DNA of 64,000 nt from Terriglobus saanensis SP1PR4 (GTDB taxonomy: Bacteria > Acidobacteriota > Terriglobia > Terriglobales > Acidobacteriaceae). The position numbers and the translations under genes were made by a program. Positions 1 to 64,000 of the stretch are shown piece by piece (within the stretch, counting starts at the first letter, position 1; each line of letters starts with the position of its first letter). The stretch lies in contig NC_014963.1 in assembly GCF_000179915.2 (NCBI RefSeq), positions 930,001-994,000 of the forward strand, given 5' to 3'. Under the pieces are notes generated by a model. It ran no database searches. It was not told where the DNA came from and saw nothing but the letters and a program-made list of their open reading frames with translations.

Positions 1-282
1 CCATCGCCGCTGCAAAACTTCAGCACCCACACTTCCAAGCCATCGGTGCAAAAGATCGATGAGCGGCGCGTGAGCAGCAGGAGAGCAGCGGACGTGGAGA
101 TGGCCATGCAGGTTGAAGCGTCGCGCCACAGGCAGATCGTATCTATCGCCGAATTGGAGAAGCAGGCCATTTTGAGCACGATACGGCAGCTGCATGGCGA
201 CAAATTGATGGCGGCCCGTCTGCTCGGCATTGGAAAGACCACACTCTATCGCAAGCTGAAAGAGTATGGGATCGGGGAGTAA
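1..282 (+). CDS. C-terminal part of a Fis-type (NtrC-like) DNA-binding regulator, 5' end outside window
   Basis: The reading frame is open from the first base, so the gene probably starts before the window; an internal GTG at 46 is the only local start. What is visible is a polar linker and a C-terminal Fis-type helix-turn-helix with the segment AARLLGIGKTTLYRKLKEYG, the usual end of sigma-54-dependent activators and of Fis-ended response regulators. Such proteins bind enhancer-like DNA sites through this domain. The ATPase or receiver part cannot be seen here. A protein starting at GTG 46 would be a 78-residue stand-alone Fis-like protein, which is less likely. The next gene encodes a receiver-like protein and may belong to the same signalling unit. 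Confidence 0.75.
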   Translation, partial: PSPLQNFSTHTSKPSVQKIDERRVSSRRAADVEMAMQVEASRHRQIVSIAELEKQAILSTIRQLHGDKLMAARLLGIGKTTLYRKLKEYGIGE

Positions 283-369
283 AACTCCCGCACCGCAGTG
301 CTTTCACCCGCGTTTGCGGAGTGGAAGAAAATTGGTATCACTTGGATTTGCCTTGGAGAAAATGGGCCT

Positions 370-879
370 ATGAAGCAGGAAGTACACAGCGTTTTGATTT
401 TGACAGCGATGGAGGGGGCGGAGAATCTGGCTGGCGTCCTTTCCCGCGAGGCGGATGTCACAGTACAGGTAGCGCGGAACTGGATGTCAGCTCTCGCGGT
501 TCTGCGAAGGGAGGCGTTCACGATCGTACTTGTGGATAGCGCCCTTGCGCAGACCCAGCCTGGAAGCATGGAAACGCTTTGGGAGCGTGCCGATCTGGCC
601 GTTCCTCTGGAATTGAACATTGCAGAGCTTGGCGCGGACCGTTTGATTCGGCAGATCTGTGGCATCCTGGCGCGGCGGGAGCAGGAGTATGTGCTGGCAA
701 GAAAAGCGGCAGGCCTGGAGATCGAGGAGGAACTGCGGTCGCATGTCACAGGGCTTCTGTTGGAAAGCGATCTGATGCTGAGCGAGCAGGCCATTTCGCC
801 GATAGTGCGTCAGCGGCTTGTGACCTTGCGGGAGCTGGCGGATGGACTTCGGGTGCGTCTTCGGCATGCTTCGGCGTGA
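370..879 (+). CDS. Degenerate receiver-like protein, function unknown
   Basis: A protein of about 169 aa if started at ATG 370, which follows a GGAG at 354; the frame also opens upstream at 298. The first ~95 residues show the alternating strand-helix pattern of a response-regulator receiver: VLIL strand, helix, second strand, then FTIVLVDSALA, where the Asp sits at the place of the phosphoacceptor. The acidic pair after strand 1 is not evident, so phosphorylation is doubtful. The remaining ~70 residues are predicted helical and rich in Glu and Arg. It follows a Fis-type regulator, so a role in the same signal path is an inference. No specific family was recognised. Confidence 0.55.
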   Translation: MKQEVHSVLILTAMEGAENLAGVLSREADVTVQVARNWMSALAVLRREAFTIVLVDSALAQTQPGSMETLWERADLAVPLELNIAELGADRLIRQICGILARREQEYVLARKAAGLEIEEELRSHVTGLLLESDLMLSEQAISPIVRQRLVTLRELADGLRVRLRHASA

Positions 880-1001
880 CACATAAGGCGTCTTCGTGGC
901 GTGGAAGCAGGTCTGCTATTCTGCCTCATCGGGGCATTTGGGAATCTTTGCGGCTGCATGCAGCATGGAAGCCCGTGCGCGATCACTTTGAGGGATGTGT
1001 C

Positions 1002-1223
1002 ATGGCAGAAGAAACGGTAAAGATTACGGTGCGTCCGAACGGGCCACTGCGTGTTGAAGGTGCGATTCACCTGGTGGATGCCGACGGGCAGGAGTGGGAT
1101 CTCACGGGCAAGCCAGCGGTGAGTCTTTGCCGTTGTGGCGCCAGTGAGAAGCGTCCTTTCTGCGATGGGGCTCACAATCGGGTTGGTTTCCAATGTATGA
1201 CGAGCCCAGGGAACCTGACCTAG
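1002..1223 (+). CDS. CDGSH-type iron-sulfur protein
   Basis: A 73-residue protein starting at ATG 1002. Near the C-terminus it carries CRCGASEKRPFCDGAH, which fits the CDGSH pattern C-x-C-x2-S-x3-P-x-C-D-G-x-H. Three Cys and one His of this motif bind a redox-active and labile [2Fe-2S] cluster. Bacterial single-motif proteins are small and soluble with roles in iron-sulfur or redox homeostasis that are poorly defined. The upstream half has a short beta-rich region typical of these proteins. It stands alone, followed by a strong hairpin at 1240-1271. Confidence 0.85.
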   Translation: MAEETVKITVRPNGPLRVEGAIHLVDADGQEWDLTGKPAVSLCRCGASEKRPFCDGAHNRVGFQCMTSPGNLT

Positions 1224-1239
1224 AATTTATGCAGCAGAG

Positions 1240-1271
1240 TTCAGCCGCCGCAGAAGTTTGCGGCGGCTGAA
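1240..1271 (+). terminator. Perfect 13-bp hairpin after the CDGSH gene
   Basis: Arms 1240-1252 and 1259-1271 are exact inverse complements with a 6-nt loop (gaagtt). Only a weak T run follows, so it may be a terminator or an RNA-stabilising hairpin. It lies 17 nt after the stop of the CDGSH gene and 45 nt before the next start. Confidence 0.6.
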
Positions 1272-1316
1272 TTGTAAGAGCACTCAAGAGCCGAGAGTGT
1301 CGGCCAGGGAGAAGTG

Positions 1317-3512
1317 ATGCGGCAACGGTGGATTGGGACAGCAGTGGCGTTGATGCTTGGGGTTGCAGCTTTCCTGCCCAGCGCGATGGGAGGCCAGGCT
1401 CCACATCACCCGCACGCTACGGCGGAGTCCCGGCCGCTCGACGCATTTGTCGGACTCTATAAGGAGAATAGCGATCCGGATGTTGTGCTCTCCATCTCGC
1501 GGGAGGGTGACAGCCTGTTCGTGGAAAGCGCGCGTATGGCGCGTTTCCAGATGCACGCCGAGGGGAAAGACCACTTCGCCACGACGAGCACGAAATACGA
1601 GTTTATACGGGACCCTTCCGGTGCGGTGACGGCGGTGAGTGTTACGGGAGGCCGTCGCGGGACGGAGCTGACAACCGAACTTTACACGCGGACGACCAAC
1701 GTTGCGGAGACGCTGAATCACTTTCGTAACTACACCCGTACGGAAGTGATGATGCCTGTGCGGGATGGTGTCCGTCTGCATGCCGTGGTGTTGCGTCCAG
1801 AGGGATCGGAGCATAGCGGAGAACCGTTGCCGATCTTCCTTCAGAGGACCTGCTATGGCACAGAGGGCAGCAACTCGGCGACGGTGAATATGACGAAGCC
1901 CGAACTGGCACAGAGTGGGTACATCTTTGTCTTTGCGGACATTCGCGGGCGGTACGAGAGCGAAGGCCAGTTCGTGATGAACAGGCCCATCGTGCATGTC
2001 TATGGAAACCGTACCGATCCGAAGCTGGTGGATGAAAGCTCGGACGCATATGACTCCGTGGATTGGCTGGTGAAGAACCTGCCGAATAACAATGGGCGCG
2101 TCGGCGTATGGGGTGTGTCGTACCCGGGATTTTTGGCGATGATGGCGGGAATGGATCACCATCCTGCGGTGAAGGCGGTGAGTCCGCAGGCGCCGATGAC
2201 GGACGTCTGGATGGGCGACGACTTCTTCCATAACGGAGCGTTTCGCGAGACGTACGGCTTCGACTATACGCAGCGGATGGAGCGCTCCAAGAGGGACGTT
2301 CCCGTTTCGATGGACGAAGATATGTACGCGTACTTCCTGCGATATGGGAACTTCGAGAATGCCGCAAAGGCTGCCGACGCGCAGAACCTGCCAACAGCGA
2401 AACGCTTCGTTGCCGAACCCGCTTATACGAAGTTCTGGCAAGAGATGGCGGTGCAGCCAAAGCTGACATCGATTGAAGTTCCCGTGCTGGAAGTCGGCGG
2501 CTGGTTCGATCAGGAAGACATGTTCGGAACGCAGGCCGAGTATGCTGCGCTGCGACCGCACGATACGAAGAAAGACCCTGAGCACTCTGTCTATATGGTG
2601 CTGGGACCGTGGAGCCATGGTGGATGGGCTGGATCGGCACGACGACTCGGTGCGCTTGAGTTCGGATCGGCGACGGGCGAAGAGTATCGCAAGCGCTACG
2701 AGGTCACGTTCTTCGAGAAGTTTCTCAAGGACCGCACTGGCTTCGATCTGAAAGACACAGCGACCTTTCGCACGGGCGTGAACCAGTGGGAGCGGTATGA
2801 CGTATGGCCGCCGAAGGTCGGATTTCATCCGGCGAAGTTGTACCTTGGTGTGCGGCATTCGCTAAGTTTCGATGCTCCCACGGGCGGCGATGTGCGCGAC
2901 CATGCAAACTACGTCGCCGATCCATCGAACCCAATTCCGTACCGCGAGCGGCCGATCCAGAGCACTTACGGATCAGGGTCGAAGTGGAGGCCTTGGCTGT
3001 CGGGCGATCAGGGCTTTCTGAAAGATCGGAAAGACCTGACAAACTTTACCTCCGACGCGATGGACAAGGACACGACGATCACCGGGGACATCGTGGCGCA
3101 TCTGTTTGCGTCGACCTCTGGAAGCGATGCGGACTGGGTGGTGAAGCTGATCGACGTCTATCCGGACGATGCTCCCGGCGGGATGGCGGGCTACCAGACG
3201 ATGGTGGTCGAGGAGATATTTCGCGGGCGGTACTGGAAGACCTTCGAGGCAGCGACGCCGATTGAACCGAACAAGGTGAAGGAGTACACGTGGAGTCTGC
3301 ACGGAGCGGACCACACTTTCCTGAAAGGCCACCGGATGATGGTGCAGGTGCAGTCGTCGTGGTTCCCGCTCTATGACCGGAATCCACAGACGTTCGTGCC
3401 CAACATCATGACGGCACCCATGGACGCTTATACACCTCAGACGCAGACGGTCTATTTTTCGAAGAAGCATCCGTCGCATCTGGATGTGTTGCTGCCCGAT
3501 ACGGAGAAGTAA
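1317..3512 (+). CDS. Secreted CocE/NonD-family (X-Pro dipeptidyl-peptidase-like) alpha/beta hydrolase
   Basis: A protein of 731 aa with an N-terminal signal peptide (basic start, then AVALMLGVAAFLPSAMGG). ATG 1317 is preferred over GTG 1314 because the AGGGAGAAG ribosome site sits just upstream. Residues ~45-140 resemble the small beta domain found in front of many acidobacterial hydrolases (DUF3471-like). Next comes the S15/CocE hydrolase domain with nucleophile elbow GVSYPG (Ser268), acid in GGWFD (Asp398) and base in GPWSHGG (His434), then a jelly-roll C-terminal domain. The family cleaves esters, acyl bonds or X-Pro peptides; the substrate is unknown. Its stop overlaps the start of the Nudix gene by one base (TAATG). 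Confidence 0.88.
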   Translation: MRQRWIGTAVALMLGVAAFLPSAMGGQAPHHPHATAESRPLDAFVGLYKENSDPDVVLSISREGDSLFVESARMARFQMHAEGKDHFATTSTKYEFIRDPSGAVTAVSVTGGRRGTELTTELYTRTTNVAETLNHFRNYTRTEVMMPVRDGVRLHAVVLRPEGSEHSGEPLPIFLQRTCYGTEGSNSATVNMTKPELAQSGYIFVFADIRGRYESEGQFVMNRPIVHVYGNRTDPKLVDESSDAYDSVDWLVKNLPNNNGRVGVWGVSYPGFLAMMAGMDHHPAVKAVSPQAPMTDVWMGDDFFHNGAFRETYGFDYTQRMERSKRDVPVSMDEDMYAYFLRYGNFENAAKAADAQNLPTAKRFVAEPAYTKFWQEMAVQPKLTSIEVPVLEVGGWFDQEDMFGTQAEYAALRPHDTKKDPEHSVYMVLGPWSHGGWAGSARRLGALEFGSATGEEYRKRYEVTFFEKFLKDRTGFDLKDTATFRTGVNQWERYDVWPPKVGFHPAKLYLGVRHSLSFDAPTGGDVRDHANYVADPSNPIPYRERPIQSTYGSGSKWRPWLSGDQGFLKDRKDLTNFTSDAMDKDTTITGDIVAHLFASTSGSDADWVVKLIDVYPDDAPGGMAGYQTMVVEEIFRGRYWKTFEAATPIEPNKVKEYTWSLHGADHTFLKGHRMMVQVQSSWFPLYDRNPQTFVPNIMTAPMDAYTPQTQTVYFSKKHPSHLDVLLPDTEK

Positions 3513-4063
3513 TGATCAAGACGATCAGTTCGCGCGAGGTTTACCGGAACAAGTGGACGCGCGTACGCGAAGACGTGATCGAGCGATCGAACGGCGAGCG
3601 CGGCATCTTCGGCGTGGTCGACAAAGACCCGGCGTGCATTGTGGTGGCATTGGAGCGTGAGGCGGATGGGACGGAGTATCTCTGGCTCGTCGAACAGTTC
3701 CGCTACACGGTAGGTGGACGTTACATGGAGTTCCCGCAAGGTGGATGGGAGCAGGAAGAGGTCGTCCCTGAAGATCTGGCGCGGGGCGAGCTGCGCGAAG
3801 AGACCGGATTGGTCGCCGGGAAGATGACTCTGCTGGGCTTTCACTGGATCGCGTATGGCGTCATGAATCAAAAGCACTATGTCTTTCTTGCGGAAGAGCT
3901 TGTGCAGGGCGAGCACGATCGCGATGCCGAGGAGACCGATCTCGAAGTGAAGCGTTTGAGCGTGCGCGAGTTCGAAGATGCTTTGTTCGATGGAACGATC
4001 AGAGACAACTGCACGGCCGCTGCCTGGGCGCTGTATAAGATCTGGCGGGAGAGGCAGGTTTAG
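3512..4063 (+). CDS. Nudix hydrolase, probably ADP-ribose pyrophosphatase type
   Basis: A protein of 183 aa whose start overlaps the preceding stop (TAATG), so translation is probably coupled. The Nudix box is present as GGWEQEEVVP followed by GELREETGL: the metal-binding E-x2-EE core is intact, but the Arg usually before the first Glu is Gly and the loop is one residue longer than the textbook spacing. The upstream YRNKWTRVREDV segment and PQGG motif match the ADP-sugar pyrophosphatase group, which hydrolyses ADP-ribose and related nucleoside diphosphate sugars in the cytoplasm. A different nucleotide substrate is possible. Pairing with an exported hydrolase shows no obvious pathway link. 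Confidence 0.85.
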   Translation: MIKTISSREVYRNKWTRVREDVIERSNGERGIFGVVDKDPACIVVALEREADGTEYLWLVEQFRYTVGGRYMEFPQGGWEQEEVVPEDLARGELREETGLVAGKMTLLGFHWIAYGVMNQKHYVFLAEELVQGEHDRDAEETDLEVKRLSVREFEDALFDGTIRDNCTAAAWALYKIWRERQV

Positions 4064-4092
4064 GAATGGTTGCTTGTTTGTTATCCCGTAGC

Positions 4093-4279
4093 GCAGAGAA
4101 GGGATCTGTCTTTCAGACTGTTGTGAGGGTCGCTCTTCGAGCGAACGATGCGCTTTGCGCATAACCCATGTCCCAAAGGCGGGACATGGGGCACTCGGTT
4201 TTAGGTTTCCTTACACATCTGGTTTGTGCGCTCCGCGCGACCCCCACCCTTTCGCAAAGAGCGCGAAAGAATGGGGCAC
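4093..4279 (+). repeat. Dispersed intergenic repeat, copy A
   Basis: This gap (4064-4292) holds a structured repeat found again, inverted, at 61034-61184 and 63640-63790. Shared blocks are gcagagaagggatctg (4093-4108), gaacgatgcgctttgcgcat (4143-4162), tctggtttgtgcgctc (4218-4233) and the end block gcgaaagaatggggcac (4263-4279). A perfect 10-bp hairpin lies at 4165-4174/4181-4190. The central hairpin of copy B has a different arm sequence but still pairs. No coding frame is convincing here. The repeat ends 13 nt before the cupin gene start. Confidence 0.75.
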
Positions 4280-4292
4280 AGTACTATGGCGC

Positions 4293-4736
4293 ATGACAAA
4301 TTTGCGCCCTCTCGCGTTGTGTATCGCTTTGCTCTCGATAGGCCGAGGTGTATCGGCTCAAAATGCCCCGGTGAATGCGCCGCTTAGCGAGGCCCGCATC
4401 TTTGCGGCTGACGCTTCTCTCGTTAGGAAGATGGCGAATGGAGCGGAGTTTCGTAGCATCGTGCATGGCGAGTTGAAGACAGGTGAGAGCGTAGATCTGC
4501 ATGAGACAATGCAGCCCGTCGGCACCGTGCCGAGCCCACTTCATGCGATCCAACATTCCGAGTTCATCGTCGTGCGCGAGGGAATGATCGTCTTTGTGCA
4601 TGAGGGCAAGGTAGAGCGTGTCGGTCCCGGCGGAGTGATGTACGTCGCCTTGGGCACGATCCATTCGCTGAAAAATGTTGGTGATGTTCCCGCGCGCTAC
4701 GTTGTCATTGCGATCGGCGGAGATGTTAAAAAGTAA
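4293..4736 (+). CDS. Exported cupin-domain protein
   Basis: ATG 4293 gives 147 aa with a signal peptide ending near GRGVSAQ (LALCIALLSIGRGVSA is the hydrophobic core). Residues ~60-145 form a single RmlC-type cupin barrel: LHAIQHSEFIVVREGMIVFV has the first cupin motif pattern with metal-binding His/Glu, and GTIHSLKNVGDVPARYVV has the second His. Such periplasmic cupins can be dioxygenases, isomerases or ligand-binding proteins; nothing here fixes which. The repeat element abuts its 5' side, so its promoter may be inside or beyond the repeat. Confidence 0.8.
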   Translation: MTNLRPLALCIALLSIGRGVSAQNAPVNAPLSEARIFAADASLVRKMANGAEFRSIVHGELKTGESVDLHETMQPVGTVPSPLHAIQHSEFIVVREGMIVFVHEGKVERVGPGGVMYVALGTIHSLKNVGDVPARYVVIAIGGDVKK

Positions 4737-4951
4737 TTTTCGACAAGTTACAGCGCTTTGACGGTCATCACCTTTTAATATGGTTCTCCTATCCCAATTT
4801 GAAAACACATTCGAGACAAGCGCACAAACCGTTTATGGGCTCACGTGCGTCCAAAAAGCAGGTGTGTTCTTGGATGAAAATCCGAAAGCATGAGTTTGTA
4901 ACAGTGAGTGATCGGTAACGAGCGCCACAAAGCAGCTGGGGGTAAATAAAG

Positions 4952-5362
4952 ATGTCTGCAAATGTTTTAAGTAATGTCATCGAAGATTATTTGGCTTTAT
5001 GGTCAAGGCCTGGAGTGACCCGGGAATTTCTTTCGCTCTATACGGATGACTGTGTCTATGAGGATGTAGCGAGGGGGAGTGTCGCGAGGGGGAAGCCCGA
5101 GTTAGAAAGCTTCTATCAAGAAGTTCGTGCAGCTTTTCCCGATTTCGCTAAAGTATTTGTGTCCAGCATGAGTACAGAAGATCACGGCGCAGTGCAGTGG
5201 GTCATGAAGGGTACGCAGACGGGGGATCTTCCAGGACTTCCAGCGACCAATAAAAAGATGTCTGTCCGTGGAATCAGCATCTTTGAAATGCGGGGAGATA
5301 AGATTAAAGAGTTACACGAGTACTACAACTTTGCAGAAGCGCTTAAGCAACTTGGGGCGTAA
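4952..5362 (+). CDS. SnoaL-like (NTF2-fold) polyketide-cyclase-type protein
   Basis: A 136-residue single-domain protein with the NTF2/SnoaL pattern: helix with YLALWSRPG, then FLSLYTDDCVYEDVARG, a central FPDF segment and a final strand with ISIFEMRGDKIKELHEYY. Members are ester cyclases, dehydratases or isomerases of small hydrophobic molecules, or plain binding proteins. The gene and the 215 nt before it are clearly more AT-rich than their surroundings, which may point to recent acquisition. A GTGATCGGTAAC sequence at 4908-4919 resembles the LacI-type sites of the 33-36 kb region but is not clearly functional. Confidence 0.75.
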   Translation: MSANVLSNVIEDYLALWSRPGVTREFLSLYTDDCVYEDVARGSVARGKPELESFYQEVRAAFPDFAKVFVSSMSTEDHGAVQWVMKGTQTGDLPGLPATNKKMSVRGISIFEMRGDKIKELHEYYNFAEALKQLGA

Positions 5363-5402
5363 ACAATAACTTTAATATTTCCAGTTCGATGGGAATGCGT
5401 CT

Positions 5403-5437
5403 CGATACAACCTCTATCGGAAAGGGAGGTTGTATCG
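5403..5437. terminator. 12-bp hairpin between convergent genes
   Basis: Arms cgatacaacctc (5403-5414) and gaggttgtatcg (5426-5437) are exact inverse complements, loop 11 nt. It lies between the plus-strand SnoaL gene and the minus-strand VWA gene and could end transcription from both, although T runs are absent. Confidence 0.55.
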
Positions 5438-5461
5438 CCGCATGACCCTAGTATTCACGAG

Positions 5462-6712
5462 CTAGTGAATCGTCTTCATCCGGCGATTCATGAAGTCCAT
5501 CAGCAGGTAGCTGCCAAGTTTGTCCGGCGTGGTGAAGTAGGCTTTGCCTCGGCACATGGCGCTGACCTTTTGAACGAATTGCATCAGGGCGAAGTCCTGC
5601 GCGAGCATGAAGGTATTGATGACGATGCTGGCGCGCTTGCAGCGGGCCACTTCTTCCAGCGTTTCGGAGAGCACAATGGGATCGAGGCCGAAGGCGTTTT
5701 TGTAGATGCGGCCGTCGGGCAGGGTGAGCGCAGAAGGTTTGCCGTCCGTGATCATCACGATCTGCTTCATGTCTTTATTGGAACGGGCGAGGATACGCTG
5801 GGCTACGCGCAGACCTTCGCGGGTGTTGGTGTACCACGGGCCCACGCGGACGCGCGCGACCTGCTGGATGGGCATCTCTTCGGCAGAGTCATGGAATAGG
5901 ACGAGGTGAAGGGAGTCGCCGGGGAACTGCGTTCGGATGAGGTGCGAGAGCGCCATGGCAACGCGCTTTGCGGGCGTGAAACGGTCTTCGCCGTAGAGAA
6001 TCATCGAGTGCGAGCAGTCGAGCATGACGACCGTGGCGCACGAGGACTGGTACTCCGACTGGTGAATGTGAAGATCGGAGTATTCGATGTTGAGTGGAAG
6101 GCCCAGGCCTTCGCGCTGCAGTGCACTAGAGAGCGTGGCGTTGACGTCGAGGTTCATCGTATCGCCGAACTCGTAGGGTTTGCTGGATCCGCTCGACTCG
6201 ATGCCACTGGCTTCGTAGCGTGTATCATGGCGGCCCATGTTGGCGCGGCCCATGCCTCCAAGGAGATCGCGCAGGGATTTGTAGCTGAGGAAATCCATGC
6301 TCTTGTCTGTGACGTTGAAGCGCGCTTCGCCCTGTGGCGGCGCGGGCTGCTGGATTTCTCCGGGTCCGCTACTGCTCTGCGTTTCGGAGGGGTCGCCTTG
6401 TTCCTGCTGGATGAAGTTGCCTTGCTCGAGGCGCTCGACGAGTTGATCGATCATCTCTTCGCGCTGCTCTTCGGACATGGCCTCGTACTGTTCCTGCGCC
6501 TCCATGTCGAGAAAGCTGCCGTCTTCGAGAACCTGGCGGATCGCTTCGCGGAGATTCTCCATGTTGTGATCGCCGTCGAGTTCCTGGAACTGCGACATCG
6601 GATCCTGAAAGCCGGAGTCGAGCAGGAAGTCGCTCAGTGCTTCCATCAGATCTTCGAGGCCGAGCGAGGAAGCGAGATCTCCGTTGAACTTGGTATAGCG
6701 TGTGCGCTTCAT
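5462..6712 (-). CDS. VWA-domain protein, partner of the MoxR-type ATPase
   Basis: A 416-aa soluble protein. The N-terminal ~130 residues are acidic and Gln-rich ([20 protein letters not shown]) with a disordered linker around 105-130. The C-terminal ~200 residues are a von Willebrand A domain with the metal-ion-dependent adhesion motif DCSHS (in [10 protein letters not shown]) and [12 protein letters not shown] proteins of this sort work with MoxR/ChlI-type AAA+ ATPases in chaperone-like assembly or metal insertion; that ATPase is encoded at 7841-9361 on the same strand. The two are separated here by an alginate lyase gene, which is odd. Confidence 0.85.
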
Positions 6713-6717
6713 AGGAC

Positions 6718-7815
6718 CTACTTTGCGGCGAGAACGGTGGTGCTGCCGCCGATGCGTGTGGCGTCCGTCGGCGTGGAGAGGCCGTGGACGATGGAGGCCG
6801 GGAGATTCTTCGCGCCAAAGCGGCGGACGTAGAACTCAAGGAAAGAATAATCGCTGCTGCCGAAGTCCAGTATCTGTTCGTCCGGTGTGTAGACCTTCAC
6901 GATGGATGGATCGTCGATGGCTTTGCCGAGGAAGAGCACGCCGTCCCGAATGGTATGGCCGTTCTGAGAGTAGTTGTAGAGTGGTATGCCCTGGCGTTCG
7001 GCAAACTCAGCGATGGGGATGAGCGGTTGCAGAGCGAAGGCCTGATAGTGGATTGCGCGTTCGTGGCGGGCCATCTCCAGAGGGAAGGCTCCGCGCTCGT
7101 CGAGAGCAGCGACGGACTCCTGAAAGGTGTCTACGCCGAATTTGAAGAGAGCATCATCGGAAGAGACCACGCCTGCAGCGGTTGCAGCAACGGCGCGCCA
7201 GTAGTGGTGGTTGTTCTTTTCGCCCGCTTCGAAGGCGATCATCTTGTGGGCCGATGCGTTGATCCACTTGGTATCGCGCACGGTCTGCTCTTGATCGAGC
7301 TTGGAATCGTTGAGTAGAACAGACTCTGTAATAGCTGCTGAGCTAAGCGTCCATTCGACCTGATACCAGGCCTGAGAACTCACCTTCGGATCGTAATCGA
7401 GGAGGGCGCCAGCCTTTGCCCAGAGGTCGATCTGCTGCTGTGCGCAGGCTGCCTCCGCGTGGCTTCCCGTAGCGAGGTACTGGTTCATGCCAGCAGTGGT
7501 GCGTTTCTCAAACTGGCCGTAGATATGCGTGGCTTCCGCTTCCGCTGGGTTCACTGGGCCGTGCGACCCATTGAGATAGTGATGCGGAATGTCGATCGGA
7601 CGAGAGGGAGCGGCGACCACCGGAGATCTGAGGCAAGATCCCAAACCAGCAATGGCACTGCGGACACGGGGATCCTTCGTCGAGGGCAGCTCGGCCTGGC
7701 GCGCAGGCACATCGATCAACGAAGCGCGGGGATCGCGGACGTGCTGTGCCTGTGCGACAGAAGCGGCGGCAAGCAGACAAGCCATGCCTGCCTGTGCCCA
7801 CGGACGATTGAACAT
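6718..7815 (-). CDS. Secreted alginate lyase family (PL5) protein
   Basis: ATG at 7815 is chosen over the longer frame because it has a GGAG site upstream and gives a clean signal peptide (MACLLAAASVAQA). About 365 aa. The alpha/alpha-barrel lyase motif KNNHHYWRA, followed by LEMARHERAIHYQAFALQPL, is characteristic of AlgL-type PL5 lyases, which cleave mannuronate-rich polyuronates by beta-elimination in the periplasm. His of NNHHYW and the later Arg/His are the expected catalytic residues. The gene lies 5 nt upstream of the VWA gene and 25 nt downstream of the ATPase gene, so it is inside a regulatory ATPase/VWA operon. No alginate biosynthesis genes are visible. Confidence 0.85.
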   Translation of the reverse strand: MFNRPWAQAGMACLLAAASVAQAQHVRDPRASLIDVPARQAELPSTKDPRVRSAIAGLGSCLRSPVVAAPSRPIDIPHHYLNGSHGPVNPAEAEATHIYGQFEKRTTAGMNQYLATGSHAEAACAQQQIDLWAKAGALLDYDPKVSSQAWYQVEWTLSSAAITESVLLNDSKLDQEQTVRDTKWINASAHKMIAFEAGEKNNHHYWRAVAATAAGVVSSDDALFKFGVDTFQESVAALDERGAFPLEMARHERAIHYQAFALQPLIPIAEFAERQGIPLYNYSQNGHTIRDGVLFLGKAIDDPSIVKVYTPDEQILDFGSSDYSFLEFYVRRFGAKNLPASIVHGLSTPTDATRIGGSTTVLAAK

Positions 7816-7840
7816 GCGCTCTGCTCCTTCAGCGTTCAAC

Positions 7841-9361
7841 CTAGTTGAAGCCGCGTTTGTTGCGGTTCTTGGACTGCCACTCCTGCTTCTCCCGCTCACG
7901 CTCGCGGATCTCTTCCTGAAAACCCTGCGAGCGGTCCCTGTTCCTCTTCTCGATGGCGGTGAAGCTGCGCTCTTCCGTGCGGGAGATGCGCTTATGCGCC
8001 GTCATGCCTTCCAGAAGGAACTCGGCTGCGGAGACGAACTGCTCGGCAGCGATGTGCGCGGGCAGCTTCAGGGGCTTCAACTTTTCTGCGAGCCCCTGGA
8101 TGGTGCGAAGCTCCTTCATCGAATCCTCCGAGGAGGTTGCGTCGGAGAGCTGCACGGTACCGCCGAGGTTGAACCACTCCTCGATCTGCTGCGTGTTCAC
8201 GTCGGCGAAGTAGCCGTCGAAGGTGTGGGCGACGGCGGTGTTGATGATCTCGTGGACGACCTTATCCGCGCCGCGCATCTCGCCTTCGTACTCAAGCTCG
8301 ATCTTGCCTGTGATGCCGGGGAGAGCGGTGTAGATATCGCCGATGCGGGGAACCGCGGTGCTTTCTCCATGAAGGAGCGCGCGGCGTTCGGCGTTCGAGA
8401 TCACGAGTTCCAGTGTGGAGATAGGAAGGCGCTGTGATACGCCGCTACGCTTGTCGACGCGCTTTTCTTCGCGCGCGGTGAAGGCGATCTGCTCCACGAC
8501 TTCGCGGATGTAGCGTGGGATGTGCAGATCGAGACCTCCGCGCTTAGACCAGGCTTCCTGCTCCGTGACGGAGATGGCTTGATCGAGCGAGTCGAGATAG
8601 TGTGTGCGAATCTCCGAACCGATGCGATCTTTCAGAGGGGTCACAATCTTGCCGCGCGCCGTGTAGTCTTCCGGGTTCGCGGAAAAGACGATGGCGACGT
8701 CGAGTTCGAGGCGGACGGGGTAGCCCTTAATCTGGACGTCGCCCTCCTGCATGATGTTGAAGAGCGCGACCTGGATCTTGCCTGCGAGGTCGGGGATTTC
8801 GTTGATGGCGAAGATGCCGCGATTGGCGCGGGGCAGCAGGCCGTAGTGCATGGTGAGTTCGCTGGAGAGGATTTCGCCGGAGCGCGCCGCCTTGATGGGA
8901 TCCACATCGCCGATGAGATCGGCCACGGTGACGTCCGGGGTCGCGAGCTTTTCGACATAGCGCTCTTCGCGTCCCATCCATGCGATGGGGGTGTCATCGC
9001 CCATGGTGGCTATCAGGTCTCGGGAGTACTTGCTCAGCGGAGCGTAGGGATTGTCCCGCAACTCGGAGCCGGCGACGTAGGGGGCCTTTTCGTCCAGCAG
9101 CGTGGTGAGCGCGCGGAGGATGCGGCTTTTTGCCTGGCCGCGCAGGCCGAGCAAAATGAAGTTGTGTTTGGAGAGGACCGCGTTCACGATCTGGGGTGTG
9201 ACGGTGTCTTCGTACCCTACGATGCCGGGGAAGATGGCTTCTTTGGCGCGCAGTTTTACGATCAGGTTGTCGCGCAGTTCGTCTTTAACCGAACGAGCGA
9301 CGTATTCAGGCGTCCATTCGCTTTTGCGTAGTTCGCCAAGTGTTACGGGGAGTGATTTCAT
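7841..9361 (-). CDS. MoxR/ChlI-type AAA+ ATPase
   Basis: A 506-aa protein. Walker A is GLRGQAKSR (~residue 94), Walker B is unusual with GIFAINEIPDL, that is Asn-Glu in place of Asp-Glu, sensor 1 is VFSANPEDYT, and LKDRIGSEIRTHY carries the expected arginine finger. The layout matches the magnesium-chelatase subunit I and MoxR group, hexameric ATPases that remodel partner proteins through VWA co-factors. The C-terminal ~60 residues are charged coiled-coil (EEIREREREKQEWQ). The likely partner is the VWA protein at 5462-6712. The client is unknown. The Asn could lower hydrolysis, but Glu, the catalytic base, is kept. Confidence 0.85.
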   Translation of the reverse strand: MKSLPVTLGELRKSEWTPEYVARSVKDELRDNLIVKLRAKEAIFPGIVGYEDTVTPQIVNAVLSKHNFILLGLRGQAKSRILRALTTLLDEKAPYVAGSELRDNPYAPLSKYSRDLIATMGDDTPIAWMGREERYVEKLATPDVTVADLIGDVDPIKAARSGEILSSELTMHYGLLPRANRGIFAINEIPDLAGKIQVALFNIMQEGDVQIKGYPVRLELDVAIVFSANPEDYTARGKIVTPLKDRIGSEIRTHYLDSLDQAISVTEQEAWSKRGGLDLHIPRYIREVVEQIAFTAREEKRVDKRSGVSQRLPISTLELVISNAERRALLHGESTAVPRIGDIYTALPGITGKIELEYEGEMRGADKVVHEIINTAVAHTFDGYFADVNTQQIEEWFNLGGTVQLSDATSSEDSMKELRTIQGLAEKLKPLKLPAHIAAEQFVSAAEFLLEGMTAHKRISRTEERSFTAIEKRNRDRSQGFQEEIREREREKQEWQSKNRNKRGFN

Positions 9362-9406
9362 TAATCTCGGAATCTCCTGATTTGGTGCTTCTGGAAATTA
9401 GATGTT

Positions 9407-10105
9407 CTATTCATCCCATCGGAACCCAGCAATCCCCGGAAGAGAGCGCAGCTCATCCAGGCGGCGGGGAGTATTGGGTGCCTGGGCAAAGTTTGCCCGC
9501 CACTGGAGTTCACAGCGAAGCGTGACCAGCTGGTTGGCGGGGGCGTACTGGACGGACCAGGTCTGGACCTTAAAGGTGTAACCGCGAATGAGTTCACGCA
9601 GGGTCTGTTCGTCGGGAGCGCCCTCTTTCAGATTCAGGGTGAGCGCTCCGCGGCGCGCTCTGGGGACATACTGCTCCACCTTCTTAAGCACTTTCAGGAT
9701 GAAAAGGGCTAACACTGTGGCGGTAATGCCAAGCCAGATTTGTCCTCCACCATAAAGGAGGCCGAGCATGGTGGTGAACCAGAGCGTGGCGGCGGTGGTC
9801 ACGCCGGTGGCTCCATTCTCCTTTTTAATGATGGCGCCTGCGCCGATGAAGCCAATGCCGCTGAGGACGCCGAGGGGAAGACGCATCAGATCGAGCGTGT
9901 TGAAGCTGGTAGGGCCCTTTCCGCTGAGCGAAAGCAGAAGATTGACCTGCAGCATGGAGAGTGTCGCCGTCAGGGTAACCAGCATGATGGTGCGCATGCC
10001 AGCGGGTCGGCCGTGTTCGTCGCGGTTGTAGCCGATGGCCAGACTGGCGACGCAGGCCAGCGCTAACCTCAGCGCGATCTGCTGCCAGTGGAGGTCCAGG
10101 GGCAT
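9407..10105 (-). CDS. MgtC/SapB family membrane protein
   Basis: A 232-aa protein with four to five N-terminal membrane segments and a soluble C-terminal domain from ~residue 150. The family signature is clear: YNRDEHGRPAGMRTIMLV and LSGIGFIGAGAIIKKENGATGVTTAATLW. MgtC proteins help survival in low Mg2+ and, in pathogens, modulate the F-type ATPase; most environmental members have no defined role. The C-terminal domain fits the ACT-like tail of the longer MgtC forms. It is followed 5 nt upstream on the strand by a TPR gene (10111-10422), suggesting co-transcription. Confidence 0.88.
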   Translation of the reverse strand: MPLDLHWQQIALRLALACVASLAIGYNRDEHGRPAGMRTIMLVTLTATLSMLQVNLLLSLSGKGPTSFNTLDLMRLPLGVLSGIGFIGAGAIIKKENGATGVTTAATLWFTTMLGLLYGGGQIWLGITATVLALFILKVLKKVEQYVPRARRGALTLNLKEGAPDEQTLRELIRGYTFKVQTWSVQYAPANQLVTLRCELQWRANFAQAPNTPRRLDELRSLPGIAGFRWDE

Positions 10106-10110
10106 GGGCG

Positions 10111-10422
10111 TCAGCCCTCCAGCTCGTCGAGGAGCGCCTGCATCTCGCTGGCAGCATGTGTGTTGTGGGTGCGGCTGGCTGCAGAGAGGCCTTCCTGCAG
10201 GCGAACGACGGCTTCGTCGTTCCGATGCAGCTTAGCCAGTGTCTGGGCGCTCATCTGGTAGGCCGGGACGTAGTCGGGGTTGTGCTGGGTTGTGGCGGCA
10301 AACTCAGTCAGCGCGGCGTCGGAGTCTCCGGCGCTGAGGTGTTCCATAGCGAGGCCGTACCGGGCGAAGGAGTCGCCGGGGTTCTCGGAGAGAATCTGGG
10401 AGAGCATCGCGATCTTATCCAT
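10111..10422 (-). CDS. Small tetratricopeptide-repeat protein
   Basis: A 103-residue protein made of about two and a half TPR units: SFARYGLAMEHLSAGDSDAA, then YVPAYQMSAQTLAKLHRNDE, and a C-terminal helix. No signal peptide or membrane segment. TPR proteins of this size are scaffolds; the partner is unknown. Its stop is 5 nt from the start of the MgtC gene on the same strand. Confidence 0.8.
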   Translation of the reverse strand: MDKIAMLSQILSENPGDSFARYGLAMEHLSAGDSDAALTEFAATTQHNPDYVPAYQMSAQTLAKLHRNDEAVVRLQEGLSAASRTHNTHAASEMQALLDELEG

Positions 10423-10530
10423 CGGTCTATTCTTCTCTCGTCCGGAGATGATGGCAAATCAGGGAGTAAAAATGCGCCGTGGAAGGTCGGGCATTGCAGG
10501 AAATCCCGCAAAACGCGACACTAGAAGGTG

Positions 10531-11049
10531 ATGACAGAAACGGCACGCACGGTCAGGGAGTCGCAGGCGGAACGGAGCGAGATCATCTTTCCGGGCGACT
10601 CGAACGCGTTGGGGAACCTCTTTGGAGGACGCCTGATGCAGTTCATCGATCTGGTGGGCGCTGTGGCGGCATATCGGCACGCCCACGCGACCACGGTGGT
10701 GACGGCTTCGATGGACCATCTGGACTTCGTGGCTCCGGTGCATATCGGCGATCTCTTGATTCTGAAGGCGAGTGTGAACCGGGCCTTCCGCACCTCGATG
10801 GAGGTCGGCGTGAAAGCGATGGTGGAGGATCCGAAGTCGCGGACCTTGCGGCATGTCTCCACGGCGTACATCACGTATGTCGCTGTGGACCAGAACGGAA
10901 CGCCCGTGCCGGTTTCGCCTATCGTTCCGGAGACGGAGCATGAGCGGCGGCGCTACGACGATGCGGAGCGGCGGCGGCAGATGCGGTCCAGCGAAGTGAC
11001 ACGAAAGCGCGAGATGCGCAGTACTCTGACGATAGGCTGGCACGTGTAG
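10531..11049 (+). CDS. Acyl-CoA thioesterase, hotdog fold (YciA/BFIT type)
   Basis: ATG 10531 is preferred to the GTG directly before it. The 172-aa protein has the thioesterase signature GNLFGGRLMQFIDLVGAVAA and ASMDHLDFVAPVHIGDLLIL, typical of hexameric hotdog acyl-CoA hydrolases of the YciA group, where an Asp near the GG motif activates water. It would release CoA from medium- to long-chain acyl-CoA in the cytoplasm. The C-terminal ~35 residues are highly charged (ERRRYDDAERRRQMR), probably a surface tail. It points away from the minus-strand TPR gene. Confidence 0.88.
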   Translation: MTETARTVRESQAERSEIIFPGDSNALGNLFGGRLMQFIDLVGAVAAYRHAHATTVVTASMDHLDFVAPVHIGDLLILKASVNRAFRTSMEVGVKAMVEDPKSRTLRHVSTAYITYVAVDQNGTPVPVSPIVPETEHERRRYDDAERRRQMRSSEVTRKREMRSTLTIGWHV

Positions 11050-11115
11050 GGGCAGTGAATCGACCGGCTTTACCGCATCATCTAAGAAGTTTCAGAAGGC
11101 TGGAATAGGGAAACG

Positions 11116-11967
11116 ATGGCACACAGTGGACACACGCATGGCGGCGCACCGCAACAGGGACCTCAACCGCAGCCGATCAAGGGCGTAGCGAACGTAATCG
11201 CCATTGGCAGCGGAAAAGGCGGCGTGGGCAAAACGACGCTCAGTGTGAATCTGGCAATCGCCTTGGCGCAGCTTGGACATCGGGTCGGCCTGATCGACGC
11301 GGACATCTATGGGCCGAACGTGCCCATGATGATGGGACAGACGCGGCAGCCCAATGTGGCTCCGGATAACCGCATCCAGCCGCTGGAAAGTTTTGGCGTG
11401 AAGTTCATCTCGGTGGGTCTGATCTCTCCCGGCGACAAGCCGCTGATGATGCGCGGACCGATGCTGCACCAGATCATCCGGCAGTTTCTCCAGCAGGTGG
11501 AGTGGGGCGAGCTGGATTTTCTCGTGATCGATCTTCCTCCGGGAACGGGCGATGTGGTGATCTCGCTGGTGCAGACGGTTCCGCTGACGGGCGCGGTTGT
11601 GGTGTCGACGGGAAGCGGCGTGGCTTTGCAGGACGCGCGCAAGGCCCTGGAGATGTTCCACCAGGTTCATGTGGATGTTCTTGGTCTGGTAGAGAATATG
11701 TCCCAGATGACGCTGCCGACGGGCGAAGTGATTGACGTCTTCGGCGCTGGCGGAACGGAGCGCACGGCGCGTGAGTATGGCCTGCCCTTCCTTGGTGGGA
11801 TTGACCTCGACCCGCAGATCCGTGAGGGTGGAGATACCGGTAAGCCGGTCACGCTCGCAGGGCCAAATTCGCAGAGGGCCAAGGCTTACTTCGCCATCGC
11901 GCAGAAGGTCGCGGACGCCTCCAAGGCCATCGCTGCAAAGCAGGAAGACGTCTTCGAAATTACGTAA
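11116..11967 (+). CDS. apbC: Mrp/NBP35-type P-loop ATPase, iron-sulfur cluster carrier
   Basis: A 283-aa protein with the deviant Walker A GSGKGGVGKTTLSVN near residue 33, LIDADIYGPNVP (switch I), DFLVIDLPPGTGD (Walker B region) and VENMS, all diagnostic of the Mrp/ApbC group. These cytoplasmic dimers carry [4Fe-4S] clusters to apo-enzymes. The family's usual C-terminal CxxC cluster-binding pair is not evident in this sequence (only a few Cys in the whole protein), which is a point to check. The N-terminus is short and His-rich (HSGHTHGG) without the DUF59 domain of longer forms. The hrcA start is 9 nt downstream, so the genes are probably co-transcribed. Confidence 0.87.
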   Translation: MAHSGHTHGGAPQQGPQPQPIKGVANVIAIGSGKGGVGKTTLSVNLAIALAQLGHRVGLIDADIYGPNVPMMMGQTRQPNVAPDNRIQPLESFGVKFISVGLISPGDKPLMMRGPMLHQIIRQFLQQVEWGELDFLVIDLPPGTGDVVISLVQTVPLTGAVVVSTGSGVALQDARKALEMFHQVHVDVLGLVENMSQMTLPTGEVIDVFGAGGTERTAREYGLPFLGGIDLDPQIREGGDTGKPVTLAGPNSQRAKAYFAIAQKVADASKAIAAKQEDVFEIT

Positions 11968-11975
11968 ACCAAACG

Positions 11976-13052
11976 ATGCAGAATGAGATCAACATCACGG
12001 CGCGGCAACGGGCGATCCTCACGGAGGTCGTGGAGAGCTACATCTCTACGGGCGAACCTGTGGCTTCGCAGAACGTCGCCCAGGCGCTGGCGAATCTCAG
12101 TTCTGCGACGGTGCGCAACACGATGGCCGAACTCGCCGATGCGGGCTTATTGGAGCAGCCGCATACCTCCGCTGGTCGCATTCCAACGGCGCGGGCGTTT
12201 CGTATCTACGTTGAGCAGTTGAACGGAAACGACCGCATCCATCCGGCATTGCTGTCCAGCCGGTCGCGGTCGCAGATCGATTCCAGCTTTGAAGGGATCG
12301 CCGGGACACAGGCCTTCCTGGAGCGTACCTCGCACGTCCTCGCAACGCTTTCGAGTGGAGTCGGGGTGGCACTGGCTTCGGTGGATACCGCTGATCTCTT
12401 GGAGCACGTTCACTTTTCGCGCCTGGCGGTGAAGAAGGTTCTCGCTGTGGTGGTGTTGAAGTCGGGCCTTGTGAGAGATCGAGTTCTTGCTCTGGATCGG
12501 GATCTCGATCTGCGCGAGCTCGAGGCTGCCGCTCGCTTTCTCAACGAGAACTTCCGTGGATGGAGTGTAGAGCGCGTCCGGGTGGAGATTCAGCAGCGCA
12601 CGGAGCAGGAGCGCAACGAGTACCAGCGGCTGCTGGCGGCGGTGAAGGAATTATGGTCGGGTGCGGTGCCGGAGGGCGAGCAGCAGATTTATGTGGAGGG
12701 CGTCTCAAACCTGATGATGGCGCCGGCGCTGGGTCAGGAAGAGCGGGAGCATCTGCGCGAGATGCTGGTGGCGCTGGAGGCGAAGGAGCGGCTGGTTGCT
12801 CTGCTGAATGCGTACGTCGATGCACGGCAGGAGTCCGTGCGCGCCGTCTTTGATCTGGATGAGTATGCTCCTGCCATGCAGGGACTGGTACTGATTGCGG
12901 CCCCCGCCCGTCTTCACGGGGAGAACCGCGGCGCGGTGGGAGTGATTGGACCGAAGCGCATGCAGTACGAAAAGACGATGAACACCGTGGGCTATGTCGC
13001 ACAGCTCTTCGATCGGATGCGGCAGGCAAGTGACGAGAGTTCTACACAGTGA
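11976..13052 (+). CDS. hrcA: Heat-inducible transcription repressor HrcA
   Basis: A 358-aa protein of the usual HrcA length. The N-terminal winged helix shows ITARQRAILTEVVESYISTG and SSATVRNTMAELADAGLLEQ followed by HTSAGRIPT, the HrcA signature. A GAF-like domain follows. HrcA binds the CIRCE inverted repeat in front of chaperone genes and is kept active by GroEL. No CIRCE element (TTAGCACTC-N9-GAGTGCTAA) is visible upstream of this operon. The stop overlaps the grpE start (TGATG), so translation is coupled. Order here is hrcA-grpE-dnaJ with no dnaK. Confidence 0.95.
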   Translation: MQNEINITARQRAILTEVVESYISTGEPVASQNVAQALANLSSATVRNTMAELADAGLLEQPHTSAGRIPTARAFRIYVEQLNGNDRIHPALLSSRSRSQIDSSFEGIAGTQAFLERTSHVLATLSSGVGVALASVDTADLLEHVHFSRLAVKKVLAVVVLKSGLVRDRVLALDRDLDLRELEAAARFLNENFRGWSVERVRVEIQQRTEQERNEYQRLLAAVKELWSGAVPEGEQQIYVEGVSNLMMAPALGQEEREHLREMLVALEAKERLVALLNAYVDARQESVRAVFDLDEYAPAMQGLVLIAAPARLHGENRGAVGVIGPKRMQYEKTMNTVGYVAQLFDRMRQASDESSTQ

Positions 13053-13657
13053 TGGGAAATTTTCAAGACCGGTTCAAAAGGTGGAAACAGATGAGAGAGA
13101 TGGAGGGCGATCCAATGACAGAGGCGGAGATTTTGCAGGCAGCAGAGCAGGTAGAAGGCGTACCGGTTACAGAGGCAGAAGTAGGAACGGTTACGCTGGC
13201 AGAGTTTGAGCAGGTCAAGCAGGAGCGCGACCAGCTACTCGACCGCATGGCCCGGATGCAGGCAGAGTTCGATAACGCACGCAAGCGTGACGCGAAGGAG
13301 CGGACGGAGTTCCGTGAGTTTGCTGTAGGAAGTTCGGTAGAGCAGATCCTTCCCGTCTTGGATAATTTCCAGCTGGCGATGAAGGCGCAGGGAAGCCCGG
13401 AGCAGTTCCGGGAGGGCGTGGAGTTGATTCTTCGTCAAATGGAAGAGGCAATGAAGCAGCTCGGCGTTCAGAAAGTCGAGACAATAGGAACGCAGTTCGA
13501 CCCACGCTTCCATGAGGCGTTGGGGTCGATTGAGACGACGGAGCATCCCGATCATCAGGTGCTGGAAGAAGTACGCGCAGGATATCGCATTAAAGAACGG
13601 CTTCTGCGCCCGGCATTGGTTCGCATTGCGGTGAATCACGCGCAGACCGAAGCATAA
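13052..13657 (+). CDS. grpE: GrpE nucleotide exchange factor
   Basis: About 201 aa from the ATG overlapping the hrcA stop. An N-terminal acidic stretch leads into the long dimerising coiled coil (RDQLLDRMARMQAEFDNARK) and the C-terminal beta domain with VETIGTQFDPRFHEALGSIE, the GrpE signature. It releases ADP from DnaK. In-frame ATGs at 13091 and 13118 would shorten only the variable N-terminus; the overlap with hrcA favours 13052. dnaJ begins 18 nt downstream. The matching dnaK must be elsewhere in the genome. Confidence 0.95.
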   Translation: MGNFQDRFKRWKQMREMEGDPMTEAEILQAAEQVEGVPVTEAEVGTVTLAEFEQVKQERDQLLDRMARMQAEFDNARKRDAKERTEFREFAVGSSVEQILPVLDNFQLAMKAQGSPEQFREGVELILRQMEEAMKQLGVQKVETIGTQFDPRFHEALGSIETTEHPDHQVLEEVRAGYRIKERLLRPALVRIAVNHAQTEA

Positions 13658-13675
13658 GAAGGAATCCAGGAAGAG

Positions 13676-14812
13676 ATGAGTTCAACGGCAAATATGAAGC
13701 TTGACTACTACGAAGTGCTTTCGGTTTCGCGCGACGCCTCCGACCAGGAGCTGAAGTCGTCGTACCGCAAGCTCGCGATGCAGTTCCATCCGGACCGGAA
13801 TCCCGGCGACCATGCCGCGGAGGAGAAGTTCAGGCAGTGTAGCGAGGCTTACCAGGTGCTCAGCGACCCGGAAAAGCGCGCTGCCTACGATCGCTACGGC
13901 CATGCTGGACCGAGCAGCGGCTTCGGCGGCGGTGGAGGCTCGCCCTTTGGCGGACAGGATGTTGGCGACATCTTTGGGGACATCTTTGGCGAGATGTTCA
14001 ACATGGGTGGCAACAGCGGCCGGCGTGCCTCACGGGCGCAGCGTGGACGCGATCTTCGTTACGACATGAAGCTCGAGTTTGCCGATTCCGTCTTTGGAAA
14101 AGAAGAGACGATCAAGATCCGCCGGCTGGAAACCTGCGACGACTGCAATGGAACCGGCGCTGCCCATGGCAAACAGCCGCAGACCTGCGCACAGTGCAAA
14201 GGACATGGGCAGGTGCGCTTCCAGCAGGGCTTCTTCTCCGTTGCGCGGCCTTGCCCCAAGTGCGGCGGCACAGGCACAACAATCACCGATCCCTGCCTGA
14301 CCTGCAAAGGTGAGACACGGGTCATGCGTGAGCACGAGATCCTGGTGAAGGTTCCCGCAGGCGTCGAAGACGGTACACGCATCCGCTACGGTGGCGAAGG
14401 CGAAGCTGGAAAGTATGGCGGTCCTGCCGGCGATCTGTACGTCTCGCTGAGCGTGGAGGCGCATGCCTTCTTCGAGCGCGAGGGCGATGACTTGCACTGC
14501 GTGATCCCCATGTCATTCCCACAGGCGGCTCTCGGTCTGGAGATCGAAGTACCCACGATGGACGGTGTGACGTCGATCAACATTCCGGAAGGAACGCAGA
14601 GCGGCAAGCGGTTCAAGCTGCGTGGCCGTGGCGTGCCTCATCTGAATGAGCACGGCAAGGGCGACCTTGTTGTGGAGATTCGGGTGCAGACGCCGCAGAA
14701 ACTCAACAAGCAGCAACGGGATCTTCTTAAGCAGCTTGGAGAGACCATGGAAGTACAGAACACGCCGCATACGCGGACGTTCCTGGACAAGATGAAGGAC
14801 ATCTTCAGCTAG
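13676..14812 (+). CDS. dnaJ: Chaperone protein DnaJ
   Basis: A 378-aa type I DnaJ. The J domain (residues ~9-72) has MQFHPDRNPGD with the HPD tripeptide that stimulates DnaK. A Gly/Phe region (FGGGGGSPFGG) follows. The zinc-binding domain has CDDCNGTG, CAQCKGHG, CPKCGGTG and CLTCKGET; the fourth repeat has Thr where Gly is usual but keeps both Cys. The C-terminal substrate-binding domains complete the protein. It ends the Mrp-hrcA-grpE-dnaJ run and is followed by a terminator at 14829-14857. Confidence 0.96.
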   Translation: MSSTANMKLDYYEVLSVSRDASDQELKSSYRKLAMQFHPDRNPGDHAAEEKFRQCSEAYQVLSDPEKRAAYDRYGHAGPSSGFGGGGGSPFGGQDVGDIFGDIFGEMFNMGGNSGRRASRAQRGRDLRYDMKLEFADSVFGKEETIKIRRLETCDDCNGTGAAHGKQPQTCAQCKGHGQVRFQQGFFSVARPCPKCGGTGTTITDPCLTCKGETRVMREHEILVKVPAGVEDGTRIRYGGEGEAGKYGGPAGDLYVSLSVEAHAFFEREGDDLHCVIPMSFPQAALGLEIEVPTMDGVTSINIPEGTQSGKRFKLRGRGVPHLNEHGKGDLVVEIRVQTPQKLNKQQRDLLKQLGETMEVQNTPHTRTFLDKMKDIFS

Positions 14813-14828
14813 AGGTCTTCAGCACACC

Positions 14829-14857
14829 AGCGCGGCGCTTTGGCGTCGCGCTTTTTT
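14829..14857 (+). terminator. Rho-independent terminator after dnaJ
   Basis: Stem arms 14829-14838 and 14843-14852 (ten pairs with one G-U), loop tttg, followed by six T (14852-14857). It lies 17 nt after the dnaJ stop and just before the end of the convergent rsmE gene, whose stop is at 14860. Confidence 0.85.
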
Positions 14858-14859
14858 GT

Positions 14860-15573
14860 TTACAGGATCGAACTGGTGATTGCCAATGCAGCAATGCAGG
14901 CTGTCTCCGCACGCAGAATGCGCGGCCCGAGTGTAGCGTGTGTCCATTGCTGCGTTGAGAAGAGCGCCATTTCCTCCGGCGTCCATCCACCTTCAGGGCC
15001 GACGGCCAGTGCGATGTCGCCTGCATGACCTTTCAGCGCGGCGGCCAGTGTGTTCTCCTGCTCTGTCTCCGCAAGCAGGATGCGTGTGCCCGCTGTGCAG
15101 GTCTTGAGAGTAGAGGCGAGCGTAGCTGGATCGTCCACGACTGGGATCTCTGTGCGGCGTGACTGCTTCGAGGATTCAAGCACGATGCGTCTCCAGCGTT
15201 CGACACGCTTGGTAGATGCCTGTGCGAGATGCTTCTCGGTTCTCCGGGCGAGTACAGGTGTGATGCGTGCCACGCCCAGTTCGGTCGCCTTCTCGATCGC
15301 CCATTCCAGATGATCGAACTTGTAGACGGCGAGGTAGAGATGAACGGGAAGAGCGGCATCCGACTCCATCTCCTCATGCAGGGTGAAGATGACCGCGTCC
15401 TCGCCGACGTTAACGACTTCGGCGCGATGAAGAAATCCTCCTGCGACGACGTCAAAAATCTGTCCCGGCTCTGCTCGGAGGACACGTGCAAGGTGTGATG
15501 CCTGATCGCCGGTGAGCGAAGCGGAGGTCCGTTCTTCGTTCCATGTGTCTGCGATCCATCGTCGGCGTGTCAT
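14860..15573 (-). CDS. rsmE: 16S rRNA (uracil(1498)-N(3))-methyltransferase RsmE
   Basis: A 237-aa SPOUT methyltransferase. The N-terminal PUA-like domain contains LTGDQASHLARVLRAEPGQI, and the C-terminal knotted domain has ALAVGPEGGWTPEEMALF and LGPRILRAETA, the S-adenosylmethionine-binding signature of RsmE. It methylates U1498 of 16S rRNA late in 30S assembly. It is convergent with dnaJ, with the dnaJ terminator falling immediately after its stop. Confidence 0.93.
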   Translation of the reverse strand: MTRRRWIADTWNEERTSASLTGDQASHLARVLRAEPGQIFDVVAGGFLHRAEVVNVGEDAVIFTLHEEMESDAALPVHLYLAVYKFDHLEWAIEKATELGVARITPVLARRTEKHLAQASTKRVERWRRIVLESSKQSRRTEIPVVDDPATLASTLKTCTAGTRILLAETEQENTLAAALKGHAGDIALAVGPEGGWTPEEMALFSTQQWTHATLGPRILRAETACIAALAITSSIL

Positions 15574-15671
15574 CGTTTTGCGTCCTCGTTATGGTGGTCT
15601 TGCTTCGGTGTTGCCCGTGGACGAGTGTATCGCGTCTCATGTGCCGAGAGAGAAATCGCCTGTGTTCATGC

Positions 15672-15695
15672 ACCTTTGCGGTGCTGCGCAAAGGT
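15672..15695. repeat. 9-bp hairpin upstream of rsmE
   Basis: Arms acctttgcg (15672-15680) and cgcaaaggt (15687-15695) are exact inverse complements with a 6-nt loop. It is adjacent to the larger hairpin at 15701-15745. The gap 15574-15944 contains no convincing gene; its right half (15800-15944) is strongly AT-rich. Confidence 0.6.
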
Positions 15696-15700
15696 CGGCA

Positions 15701-15745
15701 CAAAACACTGCGGGGAGCGCATGACGCGCTCCCCGCAGTGTTTTG
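15701..15745. terminator. Perfect 20-bp hairpin with flanking A/T runs, probable bidirectional terminator
   Basis: Arms 15701-15720 and 15726-15745 are exact inverse complements over 20 bp with a 5-nt loop. The base ends caaaac / gttttg give short T runs on both strands, the form of a bidirectional intrinsic terminator. It separates sdaA (reading leftward, stop at 15945) from rsmE, so it probably ends the sdaA transcript. Its position more than 200 nt from the sdaA stop is unusual. Confidence 0.7.
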
Positions 15746-15944
15746 CTATTGTTGCTTTGCCTTTTGCATCCGCGGTCTTTGCCACCGGGTTGCGTCTTAC
15801 CGCTGTCTATTCTCCCTGAATGAGAAGACATCGCGCCGCATCTCGTTCATAGCGACTATCGAATGTATAGAAGTCTGAAAAATCAGTGTCAAGTAAAAAA
15901 TGTCATAGATGAAAATTCTGCTGAGAAAAATTTAAGCAGATCGA

Positions 15945-17381
15945 TCAACATTCGATGACGTTGAGCGCCAAACCGGCGAGCGAAGTTTCCTTATAACGCG
16001 ATTGCATATCGAGTCCCGTCTGGTACATCGTGCGAATCACCTGGTCGAGAGAGACCTTGTGCTCATCGGTTTCGTGCATCGCCATGCGTGCTGCGTTGAC
16101 CGCTTTCACTGCGCCCATCGCGTTGCGTTCGATGCATGGAATCTGTACGAGGCCACCGATGGGATCACACGTCATGCCAAGATTGTGTTCCATACCGATC
16201 TCCGCAGCGTGCTCCACCTGCGCGTTGGTACCGCCGAGCGCAGCGACAAGGCCACCCGCAGCCATCGAGCATGCAACGCCGACCTCGCCTTGGCAACCGA
16301 CCTCTGCACCGGAGATCGAAGCGTTCTCCTTGTAGAGGATGCCGATGGCTGCAGCGGTGAGGAAGTAGCGGACGATACCGTCGTCATTCGCTCCTTCGAT
16401 GAAGTTTAGATAATAGAGGCCAATGGCAGGGATCACTCCTGCCGCTCCGTTGGTGGGCGCGGTGACGACGCGGCTGCCTGCGGCGTTCTCTTCGTTGACG
16501 GCCATGGCATAGATCGTCAGCCAGTCGAGGGGAGCGAGCGGATCGCGTGAGCCTTCCTCCTTCAGGCGCTCGGAGAGGCGCTGTGCTCTTCGACGCACGT
16601 TCAGACCACCGGGAAGGATGCCTCCCGTACGCATGCCGCGCTCGGCACAGTCGCGCATGGCGGACCAGAGCGCAAGGATGCCATCGCGGACCTTGTCTGC
16701 ATCCTGTTCGCCCGTGGGATGCTCGACGCGCGGCCGAAGGATGGAGGCGTCGTGTGCCAGCGCCACTTCATTCTGGAACATGAGCTCGGCAATCGTCAGG
16801 TTACTTTTGGTTGAGAGTTTCAAGAGCTCTTCCGCACTTCGGAAAGGGAAGGGCATGGGGCGTGAGGATTTGGGAACAGCGTCCTCTTCCGGCGAAAGCT
16901 CCTCCGCCGGAATCACGAAACCGCCACCGATGGAAAAGTAGACGTGAGACGCGACGATCTCTCCCGTGGCATCGAAGGCGGTGAAGCGCATGCCATTGGG
17001 GTGCGTCTTGATCTCCGGGGCGGGGAACATCTGGTCGCGATGGAAGAGAAGATCGCGCTCGCGAAGGAACTCGATGGGATGATCGCCGTGGAAGAGCAAC
17101 TGGTTCTTGGCCGAGGCGCGATCCAGAAGGGAGGCCATGCTCTCCGGAGTGATGGTGTCTGGCTGCTGATTGCTTAGACCTGCGAGGACGGCATGGTCTG
17201 TCCCGTGGCCGATGCCCGTCAGGGCCAGTGAGCCATAGAGATCGATTAGGACGCGGTGGATGTCGGGGAGGCGCGGCCCTGCCTCGTGAAGAAACGCAAG
17301 GGCCGCGCGCATAGGGCCGACAGTGTGAGAGCTGGAAGGGCCGATACCGATCTTGAAGAGCTCGAAGAGACTCGTGTTCAC
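15945..17381 (-). CDS. sdaA: L-serine ammonia-lyase (L-serine dehydratase), iron-sulfur type
   Basis: A 478-aa single-chain enzyme started at GTG 17381, since the nearby ATG runs straight into a stop; AAGAAGG lies upstream. The N-terminal beta domain has [20 protein letters not shown] and the C-terminal alpha domain has [16 protein letters not shown] and [14 protein letters not shown] with the Cys ligands of the [4Fe-4S] cluster. The cluster acts as Lewis acid to turn L-serine into pyruvate and ammonia. Length and order match the bacterial type II enzyme. A HEAT-repeat gene lies upstream on the same strand (26-nt gap). Confidence 0.94.
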
Positions 17382-17407
17382 AGCATGGCCTTCTTTACAT
17401 CCGGCAA

Positions 17408-18316
17408 CTAGTGCTTACGGACGACGCGTGCAGGTTTTGCTTCCGGCATGCTGACTCGAATATAGGCTCCGCAGGCGATGAGACGTACCCCAGGTTTACT
17501 GTCGCTGACGAGAGTACCAAGGGCCTTGACGACCTCCGGACCGCGAAACTTCGCAAGCTCCTCGGCCGCTGCCAGCCGAAGACCGGTATCTTTATCAGTC
17601 GTCGCGGCGATCAACTCGTTACGGACAAAGTCTGTGTGGTCCTGCGCGAGTTGCTCAATTGCCACGACACGGGGAGAAAGTCCGCCCTGCCCCTTCATGT
17701 AGTGAAAGGCTCCCAGGCCGATGCCGACAGGCGGAAGCAGAATCGTCGAGGCCTGAAGAGCGCCGAGCTTTGCCAGCGCCAGGGGATTGTGGAGCGTTCG
17801 GTTGGCGTTGTGCATGCCAGTATTGAAGAATCCTCCGTCGGCCTTGCGCTCGCCGCGGGCAATGGCGACCAGAACATCTTCTCCGCTGTGGTCGTTCATC
17901 TTCCAGAGGGTCGAAGCTGCTGCCAAGGCTACCTGCGGCTCTGCGTCATCCAGAAGAGACCGCAGCGCCGTCGTAAAGTTCGGGTTCTTCGTCTCTCCCG
18001 CAGCGACGATGGAAGCGACGCGGATGTCGACTTCCTTGTTGTCGAAGTGGGCGCTGAGAATGGTAAAGGCCTTGGGGGAGTTTCCCATGAGACCGAGAGC
18101 AGCAATGGCCTGGAGCTGGGTGTCGACGCTCTTGGCATCGAGCGCCGTATTGATCTGCGACCATGCTTCGTCGACTGAAGGAGCAGATGAGGCGTCCGCT
18201 GCGGCTGCCTTCTGATCTGCCGGGGCGTCCTGCGCCTGAATCAGATTGGGAAGGAGCAGAAACAAAGCGCCTGCAGTGGTAAGAGTGACTTTTCTCAGTC
18301 GAATGGATGCGAGCAT
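17408..18316 (-). CDS. Exported HEAT-repeat protein
   Basis: A 302-aa protein with a signal peptide (TLTTAGALFLLLPNLIQAQ). From residue ~55 on it is built of HEAT-type helical pairs, e.g. DTQLQAIAALGLMGNSPKAF, EVDIRVASIVAAGETKNPNF and GLRLAAAEELAKFRGPEVVK. A hydrophobic Gly-rich insert around 185-205 (STILLPPVGIGLGAFHYMKG) breaks the repeat array. HEAT arrays are protein-binding scaffolds; the location would be the periplasm. No enzyme motif is present. It is divergent from comM with about 140 nt between. Confidence 0.78.
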   Translation of the reverse strand: MLASIRLRKVTLTTAGALFLLLPNLIQAQDAPADQKAAAADASSAPSVDEAWSQINTALDAKSVDTQLQAIAALGLMGNSPKAFTILSAHFDNKEVDIRVASIVAAGETKNPNFTTALRSLLDDAEPQVALAAASTLWKMNDHSGEDVLVAIARGERKADGGFFNTGMHNANRTLHNPLALAKLGALQASTILLPPVGIGLGAFHYMKGQGGLSPRVVAIEQLAQDHTDFVRNELIAATTDKDTGLRLAAAEELAKFRGPEVVKALGTLVSDSKPGVRLIACGAYIRVSMPEAKPARVVRKH

Positions 18317-18456
18317 AAGGGCGGGACTCCGTATTCTATGTGCCGGGATGGCGGTGTTGGAGGTACATCAAAATTAATAGATGCGATTGTCCCCTGTTGC
18401 CGATGCTATACACTGCGACCTTGTGACACAATCTTCTTTCTGAGCAGGCCCGGAAG

Positions 18457-20040
18457 ATGCTTTTCAAAGCACGTAGTGCAGCAGTGTATGGAATCGATGC
18501 CCACATCATCGATGTGGAAGTGGACTTCTCGGGTGTAAAGCGAGAAGAAGAGCAGTTCGCCATGGTAGGTTTGCCCGATGCCGCCGTTCGCGAGAGCCGC
18601 GACCGCGTCCGCGCCGCCATCAAGAACTCCGGGTTCGATCTTCCGCCCACGCGGATCACGATCAACCTCGCACCCGCTGATCTGAAGAAGGAAGGCAGCG
18701 GCTTCGATCTTCCCATAGCCGCGGGAATCCTGGGAGCCTATGGCGCGCTCCATCTCAAAGACCTCGATGATTTCCTGCTGGTGGGAGAACTCGGGCTCGA
18801 TGGCGCTATCCGGGGAGTGCCAGGAGTACTGCCCATCGCAGTCGCGGCGCGCAAGGCGGGGATCAAGAATCTTCTGCTGCCTGCGAAGAACGCGCGAGAG
18901 GCCGCCGTCGTCGATGGCGTCAATGTTTTTCCAGTGAAGTCGCTGGCAGAGGCACGCGAGCTCTTAAACATGGCGGCCTTCGAAGCGCTCACGGTTCCAC
19001 CGTTGCGCGTTGAGACCAGTCACCTGCTGAACGAGATGCAGAGCTTTCCCTTCGACTTCAAAGATGTCCGTGGCCAACATGTGGCGAAGCGTGCGTTGGA
19101 GGTCGCTGCTGCAGGCGGGCACAACATCCTTATGATCGGGCCGCCGGGCTCAGGCAAGACGATGCTGGCCAAGCGTTTGCCTTCGATCCTGGCTCCTTTA
19201 CGCTTCGAAGAGGCGCTGGAGACGACCAAGATCCACTCCGTCGCCGGAGTCCTGGATGCAGACCAGGGTCTGGTGGCGCATCGTCCGTTTCGCTCGCCCC
19301 ATCACACGGTCTCCGATGCTGGTTTGATCGGCGGAGGTGCTATCCCGCGTCCGGGCGAAGTCTCGCTGGCCCACAATGGTCTTTTGTTTCTGGACGAGAT
19401 TCCGGAATTCCCGCGCAATGTGCTCGAAGTACTTCGCCAGCCATTGGAAGATGGCGTGGTCACGATCTCTCGCGCGGCGATGAGTCTTAGCTTTCCCGCG
19501 CGCTTCATGCTGGCAGCTGCCATGAATCCTTGCCCCTGCGGGTACTTCAACGACAAGAGCCGCGAGTGCATGTGTACGCCTCCAATGATCCAGCGCTACG
19601 TCTCCAAAGTGAGCGGGCCTCTGCTCGATCGAATCGATATTCATATCGAAGTTCCGGCGGTGCAGTACAAGGAACTGAGATCGGGGGAAGCGGCGGAAGG
19701 CTCGACCCAGATTCGCGACCGCGTCCTCGCAGCGCGTGAGCGGCAGCATAAGCGCTTCGCTATGATCGAAGAAGCGACTTCTGGTAGGCGACAGAAACCC
19801 ATCTTCGCCAACGCTCAGATGAGTACGCAGCAGATCCGTATCTTTTGCGAACTCTCCTCCGATGCGGAACGTATTCTGGAGCGCGCCATGCAGCAGCAGG
19901 GGCTCAGCGCACGGGCTCACGACCGCATCCTCAAGGTGTCTCGTACCATCGCCGACCTGGAAGGTACCCCGGAGATCGCGGTCAAACATATTGCCGAGGC
20001 GATCCAGTACCGGACCCTCGACCGCAGTTATTGGGCGTAG
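18457..20040 (+). CDS. comM: YifB/ComM family Mg-chelatase-like ATPase
   Basis: A 527-aa protein. An N-terminal Lon-protease-like S5 fold domain carries [20 protein letters not shown]; the central AAA+ domain has Walker [12 protein letters not shown] and Walker [11 protein letters not shown]; a C-terminal Mg-chelatase domain follows with [20 protein letters not shown]. ComM is a hexameric branch-migration helicase that promotes integration of foreign DNA in natural transformation. Length and domain order are those of the family. It is not clustered with other competence genes here. Confidence 0.92.
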
Positions 20041-20099
20041 TGAGGTGATAACTCTATGGTTTTCCGTCAAACTTTTGTACAAGTCTCCGAAAATAAGTA

Positions 20100-20128
20100 T
20101 TGACCCTGATCTCGATACAAATTATGTT
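20100..20128 (+). promoter_or_regulatory. Candidate sigma-70 promoter for rpoZ
   Basis: TTGACC at 20100-20105, a 17-nt spacer and TATGTT at 20123-20128 make a plausible vegetative promoter. The rest of the 410-nt gap before rpoZ (20041-20450) shows no gene; it would form a 5' leader of more than 300 nt with several short dyads. Confidence 0.4.
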
Positions 20129-20450
20129 GCATGAGTGTCCGGGGTTTTAGAGCGCTTTTACGCGATCTGATTCTTTCGGGAAACTCGTTGCGGGATGATT
20201 GGCCGTATCCCGAAACCTCTTGAATAAAAAGGGCTTAGACCCTAGCCTTCAGCATTGGGCAACTTAAATCCCCCACGCAGTGAGCGTAGTCGAAGCGAGG
20301 GCCATGGGCTCTGCAACGTTGCGGTACAGCGTCATACGGCGATTGCACCTTCTAGCGAAGTTGCAACGTCCAATCTAAGGACACGGCGGGGGAGACTCCG
20401 TCCAGCGTCCAGCAAGCGGGCTCCGACAAGCCGCATAGATAGGAGAAGCA

Positions 20451-20684
20451 ATGCGTTCTGATCTCATCTTTGGTGCCATGACCCATGTCACCAACCGCTA
20501 CCAGCTCTGTCAGCTCGCCTCTAAGGCGACCCGCAAGTTGCATAAGCCGAATACCCGCCTCCAGGACACGACCAACGAGGTTCTGGATCGCTTCCGTGAA
20601 ACGGTTCCAACGGATCAGAAGGCACTCCCGGCGACCGCTTTGCCTGTTGCCAGCCATCTTGTGCAGGAACGCCGCGCGGCCTAA
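20451..20684 (+). CDS. rpoZ: RNA polymerase omega subunit
   Basis: A 77-residue protein with a strong AGGAGAAG site 5 nt before its ATG. The segment VTNRYQLCQLASKATRKLHK followed by NTRLQDTTNEVL matches the acidobacterial form of omega: it aligns with the DNRFELVLLAAKRARQL region of other bacteria. Omega helps fold and keep the beta-prime subunit in the core enzyme. In many bacteria rpoZ follows gmk; here it stands alone between comM and rho, with a terminator right behind it. Confidence 0.85.
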   Translation: MRSDLIFGAMTHVTNRYQLCQLASKATRKLHKPNTRLQDTTNEVLDRFRETVPTDQKALPATALPVASHLVQERRAA

Positions 20685-20690
20685 CGGCCC

Positions 20691-20710
20691 GCGGCTCTGC
20701 CGCTTTTTTT
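20691..20710 (+). terminator. Rho-independent terminator after rpoZ
   Basis: Stem gcggc (20691-20695) and gccgc (20699-20703), 3-nt loop, then seven T (20704-20710). It begins 6 nt after the rpoZ stop. Confidence 0.85.
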
Positions 20711-20804
20711 GTTTGAAACTGTGTCACCCCGCACCACCCCCTCCGTTTCATCCCCCTCCGTACAATCCCCTCCAACATTCCCTCCAAAGCATTTCAGGTA
20801 AACG

Positions 20805-22055
20805 ATGACGATCTCTGAGTTAAAAGAAAAGAGTATTGCCGAACTCGGCAAGCTCGCACGCGCACTAGACATCCAGGGCACCAGCGCACTCCGTAAGCAG
20901 GACCTGATCTTCAAGATCCTTCAGGCCCAGAGCGAAAAGGAAGGTCACATCTTCGCTGAAGGTGTGCTTGAAATCCTCCCCGACGGCTACGGTTTCCTGC
21001 GCTCGCCGGATTACAACTATCTCCCTGGCCCGGACGACATTTACGTCTCCCCCTCGCAGATCCGCAAATTCGATCTCAAGACCGGCGATACCATCTCCGG
21101 TAACGTCCGTCCTCCGCATGAAGGTGAAAAGTACTTCGCACTCGTCAAGATCGAGGCGATCAACTTTGAGTCCCCCGAAGAGACGCGCAACAAGATTCTC
21201 TTCGACAACCTCACGCCTCTCTATGCGGAAGAACGCGTCAAGATGGAAACCGTTCGCGAGAACATCTCGGGTCGCGTGATGGACCTGCTTACTCCCGTAG
21301 GTAAGGGACAGCGTGGTCTGATCGTCGCTCCTCCCCGCACCGGTAAGACGATGCTTCTGCAGTCCATCGCAAACAGCATCTCGACCAACCATCCGGAGAT
21401 CGTTCTGATTGTTCTGCTCATCGATGAGCGTCCGGAAGAAGTGACGGACATGCAGCGTTCGGTCAAGGGCGAGGTCATCTCCTCCACCTTCGATGAACCC
21501 GCAGCACGCCACGTTCAGGTCGCCGAGATGGTGATCGAAAAGGCCAAGCGCCTCGTCGAGCACAAGCGCGATGTCGTCATCCTGCTGGACTCCATTACGC
21601 GTCTCGCGCGTGCGTACAACACCATCGTCCCGGCGTCGGGCAAGGTGCTCTCAGGCGGTGTGGATTCGAACGCGCTGCAGCGCCCGAAGCGCTTCTTCGG
21701 CGCGGCCCGAAACATCGAAGAGGGCGGTTCACTCACGATCATGGCAACGGCCCTCGTCGATACCGGATCTCGTATGGACGAAGTCATCTTCGAAGAGTTC
21801 AAGGGTACGGGCAACATGGAAGTCATCCTGGACCGCAAGCTTGTCGACAAGCGCGTCTTCCCGGCGATCGACATCCAGCGCTCCGGTACACGAAAGGAAG
21901 AGCTTCTCATTCCGAAGGAAGACCTCCAGCGAATCTGGATCCTTCGTAAGGTGCTCAACCCTCTCTCCGCAGTCGAAGCCATGGAGCTCCTTACGGATCG
22001 CCTCGGCAAGACCCGCAACAATACGGAGTTCCTGCACAACATGAACTCGCTCTAA
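20805..22055 (+). CDS. rho: Transcription termination factor Rho
   Basis: A 416-aa Rho of normal length. It has the Rho N-terminal helical domain ([20 protein letters not shown]), the cold-shock-like RNA-binding domain with [10 protein letters not shown] and [15 protein letters not shown], and the RecA-type ATPase with Walker [13 protein letters not shown], Walker [17 protein letters not shown] and Q-loop/R-loop [11 protein letters not shown]-like segment ([20 protein letters not shown]). It acts as a hexameric RNA translocase that ends transcription. The stop codon is interlocked with that of the convergent EAL gene. Confidence 0.97.
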
Positions 22056-23026
22056 GCGATACCGAAAAACACAAGAGGCGCAGCTAAAGGCTGCGCCTCT
22101 TGTGTTTCTAACGCGCGGGGGCTCAGCGAAAAGATCGCCGTGTCCACCAGGGGCGGGCCCGCCGAATGTGCCTCATTCCTATGCTTCGACATTAAAATAA
22201 AAAGTTCTTCGGGCGTCATCGGATGTGCCAGCAGATAGCCTTGGATCTCCTCGCATCCCATCTGGTACACAAGGTTTCGTTGTTCGACGGTTTCCACGCC
22301 TTCCGCCACGACTGTGAGTCCCAGCGAATGAGCGATATTCACGATGGCCTGCACCATGGCGGCTCCGCGGATCTCCTCGTCTGCTCCCTGAACGAAGATT
22401 TTGTCGATCTTCAAGACGTCCGCATCCAGTTCGCGCAGGCGTCCCAGTGACGAATAACCAGTTCCAAAGTCATCAATCGAAATCCGCACACCATGCCGTC
22501 TCAACATTTGCAGATGTTGCTTTACCTTCTCGAAGTCCAGCACCAGCGCGCTTTCCGTGACCTCCAGCTCCAGCATCTGAGCAGGCAGCCCGCTCTCCCG
22601 GAGGGCTTCGAAGATGGTCTCCACAAAATCCTCGCGCCAGATATGCACAACGGAGAAGTTGACGGCTAGGCGGCCCAACAGAAAGCCCTGGTCCAGCCAT
22701 CGCTTTGTCTGGAGGCACGCCTCGCGGATCACCCACTTGCACAGCGGCACAATCAGCCCTGTCTTCTCTGCGAGGGGGATGAACTCCGAGGGAGAGATAG
22801 GACCTTCGATCGCATCGTCCCACCGCGCCAGCACCTCTACTGCAGCAATCTGCTGGTTTCGATCGAAGATCGGCTGATAGGCGAGACTTAGGCCGATGGA
22901 ATCCAACAGCGCTTTCTCAAGCCTGACCGCCAGCCTTCGTTCCCGTTCCGAAACCCTTGCTTTGCTACCTGAAGGAACGCCTGGGCCAATCAGCTCCCGC
23001 ACATGAGTCTCTTTCCTTTGCAGCAA
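22052..23026 (-). CDS. EAL-domain cyclic-di-GMP phosphodiesterase
   Basis: A 324-aa cytoplasmic protein. The EAL domain spans ~residues 35-280 and keeps the catalytic set: EVLARW (EVL in place of EAL, also seen in active enzymes), [28 protein letters not shown] and VVAEGVET. It should cut c-di-GMP to pGpG. There is no sensor domain. The start is taken as TTG 23026, which has GGAGG 5 nt upstream; no in-frame ATG fits. The last ~45 residues after the domain are low-complexity and are encoded across the rho terminator hairpin. Its stop TAG interlocks with the rho stop. Confidence 0.87.
22069..22105 (+). terminator. 16-bp terminator of rho lying inside the EAL coding region
   Basis: Arms 22069-22084 and 22090-22105 are exact inverse complements over 16 bp, loop taaag, followed by tttct. 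It sits 14 nt after the rho stop and lies wholly within the last codons of the minus-strand EAL gene. Confidence 0.85.
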
Positions 23027-23234
23027 ACCAACCTCCGCACAACATGCCGTGAAGTACGCCTTTTTCCCTCATCGGCAGTTTCCGCTTCAGGTAGAGTGGA
23101 GCAAAAAGTGTCTCATTTTCGTACGAAGGGAAAAGTGCTTCATCGCATGAATCACTTGACGCGCGCTTCCCCCGGAGTTTCTCATGGGGCGTAGGGCATG
23201 CGGAGCTGTCTTCGTCCCGCGAGAGGAACCTTGA

Positions 23235-25055
23235 ATGGCCACGCAAAGCATCACCTCAGCTCCCACTACGAATCGTCACCTCATCCGTTGGGTGGAAAAG
23301 ATGGCGGACCTTACCCAGCCCGACCATATCCACTGGTGCGATGGATCTCAGGCTGAGTATGACTTCCTCTGCAACACCCTTGAAGAGGGCGGAACCTTTA
23401 CCCGCCTGAATCAGAAGCTTTGGCCCGGCTGCTTTCTCGCTCGCTCCGATGCGCGAGATGTTGCCCGCGTGGAAGACCGGACGTTCATCTGTTCGCTCTC
23501 CAAGGACGCCGCCGGTCCCACAAATAATTGGGAAGATCCCTTCAAGATGCGCCGCAAGCTGAAGCAGCTCTTTAAGGGCTGTATGCGCGGGCGGACGATG
23601 TATGTACTGCCCTTCAGCATGGGACCCATTGGTGGTCCGATGTCCCGCATCGGTGTGCAGTTGACCGACTCCGAGTACGCCGTCGTGAATATGCGCATTA
23701 TGTGCCGAATTGGAACGCCGGTCTACCGCGAGATCGAAAAAGATAACCAGCGCGTCGTTCCATGCCTTCACTCGGTCGGCATGCCGCTTGCTCCTGGTCA
23801 GAAAGACGTTACCTGGCCCTGCAATGACGAGAAGTACATCGTTCATTTTCCAGAAACACGCGAGATCTGGAGCTACGGCTCCGGCTATGGAGGCAACGCC
23901 CTCCTGGGCAAGAAGTGTTTTGCGCTTCGGATCGCCAGCAACATCGCGCGCGACGAAGGCTGGATGGCGGAACACATGCTCCTCGTCGGCCTGGAATCGC
24001 CGGGGGGCGAGAAGACCTACGTCGCCGCCGCATTCCCATCCGCCTGCGGCAAAACCAACTTTGCCATGATGGTTCCCCCCGAGGGCTTCGATGGCTGGAA
24101 GATCCGCACCGTGGGTGACGATATTGCCTGGATTCGTCCCGACGAGAACGGTCACCTCCGCGCCATTAACCCAGAGACGGGCTTCTTCGGCGTCGCGCCG
24201 GGCACCTCGCCTAAGACAAACCCCAACGCGATGGCTACCCTTCGCCAGAACACCATCTTCACCAACGTGGCGGAAACGCCCGAAGGCGGCGTCTGGTGGG
24301 AGGGCATGACCGACACGCCACCCGCTGAGTGTCTTGACTGGCGTGGAGAGCCCTGGACTCCTGCGATTGCGAAGGAGACCGGTCGCACCGCCGCGCATCC
24401 CAACGGGCGCTTTACCGCTCCAGCCTCGCAATGCCCCGTCATCGATGCCGATTGGGAGAAGCCCGAAGGCGTTCCGGTCTCGGCCTTTATCTTCGGTGGC
24501 CGCCGCAGCACCACCATGCCGCTGATCTACCAGGCTTTCAACTGGAGCGCGGGCGTGTATGCTGGCGCCACGATGGGTTCAGAGATGACCGCCGCTGCCG
24601 GTGGCACGCTGGGCACCGTACGGCGCGATCCCATGGCCATGTTGCCCTTCTGCGGATACCACATGGGCGACTACTTCCGTCATTGGATCAAGATGCAGCG
24701 CACGCTTGAGCGCACGCCCCGCATCTTCCATGTGAACTGGTTCCGTAAGGACCAGAACGGCAAGTTCCTCTGGCCGGGCTTCAGCGAGAACATGCGCATT
24801 CTTCGCTGGATCGTCGATCGCGTCCATGGCCGTGCCCAGGGGCGTGAGACGCCTATCGGCTGGACACCCTACTACGAGGATGTTGTGTGGGACGGTCTGG
24901 ATTTTCCAAAAGCCAAATTCGACGAGCTACAGCAGGTGGATCGCACGCTCTGGCGCAAGGAAGTCATGAGCCACGAAGAGCTCTTCATCAATCTCCACGA
25001 CCGTCTTCCACCCGAGATGATCTACGAGCGCGAACTTCTTATCTGCCGTCTCTAG
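23235..25055 (+). CDS. pckG: Phosphoenolpyruvate carboxykinase (GTP)
   Basis: A 606-aa enzyme of the length of the GTP-dependent class. The P-loop [15 protein letters not shown] contains the reactive Cys, and [17 protein letters not shown] supplies metal-binding Asp; [18 protein letters not shown] is the PEPCK-GTP substrate motif. It converts oxaloacetate plus GTP to phosphoenolpyruvate plus CO2, the entry to gluconeogenesis, which fits a life on amino acids and organic acids. A GAGAGGAA site precedes the ATG. It abuts, convergently and without spacer, the rhaM gene. Confidence 0.96.
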
Positions 25056-25403
25056 CTACTGACCTAGAGCGCCCTGTAGCCAGAAGACACGCTCCATCGG
25101 CAGCCACTTCCGTCCGTCCTCTGAGAAGGGAAGGGTGGATTGGAAGCGACCCATCATCGTCTCCCACTTCTGCACCACAGGGTTTGCGAGATCCATGGAC
25201 GCCTTGCGTTCAAAGGTGAAGTCGTCTGTGACCTCCATGATCATAAAGAGACGGTCGCCAAGCGAATAGATCTCCATGTCCAGAACGCCCGCCGCCCCGA
25301 GACTCTCCATCACCTCGGGCCACACTTTCGTGTGCCAGTCGATGTACTCCGTAATCAGGGCTGGCTCATCTTTGAGGTCACAGGCAAGGCAATAACGCTT
25401 CAT
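25056..25403 (-). CDS. rhaM: L-rhamnose mutarotase
   Basis: A 115-aa small alpha/beta-barrel (Dabb fold) protein with YCLACDLKDEPALITEYIDW, HTKVWPEVMESL, LFMIMEVTDDF and a C-terminal WLPMERVFWL. This is the RhaM pattern, with His and Tyr of the anomerase active site. It interconverts alpha- and beta-L-rhamnose (family members also act on L-fucose). No other rhamnose catabolic gene is adjacent. The gene ends exactly where pckG ends on the other strand. Confidence 0.85.
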   Translation of the reverse strand: MKRYCLACDLKDEPALITEYIDWHTKVWPEVMESLGAAGVLDMEIYSLGDRLFMIMEVTDDFTFERKASMDLANPVVQKWETMMGRFQSTLPFSEDGRKWLPMERVFWLQGALGQ

Positions 25404-25570
25404 AAAAAGTCTCCGGTGTGTTCTTCGCAGAATAATCTGTTTTCACGATTTTCGATCTGCCTTACATCCTAAGAAAGCTTTGGCCTATCGCCATACAACA
25501 CTTCAGATCTGCTGGAAATCACCATACGAAGGCCATGTCTCTCGCGCCGAAACTTCACTAGCCTGAAGAC

Positions 25571-26611
25571 ATGCCCACTTTCTGTCCGCCTACTGTCCAC
25601 AAGCGCTTCGACGCGCTCCGCGAAATGATCGGACAGACGCCGATGCTTGCGATCGACTATCGCTTTCGCGGTCGCGTAGGAACGATCTGTGCCAAAGCCG
25701 AGCAGATCAACCTGAGTGGTTCCATTAAAGACCGCATGGCCCTCCATATCCTCGAGAATGCTTACGCCACCGGTGTCATTGCCCCTGGCGACACCATCGT
25801 GGAAGCGACCAGCGGGAACACTGGCATCTCGCTCTCCGCCATTGGAGCGGCCCTCGGACATCCGGTCGTGATCTATATGCCAGATTGGATGAGCCGTGAG
25901 CGGGTTGACATCATCCGCAGCTACGGCGCGGAGGTTGTCTCCGTGAGCAAGGCCGCGGGCGGCTTCCTCGGCAGTATCTCTCTCTGCGAGAAACGCATGT
26001 CGGAGTGCGCTGGGATCTTTCTGCCGAGACAGTTTGAAAATCAAGCCAACGTGCAGGCGCACGCACGGCATACTGGCCCAGAACTTCTCGCGCAGATGGG
26101 TGCGGCAAATCTTCATCCGCACGCTTTTGTCGCCGGAGTCGGCACGGGTGGAACCATCATGGGGGTCTCTGCCTGCTTCCGCCTGCATGACAAGACGATC
26201 AAGCTTCACCCTGTAGAGCCTGCCGAATCGCCGACCCTGACGACTGGCTACAAGGTCGGCTCGCACCGTATCCAGGGCATCTCAGACGAGTTCATTCCAC
26301 AGATCGTGGAACTCAATCGGCTGGATGAGGTGATCGCAGTCCACGATGGCGACGCCATTCTGATGGCGCAGAAACTTGCGCGCAAACTCGGTCTCGCGCT
26401 GGGTATCTCGTCGGGATGTAACTTCCTTGCCGCCGTGATGGCTGGCCTGCAGCACGAGCATCCCGTCGTCGCCACGGTCTTCTGTGACGACAACAAGAAG
26501 TATCTGTCAACGGGATTGATGAAGGACGAGCCCGTGCGCGAAGACTACCTGACGCCGGAGATCGAGCTGCTCGACCTTCGTGTCATCCCTCGTTCACCCA
26601 TCGCCAACTAG
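25571..26611 (+). CDS. Cysteine synthase-family PLP enzyme
   Basis: A 346-aa fold-type II PLP enzyme. [16 protein letters not shown] holds the PLP lysine (Ser replaces the usual Pro of NPxGSxKDR), [12 protein letters not shown] binds substrate carboxylate, [12 protein letters not shown] binds the PLP phosphate, and SSGCNFLAA lies near the pyridine nitrogen. The family makes cysteine from O-acetylserine or O-phosphoserine and sulfide, or cystathionine from serine. Changes from the canonical motif leave the exact reaction open. Its 3' end overlaps the convergent CLC gene by 4 nt. Confidence 0.85.
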
Positions 26612-27846
26612 ATCTGCTTGCGCAGAGGATAGATGCCTAACTTCCCGGAGCACAGATAGCTTGCCACGCACGCAATCGCAGCGAAGCAGCCTGGGACAGG
26701 CCCAAAGAGTTCAAAGGCCATGATGGTGGACGCAATGGGCGTCTTGGCTGCTCCCGCAAACACCGCCACGAAGCCCATCCCCGCCAGCAGGGAAGCGGGT
26801 AAAGGAAGAACGGCGGAGAGCGCGTTGCCCATCGTCGCTCCGATGAAGAAGAGCGGCGTGACCTCTCCGCCTTTAAATCCAAGTCCAAGCGTGACGACGG
26901 TGAAGATCGTCTTCCATGCAAAGTCCGCGCGCGGCAGGACATGGTGAAACGCATCCACGATGACGGGCACCCCGAGGCCGATGTACCGCGTCGTTCCCAT
27001 CGTAAACACCGCCGTTGCAATGATCACACCACCGATGGCGGGCCGCAGCGGACCAAAGCGTACAAGCTTTTTCGACCACGAAGACAGGTGATGCACGCCA
27101 TAGGAAAAGATCAGGGCCATCAAGCCGAAGAGTGCTCCCGCGAGGACGGAAGCAAGCACTGTCCTGGGCGTAAAGCCTGCGAGCGCATCCACGCGGTAGA
27201 TGGTGTGATGTACGCGCCACGCGCGTGTGACGATGTCTCCAACGACAGCTGCTATGAGGCAGGGCCCCAGGGCGGGCGTGAGCAGGCGGGCAACGCCGAG
27301 GACCTCCATACCAAAGACGAAGCCCGCGAGGGGCGTTCCAAAGACCGAGCCAAAGCCCGCGCTCAGACCCGCCATCAGTAACAGCCGTCTCTGCGAACCA
27401 TCCAGGCCCAACGGCTGCGTGAGCTGGTCGGCGAGGGATGCTCCCGTTTGCAGCGCCGTTCCTTCGCGACCTGCGGAGCCACCAAAGAGATGCGTGAGAA
27501 AGGTGCCAAGCAGGATCAGCGGAGTCATGCGCAGCGAGATTGTTTCCTGCGGATCGTGGATCTCTTCGAGGATGAGCGCATTGCCTCCTTCCACTTTGCT
27601 TCCGAAGTGACGATAGAGCAGGCCCACTGAAAAGCCCGCTACAGGAAGCAGAGCGATCAACCAGCGATGCGCTTCTCTCGTTTTCGTAGCGAAATCGAGC
27701 GAGACGAGCAGAAACGCAGAAGCCGTTCCTGCAAGTGCTCCGATCACCGCAGAGATGCCGATCCAGCGCAGACCGGTGCCGAGATGAAAGGCATGTTTCC
27801 ATGTGAAATGCGGTGTGGTGGGGCGGGTAGATAAACCTTCGGGCAC
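26608..27846 (-). CDS. CLC-family transporter, probably fluoride/proton antiporter (CLC-F)
   Basis: A 412-aa polytopic membrane protein with CLC signatures [13 protein letters not shown] and [15 protein letters not shown]. At the site where chloride-selective CLCs have GSGIP it has GGNALI, similar to the GNNLI-type replacement of the fluoride-specific CLC-F clade. A fluoride riboswitch directly upstream supports F- export as the function. The start is GTG 27846 with AGGAGG 4 nt before it; that site can pair with the riboswitch 3' part. Activity would expel cytoplasmic fluoride using the proton gradient. Confidence 0.88.
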
Positions 27847-27850
27847 ACTT

Positions 27851-27926
27851 CCTCCTACGTTGTCTCGTAGGAGTCATCAGCTCCGCGCATACAGCGCGTG
27901 CGGTTAGTGGCGGAACCCCATCGCCC
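27851..27926 (-). promoter_or_regulatory. Fluoride (crcB-type) riboswitch with translational expression platform
   Basis: Read on the minus strand from 27926: GGGCGATGGGGTTCCGCC, then ACTAACCGC, a variable GC hairpin (acgcgctgtatgcgcgg) and the conserved end GCTGATGACTCCTAC at about 27867. These blocks and their order match the fluoride riboswitch consensus. The terminal CTCCTAC is the exact inverse complement of GTAGGAG at 27852-27858, which contains the Shine-Dalgarno of the CLC gene, so ligand-dependent masking of the ribosome site is the likely mechanism. Confidence 0.93.
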
Positions 27927-27965
27927 AGGTTGTTCTCTTGAAAGTAGCATCGCAGCGCACCGAAA

Positions 27966-28292
27966 TCAACGCGCTGGCTCTGACCCATCAGGCAGTTTGA
28001 TAAAGATTTCGTTGTCGTACTGCCGAATCTCGTACAGCACCAGAGGCGGGTCACCCGCGATCTCAGGGCATCCATCGGTGATGTCGAAGCGCCATGCATG
28101 ATACGGACAGACGACCTTGGTGCCGTCCAGATGCCCGCTCGACAGCGGCGCTTTCTGGTGTGGGCAATCGTTATCAAAGGCGAACATGCCGCCCGCGTGC
28201 CGTGCCACGCAGATCTCCAGCGCGCCGCCACGAAATGCCTTCATCTCGTTCTCCGGCGGGAGTTCGTGCGCGTTACACAACTTGACGATCAT
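27966..28292 (-). CDS. Rieske-type [2Fe-2S] ferredoxin
   Basis: A 108-aa soluble protein. CPHQKAPLSSG and CPYHAWRFD supply the Cys-x-His and Cys-x2-His ligands of a Rieske cluster. It resembles the small NirD or dioxygenase-ferredoxin group, which carries electrons to oxygenases or nitrite reductase large subunits. No oxygenase or nirB gene lies next to it. It is on the same strand as, and 40 nt upstream of, the fluoride riboswitch, so read-through into the CLC gene is possible. Confidence 0.9.
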   Translation of the reverse strand: MIVKLCNAHELPPENEMKAFRGGALEICVARHAGGMFAFDNDCPHQKAPLSSGHLDGTKVVCPYHAWRFDITDGCPEIAGDPPLVLYEIRQYDNEIFIKLPDGSEPAR

Positions 28293-28352
28293 GACTTCAT
28301 CCTAACGGCTACTGAAGCTGGAAGGGCATACAAGGGCTCGCGATAAGTGTGT

Positions 28353-29603
28353 TCAAGACGACTTATTAAGCCGATGCCAGAGGGGCCGCAGCTTGCGGTT
28401 CCAGTACATGATCAGGCCTGTGACGGCCAGCAGAACCGGTACAAGACCGACCACGACCCAGAGGATCTTCACCGCAATCCCAAGCCAGCCCTCACCGCCG
28501 AACGAACCGAAGTGCACCGTGAAGAAGTACTGGATCACGCGCAGTCCCAGCATCTGCTGCGTGGTATCTGCCTTGCCCAATACTTCCCCTGTATGCGGAT
28601 CGAGCGAGACACGTACGAGTTGGGAGTAGGGAAGCGATCCGTTGTAGTAGCCCGTTACGCTGAAGGGAACGCCGGGTCTGCCGGGAAGGTATAGGTAATT
28701 CGGCGGAGCGTTTTGAGGAAGTGCTCTTCGCGCTGCGGCGATCACCTGGTCCACGGTCATGGCAGGAGCGGAGCTTGGCGCAGGCTTTCGGTCCGGCGCT
28801 TCCATCTGGGCCAGGGCCTTGGCCGGGCTGCCTCCTGTGGCTAGCACAGTGATCCGGCTCATGGCTGCAGGGAAGGCAAAGTACAGACCTGTAAACGTAA
28901 CGGCCAGGAGCGCCGCGCAACTCCAGAAGCCCACGACCGAGTGAAGATCCCAATTCAGGCGCTTCCAGTTGATTCTCTTGCGACCGTGCAGCCGAAGCAC
29001 CATGGCTCCCGCCCAACGCTGCACACCGGGCCACCAAACCACGAGCCCAGAGAGGCACAGCACAAGCAAACCGACGGACATCCATCCACTGATCTGCAGA
29101 CCGAGCTTTCCTAAGAGCAGATAGAAGTGAAGATTGCTGATCCAGCCGAGCACGCCGTCATAACGCATGCGATCCAGAAGGACTACGCCTGTGTAGGGGT
29201 TGAAGCTCGCCATGCGATAGTTCGAGTTCGGCGCGCCGGTCTTCTGACGCATCAGGACCGTAGTGGCTTCGCCTGTCTTGTCGAAGTCCTTCAGACCGGA
29301 AGCGACCCACCCGGGTCTGCTGGCTTCGATGGTTCGTATCGATTGCTCCAGCGTGACCGTCTGCGACACAGGAACGATGCGATAGACCTGCGCTTCGGTG
29401 GCGTGTTCGATCTCTCCCTTGAAGACAAGGGCCGATCCGCTCAGACCGATGACGACGCAGTAAAGGGCGACAATCACGCCCATCCACAGGTGTATCTGGA
29501 AGATCGCGCGTCGCAGCCAGACTCTCTGAGGCGACCGCAACCAGTTTGCTTTCCTGGTTACAGCCGCCACGTGCTTTCCCGGATTGGCCACAGCAGATTC
29601 CAT
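28353..29603 (-). CDS. PepSY-associated transmembrane protein
   Basis: A 416-aa membrane protein with four main helices: residues ~35-60 (HLWMGVIVALYCVVIGLSGS), ~165-190, ~210-235 and ~375-400. Two PepSY-type extracytoplasmic regions lie between. This is the PepSY_TM layout of the FoxB/PiuB type inner-membrane proteins that reduce or release iron from siderophores. It lies 20 nt downstream of a TonB-receptor gene on the same strand, supporting an uptake-linked role; the metal or ligand is not proven. Confidence 0.87.
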   Translation of the reverse strand: MESAVANPGKHVAAVTRKANWLRSPQRVWLRRAIFQIHLWMGVIVALYCVVIGLSGSALVFKGEIEHATEAQVYRIVPVSQTVTLEQSIRTIEASRPGWVASGLKDFDKTGEATTVLMRQKTGAPNSNYRMASFNPYTGVVLLDRMRYDGVLGWISNLHFYLLLGKLGLQISGWMSVGLLVLCLSGLVVWWPGVQRWAGAMVLRLHGRKRINWKRLNWDLHSVVGFWSCAALLAVTFTGLYFAFPAAMSRITVLATGGSPAKALAQMEAPDRKPAPSSAPAMTVDQVIAAARRALPQNAPPNYLYLPGRPGVPFSVTGYYNGSLPYSQLVRVSLDPHTGEVLGKADTTQQMLGLRVIQYFFTVHFGSFGGEGWLGIAVKILWVVVGLVPVLLAVTGLIMYWNRKLRPLWHRLNKSS

Positions 29604-29623
29604 GCGAGGTTCTTTCCTTCAGG

Positions 29624-32600
29624 TTAGAAATGCAGCTTCATGGAAACCTGCATGGAGCGTGGACCGCCAACTTGATACAACGAGGCCAGACCACCGAGTT
29701 GATTGTTGAGCGTGTTGGATGCCTGTCCGAACAGGTCCGCACCGACCGAAAGGGAGTTGCGCACGCTGCCATAGATCGGATGGTTCAGAACGTTATAGGC
29801 CTCGGCGCGAAACTGAACGCCTACCCGCTTCGTGAAGGGGAAGTCGCGACGCAGAGTGAGATCAGCCTGCACGGCTCCAAAACCACGCGCAGAGTTGCGT
29901 CCCGCGTTTCCATCCACACCAGCTACAGTCGTGGTCGAGAACGCGTTGAAGTTGATCGCACGTCCGCCAGGATATTGGTTGCCATAGAGGTAAAGAGGCG
30001 CTATCGCAACGCGGTCCGGATGATAGGCCACGTTCGCACCGGAGCTGGCATCGATGGTCTGCGCCTGCAGGATATCGACCGGCAATGCCGAACGTGCGGA
30101 GATGCGTGCATCCATCGACCAGTGCTTCAGCGTGTACGCCACGAAGGAGTTGTTATAGCGCCCCGGGATGTCATAGCTCACGGCAGCCTGGAAGTTATTC
30201 CGGATGTCATAGTCAGAGACAGAGCGACGCAGTTGATAGACGGTGAAGTTCGACGTCGCATCATCCATCGCGTGGGACCATGTGTACGCTACAAGGACCT
30301 GCAATCCCTTGGAGAGCTTGCGGTCGAAGCGTACCTGAAGCGAGTTGTAGTCCGAGCCTGAGGTGTTCGTGGTGACGTACAGTCCCTTGCCTGCGCTGAA
30401 CGCTGTGTTTCCCAGAGCTTCGGGATGATAGAAACGCTGCGCCAGTAGACGACGTCCGGCGGAGGCTACGTAGTTGATCGTCAGAGACTGGCTTGTGCCC
30501 AGCGCTTGTTCTACTGCGACGTTCCACTGACCGGTATAGGGCAGCTTGAGGTCGGGAGCGTAGGCGTAGATAGGAGCGTTATACGGAGCATTCGCATTGG
30601 GTGTGGGAGCAGACTGGACCTGTGCAAGTGTCGCGGGGAAGGGAGCGGTGTAGCTCGCGAATCCGGTTGTTCCGATGCCGTAGTAGCCTTGTGCGCTTAG
30701 CGCCTGGCCGGTGTCGTAGAACAATCCACCGCCCGCGCGCAATACCGTTTCTCGACCCGGTGTGCGGTACAGCTGATAGGCCATTCCAATACGAGGTGCA
30801 ACGTTACCGTAAGTCGTCTTCCACAACGAGGTGCCCTTGGCCGCGGCCTGCGTGGTCGCCAGATTCGAGATCTGGTTCACCGTGTAGGGCGTGTTCCCGT
30901 TGGCATCGTTCGGTGCGGGATTCACATCCCACCGTACGCCTGCCGAAACGCTGAGCCGGTCACTCACTTTCCATTCGTCCTGAAGGAAGGCCGAGAAATT
31001 CTTCGATACGGCCTTCATGTTCACGTTCTGCGTGTACACGTAGAGGCCGTCGGGTGTGTTGGTCATCACCGCCTCCGGGGTGTAGAAGAAGGCAACCTCC
31101 CACAGTGGCGGCAGCTTTTCGCTCGTGACAAGTCGGCGATAGTCGATGCCGAACTTCAGGTTATGACGTGCAACCGTCTTGGTCAGTGAATCCGTGATGT
31201 TCAGCTGCCGCTGACGATTCGATTGCGGTTCGAGCAGGTAATAGGGATACAGGCCGTAGAAGAGGAAGAACGTCATCCAGTCACCGTTGCCAAGGCCGGG
31301 GGCCGTGCTTACGCTCAGCGGACTTGCGCCGCCGAAGTTATCCAGATAGCGGTTCGACTTGTAGTCGTTGCCTGTGACGCCGATGCGGAATTCATTTGCG
31401 AGTGAAGGAGTGATGACGTTGCTTGCACCAAGGACCAGCGTCTTCACGTTACGGGTCGTGGCATTCACCTGTGCGAGGTTGCTGGCCTGCCGAGCTGAAC
31501 TTTGCGAGGGCACGTCGCTGTATCTTCCAAAGATCTTGAATCGATCGCCAAAGGAATGGTCGATGCGGATGCTGCTGGTATCCAGTCGGCTTGGAGCCGC
31601 GTAGCCAGCCGTGTAGTTCGCCAGGCCGTTGCCCAGGTCAGGATTATTACTTACAGGGAACGCGGAGAGAAATGGCCGCAGGGCCGCCGGTGCAGAAGCT
31701 CTCAGTGCATTGCTGGGCACCTGGTAGAGCGCTGCCGCCACGGGGCTCGTCAGTCGGAGGCCTTCATAGGAAAAGAAGAAGAAGGTCTTGTCGCGGCCGT
31801 TGTACACATGAGGAATGTGCAGATAGCCGCCGAGCGTTCCGCCGAAATCGTTTTGGCGCTCTGGAAGCTTTACCGTGTCGAAGATGTTCTTCGCATCGAG
31901 CGCATCGTTCCTCAGGAAGTCGAAGGCCGTGCCATGCCAGTCGTTCGTACCTGAGCGTGTGCTGAAGCTGAACTGTCCGCCGGGTGTCCGGCCATACTCT
32001 GCCGAATAGGAAGAAGTGCTCGCACGAAACTGCTCCAATGCGTCGATAGACACAATGCTCTGCGTCGTACCGAGAGCACTGCCCTGTGGCGTCGATCCAG
32101 AGAAGCCCGCGCCAGGATATCCGTCCGTCGAAACCGTCGCGCCGGTGTTCGCGCTGATGCCGTCGATCGTGTAGTAGTTTGATTCAGTGCGCTGTCCGTT
32201 CACGCTGATCTCGCCGCTCGATCCAGAGCCAGCGGAAGGAACAACAAGTGTTCCCGGAGCAAGGGTGATCAGGGACTGGAAACTTCGTCCGTTCAGCGGC
32301 ATGTTCTCCACAAACCGGCGGTCGATGACGGTACTCACGCTCGCGTCGGTGGTGTCGATGGTCTGGCCGCTGCCGTCGACGCTGACCTGTTCGCTCGCGG
32401 AACCAATGCCCAGCTGTACGTTCTGAGCAATCTTTCCGGCTACGTCCACGGTTACATCGCGAATGACCTCGGAACTGAATCCCGGTGCGGAGATGCGTAG
32501 GGTATAAACGCCTGGCTCCAGAGAGGGGATTGCATACAAACCCGTTTCGTTGCTATGGGTCCTGTAGGTTTTCTGTGTCTTCTGATTAACCAGCTCCACC

Positions 32601-32743
32601 TCGGCGTTGGCCACATTGGCCTTCGCTGAATCGGAGACGATTCCCGAAACCTGTGCGGTCTGGCCCCATGCCTTCAGGGAACCTCCAAACAACACCATTG
32701 CAACCGCAGTTCGGCCTAAAACAATATAAAAATGCTTCAGCAT
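29624..32743 (-). CDS. Oar-like TonB-dependent receptor with PepSY partner
   Basis: About 1,039 aa from ATG 32743, chosen because AAAGG precedes it and a signal peptide follows (GRTAVAMVLFGGSLKAWGQ). Residues ~27-110 are a carboxypeptidase-regulatory beta-sandwich (VSGIVSDSAKANVANAEVEL). The plug domain contains PLNGRSFQSLITLAPG and NGQRTESNYYTIDGI, then a beta-barrel ending in MQVSMKLHF with the terminal Phe required for outer-membrane insertion. No clear TonB box was seen. The PepSY protein downstream suggests a role in iron or siderophore uptake, by inference only. Confidence 0.88.
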   Translation of the reverse strand: MLKHFYIVLGRTAVAMVLFGGSLKAWGQTAQVSGIVSDSAKANVANAEVELVNQKTQKTYRTHSNETGLYAIPSLEPGVYTLRISAPGFSSEVIRDVTVDVAGKIAQNVQLGIGSASEQVSVDGSGQTIDTTDASVSTVIDRRFVENMPLNGRSFQSLITLAPGTLVVPSAGSGSSGEISVNGQRTESNYYTIDGISANTGATVSTDGYPGAGFSGSTPQGSALGTTQSIVSIDALEQFRASTSSYSAEYGRTPGGQFSFSTRSGTNDWHGTAFDFLRNDALDAKNIFDTVKLPERQNDFGGTLGGYLHIPHVYNGRDKTFFFFSYEGLRLTSPVAAALYQVPSNALRASAPAALRPFLSAFPVSNNPDLGNGLANYTAGYAAPSRLDTSSIRIDHSFGDRFKIFGRYSDVPSQSSARQASNLAQVNATTRNVKTLVLGASNVITPSLANEFRIGVTGNDYKSNRYLDNFGGASPLSVSTAPGLGNGDWMTFFLFYGLYPYYLLEPQSNRQRQLNITDSLTKTVARHNLKFGIDYRRLVTSEKLPPLWEVAFFYTPEAVMTNTPDGLYVYTQNVNMKAVSKNFSAFLQDEWKVSDRLSVSAGVRWDVNPAPNDANGNTPYTVNQISNLATTQAAAKGTSLWKTTYGNVAPRIGMAYQLYRTPGRETVLRAGGGLFYDTGQALSAQGYYGIGTTGFASYTAPFPATLAQVQSAPTPNANAPYNAPIYAYAPDLKLPYTGQWNVAVEQALGTSQSLTINYVASAGRRLLAQRFYHPEALGNTAFSAGKGLYVTTNTSGSDYNSLQVRFDRKLSKGLQVLVAYTWSHAMDDATSNFTVYQLRRSVSDYDIRNNFQAAVSYDIPGRYNNSFVAYTLKHWSMDARISARSALPVDILQAQTIDASSGANVAYHPDRVAIAPLYLYGNQYPGGRAINFNAFSTTTVAGVDGNAGRNSARGFGAVQADLTLRRDFPFTKRVGVQFRAEAYNVLNHPIYGSVRNSLSVGADLFGQASNTLNNQLGGLASLYQVGGPRSMQVSMKLHF

Positions 32744-32951
32744 GACTTGCCTTTCAAAATAGCAACCGTCTGCCGCAAGCATCTACAATGGACACTCGGC
32801 GGCCTAAGGGCTGTCGATCTGTGGGCCCCCTCGATGCTCCGCCAAAAGACTTCGCGGGGGTCCTTTCTGTTAATCCACTTTGTATGAATATACGACATGT
32901 TTAGTCTTAGTTAGGGTCGGACATGAATCGTTATGCATGCGGTGCCCACAA

Positions 32952-33002
32952 TTGACACGTCTTATCGGCGAAGATTAGTTTGGCCGCAACGTAATCGGTA
33001 AC
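32952..33002 (+). promoter_or_regulatory. Candidate promoter and LacI-type operator before the inositol region
   Basis: TTGACA at 32952-32957, 17 nt, then a weak TTAGTT at 32975-32980. Ten bases on lies GTAATCGGTAAC (32991-33002), close to the GTTANCGNTAAC palindrome used by many LacI/GntR-type regulators. A related site precedes the inositol oxygenase gene. The rest of the gap 32744-32990 holds no gene I can support. Confidence 0.45.
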
Positions 33003-33047
33003 GAAACAGGGAACTTATGCGTCCCACCACAGCTTCGTAGGGAGAAC

Positions 33048-33152
33048 ATGCGACCTTCAGAGACGGCGAAAGCCATCCTCACCGACATACACTTCTGGAT
33101 TCCGGTCGGGGTGCTCGCGCTCGGCCTGGCGCTCCTCGTTGCACTGCACTAA
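33048..33152 (+). CDS. 34-residue single-span membrane peptide
   Basis: ATG 33048 with AGGGAG 6 nt upstream opens a 35-codon frame ending at TAA 33152. The peptide has a polar start (MRPSETAKAILTDIHF) and one hydrophobic segment (WIPVGVLALGLALLVALH) that runs to the end, as in small membrane-anchored accessory subunits. The permease gene starts 26 nt downstream with its own ribosome site, so the two would be co-transcribed. It may be a small subunit of the permease; no family was recognised. Confidence 0.6.
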   Translation: MRPSETAKAILTDIHFWIPVGVLALGLALLVALH

Positions 33153-33178
33153 ATCAGCTTTACCAGAAGGAAACGAAC

Positions 33179-34477
33179 ATGGCGACGGCTCCACTTGCAA
33201 CACCTCCGCGCAAACTTCATACCGGATCTCTGCACGGCCTGGGTGTTCTCTGTGGCCTGACGGCAGGCGCCTGGCTGGGCGCCGCCGAAGCTCCGACGAA
33301 GCTGGTCAACGCGGGTTTTTCCCCTTTTGCGATTTCACTGTGCATGGTGGCAGGCGTCTTCACTGCGCGCTGGACCTTTCCCACTCTTTTAAAAGGAACA
33401 ACGTATGTCTTCGCGGACCTGATGCAAAAGAAGCACCTCGTGGTCTGGGCGATTCTTGCCGGTGCGCTCTGGGCCGTAGCGAACACACTCACCGTCTTCG
33501 CGATTCGCGACGTGGGTCTTGCCGTTGCGTTCCCAATGTGGAACACGAATGCGCTCGTCGGTTTATTTTGGGGACGCATTCTCTTCCGCGAACTCGACGG
33601 AGCAGATCGGAAGACGATCGGCAAGGTCATCCTTGGCTCGATATGCATTGTGGTCGCGGCGATCATGCTCGGCTTCAGCACTATTCACGGCGGTGTTACG
33701 GCGACGGGACACAATGCGGTTGGTGGCGTACTCGCAGCCATTGGCGCCAGTTTGATGTGGGGAACGATGTATGTTCCTTATCGCAAGGCGTACCTGAGCG
33801 GTATGAATCCTCTCTCTTTCGTTACGGCCTTCACCGTAGGCGAATTGTTGACGATGTTCATCCTGACGTGGACGCTCGACGGTGGCCGTAAATCCTCCGT
33901 TTTTCAACTCGCACGCAGTGGGCAGTATCTCTTCTGGCTCTTCCTGGGTGGATTCGTCTGGGTGATCGGGGATCTGTTTCAGCAGTTTGCTGCAAAATAT
34001 TTGGGGATTGGCCGCGGCATTCCTCTCTCCAACACGAACCAGCTCTGGGGGCTCGCCTGGGGCGCTCTCGTCTTTGGCGAACTCGCGACGGCGGATATTA
34101 AGCACAAGCTACTGGTTCTCGGCGGATCGACGATCATGATCCTCGGTGCGCTTGCGATCAGTACCGCGAAAGCATCCGCGGGAGAACATGTATCGAAAAA
34201 CGAGGCCTTGGAGCGGGAGTGTATTCGCTACGGCCTCAGTTATCAGCAAGTGTTAGCAGCACAGAGTGGAGAGGAGTTCGACCGCACGGAGAAGCGTCGC
34301 TGGTGGGATGTCGCCATCGTTCTTGCCGCCACCGGCGTCTTCATCTGGTTAGGGATGCGGGCCGTCGTTCCGCCGCTCGCGATGAATATGCGCTGGATGG
34401 CTGGGCTGCTTATCATCCTTCTTGTGAGTCTTGTGGGCTGTGGTTGGCGTCTCTTCAAGCAGACACGCTTTTCCTAG
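33179..34477 (+). CDS. GRP/DMT-type sugar permease, possibly for myo-inositol
   Basis: A 432-aa membrane protein with about ten hydrophobic helices in two similar halves: LWAVANTLTVFAIRDVGLAV and FPMWNTNALVGLFWGRILFR in the first, GIPLSNTNQLWGLAWGALVF in the second. The repeated N-T-N motif and layout fit the glucose/ribose porter branch of the drug/metabolite transporter superfamily, proton-coupled sugar uptake. A soluble stretch of ~55 residues (SAGEHVSKNEALERECIRYG) precedes the last two helices. Neighbouring inositol oxygenase suggests inositol as substrate. RhaT was considered, but sequence patterns do not fit. Confidence 0.8.
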   Translation: MATAPLATPPRKLHTGSLHGLGVLCGLTAGAWLGAAEAPTKLVNAGFSPFAISLCMVAGVFTARWTFPTLLKGTTYVFADLMQKKHLVVWAILAGALWAVANTLTVFAIRDVGLAVAFPMWNTNALVGLFWGRILFRELDGADRKTIGKVILGSICIVVAAIMLGFSTIHGGVTATGHNAVGGVLAAIGASLMWGTMYVPYRKAYLSGMNPLSFVTAFTVGELLTMFILTWTLDGGRKSSVFQLARSGQYLFWLFLGGFVWVIGDLFQQFAAKYLGIGRGIPLSNTNQLWGLAWGALVFGELATADIKHKLLVLGGSTIMILGALAISTAKASAGEHVSKNEALERECIRYGLSYQQVLAAQSGEEFDRTEKRRWWDVAIVLAATGVFIWLGMRAVVPPLAMNMRWMAGLLIILLVSLVGCGWRLFKQTRFS

Positions 34478-34488
34478 TAACTTTCGTC

Positions 34489-34499
34489 GTTACGTTAAC
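34489..34499. promoter_or_regulatory. Candidate LacI-type site before the regulator gene
   Basis: GTTACGTTAAC resembles the sites at 32991 and 35627 but has a central spacing one base shorter. It lies 67 nt before the TTG start of the LacI gene, a place that would suit autoregulation. Confidence 0.3.
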
Positions 34500-34566
34500 G
34501 AAGATTTCCCATACACTTGCTCAATTGCGCTTTTCAGGAAATTAGCACGGGGGTTGCGAAACAAGA

Positions 34567-35583
34567 TTGGCCATTCGTCTCAAGGATATTGCTCGCGACC
34601 TGAACGTCTCCACCGTCACCGTCTCCAAGGTGTTACGCGGTAACTCGGATATCAGCGAAAAAACCCGCGCCCGTGTCCTTAAGCGCATGCAGGAGCTGAA
34701 CTATCAGCCGAACATGCTCGCCCGCGGGCTGGCCAGCGGGCGGACCTACACGGTAGGCCTCGTCGTTCCGGACCTCGTCCATCCTTTTTTTGCGGAGTTC
34801 GCCAAATCCCTTTCCGCCGTGCTGCGCGAAAGCCACCGCGCCCTGATTCTGGCTTCCTCCGAAGAAAACGCCGAAATCGAACAGCAGGAGATTCGTACCC
34901 TCCTCAGCCGCAGCATCGATGTGCTTCTCATCGCCTCATGCCAGCCAAAGCTCAAAAACTTCTACGAGTTGGGCGACGAACGAACGCCGTATCTTCTGAT
35001 CGACCGCAATTTCCCCTACCTGGCGGCACATTTTGTCGGTTCTGATGACTACAAGGCCGGTCAGCTGGCTACGCAGCATCTGGTGGATCTGGGACGGAAG
35101 CGGATCGCGCATATCGGTGGCCGGGGCATGAGTCCCTCGCTCGACCGTCTGCGCGGCTACCGCGACGCTCTGACCCAGAGCGGTCTGGAAGTGGCAGATA
35201 AGTACATTATTCAACGCGAAAAGTTTGAGGAAACAGGCGATATCGCCGGATATCAGGCGATGAAGGAGCTTCTCAAGCTCAAGCCTCGCCCCGATGCCGT
35301 CTTTTGCTACAACGACATGACGGCCATCGGTGCGATGGATGCCACGATGGAAGCCGGCCTTCGCATTCCGCAAGACATCGCTTTTGTCGGTTGCGGCAAC
35401 CTCCGCTATGCCAAGTACCTCAAGATGCCGCTTAGCTCCATCGACCACTCCACCGAGAAGCTGGGAGCGAAGGCTGGGGAACTGGCTTTGGAGCTCACGA
35501 AAACGCCGGATTTGACTCCCTCCAGCATTCTGATCGAGCCGAAGCTGGTCCTGCGCGAATCCACGGTCGGCGCAAAGGCCTGA
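34567..35583 (+). CDS. LacI-family transcriptional regulator
   Basis: A 338-aa regulator. The helix-turn-helix is at the very N-terminus (IRLKDIARDLNVSTVTVSKV), which forces the TTG start at 34567; the hinge helix is NYQPNMLARGLASG. The rest is a periplasmic-binding-protein-like sensor domain with YTVGLVVPDLVHPFFAEFAK, LIDRNFPYLAAHFVGSDD and GVSPSLDRLRGY-like segment. It should bind sugar-like ligands and release DNA. It lies between the permease and inositol oxygenase genes, and related palindromes precede both, so it probably controls both. The ligand could be inositol or a breakdown product. Confidence 0.9.
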   Translation: MAIRLKDIARDLNVSTVTVSKVLRGNSDISEKTRARVLKRMQELNYQPNMLARGLASGRTYTVGLVVPDLVHPFFAEFAKSLSAVLRESHRALILASSEENAEIEQQEIRTLLSRSIDVLLIASCQPKLKNFYELGDERTPYLLIDRNFPYLAAHFVGSDDYKAGQLATQHLVDLGRKRIAHIGGRGMSPSLDRLRGYRDALTQSGLEVADKYIIQREKFEETGDIAGYQAMKELLKLKPRPDAVFCYNDMTAIGAMDATMEAGLRIPQDIAFVGCGNLRYAKYLKMPLSSIDHSTEKLGAKAGELALELTKTPDLTPSSILIEPKLVLRESTVGAKA

Positions 35584-35598
35584 GCTAGAAGCTTTTGC

Positions 35599-35638
35599 TT
35601 GCCATGTTTTGTTCAATTGCCTTATAGTAACCGCTAAC
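35599..35638 (+). promoter_or_regulatory. Candidate promoter with overlapping LacI-type operator for inositol oxygenase
   Basis: TTGCCA at 35599-35604, 18 nt, then TATAGT at 35623-35628. GTAACCGCTAAC (35627-35638) overlaps the -10 end and differs from the palindrome GTTANCGNTAAC at one position. This arrangement suits repression by the LacI protein encoded just upstream. Confidence 0.5.
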
Positions 35639-35688
35639 GAAATGGTTGATCGCTCGCACCTTAAGCGCGATAGCCACAGGGAGCGACT

Positions 35689-36552
35689 ATGAGCACAGCG
35701 ACAGCCATTACCGAACAGAATCCACTCGGCGACATCGACCAGTGGGATGAATTCCTTGCCGGCCGATACCAGGAGGGCAAGTCCGAGACCGAGTTTCGCC
35801 AGTACGACGCGGAAGCGAATCCCGGCGTAGCCGAGTTTTATCGTCTGAATCATCAGTACCAGACGCATGAGTACGTGCTCGGCAAAGAGAAGGAATACTT
35901 CGGCCTGACGCGCGGCAAGAAGACCATCTGGGAGGCTGCTGAGTTCCTCAACACGCTCGTTGATGACAGCGATCCGGACACCGATCTCACCCAGATAGAG
36001 CATCTTCTTCAGACCTCGGAAGCCATGCGCCGCGACAAGCAGCCCCGTTGGATGATCCTTACCGGCTTCGTGCATGACCTCGGCAAATGCCTCTGTCTCT
36101 ATGGCGAACCCCAGTGGGGCGTCGTGGGCGACACCTTTCCCACCGGCTGCGCCTACTCCAAAGACATCGTCTTCCCGGAGTACTTCGCCGCCAATCCCGA
36201 CTCGAAGAACCCTCTGTACCAGACGAAATACGGCATCTACGAGCCCAACTGCGGCCTGGACAAGGTGCATATGTCCTTCGGGCACGACGGCTACATCTAC
36301 GAAGTCATGAAGAACTACCTCCCGATAGAGTCGCTCTACATGCTGCGTTACCACTCCTTCTATTCGTGGCACCGTCACGGAGCGTATGACCATCTCTGCA
36401 ATGAGCAGGATCGGGAGATGCTCCAGTGGGTGAACAAGTTCAATCCGTACGATCTCTACTCCAAGGGCCATACCAAGCCGAACATGGCGGAGTTGAAGCC
36501 TTATTACGATGAACTCTTCGCTGAGTTCTTCCCTGAGAAGATCGACTGGTAA
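35689..36552 (+). CDS. miox: myo-Inositol oxygenase
   Basis: A 287-aa protein matching eukaryotic MIOX over its whole length. All di-iron ligands are present: His105, His129-Asp130 in TGFVHDLGK, His199 in SFGHDGYIYEV, His222 in RYHSFYSWH and Asp255 in FNPYDLYSK, with spacing close to the human enzyme. It splits myo-inositol with O2 to D-glucuronate in the cytoplasm. The N-terminal FRQYDAEANPGVAEFYRLNH is also family-typical. AGGGAG precedes the ATG. It differs from the inositol dehydrogenase (iol) route common in bacteria. A strong terminator follows. Confidence 0.95.
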   Translation: MSTATAITEQNPLGDIDQWDEFLAGRYQEGKSETEFRQYDAEANPGVAEFYRLNHQYQTHEYVLGKEKEYFGLTRGKKTIWEAAEFLNTLVDDSDPDTDLTQIEHLLQTSEAMRRDKQPRWMILTGFVHDLGKCLCLYGEPQWGVVGDTFPTGCAYSKDIVFPEYFAANPDSKNPLYQTKYGIYEPNCGLDKVHMSFGHDGYIYEVMKNYLPIESLYMLRYHSFYSWHRHGAYDHLCNEQDREMLQWVNKFNPYDLYSKGHTKPNMAELKPYYDELFAEFFPEKIDW

Positions 36553-36574
36553 CTGAGCAAAGTTAGCGGTTCCT

Positions 36575-36605
36575 AAAAGCCCCAGGCAAAATGCCTGGGG
36601 CTTTT
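36575..36605 (+). terminator. Rho-independent terminator after inositol oxygenase
   Basis: Arms 36575-36588 and 36592-36605 pair perfectly over 14 bp (aaaagccccaggca / tgcctggggctttt), loop aaa, T run to 36606. It starts 22 nt after the stop codon. Confidence 0.93.
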
Positions 36606-36676
36606 TACTGTCATCAACGTTTATTGTGCGAATAGCGACGCTTGGAAGAGGTTGATTACGTAAAAAAGTGTAGACC

Positions 36677-36722
36677 GTAAGTTATTGAAATAATTGAATA
36701 TATTTAAAATTCAGTAACTTAC
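36677..36722. promoter_or_regulatory. AT-rich dyad upstream of the TonB receptor gene
   Basis: gtaagttattgaa (36677-36689) and ttcagtaacttac (36710-36722) form a 13-bp inverted repeat with one mismatch and a 20-nt AT-rich centre. GTTATCGATTTC at 36723-36734 next to it resembles the LacI-type sites weakly. The gap 36606-36876 has no gene and is AT-rich, as expected for a promoter region. Confidence 0.4.
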
Positions 36723-36876
36723 GTTATCGATTTCGATTGACTTGAGCTGTTGTGCCCTTTAACTTCGCACTATGCCACGAAGTAATTCTCGACGAAAGTA
36801 CCTTCCTGCCGGTATTGTGATTGATCGTCGGGCGAGCACTTCGTTCAAAGACAATGAAAACAAAGAAGGAAGCGTA

Positions 36877-39800
36877 ATGAATCAATTTCTCACGAGGTCT
36901 ATGTCGCGCTGGCAACTGCTGGTGATGACCATCTGTCTGCTCTTCGGGACGACCATGATGCAGGCGCAGTTCGAATCCGCCTCCGTTCTAGGTTACGTTC
37001 GCGATAACGCAGGCGCTGCTGTCCCCAATGCCCAGGTCACACTCACCAACGTTGCCACCAACATCGCACAGACGGCCAAGACCGACGGCGAAGGCAAGTA
37101 CGAGTTCAACTCCGTCCAGATCGGCAACTATGTCGTTACGACCTCTGCCACTGGCTTTGAGGGTGCAAAGACCGAGACGTTCAACGTACAGACCAATGCC
37201 CGTCAGCGTGTCGACGTCGCTGTTAAACCAGGATCGGTTGCCACTGTGGTCGAAGTCACTTCTGCGGCGCAGCTTCTGGAAACAGAGACCAGCTCTCGCG
37301 GCCAGGTCATCGGCACACGTGAGGTGGAGAACCTTCCTCTCAACGGCCGTTCTTACGCTGACCTTGTCCTGCTTGTTCCTGGAGCGCGCAAGTCCACCCT
37401 AGAGAACCAGACTGCATCCAGCCGCGAAGGTTCGTTCAATATCAACGGACAGCGGTCTGCATTCAACAACTTCCTGCTCGATGGTCTAGACAACAACAAC
37501 TACGGCACGTCGAATCAGGGTTTTGAAAACGAAAACATCTCCCCGTCTCCAGATGCGGTCAATGAATTCCGCGTCGAAACGAACAACTACTCCGCAGAGT
37601 ACGGTCGTGCCTCGGGCGCTGTGATCAACGTGTCGACCCGCCGTGGTACCAATGCCTTTCACGGCCGTGCCTGGGACTACCTTCGCAACACGAACCTGAA
37701 TGCGATTGGCCCGTTTCCTCCAAACCTTGGTGTGAAGCCTGTCCTCATCCGTAACCAGTTCGGTGGCACTTTTGGCGGTCCGATTTTCAAAGACCGTACA
37801 TTTTTCTTCGCAGATTACGAAGGTCTGCGCCAGATCTTCCGTAACCCCACGACGGCTGTTACACTGCCGAACGCAGAACAGCGCGCTGGTAGCTTTGTGC
37901 TGCATCGCGTAGACGGTACAACGGCACCAATTCCCTTGTATAACCCCATCACGGGCACCATTTTTGCAAATGGCACTGTGACGGCACAGTCCACTGCTTT
38001 TGCTCGTGCCGTTCTTGCTGCCCTGCCAGCGAACACCTCGCCTCTGGCTTACAACACTTTCAGTAATAACTTCGTTGCATCACCTCGTGGAACGATCAAT
38101 GACGACAAAGGCGATGTCCGCATCGACCATACCTTCAATCAGAAGTGGAGTGCTTTCGCGCGCTACAGCGAGCATCAGGCGGTCATCTTCGATCCGCCTA
38201 CGGTGACTGGTCGCGCCGGTGGTAATGCGAACTCGAACGTCAACATTCAGAACCGCCAGATTGCAGGTGGTTTGACCTGGGTGATTTCTTCCAACAAACT
38301 GCTCGATGTCCGATTTGCTTACACACGCAACATCGGTGCGAAATCCCCCTTTGGTCAAGGCGATTCATCGTTGCTTACAGAAAACGGGATTACGGATGGT
38401 CTCCCGACGGACCCGTCAATTGTGCGTGATTTGAATGGACAGTCCATTCAGGGATTCACACAGCTTGGTGCTCAGACGTCGAGCCCCCAGTTCCAGAACC
38501 CCACGATCTACAATCCGAAGGCGAATTTTACCTATGTCAAGGGTAAGCATTCGATGAAGATCGGCTATGAATACCAGGCCGTGAACACACAGGTGAACGA
38601 CTTCAACCCGAGTTATGGGCAGGATAACTACGCCAGCCTCTACTCGACAGGTCCGTCCAGTGTAGTTGCGGGCAAGACGGTCCCATTCTTTAGTGCATGC
38701 ACCTCACCTACAGCTACAGGTTGCATCCCGACCGATACCGCTACAGGGAATACGGCCAGCACCCAAATTGCGCAGGCACAGGCTGCTGCCGATTTTCTCT
38801 TTGGCAATCGCTCATCTTACTCGCTCACCAATTTCACCGTTGTGAACCTTCGCCAGCGCTTCAATTTCATGTATTTCCAGGACGACATGAAGCTGATGCC
38901 GAATCTCACGATCAACGCGGGCCTCCGCTATGAGCTGGCCACACCTCAGTGGGAGCGCGACAACAAACTTGCCAACTTTGATCCAAATACCAAGAGCCTC
39001 ATCCAGGCAAAATCCGGCAGCATCTATGACCGCGCCCTGGTTCACATGCCACTTACAAATTTCGGCCCACGCATCGGCTTCTCTTACAGCCCGTTACAGA
39101 AAACGGTTTTCCGCGGTGGCTACGGTATTGCTTATACGCAATTCAACCGCGCCGGTGGCGAGAACAATCTGACCTACAACGGCCCAAATGTCGTCAATGC
39201 TACGGTCAACAACTTCAATTCTGCCTACCCCACAACAACGAGCCTCTGCACGAACGATACGCAGGATCAGACCGCTTGCTTCCGGCAGACGCAGCAGGGA
39301 TACTCCAATATCCTTGTCAATTCTGCCAACTTCAATCCACTCAAGGTAACTTCACGGTACATCGCGCCTAACTTCAAGACCGGCTACGTCCAGAGCTACC
39401 ACTTAGGCTTTCAGACGCAGCTTCCCGGTGGGATCGTGGCGGACATCGCATACGTTGGTAACAAGGGTACACATCTTCAGGTACTCGCTGACTACAACCA
39501 GGCCACCCCTTGCCTCGCGGCTACGCTTGGAGCCTGCACTACGATCAGCTCCTACCAGGCACGCCGTCCAGTTCCAACGTTCGGCGATATTGAAATTGCC
39601 TACGGTGCGGGTTCTTCGAACTACAACTCGCTGCAGGCCAAACTGGAGAAGCGCGCTGGCGCACTCTATGTGCTCAACTCCTTCACCTACAGCCGTACCT
39701 ATGACATTTCTTCAGGCCATCTGGAGACTGCCAACGGCGATAACTCTCGCGTGAACTATGCCAACCCGAGCAACGACTACGGTCCGTCAGGATATGACCA

Positions 39801-40407
39801 ACCGCTTTCCGATACGACCTCCATTGTCTACGACCTGCCTTATGGACATGGCCGTCGCTTTGGCGCCAGCTCGAATGCACTCTCAAATGCGGTTCTGGGT
39901 GGATGGCAGCTCACGACCATCAATACGATGACCAGTGGTTTGCCGGTAAACATCAACTACAGCACGTCTTCGTCGAACGGAACCACGGGTATGCTCTTTG
40001 GAACTGACCTGGTTACTTATCGGCCTCAGCACATCGCGGGAACTCCGGTCTATGGCCCTGCATCCGGTCGTGCTAAAACCGCAACCGCTCTCACCGGCTT
40101 CTTGCCGCTCTCCAGCTATGCCTTGCCGTCGTTCGCTTCATTTGGTAACACATCGCCATACGGCAACGTATCGCGTAACAGCGTACGCTCCTACGCGTTC
40201 TTTCAGACGGACATCGGCCTCCACAAGGCATTCCCCCTGTGGAACGATCACTCCAACCTGGACTTCCGCGCAGAAGCATTCAACATCTTGAATAAGGTGA
40301 ACTATGGCGCACCGGATGGCAACATCTCGGACGGCAGTGGCTTTGGAGCCATCACCACCGCCTATCCTGCGCGTCAGCTTCAACTGGCCGCGAAGTTCAT
40401 CTTCTAA
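36877..40407 (+). CDS. Oar-like TonB-dependent receptor of the inositol region
   Basis: ATG 36877 has GAAGGAAG upstream and opens a signal peptide (QLLVMTICLLFGTTMMQAQ), giving 1,176 aa. A carboxypeptidase-regulatory domain (SVLGYVRDNAGAAVPNAQVT) is followed by a plug with PLNGRSYADLVLLVPGARKS and INGQRSAFNNFLLDGLDNNN, then a large barrel ending ARQLQLAAKFIF with terminal Phe. Such Oar proteins are thought to import large or plant-derived substrates. It stands between inositol oxygenase and a secreted phosphatidylinositol phospholipase C, which suggests that it takes up an inositol compound; direct evidence is absent. Confidence 0.88.
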   Translation: MNQFLTRSMSRWQLLVMTICLLFGTTMMQAQFESASVLGYVRDNAGAAVPNAQVTLTNVATNIAQTAKTDGEGKYEFNSVQIGNYVVTTSATGFEGAKTETFNVQTNARQRVDVAVKPGSVATVVEVTSAAQLLETETSSRGQVIGTREVENLPLNGRSYADLVLLVPGARKSTLENQTASSREGSFNINGQRSAFNNFLLDGLDNNNYGTSNQGFENENISPSPDAVNEFRVETNNYSAEYGRASGAVINVSTRRGTNAFHGRAWDYLRNTNLNAIGPFPPNLGVKPVLIRNQFGGTFGGPIFKDRTFFFADYEGLRQIFRNPTTAVTLPNAEQRAGSFVLHRVDGTTAPIPLYNPITGTIFANGTVTAQSTAFARAVLAALPANTSPLAYNTFSNNFVASPRGTINDDKGDVRIDHTFNQKWSAFARYSEHQAVIFDPPTVTGRAGGNANSNVNIQNRQIAGGLTWVISSNKLLDVRFAYTRNIGAKSPFGQGDSSLLTENGITDGLPTDPSIVRDLNGQSIQGFTQLGAQTSSPQFQNPTIYNPKANFTYVKGKHSMKIGYEYQAVNTQVNDFNPSYGQDNYASLYSTGPSSVVAGKTVPFFSACTSPTATGCIPTDTATGNTASTQIAQAQAAADFLFGNRSSYSLTNFTVVNLRQRFNFMYFQDDMKLMPNLTINAGLRYELATPQWERDNKLANFDPNTKSLIQAKSGSIYDRALVHMPLTNFGPRIGFSYSPLQKTVFRGGYGIAYTQFNRAGGENNLTYNGPNVVNATVNNFNSAYPTTTSLCTNDTQDQTACFRQTQQGYSNILVNSANFNPLKVTSRYIAPNFKTGYVQSYHLGFQTQLPGGIVADIAYVGNKGTHLQVLADYNQATPCLAATLGACTTISSYQARRPVPTFGDIEIAYGAGSSNYNSLQAKLEKRAGALYVLNSFTYSRTYDISSGHLETANGDNSRVNYANPSNDYGPSGYDQPLSDTTSIVYDLPYGHGRRFGASSNALSNAVLGGWQLTTINTMTSGLPVNINYSTSSSNGTTGMLFGTDLVTYRPQHIAGTPVYGPASGRAKTATALTGFLPLSSYALPSFASFGNTSPYGNVSRNSVRSYAFFQTDIGLHKAFPLWNDHSNLDFRAEAFNILNKVNYGAPDGNISDGSGFGAITTAYPARQLQLAAKFIF

Positions 40408-40433
40408 CGATTGCCTTACTGTTCTATCTCTTG

Positions 40434-40459
40434 CGAGGAGCGGCTTTGGCCGCTCCTCG
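40434..40459 (+). terminator. 11-bp hairpin between TonB receptor and phospholipase genes
   Basis: Arms cgaggagcggc (40434-40444) and gccgctcctcg (40449-40459) pair perfectly with a 4-nt loop, followed by ttt. It may only weaken transcription into the phospholipase gene, which starts 42 nt later. Confidence 0.65.
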
Positions 40460-40500
40460 TTTGGTTCGCATCGCAGTCACCACAAATTTTCAGGAGCCGC

Positions 40501-41673
40501 ATGACCCGTCTTTCCTTTGCCGCAACGTTTGCCACTCTTGCCGCCGCATCGCTCGCTCTTGCGCAGACCGCAACGCAGCAGGACAAGCTCGTCCATCTGA
40601 ACCAGATCCAGGTCATCGGCTCGCACAATAGCTACAACCTCGGCTTCGCACCCAGCGAAGCAAAGTTTATGAAGATGCGTAATCCCAAGGGCTATGCTTC
40701 GCTGGAATACAGCCACAAGGCCCTCACGCATCAGCTCGACGGCGGCGTCCGCCAGCTTGAGATCGATATCTACGCCGATCCGCAGGGTGGTCGCTACGCA
40801 CATCCGCTCATCGTGGAACTGACCAAGCAGGCTGGTCTGCCCGCTGATCCCGATTTCGATCCGAATCACGAGATGGATAAGCCTGGATTCAAGGTAATTC
40901 ACGTCCAGGACTTCAATCAGCGCGCGAGCTGCATGACCTTTATCGGCTGCCTGCGCGAGGTCAAGGCATGGTCGAAGGCGAACCCGCAGCACGTTCCTGT
41001 CTTTCTGCTCATCGAAAGCAAGAGCGGCGGCGCTCTCAAGGACGTTCCGAACAGCGTCGCAGCCCTGCCGTTTACCTCGGAACTCTTCGACGCGCTCGAC
41101 AAAGAGATCCGCTCCGTCTTCTCCGACTCGGAGATGGTTCTTCCAGACCAGGTACGCGGAAAGTATCCGACGCTCGAAGCTGCAGTGCTCGCCGGGAAGT
41201 GGCCGACGCTCGCCAACTCGCGCGGCAAGGTCATTTTTCTTATGGACCAGAAGAAAGATAGTCCGACTTATGCAGCCGGTCATCCCAATTTGGAACACCG
41301 CATCCTCTTCACAAATGCCGTTCCGGGAAACCCGGATGCCGCCTTCATCGAAGAGAACAGTGGCACGAAGGCAGAAATTGACGCTCTCGTGAAGCGTGGC
41401 TATATCATCCGTGCTCGCACCGACGAAGGCACCGTTGCGGCGCGCAATAACGACACAACACGTCGCGATGAGGTACTTTCCAGCGGTGCGCAGATGATTT
41501 CCACCGACTATCCGCTCTCCGAGCCTTCGGAGTGGAGTGGGTATTCTGTCGGGTTGCCCAATGGCCTTCCGGCACGTTGCAACATCGTCAATGCTCCTGC
41601 AGGATGCAGCGATGCTCTCCTGGAACCGAACGCGAAGAGTGCCGGAACGGAATCTCCTGTGCATCATCCGTAG
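40501..41673 (+). CDS. Secreted phosphatidylinositol-specific phospholipase C, Ca2+-dependent type
   Basis: ATG 40501 (CAGGAG upstream) gives 390 aa with signal peptide ATFATLAAASLALAQ. The TIM-barrel phosphodiesterase motifs are present: QVIGSHNSYNLG with catalytic His42, LDGGVRQLEIDIYADP with acidic metal ligands, and FKVIHVQDFNQ with His134, plus VFLLIESKSGG. This is the pattern of the Ca2+-dependent PI-PLC C1-like family, which cleaves phosphatidylinositol to diacylglycerol and inositol phosphate. Two Cys pairs near the C-terminus may form disulfides. It follows a TonB receptor and lies near inositol oxygenase, so it may free inositol from eukaryotic membranes. Confidence 0.82.
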   Translation: MTRLSFAATFATLAAASLALAQTATQQDKLVHLNQIQVIGSHNSYNLGFAPSEAKFMKMRNPKGYASLEYSHKALTHQLDGGVRQLEIDIYADPQGGRYAHPLIVELTKQAGLPADPDFDPNHEMDKPGFKVIHVQDFNQRASCMTFIGCLREVKAWSKANPQHVPVFLLIESKSGGALKDVPNSVAALPFTSELFDALDKEIRSVFSDSEMVLPDQVRGKYPTLEAAVLAGKWPTLANSRGKVIFLMDQKKDSPTYAAGHPNLEHRILFTNAVPGNPDAAFIEENSGTKAEIDALVKRGYIIRARTDEGTVAARNNDTTRRDEVLSSGAQMISTDYPLSEPSEWSGYSVGLPNGLPARCNIVNAPAGCSDALLEPNAKSAGTESPVHHP

Positions 41674-41736
41674 TTTTTTCTCGTCACAAATGAAGGTCGC
41701 GGGCTATCATTCCGGAACGAAGTTTCATCCTTCCCA

Positions 41737-42987
41737 ATGGCTACCAGCAGACCTCAAGTTCGCGGGATTCGAAGAGTCGACCTGGCTTATGCCAAAGTTG
41801 CATCCAGCGAGCTCGCGCGTGACGTCAACCGGGACTTGTTGTTGGAGATCGTTCGATCGCACCAGCCGGTCTCTCGTGCAGATCTTTCACGCCTCTCACG
41901 GCTGCAACCTTCTACGGTTTCCGCCATTGTGGAAGATTTGATTGAAGATGGCTGGGTAGTGGAAGGTGGTACGGCGAGTCGCCCACGCGGCCGCCGTCCC
42001 ACCATGCTTTCAATCAACGATGAATTTGTCGTCCTCGTCGCTGATATCCGCCCGCGACAGGCGATTCTCTCCGTCGTCGATCTCAACGGACGCTTCCTCG
42101 CGCGCGAAGCCTTGCCCATTTCCACTGAGGCTCAGCCAGCGGTGAATGCGATTGTCGCAGCGATGCAGGCGATGCGGGAAGAACATCCGACGAAGAGCTT
42201 TGTTGGTGTCGGCATCAGTTTGCCTGGCCGCGTCGATCCGCGCACACAGCGGCTTGTACACGCCCCCAATTTGTCATGGACGCAGTTCGATCTCAAGAGT
42301 GCGATCCAGCAGGAGATTGGTCTTCCGACGGAGATGGATAACGCCGCCAACGCGAGCCTCCTCTCCGAGCTTTGGTTTGGCAACATGGATGGAACGCGGG
42401 ATGCCGTCCTGGTGACGTTTGCGGAAGGCGTGGGCGCGGCAATCCTCGCAGATGGTCAACTCGTCGTCGGGCGCGGCGGTCTGGCTGGAGAGTTCGGGCA
42501 CATTCCCATGGATGCTGCAGGTCTGCCATGCGGCTGTGGCCAGCGTGGTTGCTGGGAGACGGTCTCTTCCAATCGCGCGGCCCTTCGTTACTATGCCGAA
42601 AAGACCTCAAGCGATACGCATCTGACTTACCTGGACCTGATCCACCGCGCGACGGAGAGCGAGGCGGCAGCGATTGAGGCCATCGAAGAGCAGGCCCGAG
42701 CGATCGGCAGAGGTCTTCGTCTGGTCACGGCAAGTCTCTCTCCGGAAATCATACTGATCGATGGAGACATCGTTGGTGCGTGGGCGATTGCGAGGCCCGT
42801 CATCGAAGAAGAGCTGCACAAAGGTATGCTCGCAGGTACGCCTCCGCGTGTGATCCGCAGCAGCGGTGGAGAGCTGGGACGGCTTCGTGGCGCGGCTGCC
42901 GTGCTTCTGCAGCGGCGTTCCGCTCACCATCATCATCTTGTGCAGACGTCTGCAGAGAGCGCTCCCGCACTCGCATCGTTGGCCTAA
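41737..42987 (+). CDS. ROK-family transcriptional regulator
   Basis: A 416-aa protein with an N-terminal winged helix (PVSRADLSRLSRLQPSTVSA) and a ROK sugar-binding domain. The ROK zinc motif is LPCGCGQRGCWE with the Cys-x-Cys-Gly-x2-Gly-Cys pattern; GVGISLPGRVDPRT and EFGHIPMDAAG are also typical. Such XylR/NagC-like repressors respond to sugars. The next gene is a GH3 beta-glucosidase on the same strand, a likely target. The N-terminal ~35 residues before the helix-turn-helix are an extension. Confidence 0.9.
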   Translation: MATSRPQVRGIRRVDLAYAKVASSELARDVNRDLLLEIVRSHQPVSRADLSRLSRLQPSTVSAIVEDLIEDGWVVEGGTASRPRGRRPTMLSINDEFVVLVADIRPRQAILSVVDLNGRFLAREALPISTEAQPAVNAIVAAMQAMREEHPTKSFVGVGISLPGRVDPRTQRLVHAPNLSWTQFDLKSAIQQEIGLPTEMDNAANASLLSELWFGNMDGTRDAVLVTFAEGVGAAILADGQLVVGRGGLAGEFGHIPMDAAGLPCGCGQRGCWETVSSNRAALRYYAEKTSSDTHLTYLDLIHRATESEAAAIEAIEEQARAIGRGLRLVTASLSPEIILIDGDIVGAWAIARPVIEEELHKGMLAGTPPRVIRSSGGELGRLRGAAAVLLQRRSAHHHHLVQTSAESAPALASLA

Positions 42988-43072
42988 GTCCACCAGAGAC
43001 TGGCGACTTCGTCTCGCATCCGCTAAGCTGATGCGGCAGAGCATCTCTTCTTAACTCAGGATTTGTCCCCCA

Positions 43073-45283
43073 ATGAAAAGCGTTCGCGTCGTTCTATTGC
43101 TGTGTCTTCTGCCCCTTTCAAACCTTCACGCACAGAAGAACAAGCGTCCGGAGCCGCCTCCCACTCCTCATCCTTGGATGAACGCGTCCCTCGATCCTGA
43201 CAGTCGTGCGGACATGGTGCAGCAGCAGCTTACCTTCGACGAAAAAATGCAGCTTGTGCACGGTATCGGGTGGGGCGTTCTCCGGGATGGCGATCCTGTG
43301 CCGCCCACGTCGAACTTCGGTGCAGGCATGGTGATCGGCATCCCACGTCTCGGCATCCCGGATATCAATCTCATGGACTCCGCTGTAGGCATTCGCATGG
43401 CTGCCTACCAGAGCCGCTATGCCACGCTGCTTCCCTCGACGCTTGGTGCCGCATCGAGCTTCGATCCTGAGGGTGCGTTTCTGTATGGATCGGTCATCGG
43501 TCGCGAGCTGCGCGACTGGGGCAGCAACATGTCCATCGGCGGTGGAGTCGATCTCACGCGTGAACCGCGCAACGGCCGCAACTTTGAGTACGCGGGCGAA
43601 GACCCTGTACTTGCCGGCACGATGACAGGCAACCTCATGCGCGGCGTTATCGCGAATCATGTCATGAGCGACATCAAGCACTTCGCCGTCAATGACGAAG
43701 AGACCGGTCGCAACATCAACAACGTCGTGATGGGGCACCGCGCTCTGCGTGAAACAGACTTGCTCGCATTCCAGATTGCGATTGGCATTGCGAGCCCTTC
43801 GGCTGTGATGTGTTCGTACAACAAGGTGAACACGCACTGGGCGTGTGAGAACGACTACCTGCTCAACAAGGTGCTCAAGCGCGACTTCGGCTTCAAAGGA
43901 TTTGTCGTCTCCGATTGGGAAGCGACGCACTCCACGGTGAAGGCCGCGAATGCCGGTCTTGATATGGAGATGCCGGGCGAAGACTTCTTCGGCAAGGACC
44001 TGCGTAAGGCCGTCGCGGATAAAAAGGTATCAATGGCGCGGGTCGACGATATGGTGCATCGCATTCTCCGTAGCATGTTCGCCGCAGGCGTAGTGGACTA
44101 TCCCTTCCAACGACGCGTGACGGATCCCTTCCGTGGACTCGACGATGCGCAGCACATCGCGGAAGAGAGCATCGTACTTCTGAAGAATCGCGCACACCTT
44201 CTTCCTCTGGCAAAGGCTACGACGCACAGCATTGCGCTGATCGGTTCGCATGCAGATGTAGGCATGCTCTCCGGTGGTGGTTCCGCGCAGGTCGACGCTC
44301 CTGGTGGCAATGCCGTTGCGCCATTTGAGGGCGCTGCGCGCTGGGGATATCCGATCTACTTTCCGACATCGCCGCTCAAGTACATCCAGAAGGCGATGCC
44401 CTCGGCGAAGGTCTCGTACAACAGTGGGGACGATATTGCTGCGGCTGTCGCGTTGGCAAAGAAGTCGGATGTCGCCTTTGTCTTTGTCAATCAGTTCTCA
44501 ACCGAATCGCGTGACTTTCTGACGTTATCCCTACCGAACAATCAGGATGCTCTTGTTGCCGCAATTGCTGCTGCAAATCCGAAGACGATCGTCGTGCTTG
44601 AAACCGGTGGTCCCGTCTCCATGCCATGGATCGAGCACGTCGCTGCGGTCTTCGCGGCTTGGTATCCCGGCATCGGCGGAGCGCAGGCCCTGGCGAATCT
44701 TGTTTCGGGCGAGGTCAATCCTTCCGGCAAACTTCCCATCACATTTGCACGCACGGAGGCCGACCTGCCTACGCCGGTCGTTCCCGGACTCGATCAACCG
44801 AACGCTTATGTCGTCGATGGCGAAGCGAAGGTCAAGCCTTTCGATGTCGTCTATCCTGAGCCGATTGCCGTTGGCTACCGCTGGTACGAACTGAAGAAGA
44901 AGACGCCGCTCTTCTCCTTTGGATACGGCCTCTCGTACACCAGCTACGCTTACTCCGCGTTGAAAGTGGATGCTTCGGCGAAGCAGGTCAGCTTCCGCGT
45001 GAAGAACACAGGAGCACGGGCAGGGACGGAGATCGCGCAAGTGTATGTTCAGCTTCCAGAGTTGGCAGGAGAGCCTTTCAAAAAACTGGTTGCGTTCAAG
45101 CGAGTCACTCTGAAGCCCATGGAAGAGCAGACGGTCACGCTGCCGATCGATCCTGCCTTCATCAAAATCTATGTGGAAGAGGGAACGGATGACGGCCACT
45201 GGGAGTTGCCCAAGGGTGATTTCACCGTTTTCGCAGGTGGGTCCTCTGCAACCCTTCCGCTTCATACGGTTGTGGCCTTCTGA
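43073..45283 (+). CDS. Secreted GH3 beta-glucosidase
   Basis: A 736-aa protein with signal peptide (VVLLLCLLPLSNLHAQ). The GH3 TIM barrel carries substrate-binding KHFAVNDEE and the nucleophile Asp281 in FVVSDWEATHS; the alpha/beta sandwich follows with LIGSHADVGMLSGGGSAQV, and a C-terminal fibronectin-III-like domain (FRVKNTGARAGTEIAQVYVQ) ends the protein. It hydrolyses beta-linked glucosides in the periplasm or outside. Together with the ROK regulator upstream it forms a likely glucoside-use unit. Confidence 0.93.
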   Translation: MKSVRVVLLLCLLPLSNLHAQKNKRPEPPPTPHPWMNASLDPDSRADMVQQQLTFDEKMQLVHGIGWGVLRDGDPVPPTSNFGAGMVIGIPRLGIPDINLMDSAVGIRMAAYQSRYATLLPSTLGAASSFDPEGAFLYGSVIGRELRDWGSNMSIGGGVDLTREPRNGRNFEYAGEDPVLAGTMTGNLMRGVIANHVMSDIKHFAVNDEETGRNINNVVMGHRALRETDLLAFQIAIGIASPSAVMCSYNKVNTHWACENDYLLNKVLKRDFGFKGFVVSDWEATHSTVKAANAGLDMEMPGEDFFGKDLRKAVADKKVSMARVDDMVHRILRSMFAAGVVDYPFQRRVTDPFRGLDDAQHIAEESIVLLKNRAHLLPLAKATTHSIALIGSHADVGMLSGGGSAQVDAPGGNAVAPFEGAARWGYPIYFPTSPLKYIQKAMPSAKVSYNSGDDIAAAVALAKKSDVAFVFVNQFSTESRDFLTLSLPNNQDALVAAIAAANPKTIVVLETGGPVSMPWIEHVAAVFAAWYPGIGGAQALANLVSGEVNPSGKLPITFARTEADLPTPVVPGLDQPNAYVVDGEAKVKPFDVVYPEPIAVGYRWYELKKKTPLFSFGYGLSYTSYAYSALKVDASAKQVSFRVKNTGARAGTEIAQVYVQLPELAGEPFKKLVAFKRVTLKPMEEQTVTLPIDPAFIKIYVEEGTDDGHWELPKGDFTVFAGGSSATLPLHTVVAF

Positions 45284-45381
45284 AAACTCAACCCGAGAGC
45301 CATCGACATGTCCCGTACAACAACAGCGGGCACTTCGCGCATCGACTCCAGTACGTCCTCGCGACGTCTAAGGATCTTCTG

Positions 45382-46203
45382 ATGCGCGCAGTGTCTATTT
45401 GTCTCGTTTTTCTATCGCTGACCTTCGGTGCACAGGCGCAGACCGTCGATCAGATTCAGACTCCGGCGGCACAACGCGAGTTCCTACAGACTCTCGCCGC
45501 GCATGAGAAAGCGGCAGCCGACCACCAGACGCACTTCTCCTATCTCTCTTCGGAACGCAGCGAGCGCACGGGCGGTCATCTTTGGTCCGAGCGTGTGATC
45601 GAAAGTAAGTCGGGGCGCGTGCGCATGCTCCTCGCGGAAGATGGCAAACCGCTCGACGAGATGCGTGCCAAGGCCGAGCGCGATCGCCTCCAATACCTGG
45701 CGCTTCATCCGCAAGTGGTCGAAAGAGATGACGCTGCGCACCATAAGGACGAACTCAAGGCGCAGAGTCTCCTCGAACTTCTTGTGCGCGGATATCTCTA
45801 CTCCAACCCACGCGTGGAAGGGAAGTATCTTCTGCTCGACTTTCATCCGGACCCGAATTACAAGCCCCAGAGTATGGAAGAGCGCGTTATGGCCGCGATG
45901 ACCGGTACCGTTGCTGTGGCCAGTGGCTCCGTCCGAGTGCATCGCCTGACGGCGCATCTTGATCAGGAGATGAGCATCGGCTTCGGCATACTCGCCACAA
46001 TCCACGCAGGGAGCAGCTTCACGACCGAGCGCAACGAGATGCCCACGACGGAGTGGAAGACCACCGATCTCGATTCAAAGATCGATGGTCGCGCCATCTT
46101 TTTCAAAACCATCAGCAGCCATGCGAAGTACGATCGCACGGACTACCATCGTCTGCCGGACGACCTCACGGTGGCACAGGCGGTCGCCATGCTGACAAAG
46201 TAG
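45382..46203 (+). CDS. Exported hypothetical protein
   Basis: A 273-aa protein with signal peptide (SICLVFLSLTFGAQAQ). The mature part has a helical, charged N-terminal region (FLQTLAAHEKAAADHQTHFS) followed by beta-rich segments: YLLLDFHPDPNYKP, VAVASGSVRVHRLTAHLDQE and TEWKTTDLDSKIDGRAIFFK. The beta part could be a LolA/LppX-like half barrel, but this is weak. I do not recognise a family. It follows the GH3 gene by 98 nt and ends exactly at the convergent GH125 stop. Confidence 0.7.
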   Translation: MRAVSICLVFLSLTFGAQAQTVDQIQTPAAQREFLQTLAAHEKAAADHQTHFSYLSSERSERTGGHLWSERVIESKSGRVRMLLAEDGKPLDEMRAKAERDRLQYLALHPQVVERDDAAHHKDELKAQSLLELLVRGYLYSNPRVEGKYLLLDFHPDPNYKPQSMEERVMAAMTGTVAVASGSVRVHRLTAHLDQEMSIGFGILATIHAGSSFTTERNEMPTTEWKTTDLDSKIDGRAIFFKTISSHAKYDRTDYHRLPDDLTVAQAVAMLTK

Positions 46204-47664
46204 CTACATGTAACTCTTCGTCAATAGGTGCGGGCGTTCGGCATGGACACGCAAAATCAGTTCACCGAACAGGGTATTGGCCCAGGCAAACCATGGCCGC
46301 GTGAACTTCGCTGCGTCGTCCTTCCAGAACGCCTCATGCATGAAGTTGGTTCCTGCCGTAGTGTTGCGCAGCCAACGCAGGCACTGTTCGATCTCGGTGT
46401 CGTCCTTCGATGTCAGAGCGCGAACAATGATGGACATCGGCCAGATGTAACCGTCACCCACATGCGGTCCACCGATTCCCTCGGCTATCTTACCGCGATA
46501 GAAGTACGGGTTCGCCTCGCTCAAGGCAAAGCGGCGTGTTCGCTGATACATCGGATCATCTACCTCGACACACTCCAATAGCGCGAGGCTCAGAAGCCCC
46601 GGAGCATTCGCGTCGTCCATGCAGAGAGCGTTGCCGTAGCCGTCGACTTCATAGGCAAAGATCTTTCCGAATTCTGGCCTCTCCACAATGCCGTGTGCTG
46701 CAACGGCTGCTGCAACTTCATCCGCTAAGCGTGTTGCATCTTCAGCAAGCGCATCGTCGTGCGCGATTGCCTTCGCCATCTCCGCAAGCTGGCGCAGCGA
46801 TCGCACTGCAAAAAGATTCGCCGGTACAAAGAGTGGATAGACGCAGGCATCATCCGAGGGGCGAAACATCGAGAAGATCATTCCGTTCGACTTTGCCGGT
46901 GCGCCGAAGCCGCTTCCGGTCAGCGTGTCTGTGGGATTCCACTCCTGCCTCTGGAAGTGATACGGCCCAGGGTTGTCCTTGCGCTGCTGTTCGCGGAAGG
47001 TCTTTACAATAGTCCGCGCCGCCGTGTGCCAGCGCTCGTCAAAAGGCGCAGTATCTCCCACGGCTTTCCAGTAGGCATGCGCCAAACGGACGGTGTAGCA
47101 GAGAGAGTCGATCTCCCACTTGCGCTCGCCGACGCTGGGTTTCATGTCTGTGCGGTCATGGACGCTCCAGCTCAGTGGCTTTGCGTCTTCCGAACGCATA
47201 AAAGAGTTTGCGTACGGATCCAGCGTGACTAGCCGAGCCTGTCGTCGAATGACGCCTTCGATCAGCTTCGCGAGTGCGGGGTCTTGCTTCGCGTACGGAA
47301 GATAGGGCGTCACCTGCGCGGAAGAATCCCGCAGCCACATCGCGTCGATGTCGCCCGTGATGACAAACGTATCCGGCTTACCGTCAAACGTTCCAGGAAA
47401 GACGGTTGTATCCAAGGTGTTCGGAAAACAGTTTTCAAACATCGTGGCAAGCTGCGGATCGCGAATCTCCGCGCGGGTTTTGGCGATGGTGCGCTCCACG
47501 GCGAGGCTCGTAAAACGTCTTTTTACGGGTAGGGGGCGCGCATGCAGGTCCGACGGTGTGTACTGCGCCAGCAGGCGTCCGGTAGAAGATAAGTCCATCA
47601 CGGCTACCCCGGCCACAGCCGTGCCGCCCCGTAATAAAGTTCGTCGGGTCAATTCTTTCAACAT
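46204..47664 (-). CDS. Tat-exported GH125 exo-alpha-1,6-mannosidase
   Basis: ATG 47664 with AGAAGG upstream gives 486 aa and a twin-arginine signal (TRRTLLRGGTAVAGVAVMDL). The (alpha/alpha)6-barrel has FVITGDIDAMWLRDSSAQV and IDSLCYTVRLAHAYWKAVGD, FAYEVDGYGNALCMDDANAP and EGIGGPHVGDGYIWPMSIIV, which is the GH125 (former DUF1237) signature including the acid and base residues. The family trims alpha-1,6-linked mannose, as in fungal cell wall or N-glycan mannans. The divergent MFS gene starts 171 nt away. Confidence 0.92.
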   Translation of the reverse strand: MLKELTRRTLLRGGTAVAGVAVMDLSSTGRLLAQYTPSDLHARPLPVKRRFTSLAVERTIAKTRAEIRDPQLATMFENCFPNTLDTTVFPGTFDGKPDTFVITGDIDAMWLRDSSAQVTPYLPYAKQDPALAKLIEGVIRRQARLVTLDPYANSFMRSEDAKPLSWSVHDRTDMKPSVGERKWEIDSLCYTVRLAHAYWKAVGDTAPFDERWHTAARTIVKTFREQQRKDNPGPYHFQRQEWNPTDTLTGSGFGAPAKSNGMIFSMFRPSDDACVYPLFVPANLFAVRSLRQLAEMAKAIAHDDALAEDATRLADEVAAAVAAHGIVERPEFGKIFAYEVDGYGNALCMDDANAPGLLSLALLECVEVDDPMYQRTRRFALSEANPYFYRGKIAEGIGGPHVGDGYIWPMSIIVRALTSKDDTEIEQCLRWLRNTTAGTNFMHEAFWKDDAAKFTRPWFAWANTLFGELILRVHAERPHLLTKSYM

Positions 47665-47835
47665 AAGGCCTTCTTCCACAAAATCTTCTCTCCATCGTGT
47701 CATATCGGACGCAAAAACATCACGGGGGCTAAGGCAAACGCCCTAGCGTTCGCAAGCGTTCTATGCGCCCCATGCTTTACAGTGCAGAAGACCCACTTTA
47801 GTGCAGCTTTGTTGTTGCCGAACCAGGAGTAGATT

Positions 47836-49128
47836 TTGCCCGTTGAACGCCGAACCCGAGTCCGATTTTTTCTTGCCTTCTGGCTCTTCGTCCTAAGTGG
47901 CGTTGCATTCCTGGACCGCACCAATATCTCCATCGCAGGACTTCAGATCAGCCGCGAATATGGCCTCGGAAATCAGCGCCTCGGTTGGATCTTTTCCGCC
48001 TTCCTGATCGGTTATGCCGGCTTCCAGCTTCCGGCTGGTTTCCTTGCGGCCAAGTATGGCCCACGTCGCGTTTTGACGCTCGGTGTCCTGTGGTGGGGCG
48101 TCGCGACTGCGCTCACGGCAATTCTTCCCTCGGGCATTCCGCATGCGGTGGCTTTGCTTATTGCAGTGCGCTTCGCTCTGGGCGCGGGTGAAGCCGTTAT
48201 TTATCCTGCCGCAAATCAATTCGTCGCTCGATGGGTACCGCAACAGGAGCGCGGTTTCGTCAACGGCCTGATCTTTGCCGGAGTAGGCGCAGGCAGCGGA
48301 CTCACACCGCCTTTGCTCACGTGGATCATCGTTTCGCATGGCTGGCGCGCGGCCTTCTGGTTCTCGGCGGTCATCGGCATTATCGCGGGTGCGGTATGGT
48401 GGATCTTCGCGCGTGATACTCCTGAAGATCACCCCGGTGTTTCCCGTTCGGAACTCAAGGAGATCCACGCTGGCCTGACACTCGATGCTTCGGACCTTCC
48501 GGGAGCAGCCCCCACCCAGACACGGATCTCGTGGCGTGCCATCTTTGCGCGCAGGGATCTCGCGGCCCTGATGGCCGGGTACTTCGCCTTCGGATATATC
48601 GCCTGGGTCTTCTTCAGTTGGTTCTTTCTCTACATGGCGCAGGTCCGAGGCTTCGATCTTAAGGCCAGCGCGCACTACGCCATGCTCCCGTTTCTCTGCA
48701 TGACCATCTTCAGTCTCGTCGGTGGCTGGCTCTCGGATCGCCTGACGCGCCTGTATGGTCTGCGTGTCGGTCGGTGCTATCTGGCCTCTGTTTCGCTGTT
48801 CTTTACGGCGATCTTCCTTGTCCTCGGGTCGCAGGTGCACAGCCCCCAGTTGGCTGGAATTATCCTCGCTGGCGGTGCCGGTGCGCTTTATCTCTCACAG
48901 AGCACCTTCTGGTCGGTTTCCGTGGATATCGCGGGCCGCAGTTCGGGAGTCTTCTCTTCACTCGTCAACATGGGCGGACAGATCGGCGGAGCCATCACTG
49001 CCTCGCTCACGCCTTGGATCGCACAGCGTTTTGGCTGGACGACCTCCTTCGCCGTGGCTGCCGCGCTGGCACTGGTCGGATCTCTTTGCTGGCTTGTAGT
49101 GCACCCGGAGCGTGCGCTGGAAGTCTAA
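47836..49128 (+). CDS. MFS transporter, anion:cation symporter type
   Basis: A 430-aa protein with 12 predicted helices, started at TTG 47836 because AGGAG lies 6 nt upstream and the first helix begins soon after. Helix 1 has VAFLDRTNISIAGLQISREY, the ACS-family signature, and the 2-3 loop has AAKYGPRRVLT. Members carry hexuronates, glucarate, phthalate and other organic anions with H+. Uronates fit the metabolism seen here, but the substrate is not shown. Divergent from the mannosidase gene. Confidence 0.88.
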   Translation: MPVERRTRVRFFLAFWLFVLSGVAFLDRTNISIAGLQISREYGLGNQRLGWIFSAFLIGYAGFQLPAGFLAAKYGPRRVLTLGVLWWGVATALTAILPSGIPHAVALLIAVRFALGAGEAVIYPAANQFVARWVPQQERGFVNGLIFAGVGAGSGLTPPLLTWIIVSHGWRAAFWFSAVIGIIAGAVWWIFARDTPEDHPGVSRSELKEIHAGLTLDASDLPGAAPTQTRISWRAIFARRDLAALMAGYFAFGYIAWVFFSWFFLYMAQVRGFDLKASAHYAMLPFLCMTIFSLVGGWLSDRLTRLYGLRVGRCYLASVSLFFTAIFLVLGSQVHSPQLAGIILAGGAGALYLSQSTFWSVSVDIAGRSSGVFSSLVNMGGQIGGAITASLTPWIAQRFGWTTSFAVAAALALVGSLCWLVVHPERALEV

Positions 49129-49180
49129 ATCAGGAAGATCGACTTGCGTTATAGGGCTCAAGTGTGGTGCCGTAGGTACT

Positions 49181-50440
49181 ATGTCCTATCTGGTCAGACC
49201 ATGTTGTCTCGCAATGGCGTTGCTGTGCAGCCTGACGACGACACGCGTCGTGGCCCAGGCTGCTCCGGTCGAAGTGCTGACGGCACCCGCTGAAAACGCG
49301 CCTCCTGCGGAAGCGGCAGCCACTTCGCCGGGGGTGCAGCCTACCTCCGTCATCCGTGGATTTTCATTTGCAAGCGAGACCGACGCCTCTTCGGTTCAAC
49401 ATGCGTCCGACGTCTCCCTTCCGCCCGGCCATCCTGAGATCATTCTTTTTTTCGACACGGTTTCGCCTATCCGCGGGCCAGTCGAGTTTCGGTACCGTCT
49501 GAACGACTACGACGGCGACTGGACCGTCACACTCAACCGGAGCGCGCACTACCGGAAACTTACGCCGGGCGACTACACCTTTGAGGTACAGGCACGCCTC
49601 CCTGGGCAGGCCTGGGGAAAACAGGTGGCGGTGCTTCCCGTGGTTCAGCAGCCGTTTTTCTACCAGACGTGGTACTGCTATCTGCTCTTGCTTTTGGGTC
49701 TCATCGCGCTTGCAGCGCAGCTTCTGCGCCAGCGCGACCAGTTGCTTAAAGGGCAGATGGGCATGGTCCTGGAAGAGCGCAACCGCATCGCCAGCGACTG
49801 CCACGACACGCTCATGGCTGGCTTCGCTGCCATCTCCTGGCAGCTCGAAGCTACGGCGAAGCTCTTCCGTGACGCGGGTACTGTGGACACCCCGGCAGCA
49901 CAGTCCTGCGAACTTGCACGCAGCATGGTCTCGCACTGTCAGGCAGAAGCGCGTCGTATCATCTGGGACCTTCGCGACTCAGAGGAACTCACCAACGTTC
50001 TCTCGCAGGCTCTCTCTCGCGCCGTTACCGCGCATCGCCTGCGCGACAGCATCGAGACCACCTTCGAGATCGAAGGCGAGGAGATCCCCATCGCTCCCGG
50101 CGCCGTGCATCACCTCGTCTGCATTGGTCAGGAGGCGGTCACCAACGCTATTCGTCATGCACATTCCTCTACAATCGCCATCCGTCTGAGATATGAAAGC
50201 GATGCTCTCAATCTTTCGATTCGGGATAACGGCCGCGGCTTTCAGATCTCCGATCCAGCCACGCGGACCGGCCACTTCGGCATTCCGGTGATGGAAGAAC
50301 GCGCGCGTAAACTCGGGGGTACGCTGCGCCTGAATACTTCCGTCGATTCAGGCACGGAAGTCTCGGTTACGGTCTCCTTCCAGGCCATTAATCTGCCCGC
50401 GACGCAGCAGCATTACGTCGTTCCGTGGATCGGTGTTTAG
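49181..50440 (+). CDS. NarL-type sensor histidine kinase with Y_Y_Y domain but no propeller
   Basis: ATG 49181 opens a signal sequence and gives 419 aa. A periplasmic Y_Y_Y beta-sandwich (VEFRYRLNDYDGDWTV, HYRKLTPGDYTFEVQA) precedes one membrane helix (YCYLLLLLGLIALAAQLL). The HisKA_3 region has EERNRIASDCHDTLMAGFAA with the phosphoacceptor His, and the ATPase domain has GQEAVTNAIRHA and IRDNGRGF. Larger relatives have two 7-blade Reg_prop propellers in front; these are missing. The partner regulator follows 77 nt downstream. Confidence 0.9.
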   Translation: MSYLVRPCCLAMALLCSLTTTRVVAQAAPVEVLTAPAENAPPAEAAATSPGVQPTSVIRGFSFASETDASSVQHASDVSLPPGHPEIILFFDTVSPIRGPVEFRYRLNDYDGDWTVTLNRSAHYRKLTPGDYTFEVQARLPGQAWGKQVAVLPVVQQPFFYQTWYCYLLLLLGLIALAAQLLRQRDQLLKGQMGMVLEERNRIASDCHDTLMAGFAAISWQLEATAKLFRDAGTVDTPAAQSCELARSMVSHCQAEARRIIWDLRDSEELTNVLSQALSRAVTAHRLRDSIETTFEIEGEEIPIAPGAVHHLVCIGQEAVTNAIRHAHSSTIAIRLRYESDALNLSIRDNGRGFQISDPATRTGHFGIPVMEERARKLGGTLRLNTSVDSGTEVSVTVSFQAINLPATQQHYVVPWIGV

Positions 50441-50517
50441 CCGCACGCGGGAACTCGGGGCGCGACAAGTTCCTCTCACTCCATGTAAAACTACAGTTAC
50501 ATGAGGCAACGCAGCGA

Positions 50518-51141
50518 ATGAAGCAGATCAAAGTCCTTCTTATTGAGGACCATTTCCTCGCACGCATGGCGTTGCAATCGGTTCTCGCAGGCCACGCACA
50601 GATCAGAATCGTCGGAGAAGCCTCCGATGGCGAACAGGGAATCGAACTCTACCGTTCTCTTTCCCCCGACGTCGTCGTGCTCGATCTCCGCCTGCCGCGT
50701 GTCTCCGGCTTCGATGTCATCACGCTTCTTCGCAAAGAGCCGCGCCCCGCGCGCATCGTCGTTCTCTCCAACTACCACGGGTCGGAAGATATCTACCGTG
50801 CCGTTCGCTCCGGTGCGATGGCATATCTCACCAAAGACGCCAGCGGCGAAGAGCTTATCAACGCCATTCAGAACGTCGATCGCGATCTCCGCTATCTTCC
50901 GCGCGTTGCACTGGATCGTCTCGCGGAACGTATGCCAGCGGTTGAACTTACGCCGCGTGAGAGTGAAGTTCTTATCTGCATCACGCAGGGAAGATCCAAC
51001 CGCGAGATCGCGGAGCAGCTTCGCATTGCGGAGAAGACGGTTCGCATTCATGTCTCTTCGGTACTCGATAAGATGGGAGCACGCGACCGTACTCAAGCCA
51101 CGATCTACGCGCTGCAACGTGGCCTTGTTCACTTCGACTAA
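50518..51141 (+). CDS. NarL/LuxR-type response regulator
   Basis: A 207-aa protein from ATG 50518. The receiver has IEDHFLARMA acidic residues, phosphoacceptor Asp56 in VVVLDLRLPRVSG, Ser/Thr in VVLSNYH and Lys in AYLTKDASG. The C-terminal LuxR helix-turn-helix is LTPRESEVLICITQGRSNRE with IRIHVSSVLDKMG-like recognition helix (TVRIHVSSVLDKMG). It pairs with the upstream kinase. The TonB receptor gene 376 nt downstream could be under its control. Confidence 0.92.
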   Translation: MKQIKVLLIEDHFLARMALQSVLAGHAQIRIVGEASDGEQGIELYRSLSPDVVVLDLRLPRVSGFDVITLLRKEPRPARIVVLSNYHGSEDIYRAVRSGAMAYLTKDASGEELINAIQNVDRDLRYLPRVALDRLAERMPAVELTPRESEVLICITQGRSNREIAEQLRIAEKTVRIHVSSVLDKMGARDRTQATIYALQRGLVHFD

Positions 51142-51207
51142 CGGTGTAGATTGTTCCTGAAACGTTGGTTTGTCCGTAGCTAGCGGCAAAATTTTCATTT
51201 GGAAGCT

Positions 51208-51223
51208 GCAGAGAAGGGATCTG
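51208..51223 (+). repeat. Short shared motif in the gap before the third TonB receptor
   Basis: gcagagaagggatctg occurs identically at 4093-4108, next to the dispersed repeat, and a related gcgaagggatct lies at the end of copy C (minus strand, about 63771-63782). The gap 51142-51516 otherwise shows no gene; it is AT-rich and would carry the promoter of the receptor. Confidence 0.5.
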
Positions 51224-51516
51224 CTTTTTCAAGGGCAGAGTTATTTTGTACGTTCTTCCGAATGGAGGAATTTACAAAAAGATATGTTCCCCGCATCGTA
51301 AAGAGCCAATTTTCTACCCGCTTGCAATAGGTCGAATAGCCTAGCTACGTCACTGGCAACTGACTGATGACAGGTAAGCTACAAATATTATCAAATCGTA
51401 ACAATCCAAAAGTTCATCGCCCGCAGTCGGAGATTTTCATCCGATGTCGAGGCAAAGCTCCAGACATTTCCTGTTTCGCTTTCCCGGCTATGCCGAGGTC
51501 AAAGGAGTCTTATAAC

Positions 51517-54500
51517 GTGAAAAAAATTCTCGTCTGTTGTGCTGTCCTGTTCTGCGCCATGGTAGGCCGCGCTCAGGTCGCAAATAATACCTCGCTTGTC
51601 GGCACAGTCACTGATCCTTCAGGTGGCGTGGTCGCAGGTGCAAAGGTCACCGCGATCAACGAAGGCACCAAGGTCTCTTACCCGGGTACAACGAACTCGG
51701 AAGGTTACTACTCCATCCCCTTTCTTCTTCCTGGTACGTACGACGTCACTGTCGAAACGCCAGGTTTTCAGAAGACTGTTACCAAGGGAATCATCGTCAC
51801 CATCAACGTCGCGGTTCGTTCGGACGCTGCTTTGAAGGTCGGTTCGGAGAATACCGAAGTTACTATCTCTGCTGATAATCCCCCACTCTCGACCGACGAC
51901 GCGCTTCTCGGTGAGACGGTCAGCCAGCAGCAGGTTCGGGATTTACCGACGGTTGGACGCCAGGCTCTTCAGCTCGCCGCCACGGCATCGAACATCGTCG
52001 TCAACGGTACGGCCCTTACCGGTAACCCTCCCGGCAACCGCGCTTCCGGCGCCGGCAGCCGTTCCATCACGAACAGCATCTCTCTCGATGGCATCTCGAT
52101 CATGAACAACCTGACCTCGACTGCCTTCATCGTGCCCAACACCGACGCTCTCGACGCAGTTCAGACACAGAATGGTAATTACACCGCGCAGTATGGTGAC
52201 TACCTCGGCGTTCACGTCAATGAAGTGACGAAGTCCGGTACGAACAAATTCCATGGCACGGCTTACGATTACATTCAGAACGACGGTTTCAACGCGCGCA
52301 GCTGGCTCCAGGCAAAGGGTTCGCCTAACTCCGAGCTTCGCTATAACCTCTTCGGCGGCGTAGTGAGTGGTCCCATCTGGAAAGATAAAGCCTTCTTCCT
52401 CGGTTCTTATGAAGGCCTCCGTCAGCACGGCGCTACCTATACCGTGAACCAGACAGTTCTTACGGCACGGATGCACACGGGCGACTTTGGCGAGCTTTGC
52501 ACCGTCTTCAGCGCTGCAGGTCTTTGCACCACGGGGAACCAGCTTTTCAATCCTGTTACCCACGCGCCCTATTTGAACAACAAGATTCCCGTGGACCCAA
52601 TTTCCGCGAAGATCCTGCCGTACCTCACCCTTCCTACCTCTGCGGGCGTGATCAATAACTGGTCCGGAAATCTTCCCACTGCGGTTAACTCGAATTCAAA
52701 CCTCGAGCGTGTGGATTACAACCCCACCGACAAGATGCGTTTCTTTGCCCGTTATGCGCAGCAGTCGGTGAACAACTTTGCGCAGGCAGTCAATCTGGTC
52801 AATACCGCTTACACCACATCGCGTGGACGCAACGGCGCTGTTGGTTATACGCATATCATCACGCCGAAACTCGTCAATGATCTTCATCTTGGCTTCAACG
52901 TTGTCTACACGCAGATCGTGAACCAGCAGTATCAGACGAATCAGGCAAATGCAGGATCTGCCCTGGGAATCCCCGGATTTACCGCAGACGTCGATAGCGG
53001 CAATCCCGGTCTCGTCGATATGAGCATCACGAACTATCAGGGTGTAGTTCAGAATGGAACCAACTGGTTCCAGGAAGACAGAACACTCACCCTTTACGAC
53101 CAGATCAACTACACACTCAACAAGCATGCACTGATGGCAGGTGTGAGCTTCCGTAAGTTCACGATCGGACGTAACGCAGCAAACTTGTCTCGCGGCCAGT
53201 TCACATTCGATCAGACTCTGATGACGGATCCAGCCGCAGCATTCGTCGCAGGTTTCCCCACAGGTCTCTCTTCTCCCCTCTTCCAGGTCAAGGGTTCAAT
53301 CGGCCAGTGGCGTGACGGATTCTTTGCTCAGGATAACTGGCAGGTTACGCAGAAGTTCACCTTGCAGTATGGTTTGCGCTACGAACTCCCGCAGGTTGCT
53401 TATTCCTTAAACGGCGTAGGGCGTATCCTTGATCCAACGTGGACAAGCCTCTACCCTGCCGCTGGTGGAACTAATCCTGCAAACGCGACGAAATATCCCG
53501 GGTTCAAGTTCAGCGGACCCCAGCACTCCAACATCAGCCCGCGCGTTGGTTTCTCGTATCGCGTAACGGACAAGACGGTCATCCGCGGTGGCGGCGGTAT
53601 CTACTACAACGCCAACCAGATGAACAGCTACACGCTTTCGTCCACCAACTATCCATACTCGGCCAACGTTACGAACTCCAACGCTGCCAGTAACATCAAG
53701 TTCACGTTGGATAATCCTGCAATCCCTGCGACCACCGCTTTCGGTCTTGCTACCTCGCCCTACAGCGCCTTTACGGTCGATTACAATCTTCCGACACAGC
53801 GTATGTATCAGTGGAACGTAGATCTCGGACAGGAAGTATGGCATAACGGCGGCTTTGAGCTTCAGTACCTCGGTTCGAAGTCCCTTCATCTCGACGAGAG
53901 CTACTACCCCAATCAGCCTGGCCCATCGACTGCATTCTCCAACGCAAACCGTCCTAATCCGAATATCGGTAATATCCGCGTAATTCACAACGATGCCATC
54001 GCAACCTATAACGGTTTGACCGCAATTCTGCGTCAGCGCATGTTCCACAACCTCACAGCGAACCTGAGCTATACGTGGTCACACGCTCTGGACGAGTCTG
54101 ACAGCTCGAACGATGGCGGTACGGCTATGTGGCAGGGTCATCTCAAGCTGGATTACGGTAACTCCAGCTACGACATCAAAAACCGCTTCGTTGGTACCGT
54201 CACCTATGCCTTCCCGACACTTGAGCATCACAACGCACTCATTCGCCAGACCCTCGGCGGATGGCAGGCAAACGCGATTGTCGATCTTCGGAGTGGATCG
54301 CCGCTCAACCTTACCCTCAGCACGGACTACGCGCATGTCAACGGCGTAGGCACGCAGCGTCCTAACTTCGTTCACGTGCCGCTGGCTTCGACTTGCAGCC
54401 GTGGAACGGTTACGGGAACAGGCGGATCAACAAGCAACAACTGCTTGGACAAGACTGCTTTTGCAGCACCGGCAAATGGCACTTTTGGCAATCTGCATCG

Positions 54501-54744
54501 CAACGCGATTTACGGTCCTGGTGCCACAAACACGAATGCTTCGCTCTTCAAGAACTTTCCAATCTGGGAGCAGGTCGCCCTGCAGCTCCGCGTCGAGGCT
54601 TTCGATGTCTTCAATCATCCGAATCCCGGCAATCCGAATACAAACATTCAGAGCCCCTCGTTCGGATTCATCACGGGGCCCAACACGAACTTCACCTCGA
54701 CGGGATCTCGCATCCTGCAAATCGCTGGCAAGATCAACTTCTAG
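51517..54744 (+). CDS. Oar-like TonB-dependent receptor next to the PLP cluster
   Basis: GTG 51517 is chosen, with AAAGGAGT 8 nt upstream and a signal peptide directly after (KKILVCCAVLFCAMVGRAQ); 1,075 aa. The carboxypeptidase-regulatory domain (LVGTVTDPSGGVVAGAKVTA) is followed by the plug (VRDLPTVGRQALQLAATASN, NSISLDGISIMNNL) and a barrel ending in SRILQIAGKINF with terminal Phe. It is preceded by a two-component system and followed, after a terminator, by the exported PLP-enzyme cluster. It may import the substrate of that cluster; this is inference from position. Confidence 0.88.
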   Translation: MKKILVCCAVLFCAMVGRAQVANNTSLVGTVTDPSGGVVAGAKVTAINEGTKVSYPGTTNSEGYYSIPFLLPGTYDVTVETPGFQKTVTKGIIVTINVAVRSDAALKVGSENTEVTISADNPPLSTDDALLGETVSQQQVRDLPTVGRQALQLAATASNIVVNGTALTGNPPGNRASGAGSRSITNSISLDGISIMNNLTSTAFIVPNTDALDAVQTQNGNYTAQYGDYLGVHVNEVTKSGTNKFHGTAYDYIQNDGFNARSWLQAKGSPNSELRYNLFGGVVSGPIWKDKAFFLGSYEGLRQHGATYTVNQTVLTARMHTGDFGELCTVFSAAGLCTTGNQLFNPVTHAPYLNNKIPVDPISAKILPYLTLPTSAGVINNWSGNLPTAVNSNSNLERVDYNPTDKMRFFARYAQQSVNNFAQAVNLVNTAYTTSRGRNGAVGYTHIITPKLVNDLHLGFNVVYTQIVNQQYQTNQANAGSALGIPGFTADVDSGNPGLVDMSITNYQGVVQNGTNWFQEDRTLTLYDQINYTLNKHALMAGVSFRKFTIGRNAANLSRGQFTFDQTLMTDPAAAFVAGFPTGLSSPLFQVKGSIGQWRDGFFAQDNWQVTQKFTLQYGLRYELPQVAYSLNGVGRILDPTWTSLYPAAGGTNPANATKYPGFKFSGPQHSNISPRVGFSYRVTDKTVIRGGGGIYYNANQMNSYTLSSTNYPYSANVTNSNAASNIKFTLDNPAIPATTAFGLATSPYSAFTVDYNLPTQRMYQWNVDLGQEVWHNGGFELQYLGSKSLHLDESYYPNQPGPSTAFSNANRPNPNIGNIRVIHNDAIATYNGLTAILRQRMFHNLTANLSYTWSHALDESDSSNDGGTAMWQGHLKLDYGNSSYDIKNRFVGTVTYAFPTLEHHNALIRQTLGGWQANAIVDLRSGSPLNLTLSTDYAHVNGVGTQRPNFVHVPLASTCSRGTVTGTGGSTSNNCLDKTAFAAPANGTFGNLHRNAIYGPGATNTNASLFKNFPIWEQVALQLRVEAFDVFNHPNPGNPNTNIQSPSFGFITGPNTNFTSTGSRILQIAGKINF

Positions 54745-54763
54745 TTGATTTGCATCACTCCTC

Positions 54764-54797
54764 AACAGCCGCCGAAGCTCAAACTTCGGCGGCTGTT
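54764..54797 (+). terminator. 14-bp terminator after the TonB receptor gene
   Basis: Arms aacagccgccgaag (54764-54777) and cttcggcggctgtt (54784-54797) pair perfectly, loop ctcaaa, followed by ttcttttc. It isolates the receptor transcript from the RraA-type gene. Confidence 0.85.
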
Positions 54798-54857
54798 TTC
54801 TTTTCTCCTCGTCAAGCGCTACGATTCTCCTAACCAACCGCTGGAGACGCACCCCGT

Positions 54858-55616
54858 ATGTTCGCAACACGTAAAGTTCTCGCTGCCGCCGTTTTCGCCG
54901 CAACCGCTTGCACCCTTGGCCTCACGCTCCGTGCCGATACGCCTCTCACCGCCGCCGATTACGAGCGCGATCTCCCACGCATGATTGAGGCTTACCGACA
55001 CGTTGAGGCGGCCAGCGTATCCGACGCCGAAGAGCAGATCCTCCACGAAAAGCACTACATGTCCCACAAGATGCAGGCCATCTTCCCCACGAAATTTGCA
55101 GGGGCCGCGCTCACTGTCCTGCTCAAAAAAGAAGAGAACAAAGATCCGAACGCCCTCTCCGGCATGCTTTCCGCGATCGACGGCGGTGGCCCCGGCTCGG
55201 TCTACGTGATGAAGATTGAAGACGGCGCAGATATCGCCGGCATGGGCGGCCTGATGGGTACCTCCATGTTTGCCCGCGGCTTCTCCGGGGCTGTCGTGGA
55301 CGGCGGCGTGCGCGATCTGCCGCAGCTCAAAAAGATCGGCTTTCCCGTCTACGCCCTCGGCCCCGTGCCTTCTACCTCCGTCGGCCACTATCGTTTCGGC
55401 GGCATGAACATTCCGCTCGAAGTCGATGGCACCCATGTCGAGGCTGGGGATATCATCGTGGCCGATCAGGATGGGGTTGTCGTTGTGCCGCGTAAGAACG
55501 CCGCAGAAGTCCTCATCAAGGCCCAGCAACTCGACAATTCAGAGCACTCCATGTATCCCTTCATCGAGAAGTTTCACTCCATCGTGGAGGCCGTGAAGCA
55601 GTTTGGCCGCATCTAG
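54858..55616 (+). CDS. Exported RraA-family protein (HMG/CHA aldolase-like)
   Basis: A 252-aa protein with a signal peptide (VLAAAVFAATACTLGLTLRA), unusual for this family. The RraA fold motifs are clear: GGLMGTSMFARGFSGAVVDG with GVRD (the Arg and Asp that bind metal and substrate) and GHYRFGGMNIPLEVDG, DGTHVEAGDIIVADQDGVV. Enzymatic members are class II pyruvate aldolases cleaving 4-hydroxy-4-methyl-2-oxoglutarate or similar keto acids; others inhibit RNase E. Periplasmic location rules out the RNase role. It opens the exported PLP cluster. Confidence 0.85.
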   Translation: MFATRKVLAAAVFAATACTLGLTLRADTPLTAADYERDLPRMIEAYRHVEAASVSDAEEQILHEKHYMSHKMQAIFPTKFAGAALTVLLKKEENKDPNALSGMLSAIDGGGPGSVYVMKIEDGADIAGMGGLMGTSMFARGFSGAVVDGGVRDLPQLKKIGFPVYALGPVPSTSVGHYRFGGMNIPLEVDGTHVEAGDIIVADQDGVVVVPRKNAAEVLIKAQQLDNSEHSMYPFIEKFHSIVEAVKQFGRI

Positions 55617-55639
55617 CCCACGTTTTGTGGCGCTATAGC

Positions 55640-55702
55640 ATTTGACCTATCCGAGCGGCGGTCTTTCGACCCATGACAATGCATGGTCGAATGCCGTCAA
55701 AT
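55640..55702 (+). promoter_or_regulatory. Nested inverted repeat between RraA-type and first PLP gene
   Basis: Outer arms atttgac (55640-55646) and gtcaaat (55696-55702); inner arms ttcgacc (55665-55671) and ggtcgaa (55685-55691). The 200-nt gap (55617-55816) has no gene. It may be an RNA structure tuning the following genes, a terminator or an operator. Confidence 0.4.
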
Positions 55703-55816
55703 AGCCCCATTCATCACCCACTCATCTGTAGCGCTGTAGCTTGCACGATTTGATCTTGGTCCTGCCGCTCCGTCGCTTCGCAGACACGTCCCCGCAGTCT
55801 TCTCCCGGAGCCTATC

Positions 55817-57118
55817 ATGTCCCGTTTAAATCCCGCAGAGTCCAGTCCTCTTTCCCGCCGCAGGTTCTTCCAGTGGACCAGCTCCCTGGCAGCGACCCTC
55901 GGCGTTGTACCTCTGCTCCAATCGACTGAGGCCCTGGCCGCTCCTGCAGCCGCCGTCTCCGGTGAGGACTACTACGCAAAGCTCGGCGTCGAGAAGATCA
56001 TCAACGCAGCCGGAACTTACACCACGCTTACGGCTGCGTGCATGCCCGCTACGGTCGTCGCAGCTGTTCAGAAGGCCGCTCTGCATCCCGTCCGTCTGCA
56101 CGATCTCCAGGTCAAATCCGGCGAGTACCTTGCGCAGCGCCTGAAGTGTGAAGGCGCTCTTGTGACCTCGGGCGCTTCCGGAGCCATCACCCTGGCCACT
56201 GCGGCCTGTATGCAGGCCGCAAACGGCAACCGCCCCGTCGATCTGCCGCAGAAGGCAGAAGGCCTCAAGAAACAGGTCATCGTGCAACGCGCACATCGGT
56301 ACGGCTACGATCACGCCATCTTCCTGACCGGCGCACGCATTACGGAAGTCGTCACGCTCGACGAATACAAGGCAGCCTGCGCCAAGGGCGACGCCGTGAT
56401 GACGAACTTCTTCAACGCAGCTGAAGAAGAAGACGGCATCGCCGCGACCGCGCAGATCGGCCGCGAAGAGTGGCTCCGTATTGCACACGAACACAACATC
56501 CCCTGCCACATCGACGCCGCCGCAGATATGCCTCCCCTCTCTAACCTCTGGAAGTACACCGGTATGGGCTTCGACCTCGTCTCCTTCTCTGGAGGCAAGG
56601 GCATCCGCGGACCGCAAAACGCAGGTCTTCTCCTCGGCAAGAAGAAGTACACCGATCTCGCTCACCAGAACAACAACCCCGGCGAAGGCGTTGGCCGCGG
56701 CATGAAAGTCGCCAAGGAGCAGATCGTCGGCATGGTCGCTGCCATTGACTGGGTCCTCTCCCACACGGAAGAGTCGATGCAGGGCGACTACCAGAAGCGC
56801 GCCGACCTCATCGCCTCGATGGTCAAGAATGTTCCCTCCGTCAAAACGGAGACCGTTGTTCCCAAGATCGCGAACCACGTTCCACATCTGCTCATCCGCT
56901 TCGATCCCGCCGTTACGGGAATCACTACGAGCGAACTCGTCAATCGACTTCGTACCGAGCAGCCCTCCATCGAACTCAATCCCAACACCGGACACAAACC
57001 CAACCAGGGCATCCCGTCCGATGCGAATACTCTCGTCGTCGGTGTCTGGATGCTTCAGCCCGGCGAAGACGCCATCGTAGGCCGCCGCATCCGCGCCGCC
57101 CTCACCAAAAAAGCTTAA
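55817..57118 (+). CDS. Tat-exported SelA/DgaE-like PLP-dependent enzyme, first paralog
   Basis: A 433-aa protein with a twin-arginine signal (LSRRRFFQWTSSLAATLGVV). After residue ~50 it has the SelA-like fold-type I domain: EKIINAAGTYTTLTAACMPA, CEGALVTSGASGAITLATAA, an acidic HIDAAADMPP and the PLP lysine (Lys261) in FSGGKGIRGPQNAGLLLG. Cytoplasmic relatives include D-glucosaminate ammonia-lyase (DgaE) and EF0838. The C-terminal domain holds HLLIRFDPAVTGITT. Tat export lets the folded, cofactor-loaded enzyme reach the periplasm. RidA-type gene follows after 25 nt. Confidence 0.88.
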   Translation: MSRLNPAESSPLSRRRFFQWTSSLAATLGVVPLLQSTEALAAPAAAVSGEDYYAKLGVEKIINAAGTYTTLTAACMPATVVAAVQKAALHPVRLHDLQVKSGEYLAQRLKCEGALVTSGASGAITLATAACMQAANGNRPVDLPQKAEGLKKQVIVQRAHRYGYDHAIFLTGARITEVVTLDEYKAACAKGDAVMTNFFNAAEEEDGIAATAQIGREEWLRIAHEHNIPCHIDAAADMPPLSNLWKYTGMGFDLVSFSGGKGIRGPQNAGLLLGKKKYTDLAHQNNNPGEGVGRGMKVAKEQIVGMVAAIDWVLSHTEESMQGDYQKRADLIASMVKNVPSVKTETVVPKIANHVPHLLIRFDPAVTGITTSELVNRLRTEQPSIELNPNTGHKPNQGIPSDANTLVVGVWMLQPGEDAIVGRRIRAALTKKA

Positions 57119-57143
57119 TCAACTTCGGAAGGAAAACTACACC

Positions 57144-57647
57144 ATGGAAATGAACTCCCGCAGAGATCTCCTCAAGAATGCCGCCGCCGCAGCCGTTGCC
57201 GTCACCGGCGCAGCCGCCCTTGTTCCGTCTGCGATGGCCCAGGCCTCCAAAGCGCTGCCTCTTGAAAAGAAGTCCGTTCCTCCTCGCGTTGTGAACGACA
57301 AGCCGACCGGCACACCGCCCAAGGTTCCTCTCTTCTCGTCGATCATCACCTACGGCAACCTGGTCTTCCTCGCAGGCGTTGGAGCCCACTTCACGGGAAC
57401 CATCGAAGAGCACACGAAGCACGTTCTTGATGAGCTCGAAAGCAATCTGCAGAAGGCCGGTTCCTCTATGGAGAAGGTGCTCAAGGTGAACGTCTACCTG
57501 AACGACCTCGCCGACTTCCAGCGGATGAACACGATGTACCAGGGCCGCTGGGGCGCTGTCCCTCCCGTGCGCACCACCGTTGCCGTTGCAAAGGGCGGCG
57601 TCCCCGGAGATTCGCTCGTTGAGATCGACTGCATCGCTTTCATCTAG
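57144..57647 (+). CDS. Tat-exported RidA-family imine deaminase
   Basis: A 167-aa protein; a twin-arginine signal (NSRRDLLKNAAAAAVAVTGA) is followed by a RidA/YjgF domain. SIITYGNLVFLAGVGAH, VLKVNVYLNDLADFQRMN, PPVRTTVAVA with the carboxylate-binding Arg143, and LVEIDCIAFI with the Glu of the active site are all kept, so imine/enamine hydrolysis is likely. RidA proteins clear reactive 2-aminoacrylate-type intermediates of PLP enzymes in the cytosol; an exported version between two exported PLP enzymes is striking. GGAAGG precedes the ATG. Confidence 0.92.
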   Translation: MEMNSRRDLLKNAAAAAVAVTGAAALVPSAMAQASKALPLEKKSVPPRVVNDKPTGTPPKVPLFSSIITYGNLVFLAGVGAHFTGTIEEHTKHVLDELESNLQKAGSSMEKVLKVNVYLNDLADFQRMNTMYQGRWGAVPPVRTTVAVAKGGVPGDSLVEIDCIAFI

Positions 57648-57704
57648 CATTGCTGCAACACGCCGCATGGCCGCAACGAACTCATGATTCAGAAAGGCAA
57701 CATC

Positions 57705-59312
57705 ATGTCCCTCTTCCGCAATGCGAGCTGGTCCAGGCGCGATCTTCTCAAGCAGACCGGCATGCTTTCCGCAGCCGCTGCGACTGCACCACTCTCTGCC
57801 GCTGCCGCAACGATGGCCAAGCCGACCGGTCCCGACCACGTCACCATGACGAGCACGGATGCCGACAATCTCTTCACACGCATCGGCGTGCGTCCCATCG
57901 TGAACGCACGTGGTACGTACACCATCATCTCCGGTTCGCAGTCTTTGCCTGAAGTGAAGAAGGCCATGTTCGAGGCCTCTCACTACTACGTGCAAATGGA
58001 CGAGATGATGGCAGGCGTGGGTGCGGAGATCGCCAAGCTCATGGGCGCTCCCAGCGCCATCGTGACCTGCGGTTGCGAAGCCGCCATCGCGCTTGCCACG
58101 GTTGCCTGTATCGCCGGCACTGATCCCGAGCGCTCGCAGTCTCTGCCCTACGTCAAAGGCCGCAATCAGGTCATCATTCCTACCTATTCGCGTAACCAGT
58201 ACGACTTCGGCGTCCGCATGTCCGGCCCCGAAATCGTTGAGGTCGACACCGAAGACCAGCTCCGGGCGAAGATGTCCGAGCATACCGCGATGATCTACAT
58301 CATCTCCGGCCCGCGCGCCTTCCAGGAGCCGCTCTCCATCAAGACTGTCTGCGCCATCGCGAAGGAAAAGAACGTTCCCGTCTTCGTCGATGCCGCAGCA
58401 GAAGAGCCGCTTGTTCCCAACATCCATCTCGCAGCCGGTGCTACTTTCGTGGCCTACTCGGGTGGCAAGTGTATGCGTGGACCGCAGGCTGCCGGCGTTC
58501 TGCTTGGCCCCTCGGATCTCACGAGGGCCGCTTTCTGGAACGCCGCTCCCCATCACAACTGGGGCCGCGCGCTCAAGGTCGGTAAAGAAGAGGCGATGGG
58601 CATGCTCGCCGCGGTACAGCAGTGGTACAAGCGCGATCACGATGCAGAGCAGAAGCAGTGGCTTGCCTGGGACAACTACATTATCGACGCGCTCAAGGGC
58701 ATCCCGTCGCTTACTTCGAAGATCAACATGCCGGACGCGGACCTCTCCAACCGCGCTCCAACCATCGACATCATGTGGGACGCGGAGCAGGTCGGTATCA
58801 CCGGAACGGAACTCGTCGAGATGCTCGACAAGGGATCGCCGCGCATCCTCGTTGCAGGTGGCTCGGGCCATCGCCCCGACATGATGCAGTCCTCCGTCGG
58901 CATCATGCCGTACATGATGCAGCCAGGTGACTACAAGATCGTTGCCGCTGCGCTCTCGAAGTATCTGCGCAACCCCGGCAAGCATGCGAATCCTCCCGTA
59001 CCGACAGGAACTCTGGCGAACGTTGCTGGCACGTGGAACGTCACGGTCAACTTTACGCGCGGCACCGGCCAGCAGCAGTTTGTTCTTACACAGGATGAAG
59101 CATCGATCAGCGGCGAACAGAACGGCGAGCTCTTCAAAGCACAGATGCGCGGAAAGGTCGTTGCCGATCACGTCACGCTCATGAGCTCCATGAACGCGAA
59201 CTATTCCAACATCCCCTGGACCTTCACAGGCGTCGTCTCCGGCAGCACTATGTCGGGCGATGTAAGGATGGGCGAGTACGGCGCCGCAACTTTCACGGCA
59301 AGCAAAGCGTAA
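57705..59312 (+). CDS. Tat-exported SelA/DgaE-like PLP-dependent enzyme, second paralog, with extra C-terminal beta domain
   Basis: ATG 57705 (AAAGG upstream) gives 535 aa; an in-frame ATG at 57684 is less likely. Twin-arginine signal WSRRDLLKQTGMLSAAAATA. The SelA-like domain has FTRIGVRPIVNARGTYTIIS, APSAIVTCGCEAAIALATVA, PVFVDAAAEEP and the PLP lysine (Lys255) in YSGGKCMRGPQAAGVLLGPS. Residues ~430-535 are an added beta-rich domain (LANVAGTWNVTVNFTRGTGQ, FTGVVSGSTMSGDVRMGEYG) of lipocalin-like character that the first paralog lacks. It may bind ligand or the cell surface. The two paralogs could form mixed oligomers or treat different substrates. Confidence 0.88.
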   Translation: MSLFRNASWSRRDLLKQTGMLSAAAATAPLSAAAATMAKPTGPDHVTMTSTDADNLFTRIGVRPIVNARGTYTIISGSQSLPEVKKAMFEASHYYVQMDEMMAGVGAEIAKLMGAPSAIVTCGCEAAIALATVACIAGTDPERSQSLPYVKGRNQVIIPTYSRNQYDFGVRMSGPEIVEVDTEDQLRAKMSEHTAMIYIISGPRAFQEPLSIKTVCAIAKEKNVPVFVDAAAEEPLVPNIHLAAGATFVAYSGGKCMRGPQAAGVLLGPSDLTRAAFWNAAPHHNWGRALKVGKEEAMGMLAAVQQWYKRDHDAEQKQWLAWDNYIIDALKGIPSLTSKINMPDADLSNRAPTIDIMWDAEQVGITGTELVEMLDKGSPRILVAGGSGHRPDMMQSSVGIMPYMMQPGDYKIVAAALSKYLRNPGKHANPPVPTGTLANVAGTWNVTVNFTRGTGQQQFVLTQDEASISGEQNGELFKAQMRGKVVADHVTLMSSMNANYSNIPWTFTGVVSGSTMSGDVRMGEYGAATFTASKA

Positions 59313-59322
59313 ATAGACAAGA

Positions 59323-59351
59323 AGGCCCGGCAGACACACTCTGCCGGGCCT
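59323..59351 (+). terminator. 11-bp hairpin after the second PLP gene
   Basis: Arms aggcccggcag (59323-59333) and ctgccgggcct (59341-59351) pair perfectly, loop 7 nt; no strong T run. The amidohydrolase gene starts 60 nt later, so only partial termination is plausible. Confidence 0.6.
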
Positions 59352-59411
59352 CACTTCTTCGTACGACAGTCAAAGCAAAACGTAGTACACCCTGTTCCGA
59401 GAGGCTCACAC

Positions 59412-60971
59412 ATGAACGTCAAACCCTTCGGCCGCGCCGTTCTCGCTAGCGCGGTTCTGTGTAGCACAGCACTGATTGCGCAAGCGCCTATGCCCGCAGC
59501 GCAGCCCGGTCCCGGCGCAAATCCCGCGGCGCCTACCGCTACTCGCCGCATGGGCATGCCCATGAAGCCCAACACGCTTCCCTATGACCTCATCCTTGCG
59601 GGCGGACACGTTGTCGATGCGAAGAACCACATCGACGGCATTAAGGATGTGGGCATTAAGGACGGCAAGGTAGTTACCGTAGGTACGAACCTCAAAGCCG
59701 CCGACGCGCTCAAGACCATTGACGTCAAAGGCATGTGGGTCTCGCCTGGCCTCATCGATCTTCACACGCACGTCTACACGGGCACCGGTGAAAAGGGTTC
59801 CTACGCGGGTGACAACTCGGTCTATCCCGACGGCTTCACGCTGCGCAACGGCGTGACTACCATCGTCGATGCAGGCTCTTCGGGTTACAAGAACTTCGAC
59901 GACTTCAAAGACAAGATCATCGACCGCTCCATCACACGCGTCCTCGCCGAACTCAACATCGTCGGCTCCGGCATGCGCGGTGGCAAGTATGAAGACAATC
60001 TCGATGACATGGACGGTAAGGCCACCGGCGATTTCGCTCTCAAGTATCCCGGTGTCGTCGTCGGCATCAAGAGCGCGCACTTCAATGGTCCCGAGTGGAA
60101 GCCCTATGAGCAGGCGGTTATTGCGGGCAACATCGCGAACATCCCCGTCATGATCGACTACGGTGCACGCCGCATCGAACGTCCTCTCTACGACCTCGTC
60201 ACCAAGTACCTCCGTCCCGGAGATATCTATACGCATTGCTTCGCTGGCAACCGCGGCGAGCAGGATGCAGAGACGGGCGGTCCCTCCAAGGCGCTCATCG
60301 ACATGCGCAAGCGTGGCATCTACTGCGATATCGGTCACGGCGGCGGCTCCTTCGCCTTCTCCGTCGCCGCTCCGATCATGCGCGCCGGATATAAGCCTGA
60401 CTCCATTTCGACCGATCTTCACATCACGTCGATGAACGGTTCGATGAAGGACATCCTCAACGTCGCGGACAAGTTCCTTCTCATGGGAGAGACCATCCCG
60501 GAAGTTCTCACGCAGATGACTGCGAACCCCGCGCACGAGATCAAGCAGGACCAGCTCGGCAACCTCTCGCCAGGCGCAATCGCGGATGTGGCGGTCTTCT
60601 CCGTGGAGAAGGGCAACTTCGGTTTCTTTGACATGTTTGGCGCAAGGGCCGTCGGTCACGAGAAGCTCATCTGCGAACTTACGATCAAGGATGGAAAGAT
60701 CGTCTATGACCTCAACGCCATCGAGTTCGACAACTGGGACGCACCGAAGCACACCTCGGACCCAGCCATGACGCGTCATTGGTCCACCTTCTCCGAGCGT
60801 CCCTTTGGCGTCCAGCAGTCCGCGCGCTGGCCTGTATGGATTCCGCCATCGCAAAAGAACACGCACGAGGAAGGACCGCCGGATCGCTACAACATGCGCG
60901 CTCCCGCAACCACCCCGGAGACCGCAAAGCCCAACCCGGGCGATCCGAACACCCCTGCTCCCCCAAAATAA
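59412..60971 (+). CDS. Exported amidohydrolase/deacetylase-family metallohydrolase
   Basis: A 519-aa protein with a signal peptide (VLASAVLCSTALIAQA). The amidohydrolase barrel shows the binuclear metal site: His118 and His120 in IDLHTHVY, bridging Lys220 in GIKSAHFN, His275 in YTHCFAG, His309 in GHGGG and Asp335 in STDLHITS. It resembles the Atu3266/EF0837 group, deacetylases that in Enterococcus stand next to a SelA-like PLP enzyme and an aldolase. It would hydrolyse an N-acyl or ester bond in the periplasm, feeding the PLP enzymes upstream. The C-terminus is Pro-rich. Confidence 0.88.
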   Translation: MNVKPFGRAVLASAVLCSTALIAQAPMPAAQPGPGANPAAPTATRRMGMPMKPNTLPYDLILAGGHVVDAKNHIDGIKDVGIKDGKVVTVGTNLKAADALKTIDVKGMWVSPGLIDLHTHVYTGTGEKGSYAGDNSVYPDGFTLRNGVTTIVDAGSSGYKNFDDFKDKIIDRSITRVLAELNIVGSGMRGGKYEDNLDDMDGKATGDFALKYPGVVVGIKSAHFNGPEWKPYEQAVIAGNIANIPVMIDYGARRIERPLYDLVTKYLRPGDIYTHCFAGNRGEQDAETGGPSKALIDMRKRGIYCDIGHGGGSFAFSVAAPIMRAGYKPDSISTDLHITSMNGSMKDILNVADKFLLMGETIPEVLTQMTANPAHEIKQDQLGNLSPGAIADVAVFSVEKGNFGFFDMFGARAVGHEKLICELTIKDGKIVYDLNAIEFDNWDAPKHTSDPAMTRHWSTFSERPFGVQQSARWPVWIPPSQKNTHEEGPPDRYNMRAPATTPETAKPNPGDPNTPAPPK

Positions 60972-60988
60972 GCAAAGAGCAGTATTGG

Positions 60989-61015
60989 AACGGCGCCCAG
61001 CTATCGGGCGCCGTT
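60989..61015 (+). terminator. 10-bp terminator after the amidohydrolase gene
   Basis: Arms aacggcgccc (60989-60998) and gggcgccgtt (61006-61015) pair perfectly, 7-nt loop, followed by tcgg; it closes the exported PLP cluster. Confidence 0.75.
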
Positions 61016-61033
61016 TCGGCTTACTGACTGTAC

Positions 61034-61184
61034 GTGCCCCATTCTTTCGCGCGCTCTTTTGCTCGAAAGGGTGGGTTTGCGCAGAGCGCACAAACCAGAT
61101 TTCTCAGGAAGCGCAAACCGGGTGCCCCATACATCGCGTTCTTTGCGATGTGTGGGTTATGCGCAAAGCGCATCGTTCGAGCGC
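61034..61184 (-). repeat. Dispersed intergenic repeat, copy B (inverted)
   Basis: The minus strand matches copy A over most of its length: gaacgatgcgctttgcgcat, then tctggtttgtgcgctc and the end block gcgaaagaatggggcac. The central hairpin is acatcgc (61131-61137) with gcgatgt (61145-61151). Its arms differ from those of copy A (cccatgtccc/gggacatggg) on both sides of the stem, so pairing is kept by compensating changes. It fills most of the 289-nt gap before the DUF3299 gene. Confidence 0.75.
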
Positions 61185-61260
61185 AGCTCGACCGCCTCAA
61201 ACTCAATCCGCAACAAATCGCCACCGAACTGCGTCTCACTTACTAGCAGAGGAGAACGTC

Positions 61261-61689
61261 ATGAAACTCAGATCCCTGATTCTGGGAACAGTCCTCTCGA
61301 CCACACTCCTCTTCGCCGCGCCCACGCCGACTTCACAGACGGTCACCTGGTCGACCCTCAAGACCCTCGACGCCAAGCCCACATCGCCCGCGCGCTCCCT
61401 GAACAACCAGAACATCACCATCCCTGGCTTCATGGTTCCTTTGGAAGACGATGCCGACATGGTCACCGAGTTCCTCCTCGTCCCCTTCGCCGGTGCGTGT
61501 ATCCACGTCCCGCCGCCTCCACCGAACCAGATGATCTACGTGAAGCTGACACGCGGACAGAAGGCGAAGTATCCGTACACCGAACCCATCGTCGTCACCG
61601 GACACCTTCACGTCTCCACAGTACAGAGCCCCTATGGTGATGTCTCGTTCAACATGGACGGAGACTCGGTCAACCCGTATGACCAGTAA
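61261..61689 (+). CDS. DUF3299 exported protein of a metal-type ABC operon
   Basis: ATG 61261 has GAGGAG upstream; 142 aa with a signal peptide (RSLILGTVLSTTLLFAAPTP). The DUF3299 pattern is visible: NQNITIPGFMVPLEDDADMV, FLLVPFAGACIHVPPPPPNQ with its conserved Cys-x-His, and VTGHLHVSTVQSPYGDVSFN. The Cys/His pair could hold a metal. In proteobacteria DUF3299 genes sit with ABC genes linked to zinc uptake (Zrg-type), and the same order occurs here. The stop overlaps the next gene by 11 nt. Confidence 0.85.
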   Translation: MKLRSLILGTVLSTTLLFAAPTPTSQTVTWSTLKTLDAKPTSPARSLNNQNITIPGFMVPLEDDADMVTEFLLVPFAGACIHVPPPPPNQMIYVKLTRGQKAKYPYTEPIVVTGHLHVSTVQSPYGDVSFNMDGDSVNPYDQ

Positions 61690-62377
61690 CGCAATCGATC
61701 TGGCGAATGTAATCTTCGCCTACAAAAGTGGCTCTCCCATTCTTCGCATCCCATCACTGCAGATCCCCACAGGCCGTCGTGTCTTTCTTCACGGTCCCTC
61801 CGGAAGTGGAAAGACGACACTGCTCTCGTTGATCTCCGGCGTGCTCACCGCCCAGCAGGGAAGTGTAGAAGTGCTCGGACGCGATCTCACAAAGCTGTTA
61901 CCCGGCGCGCGCGACACACTGCGTGGCAGCGAGATCGGCTACATCTTCCAGGGCTTCAATCTCATTCCCTATCTCACCGTGCGCGAGAACATCGCTCTCC
62001 CCTGCGACCTTCATCCGACGCGCCGCAAACGCATCACGGCGTCCACAACAGCGGAAGAGGTCCGCCGCATCGCCACGCGCCTCGACCTCCACGCACAGCT
62101 CGATGCTCCCGTCACGCATCTCTCCACCGGTCAGCAGCAGCGTGTCGCCATCGCCCGCGCCATCATCGGTTCACCCGCGCTCGTGATCGCAGACGAACCA
62201 ACGTCGTCGCTCGACACCGATCGCCGCGACGCTTTCCTCGCTCTTCTTACAGAAGTCACAACGGAAACGCGAGCCACGCTTCTCTTTGTCTCGCACGACC
62301 GCTCGCTAGCTAAGCACTTCGACGAAACGCTCTCGCTCGCAACGATCAACGAAGCTGCGCAGACGGAGGCCGCATGA
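61679..62377 (+). CDS. ABC transporter ATP-binding protein, LolD/MacB type
   Basis: ATG 61679 lies inside the end of the DUF3299 gene; 232 aa. Walker A is GPSGSGKTTLLS, Q-loop IFQGFNLIP, signature LSTGQQQRVAIARA (Thr in place of the usual Gly/Ala), Walker B ALVIADEPTSSLD, H-loop FVSHDRS. The group energises FtsX-type permeases that move lipoproteins, peptides or signals rather than classical importers. The stop overlaps the permease start (ATGA), so all three genes are translationally coupled. Confidence 0.93.
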   Translation: MTSNAIDLANVIFAYKSGSPILRIPSLQIPTGRRVFLHGPSGSGKTTLLSLISGVLTAQQGSVEVLGRDLTKLLPGARDTLRGSEIGYIFQGFNLIPYLTVRENIALPCDLHPTRRKRITASTTAEEVRRIATRLDLHAQLDAPVTHLSTGQQQRVAIARAIIGSPALVIADEPTSSLDTDRRDAFLALLTEVTTETRATLLFVSHDRSLAKHFDETLSLATINEAAQTEAA

Positions 62378-63627
62378 TCCTTCTGCGCCTCGCCTTCAAA
62401 TCGCTTCGCTCCCGCGCTCTCACTACGACCCTCACGGTCTTCTCCATTGCACTCTCTGTCATGCTTCTTGTCGGCGTAGACAGGCTTCGCAACGCCGCGC
62501 AGGCAGGCTTCTCCGGCACACTCTCTCGGACCGACCTCGTCGTCGGCGCGCGTGGTGGAGATCTGCCTCTTCTGCTCTCCACGGTCTTCCATATCGGCAA
62601 CGCCTCGAACAATATCTCCTGGGATACCTATCAACACTTCGCCCATCACCCGGCAGTCGCCTGGACCATCCCGATCTCCATGGGAGATTCGCATCGCGGT
62701 TATCGCGTCGTTGCCACGGATGAAAACTTTTACGCACACTACCAGTACCGCGGAGGGCAGCATGTCGCGCTTGCTCAGGGGCGAATTCCGTCCGCGCTCT
62801 TCGACGTAGCCCTCGGTGCAGAGATCGCGCAGCGTCTCGGCTATCGTCTCGGCCAGCAGATCGTACTAGCCCACGGTGTGCAGGAACACTCGATCATCAA
62901 GCACGACAACACACCCTTCACCATCGTCGGCATCCTCGCGCCCACGGCCACGCCGGTAGACCGCGCCGTCTATATGACCCTTCTCGGCGACGAGGCCATG
63001 CACTTCGGTTGGGAGGGCGGCACGCCGCCAGCTATCGGGGAAGCCGTTCCGAAGCTCGATCCCTCCAAACTGAAGGTCGACGAGGTCACCGCCTTCCTAC
63101 TCGGTGCAAAGTCCCGCGTCAGCACCCTCTACCTGCAACGCGAGATCAGCACCTACAAACCCGAACCACTGACCGCCATCATTCCCTCGCTCACTTTGCA
63201 GGAGCTCTGGGGTCTCCTCGACTACGCGGACACGGCGCTCTCTCTCGTCTCCGCAGCCGTCCTTGTCGTCGGTCTGTTGGCGATGCTGATCGCGCTCTAC
63301 ACGGCGCTCAACGAAAGACGGCGCGAGATTGCCATCCTTCGCGCCGTAGGCCTGCATGCACGACAGATCTTCACGCTCTTCCTGTTAGAGTCAACCCTCA
63401 TCGCCACGGTGGGTACCGCTCTTGGCATTGCGGCCGTCTACGGGCTTCTCTACGCGCTCCACACCACCATCGAGAATCGCTTTGGGCTGCCTGTAGCGCT
63501 CGTAGGCCTCTCCAGCCGCGTAGAGATCTACGCGGCTGTCACGATTGCCTCAGCAGCGCTCCTGGGTGCCATTCCTGCCTTCCGCGCCTATCGCAATTCC
63601 CTGGTTGACGGCCTCAGCGCCAATTAG
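62374..63627 (+). CDS. FtsX/MacB-type ABC permease
   Basis: A 417-aa permease. One N-terminal helix (LTTTLTVFSIALSVMLLVGV) is followed by a large extracytoplasmic MacB-PCD domain and three C-terminal helices: LVSAAVLVVGLLAMLIALYT, FLLESTLIATVGTALGIAAV and YAAVTIASAALLGAIPAFRA, with the coupling segment ERRREIAILRAVGLHARQIF between. It would form a homodimer with the ATPase before it. Substrate unknown; the DUF3299 partner hints at metal handling. Copy C of the repeat follows 12 nt after the stop. Confidence 0.92.
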   Translation: MILLRLAFKSLRSRALTTTLTVFSIALSVMLLVGVDRLRNAAQAGFSGTLSRTDLVVGARGGDLPLLLSTVFHIGNASNNISWDTYQHFAHHPAVAWTIPISMGDSHRGYRVVATDENFYAHYQYRGGQHVALAQGRIPSALFDVALGAEIAQRLGYRLGQQIVLAHGVQEHSIIKHDNTPFTIVGILAPTATPVDRAVYMTLLGDEAMHFGWEGGTPPAIGEAVPKLDPSKLKVDEVTAFLLGAKSRVSTLYLQREISTYKPEPLTAIIPSLTLQELWGLLDYADTALSLVSAAVLVVGLLAMLIALYTALNERRREIAILRAVGLHARQIFTLFLLESTLIATVGTALGIAAVYGLLYALHTTIENRFGLPVALVGLSSRVEIYAAVTIASAALLGAIPAFRAYRNSLVDGLSAN

Positions 63628-63639
63628 CTAAGCGCTCCT

Positions 63640-63790
63640 GTGCCCCATCCTTTCGCAGCTTTATCGCGAAACCGGGGTCCCTGGCGAACGGCTTTTTGTT
63701 CGCTGGGGTGGGAAAGGGTGGAGTCGCGCAGAGCGCACAAACCAGATTTTTTAGGAAATCCGGGGACGGTAGATCCCTTCGCTGTGCTAT
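63640..63790 (-). repeat. Dispersed intergenic repeat, copy C (inverted, rearranged)
   Basis: On the minus strand it has agcgaagggatct, then ggatttcctaaaaaatctgg with gtttgtgcgctctgcgcgac and caccctttc, like copies A and B, and ends gcgaaaggatggggcac. The central hairpin of A and B is absent. In its place near the other end stands an added segment with arms gcgaac (63684-63689) and gttcgc (63698-63703). Copies B and C are direct repeats flanking the DUF3299-ABC operon. Confidence 0.65.
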
Positions 63791-63822
63791 GAGATGACAA
63801 ATATTGGGCTGGAGAACGAAAA

Positions 63823-64000
63823 CTATCCAGCGTGAAGCATCCCAACCACCGCACGGACGTCCTCAACCTTAACCGCTCCATCCGCAGCCAAAGTCCCATG
63901 CAAATCCAACAACCCCATCCCCACCAGAAGCGGAACATTCGAAACCCTAACCCCACCCCCGGTAGCCACCACCACACGCCCCGCCGCTTGTCGCCGCATC
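63823..64000 (-). CDS. cutC: CutC-like copper homeostasis protein, C-terminal part
   Basis: A minus-strand frame enters from the right edge and stops at TAG 63823-63825; 58 residues are visible. AAGRVVVATGGGVRVSNVPL fits the phosphate-binding Gly-rich loop of CutC TIM barrels (usually IMPGGGI), and the following GMGLLDLHGTLA matches the last strand, which usually reads EFHxSA. The final helix VEDVRAVVGMLHAG closes the protein. CutC has been linked to copper tolerance, but its reaction is unclear. The N-terminal part lies outside the window. Confidence 0.75.
   Translation of the reverse strand, partial: MRRQAAGRVVVATGGGVRVSNVPLLVGMGLLDLHGTLAADGAVKVEDVRAVVGMLHAG

Follow-up and report, generated by a model that had tools for sequence, protein, structure and literature searches.

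Both PLP lyases and RidA proteins are regarded as cytoplasmic. A gene cluster of Terriglobus saanensis SP1PR4 encodes relatives of each with predicted export signals, and raises the question of what such enzymes would do on the far side of the inner membrane. The window analysed here is a stretch of 64,000 nucleotides of this genome, in which five forward-strand genes lie between positions 54858 and 60971. They encode an RraA-type protein (54858..55616); PLPa, a SelA/DgaE/Cap15-related PLP protein (55817..57118); a RidA-family protein (57144..57647); PLPb, a PLP protein with a predicted DgaE fold (57705..59312); and AH, a PRK09237-family amidohydrolase/deacetylase and relative of 2ogj and 8je0 (59412..60971). 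Profile and PDB searches returned the same coordinates and families that a first-pass annotation had given for these genes.

Export signals were called by a script that combines a twin-arginine motif with a hydrophobic stretch. By this measure PLPa (SRRRFF), RidA (SRRDLL) and PLPb (SRRDLL) each have the motif followed by such a stretch, and RraA and AH have plain hydrophobic, Sec-like signals, as had been proposed from the sequence earlier. With cleavage sites placed by eye, the probable Tat signals are encoded on the forward strand by 55817..55942 (PLPa), 57144..57239 (RidA) and 57705..57809 (PLPb). The NCBIfam profile TIGR01409 (TAT_signal_seq) matches RidA (22.3 bits against a cut-off of 16.7) and is not among the NCBIfam matches listed for PLPa or PLPb; R18-R19 of PLPb shows no variation in either of two alignments, one of 21 and one of 46 sequences. 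Among the copies from 80 named loci, Tat-like signals are present in 20/20 PLPa, 35/36 RidA and 74/79 PLPb proteins (one skipped). The RraA copies have a hydrophobic signal in 18 of 20 cases and a Tat-like one in none, and for AH the figures are 32/33 and 8/33 (one skipped). Control open reading frames outside the cluster genes are Tat-like in 32 of 363 cases, a rough figure in that the test was similar rather than identical, longest-frame starts were used and two Tat-like RidA paralogues are included. Conservation of the predicted signals appears far beyond chance, and it is plausible that Tat carries these enzymes with their cofactors loaded.

A check of co-occurrence over 14 non-paralogue family loci found all five genes in 13 of them, and nine of these 13 have the window's own order. 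The unit is larger than the five genes first described, since a transporter of the major facilitator superfamily (MFS; 47836..49128), a sensor histidine kinase with Y_Y_Y, HisKA_3 and HATPase domains (49112..50440), a LuxR-type (GerE) response regulator (50425..51141) and a TonB-dependent receptor-like outer-membrane protein with CarboxypepD_reg and OMP_b-brl_4 domains (51367..54744), all on the forward strand, also belong to it. The sensor kinase is shorter than the propeller-bearing version of ~1050 amino acids in several relatives. The transporter (Pfam MFS_1, 214.9 bits) has the D-galactonate transporter DgoT as its best PDB match (6e9n, E=4.3e-39), and homologues adjoin the cluster in other family loci. 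It is probably the inner-membrane importer of a sugar-acid product, and the TonB-type receptor is probably the substrate gate. In many distant loci, mostly from Bryobacterales and other Acidobacteria, neither AH nor RidA is matched alongside PLPb within the stretch covered; RidA-PLPb-AH copies exist in Alphaproteobacteria, and one of these (L118) adjoins sugar-acid dehydratases.

The catalytic residues are intact in both PLP proteins, RidA and AH, in agreement with the first-pass annotation except for one point of numbering. The PLPb lysine it called Lys255 becomes K262 if numbering begins at the first ATG (57684), where the longest frame starts; we set the start at 57705, which gives Lys255, because most family orthologues begin at the equivalent position. 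Lys261 of PLPa is kept in 33/33 and K262 of PLPb in 115/115 aligned rows, which, like all the row counts given here for catalytic residues, include the query and are partly redundant, with some genomes in both locus sets. The structural model of PLPb has D-glucosaminate-6-phosphate ammonia-lyase (7lc0) as its best PDB fold match (E=1.7e-24, TMt 0.86) at ~24% sequence identity, with a C-terminal all-beta domain of ~95 residues. The model thus combines a predicted DgaE/SelA-like fold with the PLP lysine, which PLPa also has. Membership of the DgaE subfamily itself was considered for both proteins and rejected, as PLPa and PLPb score far under the cut-offs of TIGR01437 (DgaE; 171.1 and 159.7 against 385.3 bits) and NF047797 (117 and 137.3 against 600).

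These comparisons also bring in Cap15. One or both PLP proteins might be O2-dependent enzymes of that kind, which would turn a sugar-derived beta-hydroxy-alpha-amino acid into a carboxamide by oxidative decarboxylation rather than act as ammonia lyases. There is a precedent for an oxygenating PLP enzyme in PvdN, as described, and PvdN is reportedly exported via Tat. PLPa is closer to Cap15 (8t7j, 6.9e-25) than to 7lc0 (7.6e-21), PLPb is near-equal to both, and Cap15 is itself described as an O2-using enzyme that acts on a beta-hydroxy-alpha-amino acid (PMC7497351). However, a RidA partner, as a lyase that releases an enamine or imine would need, is matched in 35 of the 80 named loci, and 7lc0 is the top fold match of PLPb, by a small margin. 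Oxidative decarboxylation is accordingly judged unlikely, and ammonia release by the two PLP proteins is the preferred reading.

Among the partner enzymes, the RidA-family protein passes Pfam PF01042 (70.4 against 27.3 bits) and misses TIGR00004, the profile for the Rid family detoxifying hydrolase (66.3 against 106.25 bits); Arg143 and Glu160 are conserved, R143 in 57 of 58 rows with one gap. AH, matched in 32/80 named loci, passes NF006689 (PRK09237 amidohydrolase/deacetylase; 394.6 against 371 bits), and all 57 rows keep H118, H120, K220, H223, H275 and D335, the HxH/Lys/His/His/Asp residues that we take to form an intact metal site. RraA differs. It keeps R152-D153 in 37/37 rows, but the position aligned with the acidic Asp of the HMG/CHA aldolase 3noj, a residue presumably essential to that enzyme, is Gly in 33 (G131 in the window), Asn in 3 and Asp in 1, so that the aldolase set of acidic residue plus R-D is incomplete. 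The first-pass annotation had this protein cleave a keto acid in the periplasm. Because the aligned residue is mostly Gly, we do not accept RraA as a proven periplasmic aldolase; it is also matched in just 20/80 loci.

The enzymes of the cluster could in principle act on amino acids. An exported set that degrades N-acyl-D-amino or beta-hydroxy amino acids, for example from peptidoglycan or peptides, would involve no sugar oxidation; AH falls in an amidohydrolase/deacetylase family, and RidA acts broadly on the imines that PLP lyases produce. The AH relative 2ogj, which we take to be Atu3266, was reportedly first seen to be weakly active on N-acetyl-D-serine and most active on acetyl-(R)-mandelate. 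Against such a substrate stand the DgoT-like transporter, the sugar-acid context of the alphaproteobacterial copy and the neighbours of the cluster in relatives, where it adjoins genes for Tat-signalled lactonases and for an N-acetyl-D-hexosamine oxidase (NagOx) homologue. This linkage favours the amino-sugar-acid branch over N-acyl amino acids, and once it appeared the amino acid reading was demoted to a rival, which we regard as unlikely.

NagOx is reported to form the lactone by oxidising GlcNAc at C1, with a preference for GlcNAc and GalNAc (PMC9299179, PMC9850908). The linked oxidase matches it (7zzk) over nearly its full length, with E=1.5e-141 for the copy beside the cluster in one relative (L055) and 2.6e-165 for one of two copies in the window genome. 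In the latter, a His and a Cys within HCYED and GGSCY motifs align with those described as both of the covalent FAD residues of NagOx (PMC9850908). The position of Leu251, said to accommodate the N-acetyl group and tune its acceptance (PMC9850908), is Phe in this copy by hand count on the alignment. Among 300 family genomes, long-form PLPb is present in 41 (two gene fragments, G409 and G623, included), the oxidase in 44 and both in 37, leaving seven genomes with only the oxidase and four with only PLPb. A PLPb-like match at 1e-60 occurs in 67 genomes, of which the PLPb count leaves out 26 whose homologues are of the short form (<=40% identity); two of those 26 carry the oxidase. The co-occurrence gives p=1e-35, uncorrected for relatedness; a fairer figure comes from the window's genus, where by hand count the oxidase occurs in 13/13 PLPb carriers and 0/6 non-carriers. 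The two genes lie <=20 kb apart in 22 of the 37 genomes having both, a linkage for which the binomial chance rate was set by hand, and in two loci (L134 and L139) oxidase, LAC2 lactonase, PLPb and TonB-type receptor genes are consecutive. The lactonases are PF10282 proteins in the four frames that were scanned or carry that name (from L055 and L091, the latter with two), and paired arginines are seen by eye near the N-terminus in all 21 rows listed. The LAC2 frame spans 150-279 amino acids in L042, L053, L055 and L058, against ~380-400 elsewhere, and in these four loci it may have decayed.

Collectively, the gene content, conserved linkage, export signals, catalytic residues and predicted PLPb fold lead us to read the cluster, with a probability of about 0.62, as the later half of an oxidative pathway that breaks down N-acetylhexosamines (GlcNAc and/or GalNAc) outside the cytoplasm, for which we infer the following order of steps. 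Glycan pieces would enter the periplasm through the TonB-type receptor, the oxidase would convert C1 to the lactone, and the Tat-signalled seven-bladed lactonases would open this to N-acetylhexosaminate. Sec-exported AH would then remove acetate to give hexosaminate, and the Tat-exported DgaE-type enzymes, two perhaps because different epimers are handled, would eliminate water from the 2-amino-3-hydroxy acid. Exported RidA would hydrolyse the released enamine or imine to 2-keto-3-deoxyhexonate and ammonia, after which the DgoT-like transporter would import the keto acid for KDG kinase and KDPG aldolase. Some of the keto acid may be split outside by RraA, but completion in the cytoplasm by the kinase and the aldolase, after import, makes just as good an end to the route. 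Of the scheme put forward in the first-pass annotation, deacylation of an N-acyl amino-sugar acid, ammonia elimination and imine hydrolysis outside the cytoplasm fit the evidence from sequence, whereas periplasmic cleavage by RraA is not supported.

In the window genome the oxidase gene (OX), at 2063196-2064764, belongs to a separate LAC1-OX-LAC2 locus (~2.06 Mb) that also has a TonB-type receptor and lies ~1.08 Mb from the cluster; a KDG-kinase-like gene and the genome's only PF01081 (KDPG-type) aldolase lie 14-15 kb from this set. This separation gives some weight to a reading in which the same enzymes act on another substrate (N-acetylgalactosaminate, an N-acetylmuramate derivative or an amino uronate) and share with the oxidase only an amino-sugar regulon. 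Two PLP enzymes would suit more than one epimer, and NagOx is reported to accept GalNAc besides GlcNAc (PMC9299179, PMC9850908). Since the recurrent neighbours scanned include no muramate- or uronate-specific gene (single-locus neighbours being partly annotated), we consider this unlikely and retain the N-acetylhexosamine pathway. T. saanensis SP1PR4 is reported to grow on N-acetyl-D-glucosamine (PMC3570800), and its genome has GH20 and GH18 genes, a canonical NagA (TIGR00221, 321 bits, above cut-off) adjoining GH20, and two NagB-like genes plus a third weak one under the cut-off. With these genes, and a canonical GlcNAc kinase route predicted in another acidobacterium (PMC6252331), the strain need not use the new route to grow on GlcNAc.

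A stronger form of the proposal places the whole of oxidative amino-sugar catabolism (C1 oxidation, lactone opening, N-deacetylation, PLP deamination and RidA hydrolysis) in the periplasm, with the oxidase co-transported with the flanking Tat-signalled lactonases and only a nitrogen-free keto acid entering the cell; we hold it tentatively, at somewhat less than even odds. No N-terminal signal was seen in the oxidase homologues, so that a first step in the periplasm would call for co-transport or some other means of export. A small Tat partner for the oxidase was considered and rejected, as the frame that follows the oxidase gene of L058 and of L055 encodes a shortened LAC2-type protein, which leaves the flanking lactonases as the sole basis for co-transport.

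If the proposal is correct, a conserved exported pair of PLP lyase and RidA would mean amino-acid-type deamination outside the inner membrane, Tat would have to carry folded PLP enzymes and ammonia release would sit in the periplasm. It would also suggest a way for soil Acidobacteria to use amino sugars in oxidised form. No exported pathway of this kind is described in the titles and abstracts of the open-access literature searched, and a passage on a predicted glucosaminate deaminase of Cupriavidus says nothing on export (PMC2842291).

The closest parallel is the ong pathway for oxidative chitin use in Pseudoalteromonas, described as converting N-acetylglucosaminate to KDG-6-P, acetate and ammonia by TonB-type uptake, the amidohydrolase deacetylase OngB, the PLP deaminase OngC, the RidA protein OngD and KDG kinase (PMC9537276). 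A TonB-type receptor, amidohydrolase deacetylase, PLP enzyme, RidA and KDG-kinase-like gene are also present in this genome. However, OngB and OngC are predicted to be cytoplasmic, GlcNAc1A being imported first by an SSS transporter (PMC9537276), whereas here the deacetylation, deamination and RidA proteins carry predicted export signals, and import would fall to a DgoT-like MFS protein. Compared by description, OngB is of the D-aminoacylase type, subtype V (Cys/His/His) (PMC12017989), and AH a PRK09237 protein with HxH/Lys/His/His/Asp; OngC is annotated as a putative D-amino acid deaminase, and the PLP proteins here are DgaE/SelA-related. OngD is reported to be needed for GlcNAc1A use, yet its role is given as unknown (PMC9537276), and the present proposal would make what RidA does in pathways of this sort directly testable. 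The best reading is that the cluster parallels the cytoplasmic ong route with different, exported enzymes.

With the dga pathway (DgaE, 7lc0) the cluster shares the predicted fold, the active-site Lys and, presumably, a chemistry whose substrate is a 2-amino-3-hydroxy sugar acid. DgaE acts on a 6-phosphate in the cytoplasm, whereas phosphorylation outside the cytoplasm is not expected here, PLPb is only ~24% identical and the DgaE cut-offs are missed. The pairing of an EF0837/PRK09237 amidohydrolase with a SelA-like gene (TIGR03583/TIGR01437) involves the same two protein families; in enterococci it is said to be cytoplasmic, whereas here both partners have predicted export signals and are accompanied by a TonB-type receptor as well as by RidA and RraA. 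NagOx of Ralstonia solanacearum (7zzk), which the linked oxidase matches over nearly its whole length, has a biological function reported as unclear, and its authors noted homologues in Acidobacteriales (PMC9299179); the association described here, if true, offers it a physiological setting. Most likely, these enzymes would complete the breakdown of oxidised N-acetylglucosamine-type sugars before the product is imported, a task that other bacteria carry out inside the cell.

The five genes at 54858–60971 belong, by profile score, to the families named in the first-pass annotation: an RraA-like protein (PF03737, 120 bits), a RidA protein (PF01042, 70 bits), an amidohydrolase/deacetylase (AH; NF006689, 395 bits, above the cut-off) and two SelA/DgaE-related PLP proteins, PLPa and PLPb (TIGR01437, 171 and 160 bits against a cut-off of 385). 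Its claim of export signals on all five products also holds with a script scoring motif and hydropathy, which predicts by motif and detects an RR motif ahead of a hydrophobic stretch, resembling twin-arginine (Tat) signals, on PLPa, RidA and PLPb; the signals it reports for RraA and AH are of the plain hydrophobic kind. Among the copies tested in 80 named loci, Tat-like signals are called for PLPa (20/20), RidA (35/36), PLPb (74/79, one skipped), AH (8/33, one skipped) and RraA (0/20). Paired arginines are visible by eye in four of the five PLPb copies missed by the script, that of locus L165 being the only one of the five with no RR. The control set, 363 longest ORFs from 36 related loci, none of them a cluster gene, yields 32 Tat-like calls, part of which are genuine. 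Both PLPb alignments, of 21 and 46 rows, have R18 and R19 without exception; some genomes occur in both locus sets, and the signal and catalytic-residue counts overlap.

In 13 of the 14 family loci compared, every one of the five genes has a match, which bears out the co-occurrence expected by the annotation; six further loci, stand-alone paralogues, were left out. Named relatives include members of Terriglobus, Edaphobacter and Granulicella. The window's own gene order is retained in nine of the 14; 12 have a match to the kinase-regulator pair and 13 to a TonB-type receptor. Homologues of the MFS gene upstream of the cluster (47836–49128) repeatedly adjoin it in other loci, and the closest solved relative of the encoded protein is the D-galactonate transporter DgoT (4.3e-39). 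The window's sensor kinase (49112–50440) is about 440 aa long, without a propeller; several relatives, among them L043–L045, L047 and L048, encode a kinase of some 1050 aa in the same place, and shorter kinases also occur in L042, L049, L051, L054 and L056. Across the phylum, 44 of 396 genomes encode PLPb-like proteins at 1e-20. The stretches examined around the 80 named loci contain a match to RidA in 35 cases, to AH in 32, to the TonB-type receptor in 29 and to RraA in 20, with PLPb alone in many distant loci. Seven loci from alphaproteobacterial MAGs carry RidA-PLPb-AH; in two alphaproteobacterial loci, L118 and L135, RidA and PLPb alike bear Tat motifs, and the L118 neighbours include rhamnonate, galactarate and glucarate dehydratases and KdgD, all above cut-off. 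The L118 and L135 operon (about 4400–9400) follows genes for a TonB receptor, a hydroxylase-like protein and membrane proteins, which by eye resemble an iron-uptake set.

The likely substrate is suggested by what lies beside the cluster. In four family loci (L042, L053, L055 and L058) it is adjoined by one homologous group of oxidases. The L055 member, the one scanned, combines FAD_binding_4 and BBE domains, and its match to the N-acetyl-D-hexosamine oxidase NagOx (7zzk) is at 1.5e-141. NagOx is reported to oxidise GlcNAc at C1 to the lactone, to prefer GlcNAc and GalNAc (apparent kcat/KM 6.4e5 and 9.3e5 M-1 s-1) and to have homologues in Acidobacteriales, its biological function being described as unclear (PMC9850908, PMC9299179). 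Seven-bladed lactonases adjoin the oxidase (PF10282 in the frames scanned, in L055 and two in L091), and RR stands close to the start in 21/21 lactonase rows listed (by eye). The LAC2-type frame is short (150–279 aa) in the same four loci and may be decayed there. Homologous, exported-looking proteins of 350–380 aa also adjoin lactonases (L091:6926–7978 and L049:1467–2609) and have no Pfam match. The oxidase homologues have no visible signal at their start and in some loci sit between Tat-signalled lactonases, with which they could be transported as a complex, one conceivable way out. An alphaproteobacterial copy (L123) adjoins a GMC oxidoreductase and a Tat-like gluconate-dehydrogenase-subunit-3 partner, an apparently analogous arrangement.

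Oxidase and PLPb also keep company across genomes. PLPb-like matches at 1e-60 occur in 67 of 300 family genomes; in 41 of them the match is the long form, at 51% identity or higher (two being gene fragments), and the other 26, short-form homologues, were not counted. The oxidase occurs in 44 genomes, 37 of them with long-form PLPb (Fisher p 1e-35, inflated by relatedness), leaving four with PLPb and no oxidase and seven with the oxidase and no long-form PLPb. Within the window's genus, 13/13 PLPb carriers and 0/6 non-carriers have the oxidase (hand count). In 22 of the 37 genomes no more than 20 kb separates the two genes; in eight they share a contig at a greater distance, and in seven they are on different contigs. 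In G453, G496, G516 and G575 the distance between their low ends is 1.6 kb, and two loci (L134, L139) read oxidase, LAC2, PLPb, TonB-type receptor.

Glucosaminate is a beta-hydroxy-alpha-amino acid, as is any N-acetylhexosaminate after deacetylation. The PLPb model (pLDDT 88) best matches D-glucosaminate-6-phosphate ammonia-lyase (1.7e-24), closely followed by the O2- and PLP-dependent Cap15 (3.1e-24), whose substrate is likewise a beta-hydroxy-alpha-amino acid (PMC7497351). RidA is the expected partner of a lyase releasing an enamine or imine, and in the cytoplasmic oxidative chitin (ong) pathway a RidA protein is reported as required on N-acetylglucosaminate, its role unknown (PMC9537276). 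A 2016 paper (PMC5065237) assigns most RraA homologues to one of two motif types and regards them as probable pyruvate aldolases, an activity that the RraA protein here may or may not share: R152-D153 is retained in 37/37 rows, and the position of the Asp of the HMG/CHA aldolase 3noj is occupied by Gly (33), Asn (3) or Asp (1). No Pfam family matches the C-terminal all-beta domain of PLPb (residues 449–541 of the model), which is the only part matched in a distant genome, G156.

The window's genome (G000; one contig, C1, of 5,095,226 bases, the window being 930001–994000) has two oxidase copies. One belongs to a LAC1-oxidase-LAC2 set that includes a TonB-type receptor and sits near 2.06 Mb, some 1.08 Mb away from the cluster; its match to 7zzk (2.6e-165) aligns both FAD-linking motifs, and it has Phe (hand count) in place of Leu251, which tunes N-acetyl acceptance in NagOx (PMC9850908). 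At a distance of 14–15 kb from it lie a KDG-kinase-like gene (L191:12665–13942; best NCBIfam matches below cut-off) and the genome's only PF01081 aldolase (eda model, above cut-off), in a region also holding glucuronate isomerase, a KduI-type isomerase (above cut-off) and GH20. NagA (above cut-off) adjoins this GH20, and the genome has five GH18 matches and two NagB-like genes, plus a third, weak one below cut-off. Since NagA and NagB-like genes are present and the canonical GlcNAc route is predicted in another acidobacterium (PMC6252331), the case for the proposed route as an exclusive one is weakened. For the T. saanensis type strain, growth on N-acetyl-D-glucosamine has been reported, as have chitobiase and N-acetyl-beta-glucosaminidase activities, but no hydrolysis of chitin or chitosan (PMC3570800).

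The same genome carries a second pair of Tat-signalled PLP and RidA proteins (L041, G000:C1:3671501–3691500, ORFs 9195 and 10612), the PLP protein being more distant (29% to PLPa). Similar PLP, RidA and AH sets adjoin the main cluster in L049, L056 and L144, and L138 has PLP and AH with no RidA match. A further Tat-like RidA lies near uronate genes at about 2.042 Mb (L191:7893–8345, minus strand). Tat-signalled paralogues of PLPb (52–54%) and PLPa (54%) stand alone at L039 (G000:C1:1650416) and L040 (G000:C1:3848187), with no cluster partner matched nearby.

The annotation had read the cluster as a periplasmic pathway for an N-acyl amino acid or amino-sugar acid. That reading is supported in part, and the oxidase/lactonase linkage sharpens it: judged from sequence, the cluster is probably (at roughly 60%) an exported module that deacetylates and deaminates oxidised amino sugars, serving a route in which an N-acetylhexosamine would pass through its lactone, N-acetylhexosaminate and hexosaminate to 2-keto-3-deoxyhexonate and ammonia. 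Such a module would be of the ong type, and new in being built from different families and in its predicted site outside the cytoplasm.
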